A stretch of DNA of 64,000 nucleotides from NCBI GenBank assembly GCA_947184155.2, contig CAMXCT020000312.1:184023-248022 (forward strand). The letters run 5' to 3'. This DNA comes from Cladocopium goreaui. Its lineage: Eukaryota > Sar > Dinophyceae > Suessiales > Symbiodiniaceae. Numbering within the stretch: the stretch's first letter is position 1; every line of letters begins with the position of its first letter. Shown here piece after piece: positions 1-64,000 of the stretch. The notes beneath the pieces are model-generated. The model saw only the letters and a program-made list of their open reading frames with translations, searched no databases and had not been told where the DNA came from. The translations under genes were made by a program, and so were the position numbers.

Positions 1-46
1 GAATGCCAGAAGATATGTCAGATAGAATGCCAGAAGATTTGCCAGT
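1..46. repeat. minisatellite fragment (GAATGCCAGAAGATATG type)
   Basis: About two units of a 20-22 bp repeat built on GAATGCCAGAAG. The reverse complement of the same repeat forms a longer array at 52,731-52,850, so the family is dispersed in both orientations. Confidence 0.6.
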
Positions 47-189
47 AAGAAAATGTATAAATGTCATGGTGGGGATCACATGAAGTAAAGTAATTTTCTT
101 TTCTTTTGTTTTATTCTCTCCTGTCTCCTAAATGAAAACCTAAAGACAGGTGAAATCCAAAGAAAAACTTAAAGAAATCCTGGTAAGAA

Positions 190-432
190 CTGATAAGAAC
201 CCCCTACATGAAACCCTAAATAAACCCTAAACGTAAAGCAACCTCAAATGAAAGCCTAAATGAAACCTTAAATGAAACCTAAAGAAACCCTTAAATGAAA
301 GCCTAAATGAAACCTTAAATGAAACCCCAAAGAAACCCTAAATGAAACCCTAAATGAAACCTTAAATGAAACCCCAAAGAAACCCTAAATGAAACCCTAA
401 ATGAAACCCTAAAGGAAAGCCTAAAGAAACTC
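190..432. repeat. AAATGAAACCCT minisatellite
   Basis: Degenerate tandem units of 11-12 bp around AAATGAAACCCT, some with an extra AAAG. Open frames across it (FRVSFRVSF-like on the minus strand) are products of the repeat, not genes. Confidence 0.85.
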
Positions 433-660
433 TCAAGAAACCCACATGAACGTTTGAAGTACCAAAATGTAGCAAATACTATGCAAATGAGAGGTTGAAG
501 TGCCAAAATGTGGCAAATACCATGCAAAATGGAAGGCGAACATGGCCAAATGTAGCAAATGCCATTCAAAATGCAAAGTAACCATGCCAAAATGTAGCAA
601 GTTCATGCAAAATGCAAAGTAACCATGCCAAAATGTAGCAAATACCATACAAAATGACAG
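433..660. repeat. minisatellite with CCAAAATGTAGCAAATAC core
   Basis: Five to six imperfect units of about 35-45 bp sharing CCAAAATGTAGCAAATAC and ATGCAAAATG. It directly abuts the preceding array. No coding signal. Confidence 0.75.
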
Positions 661-1651
661 ATTCTAGTTCCAAACTGTTGCAAATACAAGACAAATGGTA
701 CCAGGAAAGAAAACCAAACAAAAATCCAAAACCTGAGCAAAAAAAACAAAAACTATTCTGAACCCTTTATTTATCTCCATGCGTGACATATATATAATAT
801 ATATATATATATATTATAGTCTATATGTTGGTGGTAATTGCTTGAAGATCCACACTGCAAGTTGATGTCGCTTTTATTTGTGGCCTCGTCTCTTAGGACT
901 ATTTTTGATGGCATTGCCCATGGCCCATGGTTGATGATTTGAATAATTTGATTGTTTCCATTATCTTGTCAAACCAATGGGAAAATCATATTTGTGTGAT
1001 AATATATCTTAATGGTGATTTGACGTAATAAGTTACTATAAGTTGATGTATGATTCTCTTTTATGATCATGTCAAATCACCATTCTGGTGTGATAATATA
1101 TGATATTACTCGATGTTGGGTGATACCCTTTTGTAATTTAACATAGCCATTGAAAATATGCCCATCTACTTCGATGTTACTTGCCAGGGAAACAACAAAT
1201 TGGACCAAGTTTCCATAGTGCTCACGTTCGTTCACGTCTCGACAATACCATCAATGCCCTCATGGACCGATTTTGGGTAATCAAAGTCGGGCCCCTTCCC
1301 CCGTTTATCAACACCTGGAAACGAATCATGGTGGATGTATATTAGGTGATAAAAGCACACTTGGGAGATATTGGGACCACGGAATGGGGGTGTCTGACAT
1401 GGAAAGGGGGATGGAATTGATTTCGACCCCCCCTATGCTGTATTGAATCAGCAGAGTTTCCAGCACTTCCATTGCTGTCAGATCGTGATGGTGGAGCGAT
1501 TCTTCCATGTGATCAGTGGTTTCCGTGCGCCTTTTCCAGTGCCTTTGGAACGGAAGGCGGAGCTTAAGTCGCTTAAGTTCATCGCAGTGTCCCATCCATT
1601 GTCTCACCCTTTTAAATTAGGACCCCGAAATATCCCATGAATTTCGCCCAG
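661..1651. other. no gene seen; AT-rich, intron-like
   Basis: Contains a (TA)n tract near 788-815. A GC-richer patch at about 1,443-1,600 is open on the plus strand but its frame opens with TTG and has no clear splice borders. I do not call a gene here. Confidence 0.4.
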
Positions 1652-1798
1652 GTTTCTGACACATTGGGATCGGTGGCGGTCGCCCTGCGGGTAGATCATG
1701 ACACCTCGGATGATCCCCACCTGCCGCCAGGCCGTGGCCGAAAGTCACCACAGCCTCGCGGGAGACCCAGCGAAAGGCCTGAAAGTGGCCCTCCCAAA
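1652..1798 (+). CDS. candidate internal exon, unknown protein
   Basis: A 147-nt GC-rich open segment preceded by a CCCAG acceptor and followed by an AAA|GTGAGA donor, so both borders look canonical and the exon is phase 0/0 (49 codons). The peptide starts VSDTLGSVAVALRVDHDTSD and ends in a proline/arginine-rich stretch. The composition contrasts sharply with the AT-rich flanks. I do not recognise a family. It may belong to a plus-strand gene together with other islands downstream, but I cannot link them. Confidence 0.45.
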
Positions 1799-3711
1799 GT
1801 GAGAAATGATACGGATGCCAACTGATGCCGATGCACGGGAGGCAATGACCCCTTTTTTTCCGGACAAACCCATATATATATATATTTGCATAACTGTTTT
1901 ATGCATTTGATCGCCTCCGGTTTTTTTGACACGGAAACAACAAGGAGGAATCCTTGTTTGGTTGGCTAAGGTGTGTTTTTCTGTCAGCCATGCGTATATG
2001 AATAACATGCTTCGCCAAAGAATAACATGTTCTTGCTGGCACTGCTAGCGATGCCCCCAGGTTCTCGTTGAGAACCCAACGTCCTGTGCCATCGTAGCAG
2101 AGGTCAGCAGCGATAGCGACCCCACAATGAGGTCACCATTTTTCTGAAATTGTCCTAGGATTGGGGGAATTACCATGAATTACCCACACACATTATTTTT
2201 TTCATATTTTTTCGGGTATGCGATTTTTTGAAAACTGATTAGATAAATCATCGAATTGGGGTTTCACCCCCTTGAAGGATGGATGTGCTGTACACCTGGT
2301 TGGGTACGTGTGAATGGGTCAATTGTTAGCCATAGCGGGGGAAATACAGCGGCCAGCTACAGCTTGATTTTGTATTCAGGATTGGTGAAGGGATGTTTTT
2401 CCATTTTTTGAGTTACACTGTACCATCATTTAGGGGTGCTCAAGACATATACTGCAAGCAAACCTTGTTGGGTTTGATTTGTTGGCTTCTTTGGCAAATA
2501 TGATGACAACATGTTGGGTTGAAGAGCTGAAAAGCAGTCGCACTTCTGGTGATATTTTGGACCTGGCCTGCTGGAAAATCCTTCATTCAGTTCGAGCATG
2601 TTCACTTCAAGACTCCGTTTATTCATACAGTCTGCCGTAATCAAACATAGCAATTTGAGATCCAGGGTACATCAACGGAGCCTTTAGGAAAATCAATGAA
2701 CATCATGTAGAATTGCCATGTTGGATTGAGATATTTGGAGCCTCAACTCCCAGAGTTGGTTCCACAACCCATGCACACATTTGTTTGGATTTTTATACCC
2801 GGCCCATAATAGGGAATGATGGGATGAGAATGGCCCAGAAATCATGTTTGACCATGGTGAAGTATGACTTGAAGCATTGGCTGCTGGATGCTGCTGGTGT
2901 GAACGGAACCGAATCCACTTGTCTTGTGAGTGGCTGTTGGGTTCATTAATTTCACTGTCCATTAAATGTCACAAGATGTGATTGACCAAGATTGCTGTCA
3001 TTTATATACTCAGTTCAGGCCTCGAATTGGAACTCCCAAACCTGGGTTTTGAGATACATATTCCATCATATTCTTGGCGAAAGTGTCAAAATCACATAAA
3101 GTATCCAGTGAATTTGACGAGTTTCTTTGCCAGTTTCCATATGTTTCCATTGATGTGTTGTTGCAGTTGATGTGTTTGTTGCTTCACCCGTCACCCCATT
3201 CGGCTTTCCTTAGCCGTCATAGCCTGCTGGGACGGAACTTGTTGGCCAGGTCCATGGGCTATTCCTTTCCCATGACGGAACCATGGTGCTGGTATATATG
3301 CTAACATAAAGGGGGTATATTGATGGGATCCATGTTACCATATATATATATACATATATAGCATACATGGATCCTATGGGTTTTAGTATGCTCATTACGT
3401 TCCCTCGGGCAGATTTCAGAGTATTTAAGAAACCACGCTACACAAAATAAGTTTGGAACCTCCAATGTCGGTATATATGTGTACCAGAAAACGTTAATCA
3501 GAAAAATCAATGCTCTGACAATCAAGGGAAGCCCTTAAACCGATCGTGTATCATTGTGTATCATGATGATCACATTCAAACATATTGTCACATTGAACAT
3601 GTTGAGTTAAACATCGCATTTTGCGGCATCCCAATGTCTGAGACAAAGCCATGCAGCTAAACTGGCACCCCAAAATCATCCCATCATCCCATAGCGTTCC
3701 TCCTGCCGCAG
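1799..3711. other. intron-like; no gene supported
   Basis: AT-rich with short (TA)n at 1,870 and 3,342. Several open frames of 60-90 codons occur on both strands but lack splice borders and coding-like composition. Confidence 0.4.
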
Positions 3712-3789
3712 CTGCCGAAAATCCAGGCGCCGGTGAAGCTGTCGAATCCTGAGGAGCACGGGAGATCACGGGAGCCCGTCCATCGTTCT
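3712..3789 (+). CDS. weak candidate exon, unknown protein
   Basis: Follows a good acceptor (TCCTGCCGCAG). The in-frame peptide runs LPKIQAPVKLSNPEEHGRSR and onward. A possible donor (ATG|GTTGTA) lies just past 3,797. No family recognised. The call rests on GC-rich composition and the acceptor only. Confidence 0.28.
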
Positions 3790-3810
3790 GAAACGATGGT
3801 TGTATGGTTT

Positions 3811-3980
3811 TACCCTCTGCAGTAAATTAACATAGAGCCTGAAACTAGCCAATCTTGAGTGGAAACTAATCTTCCAACCCCTATCTGCCAGGGTCTATGT
3901 TAATCTACTGGAGGATAATTTGTAAATCAACTATAAATCGGCCACTTTCCATAGCTATGTTAAATTACCAGAGGGTACTA
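3811..3980. mobile_element. MITE family A, nested pair
   Basis: Begins TACCCTCTGCAGTAAA and ends CCAGAGGGTA, the terminal inverted repeat shared by the other family A copies. An internal second right end (near 3,918) suggests one copy inserted in another. Confidence 0.6.
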
Positions 3981-4221
3981 GTGAACATGACAAAAAATGG
4001 TGGTTTAAACATGTTTTAACAGGCAACAAGACTCGGTGTTAGGAATTGGCCCTACAGCTACAAAATGCCACGATTGTTAATGATGACTAAGGCAAGAATC
4101 ATACAGTAAATGGATATAGCTATGGGAAAGGGTCCATTGCTGTAGAAGTCAAATTGGCCAATCTGAAATTTACCAAATCAAATAATCTGCGGTCCTCGAT
4201 GATCGATCGATGATCGATGAG

Positions 4222-4275
4222 CTCCAGGAGAAACAGGCACGACAGCGAAGCACTTCCAAGATGTCCACTGCGCAG
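4222..4275 (+). CDS. candidate exon, charged helical segment
   Basis: Peptide LQEKQARQRSTSKMSTAQ, bounded by GATGAG| and GCGCAG|GTGGGA. The sequence is charged and helix-like. It could precede the coiled-coil exons at 4,968 and 5,249, but phases were not tested. Product unknown. Confidence 0.35.
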
Positions 4276-4967
4276 GTGGGACGTGGTCGAAACTCGGGGG
4301 ACATTTTGGGACCAAGAAACCGGGTGGGTTTTTCACATGGTTTTAACAACCAGAAATCTTGGTCTCTCAAGAAACCCAACATGGACGTTTTACCATGGAT
4401 TTGACATTCCCACGTCTGGTTGCAGCTTCTTAGTCACTGAACTAAGCTGCAGCCGTCAAGCTTGGGTTGAGTGCTGGTTGGGATGGGAGTTTGGAACACC
4501 TGCAGTTGCCAAAAATATCGTTGTGGTGAGTTGGTTCAGAAGTATGACCGGATAGAATTTACACTTAGTCACTTGGATTGGTGTTCTATCCGACAACTGG
4601 GAGCTTCGCCTTGTCATGTCAAAACCATCAGAACGTTGAAGGATCATTCAAGACCCCGCTGGTTCGCGTCTGTGAGGCTTCCGTGAAATCAATGGAACAA
4701 CCGCTACTAATGGCATCTGCTAGTGAAGGGCTGAGTGGATGGATAGATGGGTGTTTTACTGGATGAACCTTTGGGTGTTTTACTTTGCAGTATCAAAGCT
4801 CGTTTGTTGGTTCATATATATATATATATTATTATTATTATATGTTAAATATATATACAAATATATTTTTTATTACAATATATATATATATGCTGTGTGT
4901 ATATATATATATTATGTGTGTGTGTGTCCACGCCTGTCTCTAAGGTTTTCACGTTTTTATTCTGCAG

Positions 4968-5324
4968 GGGTGGCTGAAAGCCAAAAGGACCTTGAGTCTT
5001 TGACTGGCGAAGTCAGCGAAATGGAGAAGCAAGTTCAGCTTGCAGGTGAATCTAGAAAGAAGGAAAATGACAAGTTTTCACGTCTTTATTTTGCAGGGGG
5101 CGCAAGAACCTTTGGTGCGTCTTGCGCCAACGAAGACACTCACCATTGGTTGTGTAAACGTACCTGCAGGCACGCCATGGGCACCGTCGTGTGCAGCTTG
5201 GGTGTCAACACAAACATCAATTTTTAACCCGGTAAGCTTAGCTCACAGACTAGGCGATGCCTTTGCTGCCATTACAAATGGACAACAGACACTAAAGAAC
5301 GAAATGTCAAACATGACTTCTCAA
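4968..5324 (+). CDS. coiled-coil exons, copy 1
   Basis: Exon 4,968-5,073 follows TTCTGCAG and encodes VAESQKDLESLTGEVSEMEK and a further charged helix. The segment from 5,097 follows TTTTGCAG and reads GAQEPLVRLAPTKTLTIGC in one frame. Exon 5,249-5,324 follows GCTCACAG, encodes LGDAFAAITNGQQTLKNEMS and ends at CAA|GTGTGT. Both outer exons have heptad-like spacing. The gene is not recognised. Two very short GT-AG-like gaps (about 22-25 nt before 5,097 and about 17 nt before 5,249) are odd and may reflect acceptor duplication rather than true introns. Confidence 0.45.
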
Positions 5325-5735
5325 GTGTGTTCTCGGCGGGGAGATCTGTCACAGTCCCGTCGTGATCCTGGGATTCCAGGCCTCTTGAAAGTTCCTATTT
5401 GAAACCAGTATTTGAAACGCCATGTCTATGGCTCAAGAAAATGACATAGCCGGTGCTCCGGCTTGGAGACATTTCATGTGTTAGAACCCTGGTTTCGGAC
5501 AGTCCTTCCGAAGTTTACTTCATTGCTTTGAGATGAAACCAGCACTTGAAACCTGCATTTGAATTTCGAACTTGCTGAAACATGATCCTTGGATCATATG
5601 AAACGACCAAGTTCCTGGATGTGTCTCTGTGTGCCATTTGGCTCAAGCAAAAGTTTGCTCTGCAGTTTCCTGGCTTCGTGCCTTCGTGTGTGTGTCCACG
5701 CCTGTCTCTAAGGTTTTCACGTTTTTATTCTGCAG

Positions 5736-6094
5736 GGGTGGCTGAAAGCCAAAAGGACCTTGAGTCTTTGACTGGCGAAGTCAGCGAAATGGAGAAGCAA
5801 GTTCAGCTTGCAGGTGAATCTAGAAAGAAGGAAAATGACAAGTTTTCACGTTTTTATTTTGCAGGGGGCGCAAGAACCTTTGGTGCGTCTTGCGCCAACG
5901 AAGACACTCACCATTGGTTGTGTAAACGTACCTGCAGGCACGCCATGGGCACCGTCGTGTGCAGCTTGGGTGCCAACACAAACATCATTTTTTTTAACCC
6001 GGTAAGCTTAGCTCACAGACTAAGCGATGCCTTTGCTACCATCACAAATGGACAACAGACACTAAAGAACGAAATGTCAAACATGACTTCTCAA
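5736..6094 (+). CDS. coiled-coil exons, copy 2
   Basis: Repeats the copy 1 exons: 5,736-5,841, a middle part from 5,865, and 6,019-6,094 (LSDAFATITNGQQTLKNEMS). Substitutions between copies are few and keep the frames open, which argues for a recent duplication or for constraint. Downstream of 6,098 the copy runs into a (GT)n tract and a family B MITE fragment. Confidence 0.45.
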
Positions 6095-6130
6095 GTGTGT
6101 CTGTGTTCCTGTGTGTGTGTGTATGTTGTA

Positions 6131-6199
6131 TGTTCAACCATATTTGGGATAATGATCCCAATGAATATTTTTCAGAGGGGTTCAAACCACCAACCGGAA
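6131..6199. mobile_element. MITE family B, fragment
   Basis: Right end GGTTCAAACCACCAACCGG matches the terminal inverted repeat of family B copies at 13,428, 15,131 and 58,652. The left end is degenerate. Confidence 0.45.
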
Positions 6200-7545
6200 A
6201 ACAAAGTGGAACCCCTGCAAAATCAAGCGTTGCGATAATGTCTCATCGGATTGCACTGAGGATGACTGCAGTATATACCTAACATATCCTGACATATTAG
6301 TATCATATATCCCGCTAGCAAGCGACTATGGCACTATGGCACTATCCACGTACACCGAGGGCCCAAGGGGAAATGCCACTAATTAGATGGGACATAGGAG
6401 TTAGTTAGCTGGTTAATAAGTGTGTTACAGTTATACATCCCCTTTGTGTCTGTGTTGTTTTGAATTATTCAGTTCCCTCAGTTCTTGACCTCACAAACTC
6501 AGTGGCCCCATTTGTCGATTTTTGTCGAGCTTCAACAAAGCTCGGGACTGGGTGAGGTGAGGCGGATGAAGAGGAGAAGGACATGGAGCAGAAGTTGAGG
6601 ATTGTTGTCCGGAGACCCGGGCTGATGTCTCGATGATACGAAAGCTAGGTCTGGGCAAGGGCCCTTGACATGAGAACGCTAAGTTGGTTTGTGACGAGAA
6701 CGCTACTGCGATTTCTGGTTACCATATATCTATTCAATATCCTGTCCTGTTCTATCCTATCCTATCCATATATATATATATATAGTTAGATGATGTTAGA
6801 TTGGGGTAGAACCGGGTAGAACCCAACTTGAATTTATTTTACACGGGGGGCGTTTTGGGCCAGGTTGACTCAACCAGCGATGTTTCCGGGCTCCACCGTT
6901 GGTTTTCAACATCCGGAAAGCTCCGGGGATCTAAGATCCAGCAATTTAACTGGCAGAGCCAAGCATGGAAAAGAACACCAAAAAACTCATGAATTGGGAT
7001 AGTGAACACAAAAACTGCATGGATATACTATGATTAATACAATATGGATCTATATGGAGTATGATTCTGATTCAACCAGCGATTCAATTGAGATTCATAT
7101 TGGGAATTCACTACTAAACCTATTAGGGATCATTACTGAGATGAAAGCTGAATGTATCATTGGGATACCTATGACACCTGGGAACTGGTTTCGCAGGAAC
7201 GCCAATGATACACCATCTTCTTCAATTCACGATTTGGATCCGTTTGGGGACTAGTATGTAGATCGTCCCAACTAACAAATATGACTATACATGAATATAC
7301 ATTGAATAAATATATACAGTATGTATATATATATATATGTATGAGGTTGGGTATATATATATATGTATATATTTATGTGTAGTATACTATGTATGTACAT
7401 ATCAACAGAACATTGAACCACCAATCGGCTTTACATCATGGATGCCTAGGTGCCTCATCGGCAAGCCATGAAGATTCCCATGAACGTCTTCTGGAGGCGC
7501 GGCTGCCTCCAGTGTTTGTTTCTCAAAGCCCCGTAACTGTAGAGA

Positions 7546-7653
7546 TACCCTCTGGTAAACATACAAAAAACTATGGAAAATCACCATGTTTAATGGGTAA
7601 ATCATCTATTTCTATGGCCATTTTCAATAGCTATGGTTGCATACCAGAGGGTA
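7546..7653. mobile_element. MITE family A copy
   Basis: About 108 bp, TACCCTCTGGTAAAC at the left and CCAGAGGGTA at the right. The interior is itself partly palindromic (GAAAATCACCATG versus CATTTTCAATAG). Confidence 0.75.
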
Positions 7654-8625
7654 TTTGCCATAAACTGTAGAGAATATATGATATTTGCCATAAATCTATA
7701 GTGAACCTAGTGAACTAGACAAAAAAAGCACCTAACTTGGCCATGGTTTGGCATTTGGGGGCACCACCTTTGTGGCAAGAAAAACGGCAATGCTATATTT
7801 GTTTGTGGATTCCGCAGCTTTTCAGGCAGGTCTCAAGCTTTTTCCACCAGGCCGATGGTAAAGTTTCCCATGTGCTCCATGTGGGTCTTGTTTACTATAG
7901 CCTATAGCATTTGACCCTGGGACCCTGACATGAAGCAAAAGGAGTACGCATCATATATATATATATATATAAATATAAATACATGAACATCATGAAAGAT
8001 GTGAATTATGATGATAATGTATAGACCATACTGTAGGACCTAAAGGCTCTTTGTTCCCACCAACTCGTGCACTCGTGCCATGCTGGACATGCTGGACGAC
8101 GCCAGAATTTGCGGTGACTCAGCGGTGCCGGAATCCCACCCATAAAGACGGTGATTGTTTTGGGCTGGTTTATTGTGTTTATTTGTTGGGTTTACCACAT
8201 TATTCTAAATGGTGTTTATAGATGTTTATAGTGTATACTAACAATCCATTATTGGTAGCAAACCCAATTGTTTATTGGTAATATTTATCCAGTTCTATTA
8301 CTTGTGCTCTGTTAACTATCCAGGCTATACTAAGCCAGATGTGTGGTTTACTGCCAAGCTAGTGATATATACCATTATATACCTAATTTACAGGAACCAA
8401 CATATACTATAGAGTACCTTTGTATGTTAACCAACTATCTAGGGGATTTTGGGCAGGGTATCCGGGTAGATTGGCCGTTCGGTCCCTTGTCCAGCTTTGA
8501 TCGATGGTACATTTCGATCATCGGAGACCAGTGAAAAAAAAAACGATATCAGTGACATCCTTTTGCCCACGGAAGGACCAACAAAGAACACACATGGTCT
8601 TCTATTATAGGTATTTTAAGGGAGT

Positions 8626-8735
8626 TACCCTCTGGTAAACATACAAAAAACTATGGAAAATCACCATGCTATCAATGGGTAAATCCACTATTTCTATGGC
8701 AATTTTCCATAGCTATGTTAAATTACCAAAGGGTA
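8626..8735. mobile_element. MITE family A copy
   Basis: About 110 bp. Its left 40 bp are identical to the copy at 7,546. The right end is CCAAAGGGTA, one substitution from the family consensus. Confidence 0.75.
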
Positions 8736-9485
8736 TATTGTACATTGGTTTTTGGAACTTTTGGTCTTGAGGTATCTGATTCTCGATTCAATATTGGGAT
8801 TACCCTGAACCATGAATCTAACTAAATACAGGCAAATGATTGCAGCGATGTACATGAGATGACCAGTGCATTTTCATACATGATACATACATTTTATGTG
8901 TAACAAAAGTCCTGCAATTTGACTGGGAGGCATTGAGCTAGGCCGGAATCTGCATATTCTTTTGTGAAACTAATTTTGCACAAAGTTAAGTGTACGTGTG
9001 AGTCGCCGGAGGATGCTAGACTTAATCATACTGATAGGACTCCATTTAGTGGCCTCATATGTTCCTCTCAGTTGACTGTTGCTCAACTACCAGCATCCGA
9101 CCCAAGCTTCCCATGTTTGGGCAGTCGTCACCTTGCACGCAGACCCAAGAAAGAAACTAAGAGGCTTGGTCTGACACCTGAATGCACAAGTTAAATCTTT
9201 ATGATTCTTTCTGGTTTTATCCATGCTGGTACCACCCCAGAGGGGCCACACCAGCGCAGCGGGTGCGAGGTTTCTTGCTCACGATTGCGAAGGGCTTTCT
9301 TCCCTGCACCTTGGCCATTGCCCGGATAGGACTTGGCAGGAAGGGCTTCCCTCAATGACGCAACGGCGGGCGGTGCCCCAGTTTTAGGAAATGCTAAGTT
9401 TGTAAACATAACATTAGTGGTTATAGCCTAGCTATAGTATGCTGCTATAGTTAGATTGTTTATGTTTATATATATATATACATAT

Positions 9486-9516
<31 letters not shown>

Positions 9517-10384
9517 TATTGATTCGTCACCTTATAACTAGGGGACGCCAGCTAGCACACCTTGGGCTTCTTCTCCAAAACCATCTCCGCACCTCAGCTA
9601 CTCAGAGATGGGTTTGCAAAGTGAGGTCAAAGAGACGTTGCGGAGGATGGGTTAGAATGATTTAGAATGGATGTCCCAGTGGTTTCTAGATTGTTTTAAA
9701 TGAATTTTCCTAATTTTTGGTGTCAAGTTACTAGTTGTCATGTCCGATGGTCGGATGTCAGCCCTGTATTTGGTGTATTTGACAGCATTTGACCTGTGTC
9801 TACTGAAATTTGACACGGAACTACAAAAGCCAGCAAACCTGCAGGCCAGTTTTCAGGACTGGAAAATGTCATCACTACATCATACACATGATTTCCAGTG
9901 CGTCCTACATGTCTTTTTTGGTTTGCTCCCCAGTAGGCTATTGAACTGGTCGATTTTTTCACTCTTTTAAACATGCTGGTCTTACATGGGCTATGTTAAA
10001 TCACATGGGTCAAAATACCGTCAATCGTCAACATGTGTTAAAGATCAACGGCCCATTTGTGTTTAAATGAGGTTTTCAAACCAAAAGAAAGCACCAGCAA
10101 GGCACAGCACCAGGTGGTGCCCCCCAGTGATGCTTGCTGGTTTATCCATGTTTATCCCATGATCTAGTTTGACATATTTACCATAAACCAGAGTATAACC
10201 ATAGTTAATTCACCATTCATGAACTCATGAACTAAAGACCTAAACCAACCCAAAGCGATTCCGACCAAGGCAGCTCAGCTGGTCATTTGACGAACAGCTG
10301 CAGGGAGCTGCTCGAGTTGAAGGCTGAGGATACCTTGTGGCGCCAATGTGCCGCGGAGCATCCCTGGGGGATGTGGATCCTACC

Positions 10385-10513
10385 TGCCATGGTAAAGTGA
10401 CCGCATTTTCAATTGGTAAATCACCAAGGTTTCATAGGTAAATCAACTATTACTGGCCATGTTCATAATAACTACTGAGTAACTACTGGTATGTTAAATT
10501 GCCGGAGGGTATA
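10385..10513. mobile_element. MITE family A copy, degenerate
   Basis: Right terminus GCCGGAGGGTA and family-like interior (GGTAAATCACC, TGGCCATGTTCA). The left terminus has decayed. Confidence 0.4.
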
Positions 10514-11830
10514 TGTACCATGGTCAAAATCTATGGGTTTTCTATATGGTTTTCTTCTAAAAAGGGATGCTTAGCCAACCAGAGTGCTTGGTGTTCGCAT
10601 TCTCGCCCCTGCCTTTGGCAGTAACACTCGACGAGATGGCGATGGATAGAGAGAGAGAGAGAGAATATATATATATTATATATATATACCTGATATACCC
10701 ATGAGAAGGATTTCCATTGTGGGAGGGGAAATGGACTTTTCTGTGACCCAGAACATGGTGAAGTACATGAATTTAACCAGCAAAAACATGGAGATTTGAT
10801 GGGGCATCAACGGGGATATAGTGGGATATATAGCCACTTATATCCGGTTCAGCCACCGGTTAGTTGGTTGGTTGCAGGGTTTTGAACGGCAAATGAGTGG
10901 CAAACAGCATCAAGCTAACCCCTCCTTGTTCCCCCAAAGAATATAATATATATAATGTGGATAAAACAATAATGAAGCATCCCCAATTTCATGATAAATA
11001 GGTGGTATAAACCATTCCCAAATGGGTGGTTTATTTTCGTTTTAACCGCATTATAGATGGTATGAATAGATGCTCCTGCATATATGGGTTCTGGTGTCAC
11101 GACTCTAAGCTACAGCCGTCCATGAGCCAGGCTATTTGCAGCAATATCCAGAGCGCTCGTGCAAGGCAACTTGATGACTTGGCTGTCGTTGTAATGAGGA
11201 TGAGAATGGCCCAAGCACCAGCCGGATCACAATTTTCCATACTGTCTCAGCAGATCAGTATGAGCACATATGTTAGGGCTTTGAGTATTGAGGGTGCAAA
11301 AACCGGGAAAATCAAGGATGGCAACTGAAAATATAAGCGACAGACAGAAGCGACACATGATTTGCCCACGTCCCATCGGTTGAAAGCAATTCTCTAAGGA
11401 TTTCACATTGCCAGGTCGGAGTAGCAATGCCAATTCTCCGCTACATCTCGTTTCTTTTGATGCATATGAAACTTACTCATCCACAGGACGTGAAATCCCA
11501 ATGTTTGCAGCTCCACATTGCGATGTGAAAATGTTGCTTAGATTTTGGCGTTCCACTTATCGCGGTGGTCTCTCGTGATTTTATCATCCCGGGGGCGAAA
11601 TAACCTTATTTTCCATGTTTCAGTCTGTATTACAGGAATAATCATCCAGTTTTTGTTGATTATTCCTGAATGTAATTGTATCAACGTGGTTGAACCCCTA
11701 TTCTGTAATTATTTAGTTTTCAGTCTACAATTGCAAACAAAACATCTATGGACACCATAACCGGCTCATCATATTGCATGGCTTTCTCCCTACGGCGCCT
11801 TCTCTTTGTCGGTTCTTCCTGCTCTCCCAG

Positions 11831-11980
11831 GTGGCCTTATCTTGGCGATGTCGCTTGGCGATGCGCCAGCCGCTGAGAGAGCTACGTTTGGAGGGTCTCT
11901 TGCCATTTTGTTTGCGAGAACAGTTGAGAAAAATATGTGGAAGATCTGGGAAACTGTTGAAAAAATCAGCGAAACTCCCA
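11831..11980 (+). CDS. candidate N-terminal exon of the Rab-like gene
   Basis: Follows TCTCCCAG and encodes GLILAMSLGDAPAAERATFG and on to ISETP, ending at CCCA|GTGTCA in phase 1. That phase fits the exon starting at 12,342, which needs one base. If joined it gives an N-terminal extension of at least 50 residues before the P-loop. Rab proteins usually have a short N-terminus, so this link is inference from phase and spacing only. Confidence 0.35.
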
Positions 11981-12341
11981 GTGTCAACTGGGTTAGTTGA
12001 AGGGAACACTTACGCGTGAACCCATTGTTCTTCCTGGTACTATAGTTGTTGGGGCTTCCTGCAAAATCTCCCTTCATCCAAGTCTGGGATAAATAAACCA
12101 TTCCCATCCATTCTACATGGAAGGGGTTCATGAAATCAGCATCACCCAAACGCCGTATACTTTATCTTATTCATGTCTGTGAATTTTATATATCAATCAT
12201 ACTACCAATATTGTACACACACACATATATATATATATACACATAGAGGGACAAAGTACATGTACTGAATGACAAAGAAATCAGTAGACATAGGCTGAAG
12301 TAGACTTACCCAGAACATCCAGAAAACCAATGAAAACCCAG

Positions 12342-12469
12342 GCACCGAGGCAGTTCTGGACTGGGAAGCTGCGCTGCTTGTGCTGGGCAGCCCATGGAGT
12401 GGCAAGACGTGGCTGGTGCATCGCTTCTGCCAGGGCAAGCCACCGGAATGCCTGGATAAGGCGCGGCTT
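12342..12469 (+). CDS. Rab-like small GTPase, P-loop exon
   Basis: Six islands between here and 20,800 line up in order with a Ras/Rab G domain of roughly 180 residues. This exon gives strand 1, the P-loop GSPWSGKT (GxxxxGKT, G1 motif) and helix 1 (TWLVHRFCQGK). The acceptor is AACCCAG. The 3' border is uncertain, since no GT fits the phase of the next exon, so a GA or GC donor near 12,455-12,461 is possible. Later islands carry altered G3 and G4 motifs, so GTP binding or hydrolysis may be lost. Rab proteins control vesicle traffic; a specific role is not inferable. Confidence 0.6.
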
Positions 12470-13590
12470 AGGGGTGGGTTTTGTTCATGTCTTTCCCTGT
12501 GAAAGTTGAGAAAAGTTTGAGGAGAATTCAATAAAATGCAAGGGATTTTTCTGCGTGTGCAATAATATGTGCACACATAGATGGCGATGGAGCGAGAGGG
12601 AGAGAGATTATACAATACACATAGGTGGATATTCCCAATTCAGAAACGGTGGAGGTGCCATAAGATTGCAAGATGTGATGAATGCAGCCTAGTTGATGAG
12701 TGGAGGGTGTCTTTGGAAAATGATAAGACACGATAAGACAGAGGGAATTTAACTAGCAACAAGCAGACACACCCAGATGTAGCACAAAGGAGGCTGTCAT
12801 AGTATCCTGTATCTTCCACTATATACCACTATAAAAAGGATAGGATTGCATGGTGTGACGATGATGCCGAGCCATTGTACAGTAGTTCACATGCCAAGGC
12901 CAGTAGGAACCGGTAGCGGGCCAAGGCTTAGACTACTCTGACATTTCTTTTACTGTAGTTGTTGTTAATCTTGCTGAATCAGAGGAAACAGACCAAGGGA
13001 AAACTAGTCCACTCAATCTCTGGGGGTTGTCTCACTTTACCCCACTTATTCACCAATTCCTGAAACTTGTTACCTCTTATTTCTTAACCTTCGTCAACGA
13101 GTCACACCAAACTTATTCTCCTAGTCTTCATTCAGTTGGATTTGCAAATGCAAAAGGGTTGGATATTATGATTCCATACGTGTATATATATTATATATAT
13201 ATATATGTATATCCATGGTATGACTGACAAGGTTCTTCCCCATTTATGCTATCCTTTTTTATGTGTCCATACTATTTATCTCTGATGTATTCTCAGATTT
13301 CACCATTTGCCATCCTATATACATTTATCTATATTCACAGATTTGCCAACATCAATATTTATATCTAGCATTAAATTACACATATATATATAATTATACA
13401 CACTACATATAGACACCATATATTATGCTGGTTGGTGGTTTGGAACATTTTTTATTTTTCCATAGATTAGGAATGTCATCATCCCAACTGACTATTTTTG
13501 TTTCAAAGGGGTAGATCAACCACCAACCAGTATATATATATATATATATTTTTTAAAAATGCTATATGGATACACTAATGATCTTCTCAG
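12470..13590. other. intron of the Rab-like gene
   Basis: AT-rich with (TA)n at 12,220-12,240 just upstream and 13,180-13,205, and the family B MITE at 13,428. No independent gene seen. Confidence 0.4.
13428..13530. mobile_element. MITE family B copy
   Basis: About 103 bp. Left end CTGGTTGGTGGTTTGGAAC, right end inverted as CAACCACCAACCAG. The interior carries the family's ATGTCATCATCCCAACTGA-type segment. Confidence 0.7.
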
Positions 13591-13701
13591 TTGGATCATG
13601 CTGAGGTCCCTTTCCTGGGCACCAACCTGCGCGTGAGCCATCTCCAGTTGCGCGGACCCCGACCACGAACGGGGCGGCTGCGCATTTGGGAGCCTTCGGG
13701 G
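13591..13701 (+). CDS. Rab-like small GTPase, switch I/II exon
   Basis: Exactly 37 codons, acceptor ATCTTCTCAG with an upstream CACTAAT branch-like site, donor GGGG|GTGAGC. The peptide reads LDHAEVPFLGTNLRVSHLQL then GRLRIWEPSG. This matches the Rab stretch from the effector loop through strands 2-3 to the G3 motif. The usual DTAG is EPSG and the catalytic glutamine that should follow is absent at the exon junction, so hydrolysis is probably impaired. Phase 0 at both ends. Confidence 0.6.
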
Positions 13702-13803
13702 GTGAGCCGGCAGGCACAAGGGGATACCTTGAGGGATCTGTAGGGAAATCCATAGGGGTTCTGTAGGATTTGTATGGAGTTGATGGGAAATTGATGGTTG
13801 ACT

Positions 13804-13906
13804 TACCCTCTGGTAAACAAACATAGCTATTGAACATGGCCATTTATAGAGGATTTCCCATTAAAAATTGTGATTTTCCATAGTTATGTTAGTTTATCAG
13901 AGGGTA
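13804..13906. mobile_element. MITE family A copy
   Basis: TACCCTCTGGTAAAC at the left and TCAGAGGGTA at the right, about 103 bp, about 100 bp after the switch exon donor. Confidence 0.75.
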
Positions 13907-15130
13907 TGGTCTTTATAGGAGTGTCATGGTTTATTTGGGGTATCGTAATTTCGCAAACAGTCTGACCCTGAGCATCGACCAGTCTGGAAGGGTGCTAGTT
14001 GGGTGGCAAGGCAATGTGGTACAGATCTAGCTATTGGCAGATTAGATTGTTTTAATATGTTTCGGCAATAGTAGCTATTGAAGAATTGTGGTGGTGCATT
14101 ACGCTCACACAGTGTGACTCACACAGTAAACACAAAGAATATGGACAATCCACCGTGTATGAAGGAAACGGAACTACATGTTTGGTGCATATCTATGTGA
14201 ACACTCACTGAAGTGCATAATACGACAATAAAAAAAAACTGGTTTGATGCTCAAATTATCTAATTATTATCTGGATCAATGATTTTGCGGATGGTTTGAA
14301 TTCATATTTTTGTAACATTGAGGATGATTAAAACAACAGATGACGGATGACGGATGACGGTCGTCCTTTGGCATGATGGATGTTTCGGCTGGCGGTTTAA
14401 AAGTTGTTTTTTGAACTTAATAATCTTATGATCCTGTAAATTAGATACATTTTCCATATTTTGTCAGATTGATTATCATGTTCAAACAGTGTTACCAGAT
14501 TTTTGTTCGTATCTACATGTGCATTATATGTTCAATCCTTTGTATCGGGATGATGACCCCAATGGTTTTGTGCACATTGTTTTTGTTGATGGTTTGAAGA
14601 CATCCCAATGTGATCTGCCAGGGAAAGGGCTGTGTCAGCAAAGTTCCGGGGCTGTCTATTGAATCCCCAAGGATCTAAAGGAAGTGGGTGAGCGGGTTGT
14701 GAGAATCATACCCAAAATGGATGTTTATGGCATGGGGTTTACCGCTGTCACATCGATATGCTTCTTTATGCTATTATTGATGTCGTTGCTTCATAGTGAA
14801 AACCTTCCTTTTCTCTGGAGCTAAGATGCTAAATGACTTGAAATGAGACCAACATGGATCTTCGCAGCGTTGCTTTGAACCATTTTGAACCTCTCCGCCT
14901 TTTTTTGCCCCCCAGTCCATTTTGTCTGTTGGATCCCTTGTTGCGAATGGATCAACAAATGAAGGGACCCACATATTCCCATTGACTGTGCCTGATAGCT
15001 AGCTAGATGGATACTAGTAGGTAGATATATACATAGACAGATAGATAGCAACATACAGATAGAAAAAGCACATGTTGATTGTATAGAGACTAAATTAGGT
15101 ACTATATATATATATATTCAAATATAAATC

Positions 15131-15239
15131 CTAGCTGGTGGTTTCAAACATGTTTTATGTTCCATTTCATATATAGGATGTCATCCTTCCGATTGACGAA
15201 CTTATATTTTTTCAAGATGGTTATTGCACCACCAAGCAG
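15131..15239. mobile_element. MITE family B copy
   Basis: CTAGCTGGTGGTTTCAAAC at the left and GCACCACCAAGCAG at the right. About 109 bp, imperfect inverted termini. Confidence 0.6.
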
Positions 15240-15423
15240 CAGTTCATTGGCATTAATGATCACTATGAAATCACCAAATTTATCATCCATTAATGATCAA
15301 TAATCTGCTTGATCATTAATATTAATCATTATTACATAGTTACCATCATCCATAGAATATATATATATATATATATTTAAATATAAATCCATCATTTTTA
15401 ATGCATACAGCCCAATGTTGCAG

Positions 15424-15534
15424 GCCTTGGGCGGCTACCTAAAGGCGGCTCAGATGGTCCTGGTCTGCGTGGACCTGGAAGACCTCGGAGGCGTCGCGTC
15501 CGAGGCGCAGCGGCTGCTGGCCCAAGTCACGCAG
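15424..15534 (+). CDS. Rab-like small GTPase, helix 2 to helix 3 exon
   Basis: 37 codons in phase 0/0: acceptor AATGTTGCAG, donor ACGCAG|GCAGGG (GC type). The peptide ALGGYLKAAQMVLVCVDLED followed by a helical stretch matches the Rab segment YYRGA-hydrophobic strand 4-(D)xT/xxS. The region right after G3 is about 8 residues shorter than usual. Phase agrees with the previous donor at 13,702, which strengthens the multi-exon model. Confidence 0.6.
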
Positions 15535-15549
15535 GCAGGGAATGTTTTA

Positions 15550-16060
15550 AGCAGGGAACATGATAAAACATCAATATACATATTAAATATATATATATAT
15601 ACATATGTATGCATCATAATATACTTGATATAATACACTATATATACATCTGTACAATATATATATATATACATATGATTATAAATGTATCATATTATAT
15701 GTTTAATTATATTATAATACATTTTATTGAATTTTATTTTATGCTTTTATATTACTTTCTGTTTTTTTAAATATAAGATATATATATATATACAATATAC
15801 GTACCACATAAAAAAAAATATATATATATATACATCTTATATATAAGATACACACATATACATATATGTACAATATATATATATATACATATACTATATA
15901 TACATATACTATATATATATATATATATATTATTTTTAAAGTTTATTGTATTATACTGTATTATTTTACATTATATATTACATTATATTTTATTTTCTTA
16001 TATTATATTAATTATGTATATAATATATATATATATATTTATATATGCGGTATGATACGA
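15550..16060. repeat. (TA)n-rich microsatellite field
   Basis: Repeated runs of TATATATA separated by AT-only sequence. Open frames rich in Tyr/Ile are by-products. Confidence 0.85.
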
Positions 16061-16967
16061 TAGTTATATGAATATATAGAGAGAAGTTGGTTTATAAGCC
16101 TCATGAACTATAGTGATATATACCAAAGACCCTAGTTAGCCTAGTTAAAAGTCACCTACCAGGCATATGTTATCAGGGAATGATTCTAATCCCGTCCCCC
16201 TCATGTCAAACATCCCCAGAAACCATGGTTGAATAGGGGGATGAAACCACATATGTGGGACCATACAATGAGGGTGTGTCATATTAGGAGGATGGGACTA
16301 TTTGAGATTTTACCACCAGAAATTGGTATAATCCAACTGGTGATAGGTAACGTGGTCCTTTTTCATGTTCTTTTTGCACTTGTGTGTGTTCTTGTAGTGG
16401 ACCTAAACAACAAACATTGTAGATTTTAGTGGGTTTTACCAGCGCAATTATTTTCAACAAGCAATAGTAAGCACATGTGGTTTTACCAGCAAAAAATGTG
16501 GGCATAGATATATAACTAGCATTTTACTGGATTTAACATGTTTTTGGCGGAACAAATATATTTTAGAATTTTAAAAGGCCAAAACGGTCTTTCAACAAGC
16601 TAAAATTGGGAACTATGTGATTCCAATGGATTTATTCAATGGCCATGTTATGCTTGAAATCATGATTTACCATCAGAGAAGCACCGGAGATATCAGGAGA
16701 TTATAGCTCTAGTTTTCCCTCAAACTAAAAAACGTGGTTGAAACTGCGTGGTTCCTATAAAAACACCAAATATCTAGGGAAAACATGTCACAATGAAACC
16801 TGAAACCCTATGAATGTGGTGTATCATAGACATACCGTCCGGTAATCAAATGTGGCAGTGAAAAATCCCCCGTTCCAGAAATCGTCCATTGAAAGCTCCA
16901 TTTGCTGCAGGGATTTCCCACCCAGCCATGGCAATGATTCTCACAAAATCCACGCCCTCTTCCTGGT

Positions 16968-17078
16968 TACCCTCTGGTAAACTAACATAGTTAATTGAAC
17001 ATGGCCATAGAAAGTTCGTTGATTTAGCCATGAAAAATGGTGATGTTCCATCGTTTTTTGTATGTTTACCAGTGGGTA
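16968..17078. mobile_element. MITE family A copy
   Basis: TACCCTCTGGTAAACTAAC at the left, TTTACCAGTGGGTA at the right, about 111 bp. Confidence 0.7.
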
Positions 17079-17260
17079 AACTGCTATGTTCACCATTTTT
17101 TCCATTCGTTTCACCAACCTTGGGCTTTGGGCCGTTTCCAGTCCATGCGACCTGGGACCATCTTGGGTCTCTGTGGCTTGAAGAGCGTAGCTTGGTGGTT
17201 TCAGCTGGTGAAGTCTCAATGGTTTATGGATGTTGATGGTAGATCTAATAAACAGAAGAT

Positions 17261-17366
17261 TACCCTGTGGTAAATAAACATAGACCCTGACAATCACCAA
17301 TTTTTTAATGGAAACTAGTCTTCCAACCCCTATCTGCCAGGGTCTATGTTAATTTACCAGAAGTTA
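17261..17366. mobile_element. MITE family A, variant shared with 3,811
   Basis: Left end TACCCTGTGGTAAATAAAC. The interior CTTCCAACCCCTATCTGCC is the same as in the 3,811 copy, defining a subfamily. Confidence 0.65.
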
Positions 17367-17613
17367 ATAGTTATTGATGGTGGATGGCTGATACATTGAT
17401 ACATTAAATCTAATAAAGGTTATTGAACAATAATACGTTTATAATCCTTCCCCTTATTATTAAGCACCCCCTTAGAAACCATGCCTTAGTAGGGAAATTC
17501 CACCATTTATGGGAGGTTTAATATTAGGGTGGTGGGATTAAAAAGGTTTCTACTGGTTGATAGTTTATCTAATATGAGGATACTAGTTGTTGATGGATGT
17601 TGATGGTAGATAT

Positions 17614-17726
17614 ATGGAGGTTTCCTGAAATGGGGATACCCCCAGTTATCATCCGATTTGATAGGGGTTTCCATGAAATAAACCATCCAGCTATTGGGGT
17701 ACCCCCATTTTAGGAAACCCCTATAT
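17614..17726. mobile_element. MITE family C, full palindrome
   Basis: Left TGGAGGTTTCCTGAAATGGG and right, inverted, GGGGTACCCCCATTTTAGG. Half copies with the same end lie at 20,880-20,950 and 25,009-25,090. Confidence 0.6.
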
Positions 17727-18437
17727 AGTGATATATCTAAGGTGTCTAATATTTCTAAGCTTTCAGTGGATCTAGTGGGGGGTTTGGACACCAACTTACA
17801 ACTGGGGACCGCCACCGAGTTTATATATATTAATATATATATATATATATAATAGCTAAATGTGAGATATCCCATAGCATTTCTGAATAATACTACAACT
17901 GGCCATTTGGTTTGTAGCTACTTGTGGATGCATCCCAGTGTGTGGTATGTCGTTGGCCACAAACGCGAGATGTTACCAATCAATTCAGACATGACCGTGG
18001 AACACATATGAGTAAACAAGGGTATCACTACGCATACAGCACCTAGTGGGGTCACGACGTCATTTGGTGGGCTGCTGAAACATGCTGTCTTGGGTAAGTT
18101 GTTTCAGGACTGAAGTCACAAACTACAAATAATCATCCAATATCAAATATGTTTCTTCCATTGAAGTAGTGTATCATAGTGACCACCAGATTTAAAAATC
18201 TTTCTATGCCTCTATCTGCGAGTTTGGATGGGCCTCGGGTACTAACAGAACATGCACCGCTAGGAAGTTTGGTTTCGATGCATCATGATTTCAACCCTAC
18301 CCAGCAATGAAGAAATATGCCAAACCCCTATGAAGAGTGCCCTTTAATAGGGTACTAAAGGAAGGCTTTGCACACACACACATTATATATATATGCGTAT
18401 ATACTGGGTCGATGTTGTAACAAGTGCCGATGACAAG

Positions 18438-18500
18438 ATCTTGTGCAAAATCGTGGTGTGCCTGTGGGGAAAGGCCCACATGGGCAGCGCCTATGACTTC
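18438..18500 (+). CDS. Rab-like small GTPase, tentative G4 exon
   Basis: Reads ILCKIVVCLWGKAHMGSA. In position it corresponds to strand 5 and the G4 guanine-specificity motif, where NKxD would be expected but WGKAH is found. Both borders are uncertain. It is included because the order and hydrophobic strand fit between the neighbouring Rab exons. Confidence 0.33.
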
Positions 18501-19606
18501 AACTTACTGATGTATTTTTTGGCACTTCGCAGAGGCACACGATGCTTACCTGTCATATCTTTGTGAGTTTACCCACTATACTCCAAAAGATGAAAGCCGT
18601 GGCAATTGTATACTTTTCCTGGATTTAGGTTGGCAGACAAATTTTAGGAAGTCGTTGCAGTCTGGCGTTTAGGTTGTGACTTGTGAAATTTGAAATTTGT
18701 AACACGTTTAATACGTAAAAAATGTGTTTGAGTTTTGTTTTGCTTCAGTTTGGGGCTCAAATATAGACAATGCGAACATAGGTCATCCTGACCTGCTGCC
18801 CCATGCCTGGTGGTTCCTTTGCCCATGGTTTTGCTTTCTCTCTCCCAGACAGTTTTAGCATTTAGATATCTTTGGCTATCACGGTTCCTACGTCTCAAAC
18901 AGTCTGTGCCAAGCTTGTGTACCTTTGTCTCCCTTCTGTCTCCCTTACTCGCCCTTTGTCTCCTCTTCTGTCTCCATGCTCTTGCCTGCAGCTGCTGCTT
19001 GGCTTGGTTTCCTCTTCCGATCCACCACTGCATGCTCTTGAGTTTTACTGTTCTGAAAAGAATGCGAAAGTGTGTGGCTACCAAAGAGTTTGTCAGGAGA
19101 CTTAGGGGGTCAATCTCCCAAAATTTGATTTCGGACCTCGTTCGGACCTCGTTCGCACCTCGTTCGGACCTCGTTTAAACTGCAGCCAGTCAAAACCCAG
19201 CCCGGAGAGGTTTTGGAAAGGCTTTGCAATGGTCTGCTGCAATGGTCTGCTGCAATGGTCTGCTGCAATAGGAATATCACCTGGCGGAAGATTATTGATG
19301 TCTGGCGGTCTGGCGTAAGCGGTGTGCCATGTGGCTGGCGCAAGTTCTAGCATTTGTGCGTAGGATCACGCCGGGGCTCATATATATATAATTTACTTAC
19401 TTATATATATATATAGATATTTATTTATAACTATATATATATTCACATGATGTCCATAGATGGTTTCTTCATTCTTTCCAGGTACATCAAAACCAGGTCT
19501 GCGCATATGTATATATACACACATTTTTTTGTGGCATGCATATACCATATATTTGCATTGAAACAGCTGCTTTGGATCCCCCAAGGACCGACTAACCACT
19601 TCCGAG
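18501..19606. other. intron of the Rab-like gene; short tandem repeats
   Basis: Contains a pyrimidine-rich block (18,800-19,060) open on both strands, a 10-bp tandem (CGTTCGGACCT, 19,138-19,176), a 13-bp tandem (TCTGCTGCAATGG, 19,230-19,267) and (TA)n at 19,380-19,440. No gene called. Confidence 0.4.
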
Positions 19607-19680
19607 CAGCGGCGCATCTGCGCCACGCTGCGACGTGTGGCGCAGGGCTATGGGGCGGAGTTTGGCATGTGCAGCGCTAC
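19607..19680 (+). CDS. Rab-like small GTPase, G5 exon
   Basis: Acceptor TTCCGAG, donor GCTAC|GTGGGG (phase 2). The peptide QRRICATLRRVAQGYGAEFG then MCSA matches Rab helix 4, strand 6 and the G5 SAK motif. Joined to the exon at 20,740 it reads through as CSATTGEGVDEIF, almost the canonical CSAKTGENVDEIF. This phase-perfect join is the strongest evidence for the gene. Confidence 0.65.
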
Positions 19681-20552
19681 GTGGGGAATCCTGGGGCTGG
19701 CAGATATTTGGATCATTCCAGGTTAATCCATTTTAATACCCTGATGTTATGGTGGATCAAATGGATCGATATATATCAACATGATCAACCATCAAAAATG
19801 GAGGGTTAACAAAAGTTCACCCTCTTGAAATGGTTATGTAAAGCAATATGGCCAGTATGCCAACTACAATATTAGTAAAATACGTTCCAACGTGCCCCCC
19901 AAGCTTTGACTAGATCCAATACTAAACAAGGGGGTTTGTTTGGTAAGTAAACTATGATATTGTTAAATCCGCAGTGATATAGAATAAGAGGATACAATGG
20001 GATATAGAGCCGACTTAGTAGCTCAGTAAGATTGGAAAATCCCAGGCATCGGGGACTTATGACCAGGGTTACTGACTTCCAGTCGTAGCATGAGATGCCT
20101 AAAGCCCTATGGAATTCTCAAATATTCTTAATTTGGGTAAGGCTCCAGATATAGGACCCGCAGTTTCTGCGGGTCCATTTTTGGTATCATCCCATTTCTG
20201 GGAACCCGTATCAGAATGTCTCGAACTTCGGGCATGAAGCCGGGTGTTTGCCATTTTGGGACTTTCCTATGTGTGTGTGTAAATAAATAATAGATAAATA
20301 TACAGCATATATATACATATTATAGATAAGTAAATTTGATATGTTGCTGTAATAGATAAAAATGCTGCTTCAACTTGCCCTCATCCTTGACTGTTCCCTC
20401 AATTTTATGGTTTTGCAGGGAGAAAAAACGGCGAAACCTTGGATGAATATCCTGAACCCTGTGGAAAACGATGATTTTCCCAGCGAACTAAACCTCCATT
20501 GATAGGGGAAAAACAGCAAGTCCCATAATTCCATGATTTCCCCATGTTAATC

Positions 20553-20651
20553 TTACTGGTGCTTAGTAGGGATTGGATGGGAATGGGGGTTGCTGGGATT
20601 ATTATTGATATATTGTGGATCATTCCCTCATTCCCTACTAAGCACAAGTAA
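20553..20651. mobile_element. MITE family D copy
   Basis: Left TTACTGGTGCTTAGTAGGG and right CCCTACTAAGCACAAGTAA form the inverted ends. A second copy is at 27,475. Confidence 0.7.
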
Positions 20652-20739
20652 GTAATTCCATATTGTCCCATCATTTCCCGATGATTTTCCGATCTACATG
20701 GTCCAGATATTCTTCCTCTATCAGCCATGACCCCTCCAG

Positions 20740-20800
20740 GACAGGTGAGGGCGTGGATGAAATCTTTTGCGCCATGCTGGCTGCCTGCCTTGAGCCTTGA
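20740..20800 (+). CDS. Rab-like small GTPase, last exon (helix 5)
   Basis: Acceptor CCCCTCCAG. The peptide TGEGVDEIFCAMLAACLEP is followed by TGA at 20,798. It gives the C-terminal helix of the G domain and stops there, with no hypervariable tail and no C-terminal prenylation cysteines. Unless an alternative downstream splice exists, the protein is not a membrane-anchored Rab of the usual kind. Confidence 0.62.
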
Positions 20801-23800
20801 TGGCAGCGGGGGAAAGGAGGAAGACGCGAACGCCGCGTAGACCCCTTCCATGGCTGTTTTCATAGTCCTGGGGGATACTCAAAATGATTGGTTTATAATG
20901 GAAAATCATATTAAGATGCATGATTTAGGGGTACCCCCAATTCAGGAAACTTCCAAATGTATATACAAGTACCCTGTGTTCGTTGGGAACATGAGCATTC
21001 AGCACTGGAGAGATACCTGACACAGGTGTTGCAGGTGGATTTTGTTGGTGGGGTACTTGTGATTGTTGTTAAACTATATATATATATACATATTTGTTCG
21101 ATGTTCTTCGAAAATGATTGTCCTCACTGGCTGTCTTCACCATAAACGGTTCTATTTTTTCAGATAGTCATCCCAAGGATTAGCAGCATGTCAGGTTTGT
21201 GAAATGGTTAATTTGTTTTAAACAATATATATATATATAATATTTTAATTTTCTATAATACATAAATAAATATAAAAATATATATAAAGTAACAGTAACA
21301 ATAATAGCGCCAAATAAAACAAGGTAGACCCCGAAAATTTGGAAGTCAGGGCCTCCCAGTCCCAGGAGAGTTCCAACGAGTTGCCGCCACCAGACACTCA
21401 GCTGTTGGTCGTTCCTTCGAACACGGCAACTGTTTGTTGGCTACCCATTCGAACTTTGGTCTAGCTATCAATAAAACTAGCAAAATTCTTAGTGAAATAT
21501 TAGTTTGGGTGGAGCGGTTGTTTTTTTCGCTCGCCCTTAGCTTAGCTGAACTCTTCGAGAAGGCGATGGAGGGAGGGAGAGAGAGAGAGAGAGATACTAT
21601 AGACCAATGTTGCTTACCATGGGTGATATGCAATTACTTTCATTGTGCTGGAAACCCTACAAATCGCAGAAAAATTGTAGTACTGTAGCAGTCAAGCTTC
21701 ATTATTTAATGATTAAACCAAAAGGGATTACAATCCCACTTCAGCACAGCTCAAAGCCAGGGGTGGTTGATGTTGATATGGGATTATATACCAATGGGTT
21801 CAATCAGAATGGGAATCTATCACAGCCAACCAATAGAGGGCGGGATCAAACATGGACAGAAGAAATGTCAGGGATCTTGTTTTACCATGCCAAATCTGTG
21901 TGTCTTAGTTCCCATGTTCATCCCACTTGTTGCTGATGAACTCCATTTTCCTTGGTATGATCTATGTTCGTTGTTCAATATATCACCATGTTTGTTCGTC
22001 GAACATGTTCGCGAAGAGTTTCCTTAGCAGAAACCTCTTTCGTTAAGCAGCCCGTGTTTGTTGGAAACATCTCCCTTCTTAAATCCTTGTGGCAACATAC
22101 AGCGGGCTGCCTGACAAATCTTAACACAAGATGAAACGAACCCAATGAAAAAGTCCATCTCAGAGAAAACATGCGAAACTGCCCACAGCTCACAGTTTTA
22201 AATTCACGAATGCCCAATTGACATCCCAATTTTTGTTGACCAAAAACCATGGCCACAGGAACGTGTTTTAAGCCGCCTCGCCGGGACCTTGAGCAACGCT
22301 GAACTGTTGCGGACCTTGTTGCGACGTGTCGGTCACGGCGGTATGGGTATGGCAGAAACCTGAAACCTTTGTGGTTTCACCAGAAAACATGGGGATTTAA
22401 CAAGCACCAATAGTGGTACCCTCTGATCATTTAACAGTTCGCCATGGAAAATTCCACCATTTTTAAGAACGGTAAATCATCTATTTCGATTAGGGCCATC
22501 TATACCATGGCTATGATAAATAGCCAGAGGCTGCCAGAGGATACAATGACACTAAACATGTTGAGAGTAGTAAATTCGGATCACAGGGAACTAGAAATCA
22601 GTCTCAGCCATCACCTCCTGTTCAGCATGCGGCTGGGCGAGTACAGCATGTCTTGCTTAATGGTTCCGCGCAAAAAATCATGCAGTGTTGTTTGCACAGT
22701 TGTGAGGAATGCAGTGGATGGTTTCAAGGTTTGTTTCTATTGGGCATCATGCTTAGACACTTGATTTTAGATGTGAGGATATATAATAATATAATATAAA
22801 CCAAAAGAGTGTGAATTGTAAAGGCTCTGGGCAGGATGTGAATATATAGCAAAGACCATGGGCAATAGGAAATTTAAGGTGGCAAGTTGCCTTTTGCTCC
22901 TACGCCTACGCTTCATTGCCAGGGGGGTGTTAGAGCACTTTATGGGACACCCAGATTCTGCATGACATCTCATGACCAATTCACAATAGTTCACGAACAT
23001 TCCACCGTATTCGCATTGATTGGATTATTTTTCCAATTTGGGGTTTGGCCCAGTTTCTTTGCCAATCCCTTTCCTCCAAGATAAATCAGTTTTCCAAACC
23101 ATACCCTGGTTTAGTAGAGATCTATTCACTTTGTCGACTTTCGTAGAGGGTATTAAATCTGCTTGGTGGTTTTGTTGTAGTTTGTTTATTGTTCAATCCT
23201 TTTCCGCAACGGAGTGACGATCCCAAGATTTTTCAGAAAGGTTGCACCGGTCACGAAGCTATCCTGCCAGGTCAGATGGAGAATGGCTTCGCGATCCCTT
23301 GCTGTGGTGCCGCTGATGTTTTCCGTGGATTTCTGGTGGCTGGGAACGTTTGGAGAAAGCCAGCGAATTTGGAGAGGTTCCTTCTTCAACCAACCCGTTG
23401 ACCGGGAGATTTAGCAACCAAGATCGCGGACATGGGAGAGATGTGGGTTTTCAGCGCACAGGATCTAATCCCAAACGAGCAATGTAAGGATTTGACATTT
23501 GAAAAACTGCTTTTGGATCAGATCTTGTTTGGACATTTTATACGTGTTTTGGAGGCCATTTGTGGACTCGGCTGGACATTTTGGACCAAACTTTTGTTCC
23601 ATGTGTTTCCTTATCCCAGTTGGGGGGAAGTGCAAAAGACAGACGGCAAGACATGGCATGGACCCATGACTGATTTAAATAATGGGAGTCATGATGATCA
23701 ACCATGATATTTTAGGGTAACTGCCCCTGTCACACAAACATGCATGACTAACCAAGATAAGCAGAAATCGGGCTCCTTCATTTGGTCACCCCTACAAACT

Positions 23801-23993
23801 CAAATTGGTCTACGCCCCAGAAATCTGAGGTATACCAATGACAGCAGGCCCATATTGGAAGACAATTTTCTGCAATGTTGCAGACCTTGATTATAAACTA
23901 CTGTTCGAAGTGCACATTTTCTAATGTTGGCCTAATTGGAAATTCAATTTTCCTAGTTTCAAAAATTATTTTTCCACCAAAATCTCATTTCAG
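20801..23993. other. no gene supported
   Basis: AT-rich with a half MITE C (20,880-20,950), (TA)n at 21,220 and 21,280, and the MITE A copy at 22,417. Open frames up to about 109 codons on both strands show no family signal. Confidence 0.4.
22417..22543. mobile_element. MITE family A copy
   Basis: Left TACCCTCTGATCATTTAAC, right AGCCAGAGGCTGCCAGAGG with a duplicated end. Interior resembles the copy at 28,272. Confidence 0.55.
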
Positions 23994-24062
23994 CCATTGC
24001 CAGGTACCGCTTCCTGCCCTTCGAATCGCTCGGTTGTGCCACTGCGCGAGGCTCCAAAAGAG
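23994..24062 (+). CDS. candidate penultimate exon, unknown protein
   Basis: Acceptor CTCATTTCAG, donor AAGAG|GTTTCA (phase 1). Peptide IARYRFLPFESLGCATARGS then KR. The phase fits the next exon at 24,222 exactly (one base plus two). No family recognised. Confidence 0.42.
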
Positions 24063-24221
24063 GTTTCAACCAGCCAAATAGGGACGATGGAATTCAATCA
24101 GATTTTGACAGGTCTTTAGATTACATACATGTTGTATTAGTATTCATGTGGTTTGAGAATGGATTGGTTGTAGATTTTTTTGCTTTTGCTGCCGTATGTT
24201 TCTCCATGTTTCTTTCTACAG

Positions 24222-24271
24222 ACTCAAAGATTTTGGATGATTTCTATCAGGGCCTGGGCCTGGAAGACTGA
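24222..24271 (+). CDS. candidate terminal exon, unknown protein
   Basis: Acceptor TTTCTTTCTACAG, then SKILDDFYQGLGLED and TGA. The acidic C-terminus and matching phase with 23,994-24,062 support a gene end here. Another frame stays open further, so this is not certain. Confidence 0.42.
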
Positions 24272-24420
24272 GAGCCCCACTGGCGGCCACAGGCTTTCGC
24301 GGCTTCCGCGCTTTGCTGTTGACCTTGCTCTTCTATGCTGCTGGGCCATGAACTCCATGTCTAGAAAAGACTACGTTCCTACTAAATTAAGTGATATGGG
24401 GGTTTCCATAAATGGTGGTA

Positions 24421-25007
24421 ATGCCAACACCGGATTAATAAACCCCCCCCAGAAGGTAGGGGGGGTACCTTCTGACTGGTTTTCTTGACCACCCCAAAAA
24501 AATAATAATAAGCAACTCTGAACCATAAAACTTTGGATATGGCTTACGTCAATTAGATCTTAATAGAATCCATTGGATTTGTTAAAATTTCATGGATCAG
24601 AAAGGTGGTTGATTAATCAGGGGCAAACCCTGGTTATTATTAATGGGGGACATGGGCTCATGGGGGGTACCCTTTGGGAGCTATCCAAACTGATGATTTT
24701 TATAAAGATTTAAATTAGAAATCGATCATTTGGGGAATAGTTGTTTTTTGAAATTTTCAATGATCAACTTAAACCTGAAGTATAACAATGATGATTAAAA
24801 AAATGAAAAAAACAATTGGAAATAAATTGAATTGGAAATAAAACATGTTGGATAAACAAATGGATTTCAGCACAGGGGGTTGATTAATCGGGGGTAGGCC
24901 AAAGTGTTTATTAATCTGGGGGGACCACCTGTTTTTAAATTACATTTTTTTTGGGGGGCAGTTGCTGTTGATTAATCGGGGGGGCATTATTAATCCTCAC
25001 TTGACAT
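24421..25007. mobile_element. 587-bp TA-flanked DNA element, copy 1
   Basis: Ends ATGCCAACACCGGATTAAT and, inverted, ATGTCAAGTGAGGATTAAT. It is flanked on both sides by TA (24,419-24,420 and 25,008-25,009). The interior is shared with 29,794-30,379, including a C/G-run near each end. It has no open frame, so it is non-autonomous. TA target duplication and inverted ends suggest a Tc1/mariner-like or similar element. Confidence 0.8.
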
Positions 25008-25793
25008 TACCCCAAAATGGATGGTTTATAGTGCAAAATCCTTCTAAAATGGATGATTTGGGGGTACCCCTATTTTAGGAAACCTCCATATGTAAATTGA
25101 TTACTGTTCTATTTTTTCCTCGGGGTTGCTACAGGTCAAGATGGTAGATTCAGTAGAGGGAGTGAACTTGTTGACACGACAACTGGTTCCAAATCCAAAA
25201 ATTACTGTTCAGGAACTGTGATTTGGCCAGGGAACCCAAGAAAATATGTTTATTGATTTACAATGATTTACAGCTTCCCTATTTGCGGATGTACTGGAAA
25301 TAGATTGACATGCATTTGCTAGTGAATGCCCGGTGTTTTCCTTATCAGCTCTATGTTCTTTGCACTGACTCCTTTATTGAAGTCTTGCTGGTAGAAAACT
25401 GGTGATCCTAGATCCGACTTGGCTTTCATATTTTTTGGGGGTGAACCATCAGCCGCCCAGGGTCAAATTGCTCTGACCTCAGCTGTTGTTTTTCTTTTCA
25501 TGGTGGGAGATGTGAAAAAAGGACAGAGAAAGGGTGATTAGGTCAATATGTGTTGGTGGATTTGGGTAGGTTGGTTTGTCATGTTTGTTGGCCTATCAAT
25601 TCTGATTTTTCCATGCGCAATTAACCAGAATATGTTGGTAGATTTTGGAGGGGGGTCCAATACATACACACAGAGATACACACATTGAATCACATTGACA
25701 TACATTTATACGTACACATTGATATTATATACATATATATATATACAAATATTCATGAGATCATAGAAATTTAGCACCATATGTTCAAATATC

Positions 25794-25865
25794 TACCCTC
25801 TGGTCAACTGTCACGTAACTATGGAAAATATTGGAAAATCACCATGTTGAAGTTCGGTAAATCAA
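25794..25865. mobile_element. MITE family A, left half
   Basis: TACCCTCTGGTCAACTGTC start and GAAAATCACCATGTTGAAG interior. The right half is missing and a candidate exon begins right after it. Confidence 0.5.
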
Positions 25866-25874
25866 CGACATCAG

Positions 25875-25990
25875 TGACCTGGGTGACCTCGGTGACCTTG
25901 GTGACCTGGATGTGCAGCCAGACGCTACGCGTTGCGAGGTCGCCATTGTGATTCCAGTGCTGTTAGTCTTCGCCCTGGTCACTTGGCAAG
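25875..25990 (+). CDS. candidate exon with a membrane segment
   Basis: Follows GACATCAG. Peptide DLGDLGDLGDLDVQPDATRC is followed by a hydrophobic run (VAIVIPVLLVFALVTW), a plausible membrane span. The donor is unclear. The DLG triplet is a short internal DNA repeat (GGTGACCT). Product unknown. Confidence 0.4.
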
Positions 25991-26882
25991 GAAAAAATGG
26001 GGATTTAACCAAACAAAACTCTAGATACATCAATCCTGGGTAAATTTGATCACGACCTCACTGATCTCCCGAAGCCTGGAATCATGGTTCTTATAGGGAA
26101 ATCATCCCCTTTAATGGCCTTAATTCATTCAGGTTAGTGAAATATTATAATTTACCCAGATCAATCCTGGATTTAGCAAATGAAAATTCGGAAAATTTGA
26201 AGTTAAAAAAAAACACACGGTGGGGGGGAAGTCTATTAGGAAACCATGGCGGTTGTGATCCCAATTTGCGGATTGGATCAGGATCTCAAATTTTGATCCG
26301 ATCATTTTTTAAGTCCATTTGCAGGTGTGACAAGTGTGACAAGTGGCGCTGTCTCATTTTTGTTTTTATTCCAAAATCATATTATTGTTTTATGATGTTT
26401 TATCGTTTTATCGTTGTTTTATTTTGAAATTACATAAATTACGAATTTGAGGCATCCCACCATTTACAAACGTTTTGGACACGTCTACAGGGTGGTACCT
26501 CACCAGTTGCTGTAGATCGGTTGGAAATTGGTTCATCAACTCCATTATATATATATATATATATGAATATGTAGAGAGAGAGAGAGAGAAAGATTATCAT
26601 GATATGGATTTAGTCTAACACTTGGCTCAAATTTTGCAAAACAACATTACAACTCCGAAGTCGTCAGCTGAGAAAGGTATCAAACACAAGGCCTCACCAA
26701 CTCCCAAGTCATCAGAACCTACTATAAGCCCCAGTTCGGTTAGATACAAACCAACTTAGCTATCATAAATCAAGTTATAAATCCCCATGTTTGTGGTTAA
26801 ACCGTTTTCAAATCGTTAAGCCCCATGATATGACGGTGAACAAAAAACATGTTTGATGGTTGAACCCCCCGCGGTCACCCAG
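25991..26882. other. no gene supported
   Basis: AT-rich, with (TA)n plus (GA)n at 26,545-26,590. Nothing recognised. Confidence 0.4.
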
Positions 26883-26973
26883 GCTGTGTGCCACGACGGT
26901 GTGCACGCAACAGTGCGTGCTGACCTTTTGCGACGAGACGCGGGGGAACACTTCTACTTGTCAGGGACCCCCG
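26883..26973 (+). CDS. candidate cysteine-rich exon
   Basis: Acceptor TCACCCAG, donor CCCCG|GTATAT. Peptide LCATTVCTQQCVLTFCDETR then GNTSTCQGPP. Five cysteines in 30 residues suggest a disulphide-rich, probably extracellular segment. No family recognised. Confidence 0.4.
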
Positions 26974-27319
26974 GTATATCCCGGTGTGTTGGGCGTGAGG
27001 TTGACCTTATCAACATTATCAACCGACTATTTGAAGGGAAACATAGGGAAAATCTTCACCGAAAATCATGTGTTTTACCAAAGAAAGGTGTTTCCTAAAC
27101 CAATCCAATGACTTGAGAATGCTGAATGAATGCCTCAAACAACCGCGACACAACCTGTGTGCTGGTGCCCCATCACTCGCAAAACAAACCCCCTTCAAAC
27201 CCCAAATGATAAATGTTGAACAAAGTTCGATTATATGTCGGTTTAATTTGTGATATATTGTGGTTATTTATTGCTGGTTAAGCTTCGCCCTTAAAACATA
27301 AAGCCAACGATGATTGCAG

Positions 27320-27351
27320 GGCCAACCCGGAGGCTGTTCCCCCCGCTCCAG
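27320..27351 (+). CDS. candidate micro-exon
   Basis: 32 nt of GC-rich sequence between ATTGCAG and CTCCAG|GTTAGA. Strong splice borders, but too short to assign. Confidence 0.3.
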
Positions 27352-27474
27352 GTTAGACTTCATCATGGCACCGTTTGGGATCCCAAGTCGCGACGGGTCT
27401 GCGGGATTCTGCGGGATGTGTGGCGCGGACATGTTGAAACATAGGGGCTATGAGGGGATGCAGTTGGGCTTATC

Positions 27475-27590
27475 TTAGTGGTGCTGAACGCAGGGAATGG
27501 ATGGGACTGGGGGAATGGGATGATTATTGATAGTTATTGTGGAATATTGTGGATCATTCCCGAAAATTCCCTACGTTTAGCACCAGTAAG
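27475..27590. mobile_element. MITE family D copy
   Basis: Left TTAGTGGTGCTGAACGCAGG, right inverted CCTACGTTTAGCACCAGTAA. Shares TTGTGGATCATTCCC with the copy at 20,553. Confidence 0.65.
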
Positions 27591-27662
27591 TTATTGAATG
27601 GCTATGACTATGGGGTTCTAACTTCCATACGTTGGGATATAGCCCCTACAACTAGGATTAAA

Positions 27663-27768
27663 TACCCTCTGGTAAACTAACATAGCTATGGAAAATCACA
27701 ATTTTCAATGGGTAAATCCACTATAAATGGCCATTTTCAATAGCAAACTGTTAAATTACCAGAGGGTA
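27663..27768. mobile_element. MITE family A copy
   Basis: TACCCTCTGGTAAACTAAC left and ATTACCAGAGGGTA right; 106 bp and close to consensus. Confidence 0.8.
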
Positions 27769-28271
27769 AGCCATTTATCAGTGGAACTGCCACCCCAAGT
27801 CATCGTTGCTATACCCATCAGAAGCGCGTGGCTTGGACCAGCAGATGTTTGACCCACAACTCTAACCTAAATCAACCCAGGACGAGTTAAATATGATTAA
27901 ATATAATAATAAATAATAATATGAAATAATAACAATATGCATATATATATATATATATCTATAACACCGTACATATATATATATATATATGTGTGTGTGT
28001 GTATTTGAAGCGACTTCAGCCCTGAACGTTCCGTTTGCCCGTGGTGTGGGCCCTTCCTGGTTTGGGCCTTGGGCCCCCAGCGGATCGCCAAAAAAGCGGA
28101 TCGCCCCGGGCAGATGCCCCGGGCAGATTTTTGCGAATCCAGGTGTCACATGCGAATCAAATATCAACATTTTATGGGTTATGTATGTGTATCAAAATGG
28201 AGGTTTATCCATTAGAAATGGAGGTTTTATATGGTTTTATATGGGAAAATCATGGGAATATTAGTGGGATA

Positions 28272-28385
28272 TACCCTCTGGTTATTTAACAGTTTGCCAT
28301 GGTATAGATGGCCCATAGAAATAGATGGTTTACCGTTTTTAAAAATGGCGATTTTCCATGGCTATGTTAAATAACCAGATGGTAT
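28272..28385. mobile_element. MITE family A, subfamily with TTATTTAAC
   Basis: TACCCTCTGGTTATTTAAC left, GTTAAATAACCAGATGGTAT right; the inverted ends extend about 20 bp. Confidence 0.75.
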
Positions 28386-28549
28386 GTATATATATATATA
28401 TAGTTAATGTATAATTATATAGATACTTATATATACAATAGAACACCTAGACCCTCCAAGTAAGTATCTCCAAGTCCTGTATCCATTTGTAAAAAATATA
28501 TTAAAATACCATATATTCAAGATATTTGGGTAATATAGTCAATGGCCAT

Positions 28550-28660
28550 TTCAGGACCCTAACTTGGAGGTACCTACCATATATAAGGCCTATTTTTTAG
28601 GGAATATCCCCACAAAATATGGCCTTATATGGTACAGTACCTCCATTTCAGGATCCTGAA
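28550..28660. repeat. long imperfect palindrome
   Basis: TTCAGGACCCTAACTTGGAG and CTCCATTTCAGGATCCTGAA are inverted copies around a GGCCTTATATGGTAC centre. Probably another MITE type; no second copy seen here. Confidence 0.55.
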
Positions 28661-29134
28661 ATTCCCATTGATATAGTACTAGTCTATGGCTGCTTGGAGG
28701 TTCCAGGTATATCCCAGTCAATCTGGAGCAGCGTCAGTGGCATTGGTGGTCCAGTCTCACTTGTCCGATGTCGGTAGTTCAGATTTGGGGGCTTGTTTCA
28801 CGTAAATGCATCTTGAACATCACCTATAGAGTCATATTAGAGTCATGAAGAGACCTTCCGAGGTGGCTTTGTCATGTGTCATTTCTAATGTATGTTTGGC
28901 TTCCACCCCATGGTCAGGTCAATCAACTCACCACCAAGTCTTGAAACAAAAAGTCACCACAAAAGCGAGCGCTTGGGTTTCCCCTCCAAGAACAGTAGGC
29001 AGTCAATATATGTCAACCCTGGAGTTCAAAAAAAAGACAGTTCCCATCCTTCCGAGGCACTCCTGAAGTGCAAGTGCCAACAAAAAGTCTCCCCACTCCG
29101 TGCTACCTCTGAGAGGCTTCGGGCGCTGAACGCC

Positions 29135-29188
29135 ATGGCATTTCTGGTCATTTGCTGCTCGCTATGGAGCATGCTCGGGACGGTCCAG
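29135..29188 (+). CDS. secreted Ntn-hydrolase-like protein, exon 1 (signal peptide)
   Basis: Starts at ATG in a good context (CGCCATGG) and encodes MAFLVICCSLWSMLGTVQ, a hydrophobic signal peptide. It ends at GTCCAG|GCGAGG, a GC-type donor in phase 0. Joined in phase to 29,629 the protein reads TVQ-A-CSNF, so cleavage after VQA would expose a cysteine as new N-terminus. That is what a cysteine Ntn hydrolase needs. Reading on without splicing gives a hydrophobic tail that looks like intron. Confidence 0.5.
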
Positions 29189-29628
29189 GCGAGGGGCGGA
29201 TGGTGCTTCTCAAGGCCGTTTTTTTTGGGTTGGTTCATTGTGTTCAATGTTGCTATGCTTATCATGTTTATCATGTTTATCCACCAGGCCCAAACTTACC
29301 ATTGGATCCAGGATGGTATGGATGGTAATTATAAAAGATCTGATTATTTCTTTACATTGCATTGCTATAGTATAGTGGGATGTTGGATGTTTTATCCCCA
29401 CTTGGGATGATTAGGATGATTGTGAAGGTTGAAGCCACCAACCAACCTGGGTGAATGATGAGACAACAAACTCAGGATGTAGCCGACCTGGTTACCTCAA
29501 GTGTGGTACCTGCGCCCCTTAAATTATCATCTTTCAGGTCATTCTGAGAATCTGATTCCCCATGTTTTTCTTTCCTTACACTCCCCTCCCAGGGTTTTTC
29601 CCAACCCCGAAACGGCCCGAAACGCCAG

Positions 29629-29715
29629 GCCTGCTCCAACTTCGCCATGCAGAATGACTTCGGCCTCTCTGTGCGCACGATGGACTTGGGCGACACTTTG
29701 GGGCTCAGCCTCTCG
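29629..29715 (+). CDS. Ntn-hydrolase-like protein, exon 2 (catalytic N-terminus)
   Basis: Acceptor AAACGCCAG, donor CTCTCG|GTGAAG, 29 codons in phase 0/0. The peptide ACSNFAMQNDFGLSVRTMDL continues GDTLGLSLS. Cys followed about 15 residues later by RTMD is the N-terminal signature of the choloylglycine hydrolase / penicillin V acylase family (linear amide C-N hydrolases), where the Cys is nucleophile and the Arg and Asp are active-site residues. No later exon was identified. The next kilobase holds a transposon and then satellites, so the gene may be truncated or have very long introns. Confidence 0.5.
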
Positions 29716-29793
29716 GTGAAGCAACGCAAGCTTCATGGACGGCCACGATATAAAGACTGCATAAAAACATCATCCGGAAATATATAACATGTA

Positions 29794-30379
29794 ATGCCAA
29801 GTCAGGATTAATCAACCCCCCCCCCCCAGGAGGTCGGAACTCTACCTTGTAGGTCATTTTCTTAAACACCCCATAATAATAAGCAACTCTGAACCATAAA
29901 ACTTTGGATATGGCTTACGTCAATTAGATCTTAATAGAATTCCATTGGATTTGTTAAAATTTCATGGATCAGAAAGGTGGTTGATTAATTAGTGGCAAAC
30001 CATGGTTATTATTACTGGGGGACATGGGCTCATGGGGGGTACCCTTTGGGAGCTATCCAAACTGATGTTTTTAATAAATATTTTAATTAGAAATCGATCA
30101 TTTGGGGAATAGTTGTTTTTTGAAATTTTCAATGATCAACTTAAACCTGAAGTATAACAATGATGATTAAAAAAAAGGTAAAAAACAATTGGAAATAAAT
30201 AGAATTGGAAATAAAACATGTTGGATAAAAAAATGGATTTCCGAAGTGGTGGTTGATTAATCGGGGGTAGGCCCACCGGTTTATTAATTTGTGGGGACCA
30301 CCTGTTTTTAAATTGCATTTTTTTTTGGGGAGGAGGAGGTTGATTAATAACGGGCTGTTGATTAATCCTGACTTAACAT
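29794..30379. mobile_element. 587-bp TA-flanked DNA element, copy 2
   Basis: ATGCCAAGTCAGGATTAATC at the left and ATGTTAAGTCAGGATTAATC (inverted) at the right, flanked by TA at 29,792-29,793 and 30,380-30,381. Its 19-20 bp inverted ends are better preserved than in copy 1. It lies about 80 bp downstream of the Ntn-hydrolase exon. Confidence 0.82.
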
Positions 30380-30381
30380 TA

Positions 30382-30869
30382 TATAACTTATAACCCCAAA
30401 GTTAGCTAGAATTCGGCAACATCCGAATCTGAAGTAGTGATGAATGATGTGTATCCTTTTTGGTGGGAAGATATGGCAACTATAAATCTACAAACGTAAA
30501 CATTGACAGAACTGAAAATAATACACATCATTATTATTTATCATGTGCATATTTTCAGTACTATTCGAATTCAGATTGTAACTGTTTATTCATGTCTTCC
30601 AGATGTCAATCGTGGTGAACCATCCCCGTTGAAATTTCCCTAGAGAATGGGTAACCCCAAGGCCTAAATCACTTTCCCTAGGCCAGCCATTTTGCAGCAT
30701 CACTGATTTCTTACTAATTTTGAAAGGGCCACACCCTGTTTGAAAGGCCATTTTGTAGGGAGTTGCCTGCACCTTACCATTTTGTAAGAGCAATAAGATG
30801 GATGATTCAGGCATAAAATCACTATCATCAAAGGAAGTTTAGTGGGAGAAACTTCCGTGTTACGGACTT
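30382..30869. other. no gene seen
   Basis: AT-rich spacer between the transposon and the satellite field. Confidence 0.4.
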
Positions 30870-31617
30870 TTAGAATGTCAACGAAAGAGTTAGTCAAAGA
30901 AAGAGTTAGTCAAAGAAAGAGTTAGTCAAAGAAACAGTTAGTCAGGGAAAGAGTTAGTCAAAGAAAGAGTTAGTCAAAGAAACAGTTAGTCAGGGAAAGA
31001 GTTAGTCAAAGAAACAGTTAGTCAGGGAAAGAGTTAGTCAAAGAAAGAGTTAGTCAAAGAAAGAGTTAGTCAAAGAACAGTTAGTCAGGGAAAGAGTTAG
31101 TCAAAGAAAGAGTTAGTCAGGGAAAGAGTTAGTCAAAGAAACAGTTAGTCAGGGAAAAAGTTAGTCAAAGAAAGAGTTAGTCAAAGAAAGAGTTAGTCAA
31201 AGAACAGTTAGCCAGGGAAAGAGTTAGTCAAAGAAAGAGTTAGTCAGGGAAAGAGTTAGTCAAAGAAACAGTTAGTCAGGGAAAAAGTCAGTCAAAGAAA
31301 GAGTTCGTCAAAGAAAGAGTTAGTCAAAGAAAGAGTTAGTCAGGGAAAGAGTTAGTCAAAGAAACAGTTAGTCAGGGAAAAAGGTAGTCAAAGAAAGAGT
31401 TAGTCAGGATATATGAGGTAGTCAAAGAAAGAGTTAGTCAAGGAAAGAGTTAGTCAAAGAAACAGTTAGTCAGGGAAAAAGGTAGTCAAAGAAAGAGTTA
31501 GTCAGGGAAAAAGGTAGTCAAAGAAAGAGTTAGTCAGGATATATGAGGTAGTCAAAGAAAGAGTTAGCAAAGAAAGAGTTCGTCAGGGAAAGGGTTAGTC
31601 ACAGAAAGAGTTAGTTA
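30870..31617. repeat. 15-16 bp minisatellite (GTTAGTCAAAGAAAGA)
   Basis: About 45 units alternating GTTAGTCAAAGAAAGA, GTTAGTCAAAGAAACA and GTTAGTCAGGGAAAGA. A secondary periodicity arises from the order of variants, and an interrupted block with GATATATGAG occurs twice. Confidence 0.9.
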
Positions 31618-33288
31618 GGGCATTGATTGTTCCCGCAATGCAAATGGGATTGCAAGTGGTGCTGGTGGATGAGTTGCCGATGGAGTTGTGAAGGAAGTCT
31701 CGCACGAAATGCGTTTTTGAGAGATAGCAGATACACGAAACCCTATGTTTTTCCACACAAAGTGCGTCCCCGAACCTCGATGATCTACCTCTGCGGTGCG
31801 ACGGGTGCGAGACGGTCTCGTGTGTGGTCGGATCATGGTCGGATCATGCTCGGATTGGTCTCGGATCGGTTCCGCATTGTAAATGGGGTTTCAACTGTTT
31901 TTCGTGCATGTGTGGTCGACAGAATTCCATTGTGATTTGCAACTGTAGGATCGTTCCCGCATTGTAAATGGGGTTGCAAGTGGTGCTGGTGGATGAGTTG
32001 CCGATGGAGTTGTGAAGGAAGTCTCGCACGAAATGCGTTTTTGAGAGATAGCGGATGCAGGAAACCCTATGTTTTTCCATACACAGTGCGTCCCCGAACC
32101 TCGATGATCTACCTCTGCGGTGCGACGGGTGCGAGACGGTCTCGTGTGTGGTCGGATCATGGTCGGATCATGCTCGGATTGGTCTCGGATCGGTTCCGCA
32201 TTGTAAATGGGGTTTCAACTGTTTTTCGTGCATGTGTGGTCGACAGAATTCCATTGTGATTTGCAACTGTAGGATCGTTCCCGCATTGTAAATGGGGTTG
32301 CAAGTGGTGCTGGTGGATGAGTTGCCGATGGAATTCCATTGGGATTTGCAACTCTAGGATCGTTCCCGCAATGTAAATGGGATTGCAAGTGGTGCTGGTG
32401 GATGAGTTGCCGATGGAGTTTTGAAGGAAGTCTCGCACGAAATGCGTTTTTGAGAGATAGCAGATGCACGAAACCCTATGTTTTTTCATACAAAGTCCGT
32501 CCCCGAACCTCGATGATCTACCTCTGCGGTGCGACGGTTGCGAGACGGTCTCGTGTGTGGTCGGATCATGCTCGGATCATGGGCGGATCATTCTCGGATC
32601 GGTTCGCATTGTAAATGTGGTTTCAACTGTGTTTCGTGCATGTGCAGTCGACAGAATTCCATTGTGATTTGCACCTGTAGGATCGTTCCCGCAATGTAAA
32701 TGGGATTGCAAGTGGTGCTGGTGGATGAGTTGCCGATGGAATTCCATTGTGATTTGCAACTCTAGGATCGTTCCCTCATTGTAAATGGGATTGCAAGTGG
32801 TGCTGGTGGAGGAGTTGCCGATGGAGTTTTGAAGGAAGTCTCGCACGAAATGCGTTTTTGAGAGATAGCAGATGCACGAAACCATATGTTTTTCCATACA
32901 AAGTCCGTCCCCGAACCTCGATGATCTACCTCTGCGGTGCGACGGGTGCGAGACGGTCTCGTGTGTGGTCGGATCATGCTCGGATCATGTTCGGATCATG
33001 GGCGGATCATGGTCGGATCGGTTCCGCATTGTAAATGGGGTTTCAACTGTTTTTCGTGCACGTGTGGTCGACAGAATTCCATTGTGATTTGCAACTGCAG
33101 GATCGTTCCCGCATTGTAAATGGGGTTGCAAGTGGTGCTGGTGGATGAGTTGCCGATGGAATTCCATTGTGATTTGCAACTCTAGGATCGTTCCCTCACT
33201 GTAAATGGGATTGCAAGTGGTGCTGGTGGATGAGTTGCCGATGGAATTCCATTGTGCTTTGCAACTGTAGGATCGTGTCCGCAGTGTA
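31618..33288. repeat. higher-order satellite, 86-bp and 324-bp units
   Basis: A short module (GATCGTTCCCGCAATGTAAATGG through the GGTGCTGGTGGATGAG part) recurs at about 31,629, 31,953, 32,277, 32,363, 32,687, 32,770, 33,104 and 33,190. Spacing is 324 or about 86 bp. The long unit adds a block with CGAGACGGTCTCG, a perfect palindrome, followed by a variable number of TCGGATCATG copies. Confidence 0.9.
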
Positions 33289-33290
33289 AA

Positions 33291-34070
33291 TGACTGCGTC
33301 AAGGTTGCTTCGTGCTGTGGCTGCATTGGTAATACTATTGTCTTTTGCAGCTGGATCTCGTAAATCGTACTGGAGTGGCTGCATGAAGGCTGCCACAATG
33401 ATTTGTAAGCAGATTTTCTCCATTTTGGCGCTAGTGATTTTCCTTCTAAAAATCCTTTTAAAAAGTGCTTCAAAATCGTCTTTTTTTCGCTCTGGCGTCG
33501 AGATCCGGTTTTGAAGCTACAATTTCCGACGCCGTTGCGCGTAGTTCTATTGTGTTTTGCAACTCAGTCTCTGCAGATCGCATTGTAATGGCTGCGTCAA
33601 GGTTGCTTCATGCTGTGGCTGCATGCGTAATACTATTGTCTTTTGCAGCTGGACTTCGTAAATCGTATTGGAGTGGCTGCATGAAGGCTGCGACAGTGAT
33701 TTGTCAACAGATTTTCTCCATTTTGGCGCTAGTGATTTTCCTTCTAGAAATCCTTTTAAAAAGTCCTTCAAAATCGTCTTTTTTTCGCTCTGGCGTCGAG
33801 ATCCGGTTTTGGAGCTACAATTTCCGACGCCGTTGCGCGTAGGTCTATTGCGTTTTGCAACTGAGTCTCTGCAGATCGCATTGTAATGGCTGCGTCAAGG
33901 TTGCTTCGTGCTGTGGCTGCATTCGTAATACTATTGTCTTTTGCAGCTGGACTTCGTAAATCGTATTGGAGTGGCTGTATGCGCCACAGTGATTTGTCAG
34001 CAAATTTTCTCCATTTTGGCGTCAGTGATTTGCTTTCTAAAAATATTTGTAACAAGTGCTTCAAAATCGT
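33291..34070. repeat. 297-bp tandem repeat, about 2.6 units
   Basis: Units start with ATGGCTGCGTCAAGGTTGC at 33,291, 33,589 and 33,886. Each contains GATTTTCTCCATTTTGGCG. A fragment with that segment recurs at 56,649, just outside the right terminal direct repeat. Confidence 0.9.
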
Positions 34071-34250
34071 GTTGCACAACAACAGTACGTGGTTGGACGA
34101 CAAAGAGTCGGACGACGCAGTTCTCCGCAGACAATACCGTTTATCTGGGAAGCTGTGCGGTCCTTTCAACCAGAGTTTGTTGATGCTGAGATGAAGCGCA
34201 GACAAGGTCTTGCCGCAGAGGTTTCATCTCTCGTTTGACTGCCGAGGGCT

Positions 34251-34277
34251 GGGTGTGCGTTGTTATGAACCGCATCC
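34251..34277 (+). repeat. bulged GTTNYG-loop hairpin (terminal repeat)
   Basis: Core GTGCGTTGTTATGAACCGC: loop GTTATG, inner pairs T-A, T-A, G-C, bulged C, outer stem GGGT/ATCC. The same hairpin recurs at 56,327-56,353. Confidence 0.75.
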
Positions 34278-34365
34278 GGGTGTGAATTGCTGTGCTTCAG
34301 TAGCTTCGCCTTTCATTTGACCTTGCGAACCGCAGAATGCCTCTGTCACTTGGTTTTGGTTTCTC

Positions 34366-34386
34366 TGTGCGTTGTTACGAACCGCA
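34366..34386 (+). repeat. bulged GTTNYG-loop hairpin (terminal repeat)
   Basis: Core GTGCGTTGTTACGAACCGC, loop GTTACG; short outer stem. The counterpart is at 56,440-56,463. Confidence 0.7.
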
Positions 34387-34907
34387 CAATAAACCATGAT
34401 CGTATACTGCATACATGTGAAAAAAACATGTTGTCGTGGGAGCGGGTAAATGCAAGGTCCCACTAAGATCCGCTCAATGCTTTATGCAGCATGGGTTGGA
34501 TTTTTGTAGTTTGTTGAAAGTATGATTTTCTGGACCATTTCCTTTTCCAGACATCAGACCTCAAGCTGGGTGAGATGGTATGTTTCGTGTTTATTTGACC
34601 TCTGTTGAATGAGATGGTTGGTTGGGGATCTACAATTTGGATGAGGAAGTGCGTTTCGTATTTCTTGGACCCTAGTTGGTACGTGTAATTGTTTCTTCAC
34701 TTCGACTATGGGGAATTTCGATCTGTTATATTTACCCTATGATGTTGTCTGGTAGCGGTTGTGTAGTTTCAGCTCTGCAACGTTACCGCTGCCGTTTGTG
34801 TATGTGATCAAATCTATCGGCAAGACCTAAATCATATTATGTCATGTTTTGAATCATCACATGTTTTTTTTAACGCATGCATCATGGAGTTTGCAAGGGA
34901 CACCCGA

Positions 34908-34928
34908 CGTGCGACGTTACGGTCCGCG
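34908..34928 (+). repeat. GTTNYG-loop hairpin in the leader
   Basis: Core GTGCGACGTTACGGTCCGC. Inner pairs are A-T and C-G where other copies have G-C, U-A or T-A. The outer arm is weak. Confidence 0.6.
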
Positions 34929-35199
34929 GTGGCTAACATATGTGTATAGCAGCATGTTGGATATAGGTAGAAAAATAATTTTCATAAGTATTGTTGATCG
35001 AGACCATTTCAAATTTAATCACCTTTTTTTTTAATTGTCTGTTGTAGTGGAGCGTGTGATTAAATCGATTCGGTGAGAACACGATCATATATAGCAAGCA
35101 TGCAACGTAGCCATCATATATAGCGTCTTACGTGAACAAGTGTCAACAAGCATCATGCATGTACACGATACAACCTTGCAACTGCGTATACTCGCAACG

Positions 35200-35259
35200 C
35201 GTACGTGCGACGTTCTGGTCCGCGCAAGCGTGGGTACGTGCGACGCTGTGGTCCGCGTA
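35200..35259 (+). repeat. two adjacent GTTNYG-type hairpins before the start codon
   Basis: Cores GTGCGACGTTCTGGTCCGC (from 35,205) and GTGCGACGCTGTGGTCCGC (from 35,238). The second has GCTGTG as loop. Position just upstream of ATG 35,270 could affect translation or transcription. Confidence 0.65.
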
Positions 35260-35269
35260 GGCTAGCGCC

Positions 35270-36181
35270 ATGGAATCGTCGCTGTTCGAAGACCTTGTTT
35301 GTTTCTTGCAGAAAGAAGAGCTTGTGTTGAAGGCTTTGCGCGCCACGGATTTGAAAGCATGCTTGCGGACAGGGACAGGCACCAAAGGATACGAAGCAAA
35401 TGTAGAGCGAGCCAAGTATTATAGAATTTACAATAAGATTGAGAAGCAAGTAACGCCTGACCAAAAAGCTACTCTAATGGATTGGGAACGAAGGCTTTGC
35501 AGTGAGGCGGAGGACATTGATTTCGCACGGTTGCTTGCCATATTTGCAAGCCGTGAAGAGGAGCTGAAGCAAATGAGAAAACCGAGCCTCGAAGCATGCT
35601 TTAACAGCAACCCGAGCAAGACAGACAAGGACTTAAAGTTTTGCCAAAATTTCTTCAAACGCAAAAAAACAAGTATGACATATGAACAGCAAAAGGTTGT
35701 GGATGAATGGGAGGAGAAGATTTGTGGCGATGGTGCGGGGTTATGTCCTGCCATCGATGCAGATTTCATGCGTTTGCTGACTATACTGGAAAACCGCGAA
35801 GATGACTTGCGACAAATCCGAAAAACAAGTCTCGAAGCATGTTTCAACAGCAACCTGAGCAATACAGACAAGGACTTAAAGTTTTGCCGAAATTTCTTCA
35901 AACGCAAAAAAGCAAGTATGACAGATGAACAGCAAAAGGTTGTGGATGAATGGGAGGAGAAGATTTGTGGCGATGGTGCGGGGTTGTGTCCTGCCATCGA
36001 TGCAGATTTCACGCGTTTGCTGACTATACTGGAAAACCGTCAAGATGACTTGCGACAAATGCAAAAAACAAGTCTCGAAGCATGCTTCAACAGCAGCCTG
36101 AGCAATACAGACAAGGACTTGAGTTTTTGCCGAAATTTCTTGAGGCGCAAAAAAACCAGTATGACTTATTTCAAACCTTAG
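35270..36181 (+). CDS. Helitron protein, N-terminal tandem-repeat part (interrupted)
   Basis: Starts at ATG in a strong context (AGCGCCATGG). Encodes 303 residues: a divergent first unit, then 78-residue repeats with the pattern RLLTILENREDDLRQ, KTSLEACF, LKFCRNFFKRKK, DEQQKVVDEWEEKICGDGAG. At DNA level the units repeat every 234 bp (for example 35,598 and 35,832). After SMT the frame enters the inserted element at 36,166 and stops at 36,181. The continuation is at 40,011, in frame if 3,850 bp are removed. Function of the repeats is unknown; basic, Cys-containing and helical, they could bind DNA or mediate oligomers. Each full unit contains one hairpin (35,728 and 35,971) read as GDGAGLCPAID. 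Confidence 0.8.
   Translation: MESSLFEDLVCFLQKEELVLKALRATDLKACLRTGTGTKGYEANVERAKYYRIYNKIEKQVTPDQKATLMDWERRLCSEAEDIDFARLLAIFASREEELKQMRKPSLEACFNSNPSKTDKDLKFCQNFFKRKKTSMTYEQQKVVDEWEEKICGDGAGLCPAIDADFMRLLTILENREDDLRQIRKTSLEACFNSNLSNTDKDLKFCRNFFKRKKASMTDEQQKVVDEWEEKICGDGAGLCPAIDADFTRLLTILENRQDDLRQMQKTSLEACFNSSLSNTDKDLSFCRNFLRRKKTSMTYFKP
35728..35756 (+). repeat. in-frame hairpin inside repeat unit
   Basis: CGATGG...CCATCG outer stem, core GTGCGGGGTTATGTCCTGC, loop GTTATG. Near-identical copies at 35,971-35,999 and 40,064-40,092 follow the protein repeat. Confidence 0.75.
35971..35999 (+). repeat. in-frame hairpin inside repeat unit
   Basis: As at 35,728, with loop GTTGTG instead of GTTATG. Confidence 0.75.
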
Positions 36182-37404
36182 TCTCTTAAATTTGGATTCC
36201 TGTTGATTTCATATGTCCAGGGAAAGAACTATGGAAAGAACTATGTAGCAATCCATGGAAATAAGGGGTGTTTCCACTAAAAATGTTACCCAATGAAGAA
36301 ACCCACCACTTTGAAAGGGAAACACATTGCTCCAAGTTCTTGGACAAAAAACCTTTCAACATCAAGTTAGATGTTACATACAAACTTCGTATTTGAAACT
36401 ATTGGTCCGTAAGTTGGAAAGGAAAACAGTATACAACAATATACAACATCTGTGTAATTCGGGGCCCCATATTTCTTCAAAAAGGAGAACACGAAAGAAT
36501 GCATGTGCGCAAGCTCCAAGTAGAAAAAAGAACTCATAAAAACAATATTACGATGTGACCCTGTATACTGTAAAATTGGTTAACTAGTGCATTGATGAGT
36601 GTATGTATGGCTGTGTGCTCATGTGCATGGATGAACTGCAAATGCAGATCCACAGTTTTTAAGTATTGTTTTCGATGCTGCGAAGACCACGGTAAAACTT
36701 AGGTAAAACATGGTGAAACAAATTTATCAACTGCAAACGGAATCCTACGTATTTGTAGCAGATCAAAGATGTGTTACTGTATTTCTGTCGCTACGTTGTT
36801 GTGCATTGGTCCTTAGCAGTGTTGCAGTAACAGATTACAATCATTATGAATATGTCATTTTATCCAAATACAACGCTTAAACTTTATTGTTGCGTTTTAT
36901 ACAAACGAACCCCGTCGATATACGTCCAAACTTTCAAACATACACGAACAAACAAGAACATATAATTCATCTAAAAACTCAAACAGTCTTATATAAATCA
37001 TAAATACAAAGCAAGTAAAGTAAAGCAAACATCAAAAATATACTTATAAAGTTAAACAGTTGAAGTCAAATCGAGAAGTAAAGTCAAAGTTATGTTACAA
37101 GTTAAAGGTTCTAAGTTTTAGTTATAAGTTGTAAGTTCAAAGTTAAAAGGTTACAAAGTTATAAGTTACACAGTTTTTCGTGTCAAGTCATAACTAGAAG
37201 CTTTAAGTTGTAAATTAACAGTTATAACAATGTGTTTCAATTTTAAAACAGTTCCTAAACCTTATAAACTGATTTATTGAAGTTTGATAGTCAAGAGTTA
37301 TGGACTATGATTTGTATTTTACAAAGTAGCTATAAGCTACAAGTGTGTATATTTGGTTTTATCAAGTTATATACAAGTATAAAAGTAAGTTAACGTATTT
37401 GGGG

Positions 37405-37570
37405 TTTGCAGAACGGTTCGGAACGGTTCCGGAGATTTCCCCAGAACGGTTCGGAACGGTTCCGGATACTTCCAAAACCTCAGAACTATTTAGAACTATT
37501 TAGAACGGTTCCGGAACGGTTCCGGATTCAAAGCCTATAGACCCCAGAACGGTTCGGAACGGTTCCGGAG
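37405..37570. repeat. GAACGGTTC repeat cluster, plus orientation
   Basis: Four to five units of CAGAACGGTTCGGAACGGTT with CCGGA. The same units occur inverted at 38,098-38,160, so the 0.5 kb between could form a large stem-loop. Confidence 0.75.
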
Positions 37571-37709
37571 ACCTCCATATAATAGCATATGTTGACTTGT
37601 ATAATAGCATATTTTGACTATATGATTATTTAACTTTAATACATAGAGTTTGAACAAATAAACACATGCTAGTACCATAAGCAATGATGATTCGACACAA
37701 GCGATATGT

Positions 37710-38243
37710 TCAAAGGGATATTTCAATACAAACTACACATTTGTATGATGTTGTTAGAAAAGATTCCACAGAACAGTTTTCAAGACAGGTAAGATTTTGA
37801 AAGGGGCCACGCCTTCCATGAACAAACAGCTGAGAAACTTCCAGCCTTTTGTAGTCTACATCCAGTTTCACCTTCTCCCTTGTGCTCAGCATGCCTTTGC
37901 ACTGCCTGTTCAAAGACTTAGGCGGAGAAGTTGCCTTCCCTTTGTCGTTTTTCTGAATCCTTTCTCTTGTAGCCTTGGCCCTTGGAGCCACAGGGCGGCT
38001 CTTTGGAAGGTTTTGAAAATGCGAAACAGGAGGAACTGCTCTTGACCGTTTTTTGGGGGGGTTGGAAGCTGTGGAGAAATATCTCCGTGCAAAGTTGAGG
38101 TCTGCAGAACCGTTCCGAACCGTTCTGGAGGTCTGCAGAACCGTTCCGAACCGTTCTGGAGACCTCTGCGCTAAGAAAATTGTCACGTAACTTGGTTCTC
38201 TGTGCCAAGAATCCCGGGGAAGGCACGGACAAGGTTGAGCCAT
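37710..38243 (-). CDS. minus-strand open frame inside the insertion, uncertain
   Basis: 177 codons. The middle part (about residues 60-145) is Lys/Arg/Pro-rich with coding-like composition (NLPKSRPVAPRAKATRERIQ). The ends run through the GAACGG repeats and AT-rich DNA and are probably not coding. It may be a captured host exon. No family recognised. Confidence 0.25.
   Translation of the reverse strand: MAQPCPCLPRDSWHREPSYVTIFLAQRSPERFGTVLQTSRTVRNGSADLNFARRYFSTASNPPKKRSRAVPPVSHFQNLPKSRPVAPRAKATRERIQKNDKGKATSPPKSLNRQCKGMLSTREKVKLDVDYKRLEVSQLFVHGRRGPFQNLTCLENCSVESFLTTSYKCVVCIEISL
38098..38160. repeat. GAACGGTTC repeat cluster, inverted
   Basis: Two units of GCAGAACCGTTCCGAACCGT with TCTGGAG, complementary to the cluster at 37,405-37,570. 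Confidence 0.75.
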
Positions 38244-38253
38244 TCCGGATGCA

Positions 38254-38666
38254 TTAGTCCCAACCTGAAAGATCCTGAAAGTAACCCATCATCACCCTCA
38301 AGAACCCCACCGCTAGCGCTATATATATATATATTCTGAAAAGTATCAAATCATGGTCCAAGACATTATCGGCAGCTATATACAATAGAGTTTGTTTCTT
38401 GTATGGGTAGTAGCACGGTAGTAGCAACAGTCTTGCCAGAGTGACAAAATACCAACAATATAGCCTGGATGTTGCACTGCTACCGCTACTGCATATTTTT
38501 GATCCAGTCCAGAACTGGTGGGGAAAAAGACAGCAATGGGAATGCAGCCAACAACCAGCATTGCCTTTGTTCTTTTTTTGAAAAGGGAAGTCACATAATC
38601 CCAACAGCCTGAACACATTGCAGAAGCCAGCTCAGCGCGCCCAAACACACATGGACTGCCTTCCAA
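38254..38666 (-). pseudogene. possible captured gene fragment, uncertain
   Basis: Minus-strand frames here contain hydrophobic, coding-like stretches (ELASAMCSGCWDYVTSLF; AMLVVGCIPIAVFF). No intact gene or splice model could be built, so it is offered only as a possible fragment. Confidence 0.2.
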
Positions 38667-38879
38667 TAATTGAAATTACATATTGATAGAATTCGACTTC
38701 AGCGCCTGTTCCTTCCACCTAAGTATTTCTCCAATTGCGCTTAAACCGCCTGAATCTTCCCTCAAACAAATGCAGCATCATAAATTAAACCCACTATCTG
38801 TATGCGAGTTGTGTATTGATTCAAGGTTTCAAGTATTTGGGGCAAGGTTGTTAAGTAATCAAAGCTGAATTTAGCCCAG

Positions 38880-39600
38880 TATCACACTAGACAATTAATT
38901 AGCTGCAAATAGAATTCCACTTCGGCGTTTGCTTCTGTCGCCTGAGTATGTCTCCCATCTTGAAGAAAAAACAAACCATATTTTCACCCAAATGCCAGCC
39001 CCAGACTAGAATTTGGAATGCATAATCTACTTAAGCGCACATGGAATTCTACTTAGGCGTCAGTTTGTGACGCCTAAGCAAAATTCTATTTGCGCCTAAG
39101 TAGATTATGGATTATGTTTTCCAACAGCCCCAGACTAGATTTCTATTTGCGCATAAGTAGATTATGACTGTGAATTATGTCTTCCAACAGCCCCAGACTA
39201 GAATTTGGAAGACATGGTCTAATAAGGCGCAAAAGTAATAGAATTCTACTTAGGCGTCAGTTCGTGACGCCTAAGCAGAATTCTTTTTGCGCCAAAGTGG
39301 ATTATGAATTATGTTTTCCAACAGCCCCAGACTAGAATTCTATTTGCGCCTAAGTAGATTATGACTATGAATTATGTCTTCCAACAGCCCCAGACTAGAA
39401 TTTGGAAGACATGGTCTAATAAGGCGCAAATAGTAATAGAATTCTACTTAGGCGTCAGTAGATTATGAATTTTGTCTTCCAACAGCCCCAGACTAGAATT
39501 TGGAATGCAAAATCTATCTGGCGCAAATAGAATTCTACTTGGGCGTCAGTTCGTGACGCCTAAGTAGAATTTTATTTGCACCTAAGATTACCTAAGTAGA
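38880..39600. repeat. ~170-bp repeats with 19-bp hairpins (GTTCG loop)
   Basis: About four imperfect units sharing CAACAGCCCCAGACTAGAAT. Three contain a long stem: GAATTCTACTTAGGCGTCA pairs with TGACGCCTAAGCAGAATTC around a short GTTCG/GTTTG loop (about 39,046-39,085, 39,241-39,281, 39,530-39,571). One unit lost its right arm. Confidence 0.85.
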
Positions 39601-40010
39601 TTTAGTCTTCAAAAGAAAGACCGAAACATAAGTTCAGCCCAATCTCACAATCAGAATTTTATATCTGTAGACTGTGGATCAGATAGGTATAAAGTATCCA
39701 TGGCAAGTTTTTGTTATTAGCAAAACTAAACTGAATTCATCACCGGTCCACAATACAAATTCAATTTAGGTCAAGTACTTCACGACTTTGAGCGCAAACC
39801 CAGATGGATGAATCTGGATGTGTCCTCGCTGTGTGCATTGTTTTGTTTCTTTACTTCTTCAAAAGCTTGCTAATTTTCCCTTGACATGGTTTCTAACATC
39901 ACCTTTTATAAGATATCCTTATTGCCCTGGTTTCTTCCATAGTCCCTTCCATAGTTCCTTCCATGGTCCACAAGGCCCACAGGTTAAGAGGCTAAAGTTT
40001 GAAATAAAGT

Positions 40011-42998
40011 ATGACAGATGAGCAGCAAAAGGTTGTGGATGAATGGGAGGAGATCATTTGTGCCGATGGTGCGGGGTTATGTCCTGCCATCGAGGCAGAT
40101 TTCGCACGTTTGCTTACTATACTGGAAAATCGTGAAGATGACTTGCGACAAATGCAAAAAACAAGTCTCGAAGCATGTTTCGGGACACGTGTCAGCAATG
40201 CAGACAATGATCTTGGTTTTGGACGGAACTTTTTCCGTCGGCGGAAAGATATGTTGACGGATGAGCAGCGCAAGGTTCTTGAGGACTGGTCTTCCAAGAT
40301 TTGTTCCCATGAGCATGTTGATGATGGTTTTCGGCGCTTCCTTGCAACTTTGCATGCTCGAGCACAGGAGCTGTCTGCCTTGCGCAAATGTGACCTGAAA
40401 GACATCTTTTCGTCCCATATGTGCAAAAAAGATTCGGAGTTGAAATTTTGTCAAAACTTTTGGCGGCGCAGCGCAGAAAAATTGAGTCCCGAGCAAAAGG
40501 AACAAGTGGAGGATTTGAAAGCAGGAATTCTTTGGCCTCATGCGCAAGACGATCGTGCGGCGTTGCGGCCCGCGGTTGTCAGGATGTTGGACAAATTTGA
40601 AAACATACTTGCACGCAGAGAGGCAGAATTTCGCGGCTTTGGGGCTGCAAGTGTTTATGGTCTGTTTACCGGGCACGCGAAGAAATCTGATTCTGAGGTT
40701 AGATTTTGTTACGATTTTGTCAGCCGTGTGTTTCCCAAACTGGAAGATTCGGAGCAACAGCGACTTCGAATCAAACTGGATGACCTGTTGTTAAAAAGCT
40801 GCTCTGTGCCCGTGAAAAGTAGTTACCAGGCCAAACTACACGATGCAGAGACTGTCTTGGGCGACGCTCTTCCACGCCCAAGACTGCCGAAAAGTTTGCG
40901 TCAGCTGTTTGGCAACAGTATGGATGCAGAGGCAAGGATCATGCCGTTTTTGCACCGTGTTCATGAGGTGGATGAGTTCATGGTTTCCTTAAAATTTCAA
41001 GACTGTGACTATTGCCACGAAGGATGGTTTGGCAGTGATAGAAAACGGTCAGACTTGCCCGGTGGTTTTGAAACCGAAACCTATAAGAAGACCAATTTCT
41101 TGCGTGCGCCTGAGAACCAGTGGCTAGACCCAGAGCGACCGATCTGTCAAAATTGTCTGCGAGAAGCTAAAGGACGCGCTGCGGAGGGCTATCCCAAGGA
41201 GCCTTTCCGCTTGACAGGTGCTAACTTCGCAGATCCTGGGCCAACGTTGCCAGAAACCGACGCTTTGAGCTTCTTTGAAGAGGAGATCTTGTCGCCAATC
41301 CAGCATATTGTCCGCATCTTCACGTTGCACGCAACAGGACAATGTGAGCTCCGCGGTCACGTGGGTAACCTGTTCCAAAATGGCCCACAGTATGTTCGTG
41401 ACATCCCTGCAGCCGTGGGTGACATGAAGATGCTTCTGATACGGCGGTGTCCCAAGGATCCAAACCGCAAGCAACGAGTGCCTTTCCTTGTGTCAAGGCG
41501 ACGTTTGCAACGTGCTCTTGATCGCCTTTGTCGCACGTTGGAGGAGGATGGTTCTTTGGCTCTCCAGCCCGGAGCACTGACACCTGGCGGCTACGTCGAC
41601 TTGGTGAAGCGGGGAAACCTCGACCAGTATGCAGACACTGAGGAAGGCGAGGAACCCCATGGTCTGCAAGTTCATGTCGTCGAGCAAAGACCATGGGAGC
41701 GCGTGGAGCGCAAGCTGTTCGCTTTGTGGATGTCGTGCTCGCTGGAGTTGCAGATGGCAGCCCAGGTACGTCTTTTGCATGAGCCCGAAGATGTGCAGGA
41801 TCCGGCGGAGAGGGTGGATGTTCTGTGGAAGAATTTGCGTGCTGCTATGGATGCCAAAGCCCCGGATGTCGTGGGCGGCCCTTCAGACTTGATGTTTACA
41901 ACGCTGGCTCAATACTTGTCTCTGCAGTTTTCGGATAAAAATGTGCAAGACGTAGAAAACATTTTGCACGATGAACTGACGGCAGTGCAGGAGTTAGCTT
42001 CCTGGGAAGAGCCTTTGGTGTCGGATGGCTTGTGGTCGCCTGAAGATGTAGCTGGCCAGCAGACTGAAGCAGAATTGAAGGATGACTTGTGGGAGACGAT
42101 CTGTAAAGCCAACGAAAGCGCCAGCAACAAATCTACAATTCGTCGTTTTGGAGCAGCACGGGTGCAAGGAGTGCCTATTCTGGATCCCCCAACCGTAGCA
42201 TCCAGAAACCAACTAGTCAGGGAAGATCAACCTTATTACATTGTTGCTGGTTTTGTGAAATTGTTTCCACTTGGACAAGGAGATTTTTGGGCGCACTTGC
42301 AGCAGCACCAAGAGGAAAACCAACAGCCGTTGTCCTTCTGGGAGTGGCTGAAGCATTTGCTTTTGCGTTCGGATGGTCGTTTTCAAGCCCACCCACGGTT
42401 CTATTTTTTTGCTCTGAACACCGCTTTGCGCAACAAGGCTTTGCGTGCCCGGGGATATTTTATGAAGCGCCAGCAGGGGGCCAGCAGCAACGTTGCGTAC
42501 ACTACAGAGGAACTTTTCAACATGGGTAAAGCTCAGTTCACCAAGATTGTGTCAGCTTTCGAACACTCCATGGCCGGTTCAGCGCAGGAGAAGTTGCGAG
42601 AACGCAGTGACTTAGAGGCCATGGTGGAGCAGATTGAACAAGAGACGTTGCAAGATCAGGCTCACGCTTTGTTGCAAGCTTGGCGCGAAGCGGAATCTGC
42701 TGGAAACATGCTTGAGCAGCAAGGTTTTGCTACTTCTGCTGCAGAAGTGCGAGCCGTGTGCTCCGTTGCAAAAGCTGCGGTGGAGAAGGTCTTGTCGCCA
42801 GAAACCATTGAAGCCCAAGCTAAGCCTTCTGTCTCGTGTGTCGTTGTGGACCGCGAGATGGATGAAGGGCCCCAGCCTGATGTCGCGCGCGTCGTTGCGG
42901 ACCACGCGGCAGAACCGATGCAGCAGGAAATTGAAGTCAGCCCAGCTGCGGAGGAAGAAAGTGGCTTTGCGTGCTCCAGGGGGCCGCTCAGGACCTAA
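40011..42998 (+). CDS. Helitron protein, middle part (tandem repeats, CxxC region, Rep N-terminus)
   Basis: 995 codons. The ATG lies inside the target duplication, so it is a by-product of the insertion, though it could act as a start. Residues 1-30 complete the broken 78-residue repeat, and more divergent units follow to about 265. Two CxxC pairs (Cys 332/335 and 379/382) and the following SPIQHIVRIFTL region resemble the DUF6570-type segment upstream of Helitron Rep. Residues about 745-810 (VKLFPLGQGDFW, SDGRFQAHPRFYFFALN) match the start of the Helitron N-terminal domain. The frame ends at TAA 42,996 while Rep continues in the next frame. The C-terminal 60 residues are acidic and linker-like. 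It contains hairpins at 40,064, 40,550, 42,832 and 42,883. Confidence 0.85.
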   Translation: MTDEQQKVVDEWEEIICADGAGLCPAIEADFARLLTILENREDDLRQMQKTSLEACFGTRVSNADNDLGFGRNFFRRRKDMLTDEQRKVLEDWSSKICSHEHVDDGFRRFLATLHARAQELSALRKCDLKDIFSSHMCKKDSELKFCQNFWRRSAEKLSPEQKEQVEDLKAGILWPHAQDDRAALRPAVVRMLDKFENILARREAEFRGFGAASVYGLFTGHAKKSDSEVRFCYDFVSRVFPKLEDSEQQRLRIKLDDLLLKSCSVPVKSSYQAKLHDAETVLGDALPRPRLPKSLRQLFGNSMDAEARIMPFLHRVHEVDEFMVSLKFQDCDYCHEGWFGSDRKRSDLPGGFETETYKKTNFLRAPENQWLDPERPICQNCLREAKGRAAEGYPKEPFRLTGANFADPGPTLPETDALSFFEEEILSPIQHIVRIFTLHATGQCELRGHVGNLFQNGPQYVRDIPAAVGDMKMLLIRRCPKDPNRKQRVPFLVSRRRLQRALDRLCRTLEEDGSLALQPGALTPGGYVDLVKRGNLDQYADTEEGEEPHGLQVHVVEQRPWERVERKLFALWMSCSLELQMAAQVRLLHEPEDVQDPAERVDVLWKNLRAAMDAKAPDVVGGPSDLMFTTLAQYLSLQFSDKNVQDVENILHDELTAVQELASWEEPLVSDGLWSPEDVAGQQTEAELKDDLWETICKANESASNKSTIRRFGAARVQGVPILDPPTVASRNQLVREDQPYYIVAGFVKLFPLGQGDFWAHLQQHQEENQQPLSFWEWLKHLLLRSDGRFQAHPRFYFFALNTALRNKALRARGYFMKRQQGASSNVAYTTEELFNMGKAQFTKIVSAFEHSMAGSAQEKLRERSDLEAMVEQIEQETLQDQAHALLQAWREAESAGNMLEQQGFATSAAEVRAVCSVAKAAVEKVLSPETIEAQAKPSVSCVVVDREMDEGPQPDVARVVADHAAEPMQQEIEVSPAAEEESGFACSRGPLRT
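40550..40578 (+). repeat. in-frame hairpin (GAxLxPA frame)
   Basis: Core GTGCGGCGTTGCGGCCCGC, outer stem CGATC/GGTTG with two wobbles. Read as DDRAALRPAVV. Confidence 0.75.
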
Positions 42999-45900
42999 AA
43001 CTATTCAAGATTTGCTGTTGGAGGTGCAACAGCGTAGCTTGTGTGTGCAGGGTGGCGGTGAAATCCCATGTCACTTTAGCACTTTGACAACCGCCATTTA
43101 CCATTGGGATGATTTAGCCACATGCTTAGAGCGGTATGAAGCAGCTGTCCTGCAGCAGCGGAACAACAGAGCCGATCCCTTGGAACCAGCAGAACGGCAG
43201 TTGTCGTCTGAACGCCGGCGAGTCCTGCGTTACCCCGGGGTGGTCGCCTGGTTCACTGCGTACAAAATGGAGCTCTTTTACAAGCATGTGTTGAGATATG
43301 AGGATGGACAGGGTGTGTTCGAATGGGGCGCAGGTGGCATTATGCATTTGCATTCGATCAATTTTGGCTCTTGCATGCCACGTGTCGATCCAACCGCAGC
43401 AGGCATGCAGCAACCGGACGAGAAGAGTGCCGAGATAGCGGCGCAGTTTGCAGAGATGCATGAAGAGTACTTGACGGATTGGAGCCTCAGCAAAGCAGAG
43501 AAGTGGACCTTTCATGAGGTGGACAATTGCGCTGCCAGATCTGCTCGTGTAGGGTCACCTTTGCACACAGACTCAGAATCTGATGGCTCCGAGGATATGG
43601 AGGATGCGTTGGACGAAAAGTGCGTTCGCCGTAAGGCCCCTGGTGCTGGTTTAGATCTTGGTGCAGCTGCAGATGTGTTTGGGCAGCATGCTGTGGCAGA
43701 GGATGTCGATTTTCAACGTGTTTACCCCACAGCAACTACAATGGTGTATGTGCTGTCACAAGGTGCTCGTGTGACACAGGCTTTGACAGAAACAGATCGC
43801 GGTTTATTGCGTACTTTGGATGTTTCTCTCCAAGATCCAACTTGGCACCCCTGTCGAATTTCTGTTGCGCAAAAAGCTTTGCTAATGACCAACAACTGCA
43901 GGTTGGTTCGCCGCGCTCGTCGCAAGTGGTATCGCAGGCTGACGGAAAAATGCAATAGGCATGATCGGCACGGTGGTGCAGGTTTTGAAATTCCGCCTGT
44001 TCATGTTGAAGCGAATGTAGACACACAGCCCGAGGAAGAAGAAGGCGCCGAGCCAGAGGCAGAGGTTGTCACGGCGCGGATGCAGCAGTGTCCACTGCGT
44101 GTTGGAACACTGAACATGCACTTGCTGTCGCCGTGTACTTGGCTTGAGGATCTCTTGGACAAGTGCGATGTTCTGTTCTTGCAGGAAGTCACCGCTGAGT
44201 GCTTGGAAGATCTTTGCTTGTTGGGACAACAAAACGGTTACGAAGCGGTGTCGCCGCTGTTGCGTGGCCAAACGCCGGAGGAAGGGTTTGATGTGTGTGT
44301 TCTGTTGAAGCTTGACGTTTTACAGTCTCGCAGAGTCACGATTTCGCCTTTACCATCTCCTTCCAACAGAAAGCTTTTACAGGTGTATGTCACTCTCCGT
44401 GACAATGGGTCAATGCTGTTGGTTGCCACAGCGCATTTCACGTCGGGTTCGAGCATGGTAGAGCAAAGGGCTTCGGAACTTCAATCTGTTTTGGCTACTC
44501 TAGAAGCATTAAGCAACGTAGACGCTTGTGTTTTCGCTGGTGACTTGAACATGCGTCTGGAAGAAGCCTTGCCACCAGGTGTGTCCCCAGGCTGGCGAGA
44601 TGCATGGGAAGAAGATGGAAGCCCGGAAACCCGGTGTGGCACCTGGTGTCCTGAAAGCATGCAAGCGGATGATGCACGCGTGCGTGCGTGGCGTTTCGAT
44701 CGCATTTTGACTTTGTGTCAGTTTGGGCACATGGACAAGCCTGGTCCTACGCCGTTACGGGCTGGGACAGAGGCTACCGAACGGGTTGCCTTCGCCACTG
44801 TGGAACTGCAGCCGGGGTCGTTCGATGTTTCATTTCAGTCGCAGGACTTGGATCATGCATTTGTGCAAGCGAAGTTCGAGTTCATGCCTGTGGTTGCCGG
44901 TGAACGCGAACTTGTAACAGAACGAGTAAAAATCTTGAGACCCGGACTGGGTTCAAAGATTGCGCGCAGGCCTCTGGAGCGAGAAAGCTGCGCGCAAAAA
45001 CAACATTGCAAAAGTTTTTGCGGCAAGGACTACGAGAAGCCTCGCATGTTACCAGGAATGGGTGCCATTTTGGAAGATAGCCGGCGAAAGAGTTTGTTCC
45101 GGTTGTATACGCGTCGGAATTGCCACCACTTGAACACGCACGACCCCTTGAAAGCTATGGGTTTGGTGGCTAACGTAGATGATCAAGTGGTACTGACCGT
45201 GCAAGCCGCTGTGAATTACTTGACTAAGTATATGGGCAAAATCGGCGGAGGCCATAGTGCGCAAAGTCGCATCAGCGGATTGATAGATGACATCGTATGT
45301 CGCATGGGTGATCGTGAGACGATGACTGTTGCATCGCTTTTGTCAAAGCTTTTTATTCACTCGGCCGTTCCGGATGAAATTTGTTCCTTGGAGGCATGGC
45401 ATATTTTGATGGATTTGCCCCGTGTCCTGTCGTCCAGGTATGTGACGTCTTTGAATGTCAAGGACGATTCGAGCGCCTTGAAAGATTTGCCCAGCATTGA
45501 ACTAGCAACTGCGGAAGAGAACGTGGTGAAGAAGAGCAAGGTGGCTGTCTACTTGGATCGATTCAACATGAAGGCGCAAGTCGATATCTCCGCAGCATCT
45601 CTTGAGAACATGTCCCTTTTTCAGTTCATCAGTCGCATAGATCGGCGTGGGAAGTCGTTGCACTTGCGAACCAAAAGCACGATTGTGAAGGAGAAACCGT
45701 TCTTGCGCTTGGATGCTCGGCGTAAGGAGGCGGGCGCCATGGCCCGTCTGTGCTTGCGTCTGCATCGCCCTTTTCGAACTGAAGCTGCGGATCCGATGCA
45801 CCTCGAAGATGGGACGGCTGTTGCAGAGTTGCATGCATTTGTGCGAAGCCCCACCTGCCCGGTTTGGTTGAAAAAAAGATATGCCAAGCACAATCGAGTC

Positions 45901-48900
45901 AAGGCCGCCAAGCAAGCGGCGGAAGCACTGTCTTCGGTGAACATCACAGCAGCAACGGAGAACGCCAATGTCTCGCACGGGGCGGTGTTGCGACCCGCCG
46001 TGCCAGTTTCCCAAGCCGCAATGGGTCCAGCTGTGCCAGAGGACGGTGCGTCCCAGTCGCTGTCTGCAGGCGATCCCGGGGACGGTGCGGTGTTTCGACC
46101 CGCCGTACCCGCTTCGCAGACAGGTATGCGTCCAGTAGTGTCACAAGCTAGTGCACCCGATGCCATCCGTGTCCCCCTCGTACCAGCACCAGGTAGCAGC
46201 GCGCGTGTCATAAATTTAAGTGCCGGAAACACGGAGGATCCTGAACCTGATGATGTGTGCATGGACAATGTAGAGTCAAGCGACAAGTTTTTGGCCGACA
46301 CTGTTGCAAACCGGCAAGTGGTTGCAAACCGACATGGTTTACTGTGGGGTGGTACACCGGGAGATAGCCGTCACAGTGTGGTTGACGCTATTCGGTTGCA
46401 TAGGCCGCCTTTGAAATTGGTGTGTGTCAAACAATACTTGGAAGCACTGACAGGTACCAAGCCGCAAGGTTCCAAAAAAGTACAATTTTTGGTGGAGCGT
46501 TTTGTGTTTTTAATGTTGTTCATTGACTTGCAGTCGTACGAAAAAAGAGGTGCTGGAGTTTTCAAGCAGTGTTTGACGAAGAAAGCGTTGCAGAACTTGG
46601 CTACCTATTTTTTCCAGTCGCAGGGCTCGGCCGTGACTGCTAAACAAAAGAAAAATGTAGTTATGAAACCGTATGCTGAGTTGTGGGAATACATTAAATC
46701 AGAAACCTTGAAGCAGTGCGGTCTGGCAGTGTCGGCTTCACCTGCGCACCGCGTCGGTTTCGATGGACAAGCGGCGAACACCCAGGCAGAGCTCAAGAGC
46801 GGCGCCTGGCGGCAGAGTGTATTTTGTCTGAATCCACAATCTCTGGAACATGAAGAATGGGAGGACGCCGCCGAGAGAGAAGCAAAGAGAGTGCGGTATG
46901 TACAGGCAGCTATGCACGAACAGAGCATGGGTCGGCCGGGAAAGCGCTTGCATGAAATGTCGTTGCCTTTGGATGCAGATGCGCTGATGTGCGCCGACTT
47001 TGATACCAGGTCCGAATGGGATGCTTTGAACCCTTACTTGGAAAAGGTGACTTCACAATGGATATGGCCGGAGCTGGCTGTTAAGATTCTCCCAGAAACC
47101 AAAACCTACGTTCTCAAGCCGTCGCAAGGGGGCTTGGCGCACACTGAAGCAGAGCAGATGACTAGTGGACATGGCGGTTCCTGGCAAACGAACGGAGAAC
47201 CTTCGCTTGACCCCACGCAGAATTCGTTTGTCGAACACATGTGTGCCTGGAGAGATGCTTACAGAGCCGAGAGAGAAGTCTTCGAGGCGAACTTGCCGTT
47301 GCCACGCAATTTGCATGGGTCCATCGCCTTAGGGGAACCAGTGCTATTTGCTTTGCTTATTTGTGTTTGTGTGCTATTACTGGGAACGGCAGGAACTGGG
47401 AAAACTACGACATTACAAGCTGCAAATCGCCTCTTGGAAGCATGCGGCTTCCAAGGTCGCATTGTTCGCTGTGCATACACTGGTGTTGCCGCAAGCAACA
47501 TGGGCAGCGGAGGTCGAACGCTCGTGTCTCTGTTCCGTCTGAGCAAGCGCAAATTCGGAGGTGGCTTGGAACCTTTGTCCTCAGAAGATCTTCGAGCAAT
47601 GGATGAGGAACTCAAAGGCATGTGCTTGCTTGAAATTGACGAAGTGTCTATGACAGAAAAGCTAATCCTTGCGCACGTGCATCAACGCCTACAGCAGTGG
47701 CGGCTCGAGTTATATCACGATCAACACTGCCGCGGTGGTGCGGAGTTGTGTCCCGCCACGGCCTGCGTTTGCGGTGCTAGGCTGCCGTTTGGCGGCGTGA
47801 AAGTTGTTCTTGCAGGTGATTTTGGCCAGTTGCCGCCAGTGGCAGTACCGCCAGAACGAACTCTGCTATGCACCAAGCCGAAAACTGAAGGGCAAGATCG
47901 GCAAGATGTCAACCTTGGACTGCGGTTGTTTCAGCAGATTCGTGTTGTTTTTCGGCTGCGCAGGATTCACCGGCAGGTCGGTCAATCATTATACAAAGAG
48001 TCTCTTTTGCGCCTGCGCGACGCAGCGCATACGAAGGAGGATGTTCAACTGTGGAAGTCCCACGATTTGACTGACTTGGCGGCTTGCACCCTCACGGTTG
48101 AAGAGCGCCTCTTTTTCGAGCAGAAATGCGTGCACTTGTTCTGCGAAAATCGCCGCGCCGGACAGTTCAACGGCCGACGCTTGGGCGAGGATGTCATGGA
48201 CAAAGACAGCTCGACGATTCTTCGGATTTGGTCCGTAGACAGCACTCCTGGGGTGGAGCGTTACACCAGCGAGAACTACGGAGGTTTGAAGCGCGTCTTG
48301 CACTTAGCTGCAGGCGCCCCAGTGATGTTGACCATGAACTTGCGCACTGTCTGGAACTTGGTCAACGGCGCTCGTGGAAATGTGGTCGCAGTCGTTCCCG
48401 TTGAAGAACCACCAGTAGCGGCTGGCAGCGGTGCGGTTGGCACACCTCTTGTTGCACAAGTGAATGAAGTGGGCGGTGTGTCCGCTGGCACAGCTGAATA
48501 TGTGATCGTGGACTTTCCTGGATACGTGGGCCCGGTGATGGTGGCTGGTCATCCAACTTGGGTGTGTGTTCCTAAGCTCAGCAACAGACACGAAAAGTTT
48601 CGAGGTTTGGCTCACACGCAGTTTCCTTTGGTGTTGTGCTATGGCATGACGGTGCACAAAAGCCAGGGCTTGACACTGGCCTCCGGCTGTGTTTTCAATA
48701 TGGAACATGAACCCACCTGGTCACCTTTCAAGCAGATGTGTGGCTTGGCCTTTGTGGGTTATTCGCGTGTGACTGACTTTGCAAAGATGGCCTTCAAATA
48801 CGTGCCTGATTACTGGTCTTTTCAAAGCATGGCCGATACAGACATGTTTCGATGGCGAGCCGCATTGGAACAACGTTTGGACGAGCTCCACGACAAAACG

Positions 48901-49392
48901 GCGGAAACCATCTTCCATGGTCAAGCTTCTGTCAAGGATGATGTGCAACGGCATCGTGCGTGGTCGGAAAAGTGCACAGGCAGGCAGATGAGCGACGATG
49001 AGCTCGCGGACTTGATGCATATGTTGTCCCTGCGCGGGGTGTTACCGCAGCCAGGCTACACTGACAAGCCGGTCCGTCGCTTGGCCAGTAAAGCAGGGGG
49101 CGGCAGGACGCAGCGCAAGACCATGCGCGGCGGAAGCGCAAAGGCGCGCGCAGAGGAGGGGGTGGCCGATGGGGCAGGTGAGCCTGAGTGTGATGAAGGT
49201 GGAGTTTCGGCCGACGAAGAGGCGCACTGGGCTGCACTTAAAGAAGAAGACGAGAGGACAAATGCGTTGATGCGCGAGTATTACGAGGATCAGGAGAGAG
49301 AGGCGAGAGCCGAGTTTCACAGAGAGATAAACGAACGCTACAATGAATTGGCTGCTCAATTTTACGATGATTTTGGGTACTATGATGACTAG
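42634..49392 (+). CDS. Helitron Rep-helicase with embedded TDP2-like nuclease
   Basis: Frame open from a TTG at 42,634; residues before about 42,960 look like a shadow of the upstream frame, so this is the continuation of one protein by a +1 shift. Residue numbers count from 42,634. Rep HUH motif: His238-Leu-His240 in GGIMHLHSINF. EEP domain about 487-750: TLN494, QE518, TAH near 603, GD637-L-N639, RFDRI, LD740-H741. Rep Y2 motif: Tyr862 and Tyr866 in NYLTKYMGK. Then a linker, and Pif1 helicase: Walker A GTAGTGKT 1584-1591, LEIDEVSM 1666-1673, GDFGQLPPV about 1727, VHKSQG and VGYSRV. An acidic tail ends EEDERTNALM...YYDD. All catalytic residues appear present. Rep nicks and joins DNA through 5'-phosphotyrosyl links, and Pif1 unwinds 5'-3'. 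The EEP resembles TDP2, which hydrolyses such links, more than the AP-type endonuclease of Helentrons. Confidence 0.88.
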   Translation: MNKRRCKIRLTLCCKLGAKRNLLETCLSSKVLLLLLQKCEPCAPLQKLRWRRSCRQKPLKPKLSLLSRVSLWTARWMKGPSLMSRASLRTTRQNRCSRKLKSAQLRRKKVALRAPGGRSGPKTIQDLLLEVQQRSLCVQGGGEIPCHFSTLTTAIYHWDDLATCLERYEAAVLQQRNNRADPLEPAERQLSSERRRVLRYPGVVAWFTAYKMELFYKHVLRYEDGQGVFEWGAGGIMHLHSINFGSCMPRVDPTAAGMQQPDEKSAEIAAQFAEMHEEYLTDWSLSKAEKWTFHEVDNCAARSARVGSPLHTDSESDGSEDMEDALDEKCVRRKAPGAGLDLGAAADVFGQHAVAEDVDFQRVYPTATTMVYVLSQGARVTQALTETDRGLLRTLDVSLQDPTWHPCRISVAQKALLMTNNCRLVRRARRKWYRRLTEKCNRHDRHGGAGFEIPPVHVEANVDTQPEEEEGAEPEAEVVTARMQQCPLRVGTLNMHLLSPCTWLEDLLDKCDVLFLQEVTAECLEDLCLLGQQNGYEAVSPLLRGQTPEEGFDVCVLLKLDVLQSRRVTISPLPSPSNRKLLQVYVTLRDNGSMLLVATAHFTSGSSMVEQRASELQSVLATLEALSNVDACVFAGDLNMRLEEALPPGVSPGWRDAWEEDGSPETRCGTWCPESMQADDARVRAWRFDRILTLCQFGHMDKPGPTPLRAGTEATERVAFATVELQPGSFDVSFQSQDLDHAFVQAKFEFMPVVAGERELVTERVKILRPGLGSKIARRPLERESCAQKQHCKSFCGKDYEKPRMLPGMGAILEDSRRKSLFRLYTRRNCHHLNTHDPLKAMGLVANVDDQVVLTVQAAVNYLTKYMGKIGGGHSAQSRISGLIDDIVCRMGDRETMTVASLLSKLFIHSAVPDEICSLEAWHILMDLPRVLSSRYVTSLNVKDDSSALKDLPSIELATAEENVVKKSKVAVYLDRFNMKAQVDISAASLENMSLFQFISRIDRRGKSLHLRTKSTIVKEKPFLRLDARRKEAGAMARLCLRLHRPFRTEAADPMHLEDGTAVAELHAFVRSPTCPVWLKKRYAKHNRVKAAKQAAEALSSVNITAATENANVSHGAVLRPAVPVSQAAMGPAVPEDGASQSLSAGDPGDGAVFRPAVPASQTGMRPVVSQASAPDAIRVPLVPAPGSSARVINLSAGNTEDPEPDDVCMDNVESSDKFLADTVANRQVVANRHGLLWGGTPGDSRHSVVDAIRLHRPPLKLVCVKQYLEALTGTKPQGSKKVQFLVERFVFLMLFIDLQSYEKRGAGVFKQCLTKKALQNLATYFFQSQGSAVTAKQKKNVVMKPYAELWEYIKSETLKQCGLAVSASPAHRVGFDGQAANTQAELKSGAWRQSVFCLNPQSLEHEEWEDAAEREAKRVRYVQAAMHEQSMGRPGKRLHEMSLPLDADALMCADFDTRSEWDALNPYLEKVTSQWIWPELAVKILPETKTYVLKPSQGGLAHTEAEQMTSGHGGSWQTNGEPSLDPTQNSFVEHMCAWRDAYRAEREVFEANLPLPRNLHGSIALGEPVLFALLICVCVLLLGTAGTGKTTTLQAANRLLEACGFQGRIVRCAYTGVAASNMGSGGRTLVSLFRLSKRKFGGGLEPLSSEDLRAMDEELKGMCLLEIDEVSMTEKLILAHVHQRLQQWRLELYHDQHCRGGAELCPATACVCGARLPFGGVKVVLAGDFGQLPPVAVPPERTLLCTKPKTEGQDRQDVNLGLRLFQQIRVVFRLRRIHRQVGQSLYKESLLRLRDAAHTKEDVQLWKSHDLTDLAACTLTVEERLFFEQKCVHLFCENRRAGQFNGRRLGEDVMDKDSSTILRIWSVDSTPGVERYTSENYGGLKRVLHLAAGAPVMLTMNLRTVWNLVNGARGNVVAVVPVEEPPVAAGSGAVGTPLVAQVNEVGGVSAGTAEYVIVDFPGYVGPVMVAGHPTWVCVPKLSNRHEKFRGLAHTQFPLVLCYGMTVHKSQGLTLASGCVFNMEHEPTWSPFKQMCGLAFVGYSRVTDFAKMAFKYVPDYWSFQSMADTDMFRWRAALEQRLDELHDKTAETIFHGQASVKDDVQRHRAWSEKCTGRQMSDDELADLMHMLSLRGVLPQPGYTDKPVRRLASKAGGGRTQRKTMRGGSAKARAEEGVADGAGEPECDEGGVSADEEAHWAALKEEDERTNALMREYYEDQEREARAEFHREINERYNELAAQFYDDFGYYDD
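42832..42857 (+). repeat. in-ORF hairpin, different reading frame
   Basis: TCTC/GAGA outer stem, core GTGTGTCGTTGTGGACCGC. Read here as SCVVVDRE, not in the GAxLxPA frame used elsewhere, which shows that conservation is at nucleotide level. Confidence 0.75.
42883..42909 (+). repeat. in-ORF hairpin, different reading frame
   Basis: Outer TCGC/GCGG, core GCGCGTCGTTGCGGACCAC. Read as ARVVADHA. It lies about 90 bp before the frame switch. Confidence 0.7.
44744..44768 (+). repeat. in-frame hairpin within the TDP2-like coding region
   Basis: GTCCTA(C)GCC / GGCTGGGAC around loop GTTACG. The stem is completely paired apart from the family's single bulge, yet its sequence is unlike the other copies. 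Read as GPTPLRAGT. Confidence 0.65.
45975..46003 (+). repeat. in-frame hairpin in the Rep-helicase linker
   Basis: GCACG/CGTGC outer stem, core GGGCGGTGTTGCGACCCGC. Read as HGAVLRPAVP. Confidence 0.75.
46080..46108 (+). repeat. in-frame hairpin in the Rep-helicase linker
   Basis: Core GTGCGGTGTTTCGACCCGC, outer arms GGACG/CGTAC. Read as DGAVFRPAVP. About 105 bp after the previous copy; the two linker hairpins form a local duplicate. Confidence 0.75.
47733..47759 (+). repeat. in-frame hairpin within the helicase
   Basis: Core GTGCGGAGTTGTGTCCCGC, inner A-T pair. Read as GGAELCPATA, an insertion-like loop between the DEAD-like motif and GDFGQLPPV. Confidence 0.72.
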
Positions 49393-49444
49393 CTTGAGTC
49401 GGAAAAACTTGTAGCCAAAAGAGTTGGCAATCTTTTGCCATGCA

Positions 49445-49471
49445 GCAGGTACGTAGTTGTGTGCTGCCTGC
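49445..49471 (+). repeat. hairpin just after the stop codon, satellite prototype
   Basis: GCAGGTA(C)GTA / TGCTGCCTGC around loop GTTGTG, ten pairs. This is the closest single copy to the satellite core (GGTATGCAGTTACGTGCTGC), located 53 bp after the stop. Confidence 0.75.
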
Positions 49472-49607
49472 GTAGCAACTTGTTCTCTTTGATACATGCT
49501 ATGAGCAGAAACCCCATCAGTGCGTAGCCTGTTCATTGTGGATTCCCAGTGCTCTTGTTCAGCCACCGCTTTTGAGCCATGCAATCGCCTTCCGATTGCT
49601 GCCGCAC

Positions 49608-49628
49608 GGTACGCTGTTATGAGCTACT
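49608..49628 (+). repeat. GTTNYG-loop hairpin in the 3' flank
   Basis: GGTA(C)GCT / AGCTACT around loop GTTATG. Same bulge position. Confidence 0.65.
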
Positions 49629-50536
49629 TGTGCTTCGTCGACGTAGTTCGTGGGTAGACTCCATAGCTAGCTGGGCCGAGGCTGGACGTGCTTGTGGTGC
49701 TTTGAAAATATTACTATATTCGTAGAAGAAGACAGTTTACAAGAAAAAACCAACAACGATGGAGAGAGAAAGAAATAGAGAGACAGAAAATAAGGGGATC
49801 AACAGATAGAATGAAGGTTGAAAACATACAAAAGAGACCAAAATGTAACTATAGTAATGCTGGACAAGGTATTGTAGGCAAATGTATTTTCAAGGTGCCA
49901 CACCACGCAGTAGTCTCAACACGGCTGAACAGTTCACCTGGAGAATAGGCACGAACACCGAAACGAGATTCAACACTAAGAGGCAGACGGATATAAACAA
50001 ATAGATAGACAGACAGAGAGAGAAGCAGAGGTCATGTATAAGACAAACCAACACACTGCAGATCGTGCGAACCAGAGACGAAAAGAAGACGGACAGACTG
50101 CAAGACAAAATCACCCAGAGAACGAGAGACAGTTGTGTATATTCTCCAGGTGTGATAATGTTCAGCACGAGTAAAGGCTGCAAGTTGCCACCGCGCAGTG
50201 TGGTGAGCTGTGTGCTCATTCTGCGTGGTTGCGAGATAGTATTGTCAGTACAAAGACAAAAAGAGCGAGGTGAGTCGGAAGTGTGAAGTTGGGTCGTGGG
50301 GTTGTTTCTAATGGATGATTGTTTCAGGAGTGTGTGAGTGGTGGTGAAAATACGAGAAAGGTTCGAAGGTTGAAGGAGGACCAGTCGCGGAGTTGATGTG
50401 ATGTGGCATGAGAGGTTGATTGATGTTGCAGGTTGATGCAATTCCATGATCAAGCTTGCAGCGATATGGGTAACGAAGAACGTAGTCTGTTTTACATGGG
50501 TGACATGAAGATATGATTTGTGGAACATGAAACACG

Positions 50537-52580
50537 CACGCGGGTATGCAGTTACGTGCTGCCTGCGTCGTCTTCCTGCCATGTTTGTGGTTTCTCGGCA
50601 TGTTTAGTGCGTGTTGGTGACATGTCAAGACATGTTTTATATGTCATGTTTACTCAAGACCTAGACTTGCGTTGGCATGTTTATGACGGCTTGCTCGTGC
50701 AAGCTTGTCTTACCGGCATGTTGGCCTCACGCGGGTATGCAGTTACGTGCTGCCTGCGTCGTCTTCCTGCCATGTTTGTGGTTTCTCGGCATGTTTAGTG
50801 CGTGTTGGTGACATGTCAAGACATGTTTTATATGTCATGTTTACTCAAGACCTAGACTCAAAGGAATTTTCATCTGCCCTCGGGGACATGCCTCCAATAT
50901 ACCTCTATATAGTCGGTGGAATGGTCGGATGGCAAGACTTGGATGTTTGGGATTGGTTTATTCACAGTTGTAGGTAGAGTCAGTTAAGGATAACTGTGGG
51001 GTAAGTTAGTTTCACTCGAGAAAAATCAGGTTTTTCTGATTTACCCCCTATGTTAGGAAATCTTAACACACCAGAGCGTGACAAACATTGATTCATGTTT
51101 ATTGTAAAACCCAACAAGTGTTGATTTGAATTCCATCTGCATTTGAAACAAATAGGGTAATACTAAATCAATATAGTCTCGAAATAACCCCAATATAATC
51201 CTTAAGTAAGAAAATATAGGAGGTATGTTCCTGAGGGAAGATGCTTCAAGCTTTGATAGACTTGCGTTGGCATGTTTATGACGGCTTGCTCGTGCAAGCT
51301 TGTCTTACCGGCATGTTGGCCTCACGCGGGTATGCAGTTACGTGCTGCCTGCGTCGTCTTCCTGCCATGTTTGTGGTTTCTCGGCATGTTTAGTGCGTGT
51401 TGGTAACATGTCAAGACATGTTTTATATGTCATGTTTACTCAAGACCTAGACTTGCGTTGGCATGTTTATGACGGCTTGCTCGTGCAAGCTTGTCTTACC
51501 GGCATGTTGGCCTCACGCGGGTATGCAGTTACGTGCTGCCTGCGTCGTCTTCCTGCCATGTTTGTGGTTTCTCGGCATGTTTAGTGCGTGTTGGTGACAT
51601 GTCAAGACATGTTTTATATGTCATGTTTACTCAAGACCTAGACGCAGACTTGCGTTGGCATGTTTATGACGGCTTGCTCGTGCAAGCTTGTCTTACCGGC
51701 ATGTTGGCCTCACGCGGGTATGCAGTTACGTGCTGCCTGCGTCGTCTTCCTGCCATGTTTGTGGTTTCTCGGCATGTTTAGTGCGTGTTGGTAACATGTC
51801 AAGACATGTTTTATATGTCATGTTTACTCAAGACCTAGACTTGCGTTGGCATGTTTATGACGGCTTGCTCGTGCAAGCTTGTCTTACCGGCATGTTGGCC
51901 TCACGCGGGTATGCAGTTACGTGCTGCCTGCGTCGTCTTCCTGCCATGTTTGTGGTTTCTCGGCATGTTTAGTGCGTGTTGGTGACATGTCAAGACATGT
52001 TTTATATGTCATGTTTACTCAAGACCTAGACTCAAAGGAATTTTCATCTGCCCTCGGGGACATGCCTCCAATATACCTCTATATAGTCGGTGGAATGGTC
52101 GGATGGCAAGACTTGGATGTTTGGGATTGGTTTATTCACAGTTGTAGGTAGAGTCAGTTAAGGATAACTGTGGGGTAAGTTGGTTTCACTCGAGAAAAAT
52201 CAGGTTTTTCTGACTTACCCCCTATGTTAGGAAATCTTAACACACCAGAGCGTGACAAACATTGATTCATGTTTATTGTAAAACCCAACAAGTGTTGATT
52301 TGAATTCCATCTGCATTTGAAACAAATAGGGTAATACTAAATCAATATAGTCTCGAAATAACCCCAATATAATCCTTAAATAAGAAAATATAGGAGGTAT
52401 GTTCCTGAGGGAAGATGCTTCAAGCTTTGATAGACTTGGGTTGGCATGTTTATGACGGCTTGCTCGTGCAAGCTTGTCCTACCGGCATGTTGGCCTCACG
52501 CGGGTATGCAGTTACGTGCTGCCTGCGTCGTCTTCCTTCCATGTTTGTGGTTTCTCGGCATGTTTAGTGCGTGTACCAAA
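50537..52580 (+). repeat. 191-bp satellite with one hairpin per unit; higher-order 1,174 bp
   Basis: The CACGCGGGTATGCAGTTACG core starts at 50,537, 50,728, 51,323, 51,514, 51,711, 51,902 and 52,497, so spacing is 191 (or 197) and 595 bp. The 595-bp spacing carries a 404-bp insert (TCAAAGGAATTTTCATCTGC onward) present twice. The core folds to a 12-pair stem, loop GTTACG and a bulged T. Each unit also has ACATGTCAAGACATGT, a 7-bp inverted repeat. Open frames of 90-96 codons repeat with the array and are not genes. Confidence 0.92.
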
Positions 52581-52597
52581 TTACATAGTCTTATCCC

Positions 52598-52680
52598 CGT
52601 ACAACAACAACAACAACAAACAACAACAAGAACAACAACAAGAACAAGAACAACAACAACAACAACAACAACAACAGTTA
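52598..52680. repeat. (CAA)n microsatellite
   Basis: CAACAACAA with occasional GAA; followed by a (TA)n tract to 52,722. Confidence 0.95.
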
Positions 52681-52730
52681 AGAAATACATATGTATATAA
52701 TATGTATATATACATATATATTCTTCGGAT

Positions 52731-52850
52731 ATGGCATATCTTCTGGCACTCTATCTGGCATATCTCATGGCATTTTATCTGGCATATCTTCTGGCATTCT
52801 ATCTGACATTCTATCTGGCATCTCTTCTGGCATTCTATCTGGCCGTGGTT
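52731..52850. repeat. TATCTTCTGGCATTC minisatellite
   Basis: Five to six units of 20-22 bp; inverse of the array at the window start. Confidence 0.85.
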
Positions 52851-53140
52851 GAGGTCCGGCAGGGAACACTGAGGTTGGATGGTCGTGGTTGAGGTCCGGC
52901 AGGGAACACTGGGCGTGGATGATCGTGGTTGAGGTCCGGCAGGGAACACTGGGCGTGGATGATCGTGGTTGAGGTCCGGCAGGGAACACTGGGCGTGGAT
53001 GATCGTGGTTGAGGTCCGGCAGAGAACACTGGGCGTGGATGATCGTGGTTGAGGTCCGGCAGCGAACACTGGGCGTGGATGATCGTGGTTGAGGTCCGGC
53101 AGGAGGTGGGCGTGGATGATCGTGGTTGAGGTCCGGCAGG
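52843..53140. repeat. 40-bp minisatellite
   Basis: Seven to eight units containing GTGGTTGAGGTCCGGCAGGG and AACACTGGGCGTGGATGATC, the last two shortened, then a (GAGGAGAA)n run to about 53,180. Confidence 0.92.
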
Positions 53141-53180
53141 AGGAGAAGAGGAGAGGAGAAGAGGAGGAGAAGAGGAGGAG

Positions 53181-53559
53181 GCAACTGACCTAAAATCTAA
53201 CAACCCTCACCTGGCAGGTGGGGAATCAAAATCTGTCTAAATGCCACGCAGGCCACGTTTTCTCTTGCCTATTTTGCTGCGATGACACATTTTTATGCGG
53301 GCAAACCCTATTCGAAACGATGTTACTTTTTACATAATTCTCGGTCAAATTTGGATGAAAACACAAGCGAAATTGACCTTTTTCAAAAAACACAACTTAA
53401 TTTCCACATCATTTTGTGCATGCTGAAAAAAAAGCTTAATGCCTCCCACACGAAATGACTTTTCAGTGCAAGTGATGAGAATGAAATTGTGCAAAATGAT
53501 GCAAAACGCACGTACGGAAAACGGCGCAACGGGATGTTTGAGGACCCTGGCCTGTTTTA
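53181..53559. other. spacer, no gene seen
   Basis: Unique sequence between two repeat fields. A short minus-strand open frame has no coding-like features. Confidence 0.4.
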
Positions 53560-54949
53560 GCCGTCTTCCTGCCATGTCAATGCATGTGTTATGGCATGTT
53601 TACTCAGGACCTTGACTTGCGTTGGCATGTTTATGATGGCATGTTTATGCAGTTACGTGCTGCCTGTGTCAGGACCTTGACTTGCGTTGGCATGTTTATG
53701 ATGGCATGTTTATGCAGTTGCGTGCTGCCTGTGTCAGGACCTTGACTTGCGTTGGCATGTTTATGATGGCATGTTTATGCAGTTACGTGCTGCCTGTGTC
53801 GCACATGTTGCCTTCGAATATGAAGTGCCAAATTCACATAGTCTTATCCTAACTATATAGTTCACCACGATAAGCACCTGTCTTCTCACAGGCCTTGCAT
53901 GCGGGTATGCAGTTCGGTGCTGCCTGTGAAGCCCAGCGTCATTTAAGTGATTAATTACCATAATCTGATCCCTGTAGTTCACCACTATAACCAGCTGATT
54001 TTTCACAGGTCTTGGATGCGGGTTTGCAGTTATGTGCTGCCTGTGTGAAACATCTGGCAAGTGTGCTAAATAAAGTCCGATCCCTGTAGTCCGATCCCTG
54101 TAGTTCACCACTACAACCACGTGGCGTCTCACAAGACACGCACGCGGGTATGCAGTTATGTGCTGCCTGTGTCGCACATGCTATCTTTAAGGATGGGACG
54201 CAGACGCCACGGTTGCACGAGCCAAGCGTAGTTTAAGTAATAAATTCCCATAGTCCGATCCCTGTAATTCACCACTATAACCGCTTGACTTTGCGTTGGC
54301 ATGTTTATGACGGGTAAGCTTGTCTTTCAGGCATGTTGGCCTCACGCGGGTATGCAGTTACGTGCTGCCTGTGTCGCACATGTTGCCTTCGAATATGAAG
54401 TGCCAAATTCACATCGTCTAAGCCCCGTAGTTCACCACCATAATTCCTGTCTTCTCACAGGCCTTGCAGGCGGGTATGCAATTAGGTGCTGCCTGTGTGA
54501 CACATGTTGTCTGTGAGGACAGGGTCGCACATGCCACTCTTGCAGAAGCCCAGCGTGGTTTAAGTGATTAATTACCATAGTCTGATCCCTGTAGTTCAGC
54601 ACTATAACCAACCGAGTTTTCACAGGTCTTGGATGCGGGTTTGCAGTTATGTGCTGCCTGTGTCAAACATGTGCCAAGTGTGCTAAATACCACGTTTGCG
54701 CAAACCCAGCAGGGTTTAAGTAATAAATTCCCATTGTCCGATCCCTGTAGTTCACCACTACAACCACGTGGCCTCTCACAAGACACGCATGCGGGTATGC
54801 AGTTATGTGCTGCCTGTGTCGCACATGTTATCTTTGAGGATGAGACGCAGACGCCTCTCACAAGCCAGGCGTAGTTTAAGTAATAAAGTCCCATAGTCCG
54901 ATCGCTGCAATTCACAACTATAACCATTTGACTTTGCACAGACATTGGA

Positions 54950-55640
54950 TGGCTATGTGTTGTGCATGACGTGCTGGTCGCTGATGGGTCAAGGACAGCA
55001 TCAGCGATGCAGACGCCGAGGACATCGCAGATTAAACCGACAAAAAATGAATGCGGCGGGAAGGATGTAAGGGAGGACGCAGACGATAGGATAGGCAGGC
55101 ATCGTTGACGCAGGTTTCGAATCATTTGTGTTTTGGGTGGTTGGTTCAAATCGTAATTCCATCGTTCGTGCGGTTGTATGTTGATAACCTCCATAAAATG
55201 ACCACCGTGACTTTGATTAGTGTGACCATACCTGATGTGACTGTGACTGTGACTATTCTGACCATGACTACTGTGACCTTAGATACTATGACAAAGACTA
55301 CTTTGACAATGACCGTTGTGGCTGTAACTGTAGTGACAATGAGTATTGTAACTGTTTGGACTGGCCCCTTTTTAGGTAATGACAGTGGGAAGTAAAGTGA
55401 CGGCATTAGTGTCCCTGGTTGTGGCTTCAGTAGTAATGTTAGACGTCGGTCGGTTATGGCTCACAGAAACAGACATGATGTTTGTTGCCTACGCATGTGT
55501 TATGGGTAACAGAAACAGACATGATGTGTTTTTGGTACATATGCATTCGAGAAATGCCATTGCTAACACATGTTTCTGCTTCAAGTAATTGAGAAAGAAT
55601 TGTTTTGGACATGTGAGCAACTTGTGGTTCCACTGTTCGT
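54950..55640. other. non-repeat island within the satellite field
   Basis: Contains a degenerate (GTGACNNT)n run at 55,200-55,360 and a family hairpin at 55,635. No gene supported. Confidence 0.45.
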
Positions 55641-55661
55641 TCGGTGTTTTGGCCCGCGGAC
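55635..55661 (+). repeat. GTTNYG-loop hairpin
   Basis: GTTCGTT(C)GGT / GGCCCGCGGAC around loop GTTTTG; one mismatch at the pair next to the bulge. Confidence 0.6.
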
Positions 55662-56303
55662 ATGATTATTGTCTTAGATCATAAGGATGTGAATCTCACC
55701 ATTATTCTTGTTTTAGAGCAGCAACTCGTAGTCTTCTCACAGGCCTTGCATGCGGGTATGCAGTTAAGTGCTGCCTGTGTGACACATGTTGTCTGTGAGG
55801 ACAGGGTCGCACATGCCACTCTTGCAGAAGCCCAGCGTGGTTTAAGTGATTAATTGCCATAGTCTGATCCCTGTAGTTCAGCACTATAACCAACTGAGTT
55901 TTCACAGGTCTTGGATGCGGGTTTGCAGCTATGTGCTGCCTGTGTCAAACATGTGCCAAGTGTGCTAAATACCACGTTTGCGCAAACCCAGCAGGGTTTA
56001 AGTAATAAATTCCCATTGTCCGATCCCTGTAGTTCACCACTACAACCACGTGGCCTCTCACAAGACACGCACGCGGGTATGCAGTTATGTGCCGCCTGTG
56101 TCGCACATGTTATCTTTGAGGATGGGACGCAGACGCCACGGTTGCACAAGCCAAGCGTAGTTTAAGTAATAAATTCCCATAGTCCGATCCCTGTAATTCA
56201 CCACTATAACCACTTGACTTTGCACAGGCATTGGATGGCCATGTGTTGTGCATGACGTGCTGGTCGCTGATGGGTCAAGGACAGCATCAGCGATTGGGAT
56301 CGA

Positions 56304-56632
56304 CTCTCGCTTGACTGCCAAGGGCTGGGTGTGCGTTGTTATGAACCGCATCCGAGTTTGAATTGCTGTCCTTCAGTAGCCTCGCCTTTCATTTAGCCTT
56401 GCGAACCGCAGAATGCCTCTGTCACTTGCTTTTGGTTTATGTGTGCGTTGTTACGAACCGCACAAACAACCATGATCGTATTGCATACATGTGAAAAAAC
56501 AAAGCTGTCGTGGGAGCGAGTCAATGCAAGCTCTCACTGAGATCCTCTCAATGCCTTGTGCAGCATGGGTTGGAGTTTTGTGGTTTGTTGAATGTATGAC
56601 TTTCTGGACCATTTTTTTTTCAGACATCAGAC
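56304..56632 (+). repeat. right copy of the ~330-bp direct repeat
   Basis: Aligns with 34,228-34,560 over its whole length and includes hairpins at 56,327 and 56,440. It is followed at 56,646 by a fragment of the 297-bp repeat that precedes the left copy. Confidence 0.9.
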
Positions 56633-56645
56633 CCAAAGCCCTATG

Positions 56646-56680
56646 ATTTTCTCCATTTTGGCGCTAGTTTTTTTGTTGCA
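56646..56680. repeat. fragment of the 297-bp repeat
   Basis: GATTTTCTCCATTTTGGCGC matches the unit interior at 33,412 and 33,712. Confidence 0.75.
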
Positions 56681-56699
56681 CGTAAGTTTAGAGCAGTTG

Positions 56700-57745
56700 G
56701 ACGTGTGGGGCGTGAAGTGTGGAGTGTGAAGTTTAAGTGTGGAGTGCGAAGAGCGCAGTGTGAAGTGTGAAGTGTGAAGTGTGAGGTTTGGAGTGTGAAG
56801 GAAGCAGTGAGAAGTGTGAAGTGTGGACTGTGAAGTGTGAGTGAAGTGTGGAGTGTGAAGTGCGAAGTGAGAAGTGAGACTAGAAGTGTGAAGTGTGAAG
56901 TTTGGAGTGTGAACGTGTTTGGGAGTGGGAAGGAAGCAGTGGAACGTGAGAGTGTGTGAAAGTGGGGACGTGATGGTGTGGAGGGTGAAGTGCGAGGATT
57001 AAGTGGAAGTGTGAAGTTTGGAGTGGAAAGGAAGCAGTGAGAAGTGAGAAGTGTGAAGTGTGGACTGTGAAGTGTGGAGTGTGAAGTGCGAAGTGAGAAG
57101 TGCGAAGTGAGAAGTGTGAAGTTAGGAGTGTGAAGGAAGCAGTGAGAAGTGAGAAGTGAGAAGTGTGAACGGTAGGGAGGAGTGGAGGAAGCAGCCATTA
57201 GCAGTGCCCGAGAAGGGCGGAGAAAGAAGCTGTAGTTTATTCAGTGTGCAGGAGGACAGGCAGTGAGAAGTGAGAAGGGAAGGAAGTGGTTGAAGGTGTG
57301 GAGTCTGAATTTGGAGTCGTGAAGGTGCTGCAAAGTGAGAGAAGTGTTGAAGGTGTTGAAGTGTGAAGTTTGGAGTGTGAAGGAAAGGAGCAAAGTTGAG
57401 AAGTTGAGAATAGTTGGGAAAGTGTGAATAGTGCGAATGCAGAATAAGTGAGCAGAGAGTGTTGACCTTGTCAGAGTGTGAAGTATGGTAGAAGGGTGGA
57501 CTGTGAAGTGTGAAGTGTTAGTGTGGACTGTGAAGTGGTTGAAAGTGTGCAGTTGGAGTGATGAAGTGTGGTGAAGTGTGAGTAGGGGTGTTGTGAAGGA
57601 ATGGAAGGGAGAGCAGTGAGAAGGGAGAACGCGCACCCAGTGAGAAGTGAGAAGTGTGGAGTGTGAAGTGTGGAGTGTGAAGTTTGAAGTTTGGAGTGCG
57701 AAGAGTGCAGTGTGCAGTGTGAGATGTGGAGTGTCGAGGGAAGGA
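56700..57745. repeat. AGTGTGAAGTGTGGAGTGTG low-complexity array
   Basis: Degenerate units of about 7-10 bp (GAAGTGT, GGAGTGT, GAAGTGA) with longer GGAAGCAGTGAGAAGTG phrases. Minus-strand frames (TLHTSHFTLHTS) are repeat products. Confidence 0.9.
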
Positions 57746-58651
57746 CACGGTCGGGACAGGGTGTCTCTGAACTATAGGTCATTTATGTTTGGGAAACTTC
57801 CGCCGCCGGCTTGCCCGGGTCTATGTTATCTCAACTCATGGGGTGAAATTATTTGTGTTACTACTAATAACTAAAAACTTCAGCCCATAAGTTGAGCTAT
57901 AAACTAGAAGTTATTGCCATATAGTCATATAGTCATATAGCTCTATCATATCATATCATATCAACGTTTCGTCCAAAGTGCACCCCCATACTTCTGGACT
58001 TTCCAGATACAGCCTGCAACACAGGGGTTGGGCCCAGCAGAGCGCCACAACCCTCATGGCCAGCACCCTGGATTTCCAGGGAAATTTTGAGTTCGTGTAT
58101 AACATGAGTCAGTATCTTTGGAGCATATCTCAATATATCTCAAACTATAGGGACATGTCGGCACGTTCTACAGTATCTACTATTTTTTTGCGCTGATTGG
58201 GACTGTTATGGTTCAAACATCTCAACAAAAATACCTTAAAATCCTTGACACATAATCAAATAGCGGTTGATTGGGACCTTAAAACAAATAGTCAGATTGT
58301 GGTTGATTACCTGCTATGTGTCTGAAAACCTTTGAGTGGGATAGATTGATCTCAGTGTGTTGCTATAACCCATCCAGAATTACATTGATTAAATCGATTT
58401 TTGAGTGGTTATGTCCAGTTACGTCCCTATTTTCCTGCTAAAACATCCAATTGTTTGTTAAGGCCAGGCTGTACCAGACTATAATTCACCCAATTCATCA
58501 TTCCCAGTCATGGTTTCACCATAAATTTTACGAGAATCCAGGGCTATTGACAAACATCAGTTGCCCTAGTTCTTGCGCCATTTCCGCTTCATTTCTATAG
58601 ATTGAATGTTCGTTCTTCGTGGTCGGACAGTGGTTTATACAAAGAACAAAC
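57746..58651. other. AT-rich sequence with one weak exon patch
   Basis: A GC-rich segment at about 58,036-58,080 after GGGCCCAG reads QSATTLMASTLDFQ. Its donor is unclear, so it is only noted. Nothing else seen. Confidence 0.3.
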
Positions 58652-58757
58652 CTAGTTGGTGGTTTGAACCCCTCTGAAAAATATGAGTTCGTCAGTTGGG
58701 ATGATCAAATTCCCAATCTGTTGAAAAATAAAAATCATGTTCCAAACCACCAACCAG
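58652..58757. mobile_element. MITE family B copy
   Basis: CTAGTTGGTGGTTTGAACC left and TTCCAAACCACCAACCAG right; 106 bp, the best-preserved copy. Confidence 0.75.
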
Positions 58758-59616
58758 AGCACATATTATGAGGAAAATCTACTTTGTGTACCATGTTTGT
58801 TACGACCTGATACGACCTGATCAGCATCATCGCCATCAGCGCTGTTCTCACCTGCCAAGGATGCGGAGTTTCGTCTTCCTTTAAGGCCCCAACATATGCC
58901 TTGACATCCTTCACTGAATCAATTCACAGACTTGGATGATGGACAAAATTTACGGGAAACCCAAGAATTATGGTAAAAACATGTAAAAACTATACTTTCC
59001 CGTAGATTTTCCCTTGAACCAATCCATTGATAAACGGTCAGCACCATACTCTTGGAATCTGCCATGCGTCCATGGGCTATCCCCTCAGAGAATGAAAACC
59101 AGCCCAGTTATGGCCGATCTGCGACCGTCACCGGGTAGAATGAAACATGGCCAATCTTACAGTTATGGCCCGAGTTATACCAGTCATAAGTACTGAAATA
59201 ACCCCATTGAAAAAGAGTGTATAACTCCATAGAAATAACCAGTCATAATTCATAAACGGCCATAACTGTAGATACCCGGGAAAAAAGAACTTAGCTGGTG
59301 AACGTGGATAATCCCATTGATACCAAAAGACGACAGTAGGATTATATAGACTACAGTACCCATAGAAGATTGACCTAGGGAAGGTGAAAGCCTGCCTGAC
59401 GCCACCAATCAGATTTTCGTTACTCATGTCCACCATTAGGCAGTTTGCATGCTGGTGTACCATGGAAAAACATGGAGAAACGTTACACTGTCTGGGGCGA
59501 ACCCCTCTGATTAGGTAACAAGGGTTCATTAGTGCGCTTGTGGTTCGCACAATGCATCCAGGTTCACTCAAGGTGTCAGTCTTCTTTCCATGGACCCAGT
59601 AGCAGGAATAATGATC

Positions 59617-59820
59617 TACCCTCTGAGAAACCTTTACATACCTTTGGAAAGATCCACCATTTTTCATGGGAAAATCCACTATTTCAATGGCCATGTTCAA
59701 TGAAAAAAAACGGTTAGTTTACCAGAGGGTTAACATAGCCATGGGGAATGGCCCATTTATAGATGGTTTACCTATTAAAAATGGTGATTTTCCATGGCTA
59801 TGTTCAATAACCAGATGGCA
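59617..59820. mobile_element. two overlapping MITE family A copies
   Basis: 59,617-59,732 runs TACCCTCTGAGAAACC to ACCAGAGGGTTA. A second right half ends at 59,820 (CAATAACCAGATGG). Confidence 0.6.
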
Positions 59821-59833
59821 AATTGAAAAGCAG

Positions 59834-59887
59834 CTGGCTGATTTCAATTTCAAAGCCTTGAAAGAGTCATCAAGCATCCCCCCGAAG
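59834..59887 (+). CDS. candidate exon, unknown protein
   Basis: Between GAAAAGCAG and CCGAAG|GTCGCG; 18 codons LADFNFKALKESSSIPPK in phase 0. The reading frame stays open further (VAARFCTSISW). Plus strand like the other exons. No assignment. Confidence 0.33.
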
Positions 59888-59962
59888 GTCGCGGCCCGTT
59901 TTTGTACTTCAATTTCATGGGATTTGTTCATGATGTTCATGGTTCCGATGTGTAAATGCTAA

Positions 59963-62304
59963 ACCATGGTTCCTTGGGTTTGTTTAATATTACAATGTGG
60001 GCCCCCCAGTGATGTGAACGTTGGTTTAGATTCACCCCATGAATGCTATAGTTATTTGCGTATTATAAACCATAGTGACATTGGAGTTAACCATAGTTAT
60101 AAGTATAATACCCCATTAACCATAGTTATTAGTATAATACCCCATGAACCATAGTTATAAGTATAATAAACCATAATAAACCATAATAAACCATAGTGAA
60201 ATTGGACTTATGTGAACCCCAACTTTTTCGCGTTCTCGATTTCACGGGTGCCCCACATTGTAGGATGGGATGTTCTGATCACCTGGGATAAGCCACAAAT
60301 ATATGGGATTGGTACCTCCTTTTTCAATCGCTTCCTGTTGCATGGCCATTGAACTATAAGTATTATAAACCATAGTGACATTGGCGTATTATAAACCAGT
60401 TCGTGACATTGGAGTTATGTGAACCCCAACTTAGCGTTCTCGAAAACGGGGGCCCCACATTGTGGGGTTTGTTTAATATTAGGAGGGGATGACCTGATGA
60501 CCTGGGACTATTGGAACCAGCTGGTGCACCATGCAAGACGTGATGTGGATGTTGGCGGGTTTAGATTCACCCCATGAATACTAGTTCGTTTTTTTAGTAT
60601 AAGAAACCAGTTCGTGACATTGGACTTATCTGAACCCCAACTTAGTAATACTACAATGACAGTATCAATGATAGTAACATCTACCAGGAACATTTCAGCG
60701 GTAACCTAGTGACCTAAACCAACTGAAAGTTATCAAATCACATGGTAAATCCCCACGACGCTTAAACCACCCCAACAGAAACAAACCTCTCATTTGGGGG
60801 CCCCACCTTGTACGAATTTAGTGGTTGTAGACCACATAACTGGACAAAACTTCTAACGGAACCTGAAGGGGCCCGAAGTTCTGTTGGTAAAAAACCCAGC
60901 TGAGACATGATTCATAAATATCCCTATCCATAGATTCATATCATCCATATTAATGCAATGTAGATGACATAGATTCATCCACTTCGGTACGGTACAAACG
61001 TGGCAAGCGTTTTTACACAGCCGATTTTTGGAGGTCTACAGCTAACATCAAGGAAGTATCCATGAGGAGTTTCCAGCAAACCATGTTTGATTACAAGGGG
61101 ATACTCACCATAAATCCTACTTGGTGGCGAACTACCCACGAATCCGGAGTGAGTTAGTTCACCTGGCTTTGTGTGCGTGGGATGTTTGTAGGGTTAATCA
61201 ACATAACTAGGGTGAACAAACATACTTAGGATTTGTGGGTACTTCGCCACAAAGTACTCACCATAAATCCTACTTAGTTACTTTGACCATTATTAACCAT
61301 TGTTAATCCACTATAATCCACTATAATCCACTATATAATATAACCAGAGGGTATGATCATATATACCATCATATAACCATATTATAAAACCACTATTATT
61401 GGTATTAAAGAAGAACAGAAGCCTATCGTTTGAGGGCCCCTTCCTGTGATTTCACCCTTTCGTTTTTTTTCGAAAAAATTGCAGATTCGGGGTCTAAACA
61501 GAATAGACACATTTATGGTTTATAGAAACATATTCACTATATAGATTCCCCAATGCTACTGTATTTCCATGGATTTCCCGTATAAATAACACATCGTCTC
61601 CAGCAAACCCAAGTAAACCATTTGAGTTTTATTGACTTACACATGATTTTCCCAATCAAGCCTCCGTGTACAGACGATTTTCCACGGTTACCGAAGCGCA
61701 ACACTTTGCTTTTCAGAAGTCTCCCCCGTATCTTTCGTATCTTTGACCGCCGGACAGCGAACAGTTGACAAAGTGCTAATTAAGTAGATGGATCCCCATC
61801 CACATTGGGCAGGGTCCACCGACACTTAAGGGTGCACATCCAGAGGTTCAAATTCTTATAACAACAACATTTTTAGTGGTTACCCTAGGATAAACCAACA
61901 CTTCGCTGTGGAACATCAACCATTTGATTTTCCTGAGGTTTCCCCATGTATCCAAGGCACAGCCTCAAATGCGAAGAAATCGGTTTACAAAAGCGACCCA
62001 CCTACGATCCAGATTCAAAAACTGCTACTAGTCTTGCCAAAAACGGGGCAAAAGGACCACAGAGGCGGTTTGTAGGGTGGCAGGAAACATTTTAATTTCT
62101 TTCGAGCTTCTGTAGACATATCAAATTTATGGACAAGTAACATATCCAAATCCTTCATATATATATAAATATATATAAATATATGTATATATATATATAT
62201 ATATCATAATATGACGTATTTCATGTGTGTTTTCTCACATTTGTTTTTCAATTCCGAAGTGTCATTTTTTTCAACGAACAACCTGCCGTTCCCCTTCTTT
62301 GCAG
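59963..62304. other. no gene seen; short dispersed repeats
   Basis: Repeats of ACCATAGTTATAAGTATAAT (60,075-60,195), duplicated GTGACATTGGACTTATGTGA phrases (60,190-60,640), an inverted pair around 61,085-61,270 (CACCATAAATCCTACTTGG) and (TA)n at 62,160-62,205. Confidence 0.45.
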
Positions 62305-62398
62305 CATCGCCGGCTCATCGTGTTCCCAGCCCTTCGTCCTGCGTTTGTTCGCCTTGGATTCCAGTCGTTTTGTGGACCAATTTTCCTTTTTTTGGAAC
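62305..62398 (+). CDS. candidate exon, unknown protein
   Basis: Acceptor CCTTCTTTGCAG, donor GGAAC|GTGAAA. Peptide IAGSSCSQPFVLRLFALDSS then RFVDQFSFFWN. Good borders and composition; another frame is also open, so the frame is not certain. Confidence 0.35.
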
Positions 62399-62519
62399 GT
62401 GAAAAATCAGCGACAAATGACAAATTATAGGATTTTTAAGGGTTTTTGCTTAAGGGATTTTAAAAAGACATTATAGGGATTTTCTTGGGACTGGGGATTC
62501 AAATCCAACAGTATTAAAA

Positions 62520-62960
62520 GAATGTTTAACTACTTAGCATTTTGTTGGATAATAAACATGGGTAATGATGGTGATGGTGAATAATGGATAATGATGGTTA
62601 ATGATGGTTAATGGTTTATTATCCATTATTCACCATCATGAAAACCACTATTTACAATAGATGACTAACCCGTACCCAAGATTTATAACCATCATTAAAA
62701 ATCATTATGGATGCATTTGTTCTCATTCATTGGATAATTATCATGAATCATTAACCATCATTAACTAGTATTATATAAACACTGTTCAGATAAGCACTAC
62801 TAATCGTTATTAACCATGATTAAACACTCGTTAGACTATTCACCACTGTTCATCATTTTCTACAACTGTTATTATCACGTATTTAAAAAAAAATGTTAAA
62901 CACCATTATTGACCATTACTATAACATACTATAACCATTCATTACCACAAACCATTACAA
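62520..62960. repeat. ATTAACCATCATT-type low complexity
   Basis: Runs of GGTTAATGATGGATAAT and its inverse. No gene. Confidence 0.6.
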
Positions 62961-63094
62961 AAAGATGTCCACATCAAACAAGATGCAGCCCACAAACCCG
63001 AGTGCAGTCACGTAGAACACTTTTAAGAAACAATTTATTTGAACAGTCTTGAACATTTTCCCCTGTTACCGTGCCAGTGCGCTGTAGACACTTT

Positions 63095-64000
63095 GGAATG
63101 TGGAAGAGGGTGGAATGCAAAGTGTGGAGTGTAAAATGTGGAGTGTAAAGTGTGGAGTGTGGAGTGAAAAGTGTTGAGTGTAAAGTGTGGAGTGTAGAGT
63201 GTGGAGTGTGGAGTGTTAAGTGTAAAGTGCAAAGTGTAGAATGCAAAGTGTGGAGTGTAGAGTGTAAAGTGTAGTGTGTAAAGTGTAGAGTGTGGAGTGT
63301 AAAGTGAAAAGTCTAAAGTGCAAAGTGTAGAATGCAAAGTGTGGAGTGAAGAGTGTAAAGAGTAAAGTGCAAAGTGTAGAATGCAAAGTGTGGAGTGCAA
63401 AGTGTGTAAAGTGTGGAGTAAAAAGTGTGGAGTGTGGAGTGTAAAGTGTTGAGTGTAACGTGTGGAGTGTAGAGTGTGGAGTGTGGAGTGTTGAGTGTAA
63501 AGTGCAAAGTGTAGAATGCAAAGTGTGGAGTGTAGAGTGTCAAGTGTAGTGTGTAAAGTGTAGAGTGTGGAGTGTAGAGTGACAAGTGTAAAGTGCAAAG
63601 TGTAGAATGCAAGGTGTGGAGTGAAGAGTGTAAAGAGTAAAGTGCAAAGTGTAGAATGCAAAGTGTGGAGTGCAAAGTGTGTAAAGTGTGGAGTGTAAAG
63701 TGTGGAATGTGGAGTGTAAAGTGTGGAATGCGGAGTGTAAAGTGTAAAGTGTAGAGTGTGGACTGCAAAGTGTAAAGTGTAAAGGGTGGAGTGTGGTGTG
63801 TAGAGTGTGATGCATAAAGTGTAAAGTGTGGAGTGTAAAGTGTCAAGTGTAGTGTGTAAAGTGTGCAGTGTGGAGTGTAAAGTGTAAAGTGTAGAGTGTG
63901 GAGTGCGAAGTGTAAGGTGTGGAGTGTGGAGTGTAGAGTGTGGAGAGTTGAGTGTAAAGTGTGGAGTGTAGAGAGTGGAGTGTGGAGTGTTAAGTGTAAA
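63095..64000. repeat. AGTGTAAAGTGTGGAGTGTA low-complexity array
   Basis: About 900 bp to the window end, of the same motif class as 56,700-57,745 but with AAAG in place of GAAG. Open minus-strand frames reading TLHSTLYTPHF are repeat products. Confidence 0.92.

Follow-up and report, generated by a model that had tools for sequence, protein, structure and literature searches.

A giant Helitron-type element of Cladocopium goreaui with a TDP2-like domain between the HUH and Y2 motifs of its transposase

Analysis of a 64,000-nucleotide stretch of the Cladocopium goreaui genome (assembly GCA_947184155.2, contig CAMXCT020000312.1, positions 184,023 to 248,022 of the forward strand; hereafter the window) revealed a whole Helitron-type element of 27,001 bp (30828-57828, plus strand; 5'-TCAAAGGAAGTTTAG... 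to ...GGGTCTATGTTA-3', limits set by the homology between copies) whose transposase holds, inside its Rep domain, an EEP-superfamily domain resembling tyrosyl-DNA phosphodiesterase 2 (TDP2). ORF2 (42616-49392, plus strand; P0001, 2258 aa), with homology to its relative P0003 from about 42976, encodes the remainder of the Rep and presents in this order the HUH motif, the EEP domain, the Y2 motif and a PIF1 helicase. Judged from its sequence, the TDP2-like domain of this giant Helitron-superfamily element could act in cis as a Mg2+-dependent 5'-tyrosyl-DNA phosphodiesterase, a proposal for which we see about even chances.

The HUH motif (H244-L-H246, within FEWGAGGIMHLHS) was located at 43345-43353 and the Y2 motif (Y868/Y872, YLTKY, in YLTKYMGK) at 45217-45231, both on the plus strand and both read from the ORF translation. 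They are 624 residues apart, in agreement with the roughly 620 given in a preliminary description of this DNA, whose residue numbers were six too low. The EEP domain (44074-44895, plus strand; ORF2 aa 487-760, alignment bounds) takes up about 272 of these residues, and other segments also lengthen the Rep. Its motifs TLNMH, FLQEV, TAHFTSG, FAGDLNMR, DAWEEDG, GTWCPES, RFDRI and LDH were all found between HUH and Y2, and Pfam assigned PF03372 to aa 510-699 (E = 3.8e-8) and listed no further EEP beyond the helicase of ORF2. The N part of the PIF1 helicase (47374-48021, plus strand; PF05970, aa 1587-1802, E = 2.6e-12 in Pfam) completes the combination by which the Helitron superfamily is recognized, that is, an HUH Rep with two tyrosines and a PIF1-type helicase in one protein.

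The Rep domain begins in an upstream ORF that lies in a different frame from ORF2. This ORF1 (40008-42998, plus strand) encodes 81-aa repeats, DUF6570 (PF20209) and the initial half of Helitron_like_N (PF14214, profile positions 1-110). The last of these matches (E = 7.2e-6) falls short of the curated cut-off, which its counterpart in P0003 exceeds. Profile positions 112-189 matched the N part of the Rep ending at the HUH motif (43051-43395, plus strand; beginning GGEIPCHF) weakly (E = 0.008 in the first row; four of six rows matched). Alignment to P0003 (3465 aa), which reads through the Rep in a single frame, placed the frame break of the window copy at about 42976-42980. The preliminary description had ascribed both motifs to one Rep domain; HUH and Y2 are indeed in the frame of ORF2, whereas the start of the domain is not. 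One-frame copies with HUH, Y2 and the helicase P-loop are present in the genome (C1758, 3409 aa; C558, 3317 aa; C2475, 3499 aa). The 81-aa tandem repeats of the transposase N-terminus were also located by tblastn of P0003 at 35261-36181 (plus strand, 243-nt units), and such repeats were observed at 35519-36247 and from 40002 onward; their number may vary, since P0003 has several. The structure prediction suggested in the preliminary description succeeded for the EEP, which AlphaFold modelled confidently, and not for the Rep fold around it, most Rep parts having a pLDDT below 60; a sequence search of the PDB with the two Rep halves gave no row for one and a single chance row for the other. The order along the sequence would fit a clean insertion of the EEP in the Rep fold.

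A protein search with ORF2 aa 120-960 yielded 41 relatives, and a second one with aa 775-1005, which lie after the EEP and reach close relatives only, yielded 27 proteins from 612 candidates, one of them new. Seventeen proteins, namely that of the window and 16 relatives (some possibly from the window's own genome), have both HUH and Y2, down to about 35% identity. The EEP lies between the two motifs in all 17, and the HUH-Y2 spacing is 569-835 residues. Nine of the 17 had contributed to the EEP profile, so that their match to it is built in; the other eight had not. Fifteen of the 16 relatives came from the query containing the EEP, which favours EEP-bearing proteins; within the reach of the relative searches, the after-EEP query included, no protein with both Rep motifs but without an EEP was found. 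The remaining relatives lack one or both Rep motifs, most of them being truncated within or next to the EEP. P0030 and P0062, only 31-49% identical by segment, still have the EEP between HUH and Y2. It could be supposed that rearrangement (the objection already raised in the preliminary description) or misassembly brought together HUH and Y2 from two separate Rep copies, and the window copy is in fact frame-broken and carries a nested insert. However, the same order recurs in the 16 relatives as well as in all 14 genome copies read, and the patterns used find a single HUH and a single Y2 in each of the 17 proteins. Since all 17 place the EEP between these motifs, a chance join is excluded, and the probability left to an artefact of this kind is practically negligible.

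Some further features of the relatives were observed. In P0030 and P0062 a C-terminal Josephin (ubiquitin protease) domain follows the helicase. P0029, the largest cluster (205 member sequences), begins, out of frame, in the tail of the EEP; a frame break parting HUH and EEP from Y2 and helicase may be present in many copies, either through decay or as a split gene. A gene-model label among the relatives, Skav224695, is of a Symbiodiniaceae type and fits a dinoflagellate. With respect to P0029, the window copy has an extra stretch directly before Walker A (47349-47370; 10 added residues, FALLICVCVL), which is absent from six other copies aligned with the window, at least six having been compared. 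When viral contigs were scanned using the Rep-EEP alignment, 104 pattern matches turned up, none of them a relative.

Comparison of the EEP profile with solved structures gave TDP2 in all of the best 13 rows (best E = 1.1e-25), and TDP2 also headed the fold searches done with the EEP model, Foldseek among them. By structural alignment the Helitron EEP is 22-28% identical to the TDP2 rows. A profile of TDP2 and TDP2-like rows scored 71-114 bits for 13 Helitron EEPs, against 45 for YbhP and 21 for XthA. An AP- or retrotransposon-type EEP was discarded, no such chain being listed at E≤10 in the structure-database sequence searches with the EEP; as a control, a search with E. coli XthA yielded 55 rows at E≤0.01, all of them ExoIII/APE-type enzymes or Crc, with no TDP2 among them. 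APE1 and L1 endonuclease were absent among the 50 listed fold-search rows, a result compatible with some likeness of fold. PF14529 was unlisted at E≤1 in 10 EEPs, HMMER filters discarding most weak matches, and NCBIfam searches of 10 EEPs gave nothing for that of the window and weak rows for three others at most. By the sequence profile and fold searches run, the EEP is closer to TDP2 than to AP and retrotransposon EEPs. The preliminary description had anticipated both this identity, for which it proposed the profile comparison, and the location of the domain between HUH and Y2, and on both points motifs, Pfam, the TDP2 match and the order in the 17 proteins bear it out. The EEP search itself gave 18 matches, 13 of which look like pieces of the same Helitrons and five of which do not (P0056, P0058-P0061); a tree of 22 EEP rows, with no Helentron or LINE endonuclease among them, had long branches and weak deep forks (58/93).

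The domain might instead act on RNA, nucleotides or another phosphoester, in the manner of nocturnin and CCR4. Nocturnin is the next family after TDP2 in the profile search and the first non-TDP2 row in Foldseek, and by Z the nearest neighbours of TDP2 are bacterial EEP proteins whose function is different or unknown. Moreover, a Bacteroides EEP protein and C. elegans TDP2 tie in the fold comparison (Z 26.0 and 26.1), which means that TDP2 is not distinguished by fold alone. However, the E-value of nocturnin is 21 orders of magnitude weaker, and in the fold comparison the distance to the best TDP2 row is about 4 Z units, by which we consider a nocturnin-like activity quite improbable.

The active site was compared with human TDP2 by numbering the human fragment from E152, R206, D262 and W297 then landing on the expected letters. 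TDP2 hydrolyses 5'-phosphotyrosyl bonds, and the activity of the human enzyme is abolished by E152Q, D262N, W297A, R206A and D350N (available text of PMC10407441); W297 and F315 are part of its shelf (available text of PMC4925160). Residues matching E152, R206, H226, D262, N264, W297 and F315 are present in 13 of 13 Helitron EEPs, the R266 equivalent in six and the S229 equivalent in three of them. The D350 equivalent was found in all of 21 EEP rows picked for coverage and is lacking in the cut gene model P0045, which is outside those rows. The Helitron EEPs have, in this way, the five residues on which TDP2 activity depends (E152, R206, D262, W297 and D350). The seven core catalytic residues are complete in 19 of the 21 rows, with P0010 having Asn for Asp and the truncated P0028 being without the N-terminal Asn. 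Of the signatures initially described, RFDRI is shared with TDP2; the Arg of FAGDxNxR does not hold for the whole Helitron family, since it is replaced by H, Y or A in more distant members. R206 does not discriminate TDP2, because XthA and YbhP also have it. The W297 and F315 equivalents differ in XthA and YbhP, and among five standalone TDP2-like rows P0059 alone keeps W297. These two shelf positions, kept in 13 of 13 Helitron EEPs, together with the bit scores given above, argue against the EEP being a DNA-nicking endonuclease for target or donor, a role like that presumed for the Helentron enzyme and reached here through convergent capture of a different EEP. We regard this explanation as unlikely, though still deserving attention.

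HUH nucleases keep a 5'-phosphotyrosine linkage, and transposition of Helraiser needs nuclease and helicase activities (available text of PMC5876387). On nicking by Rep, the transposon strand would be attached by its 5' end to one Tyr and the flank, potentially, by its 5' end to the other. The neighbouring EEP would hydrolyse those adducts that strand transfer leaves unresolved, such as flank ends and abortive nicks, giving rise to ligatable 5'-phosphates and to freed transposase with no need of host TDP2. From the insertion site we infer that the Rep and EEP active sites are close to each other. The transposase might so be a self-deconjugating HUH enzyme, in which 5'-phosphotyrosyl DNA is made and unmade within one polypeptide independently of host adduct repair; we place the probability of this slightly under one half. 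Several observations go against release in cis: the EEP diverges faster than the Rep (39% versus 76% identity for P0013), two of 14 genome copies as well as P0010 are altered in the active site, and P0029 starts out of frame. In addition, a TDP2 acting in cis might break down the very intermediate on which strand transfer depends. To our knowledge, Helraiser works without an EEP-type domain, which counts against a need for such release.

The same predicted chemistry would also serve an EEP directed at the host, either clearing topoisomerase II adducts where the element replicates or outcompeting a host TDP2 that would strip the transposase from DNA. Animal Helentrons carry other host-facing enzymes, e.g., deubiquitinases (available text of PMC9741609), and the Josephin domain of P0030 and P0062 is in line with them. 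However, the position of the EEP inside the Rep and not at its end, in 17 of 17 proteins, suggests a role in the chemistry of Rep, and a host-directed function appears improbable to us. If the cis-acting phosphodiesterase that we propose is active, the transposase would be a naturally occurring tandem in which one enzyme couples covalently to DNA and the other uncouples it. The finding bears on how HUH transposases resolve covalent 5' flank adducts and on the part played by host TDP2; because a TDP2-like enzyme sits inside the Rep, this question becomes a point-mutant test.

The genome assembly (1,165,616,438 bases in 6202 contigs) was searched with aa 409-875, covering the linker, EEP and Y2 and not HUH. 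At least 55 matches were found, a lower bound of the copy number; 15 of them, the window included, are full-length, stop-free and 98-100% identical, the rest being partial or more diverged. Fourteen of the 15 were read (C3249 was left out), with C6005, C1552 and C5903 cut by the ends of their loci. None of the 14 copies has a change in the HUH or Y2 residues, and 12 of them are intact at all eight of the EEP positions checked, the exceptions being C777 and C6123 with one change each. The pN/pS ratios, calculated like the helicase test on 12 copies (without C1552 and C5903), were 0.17 in the linker preceding the EEP, 0.24 in the EEP, 0.11 in the part of the Rep following it, 0.24 in the Rep-helicase interval and 0.17 in the helicase; the N part of the Rep, which is short and shows few changes, had 0.49. 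Over 14 copies the EEP had 19 synonymous and 17 non-synonymous changes for an expected non-synonymous share of 0.76 (p = 1.4e-4, treating changes as independent), whereas the Rep N part alone gave no significant selection (p = 0.27, 14 copies). The EEP is under purifying selection among the near-identical genome copies. A captured EEP that had become structural or idle would fit its faster divergence and the altered active sites of some copies, but this p-value, the core residues kept in 19 of 21 rows and the positions intact in 12 of 14 copies make such a fate very improbable.

Homology between copies begins at TCAAAGG and ends after CTATGTTA, with unrelated flanks, the 5' and the 3' end having been seen in five copies each. 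The 5' terminus (30828-30856, plus strand) starts with TC and has an 8-bp hairpin, GGAAGTTT/AAACTTCC; the 3' terminus (57791-57828, plus strand) contains GGGAAACTTCC, the inverse of the 5' GGAAGTTT, and, some 10 nt before the end, a small hairpin rich in GC. No target duplication was detected in the three copies with both flanks read (window, C558, C2475). Because of the 5'-TC, the hairpins and the absence of duplication, the element is of the Helitron type. Canonical Helitrons, Helraiser included, also have a 3' hairpin, and their definition comprises a CTRR 3' end and insertion between A and T. Here the 3' end was CTATGTTA in five of five copies, with no CTRR, and the bases preceding the 5' TC were A, G, A, A and T, which departs from canonical Helitron1. 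Canonical Helitrons and Helraiser share with this element the HUH Rep with two Tyr, the PIF1-type helicase, the 5'-TC and the lack of target duplication, and as far as we know they have no EEP. The 3' end of Helraiser is CTAG (available text of PMC5876387), unlike the one found here.

Helitron2 elements, characterized by asymmetric terminal inverted repeats and palindromes, have inverse repeats and hairpins at both ends and are described without an endonuclease domain in the available text of PMC4067079; the element has the inverse repeat GGAAGTTT/AAACTTCC, reminiscent of both Helitron2 and Helentrons, and hairpins, yet an EEP is present. Helentrons likewise join a Rep-PIF1 helicase transposase to an EEP-superfamily domain, and they too have inverse repeats near the ends and a 3' palindrome. 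Their endonuclease, according to the same available text, is AP-type, CR1-like and C-terminal, with a PF14529 match in the mite case, whereas here no EEP is listed after the helicase, and the one present is TDP2-like and lies between HUH and Y2. Both identity and position differ therefore from the Helentron, as initially suggested. With TDP2 the domain has in common the fold, the catalytic residues, the shelf Trp and Phe and the TW and RFDRI motifs, but TDP2 is a free cellular repair enzyme and here the domain is inside a transposase. No TDP2-like domain in a Helitron was described in the literature searched, whose coverage of subscription papers is incomplete.

Finally, an element of 3,842 bp with terminal inverted repeats (36166-40007, strand not assigned), flanked by the 8-bp direct repeat AGTATGAC, is nested in the Helitron and interrupts its N-terminal repeat array. 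Its TIRs are of 24 bp with two mismatches, no ORF of at least 250 aa was found inside it, and it is absent at this place from six other copies aligned, at least six having been compared. Pfam searches of eight further ORFs of the window gave two weak, chance-like rows only, and no tRNA was found in the window. Large tandem arrays are located within the Helitron near both ends (30877-31615, 31625-34070, 51257-52032 and 55748-57194), and comparison of the sequences suggests that their copy numbers differ between element copies. A telomere-like repeat, CCCTAAATGAAA, is present internally at window positions 202-450.
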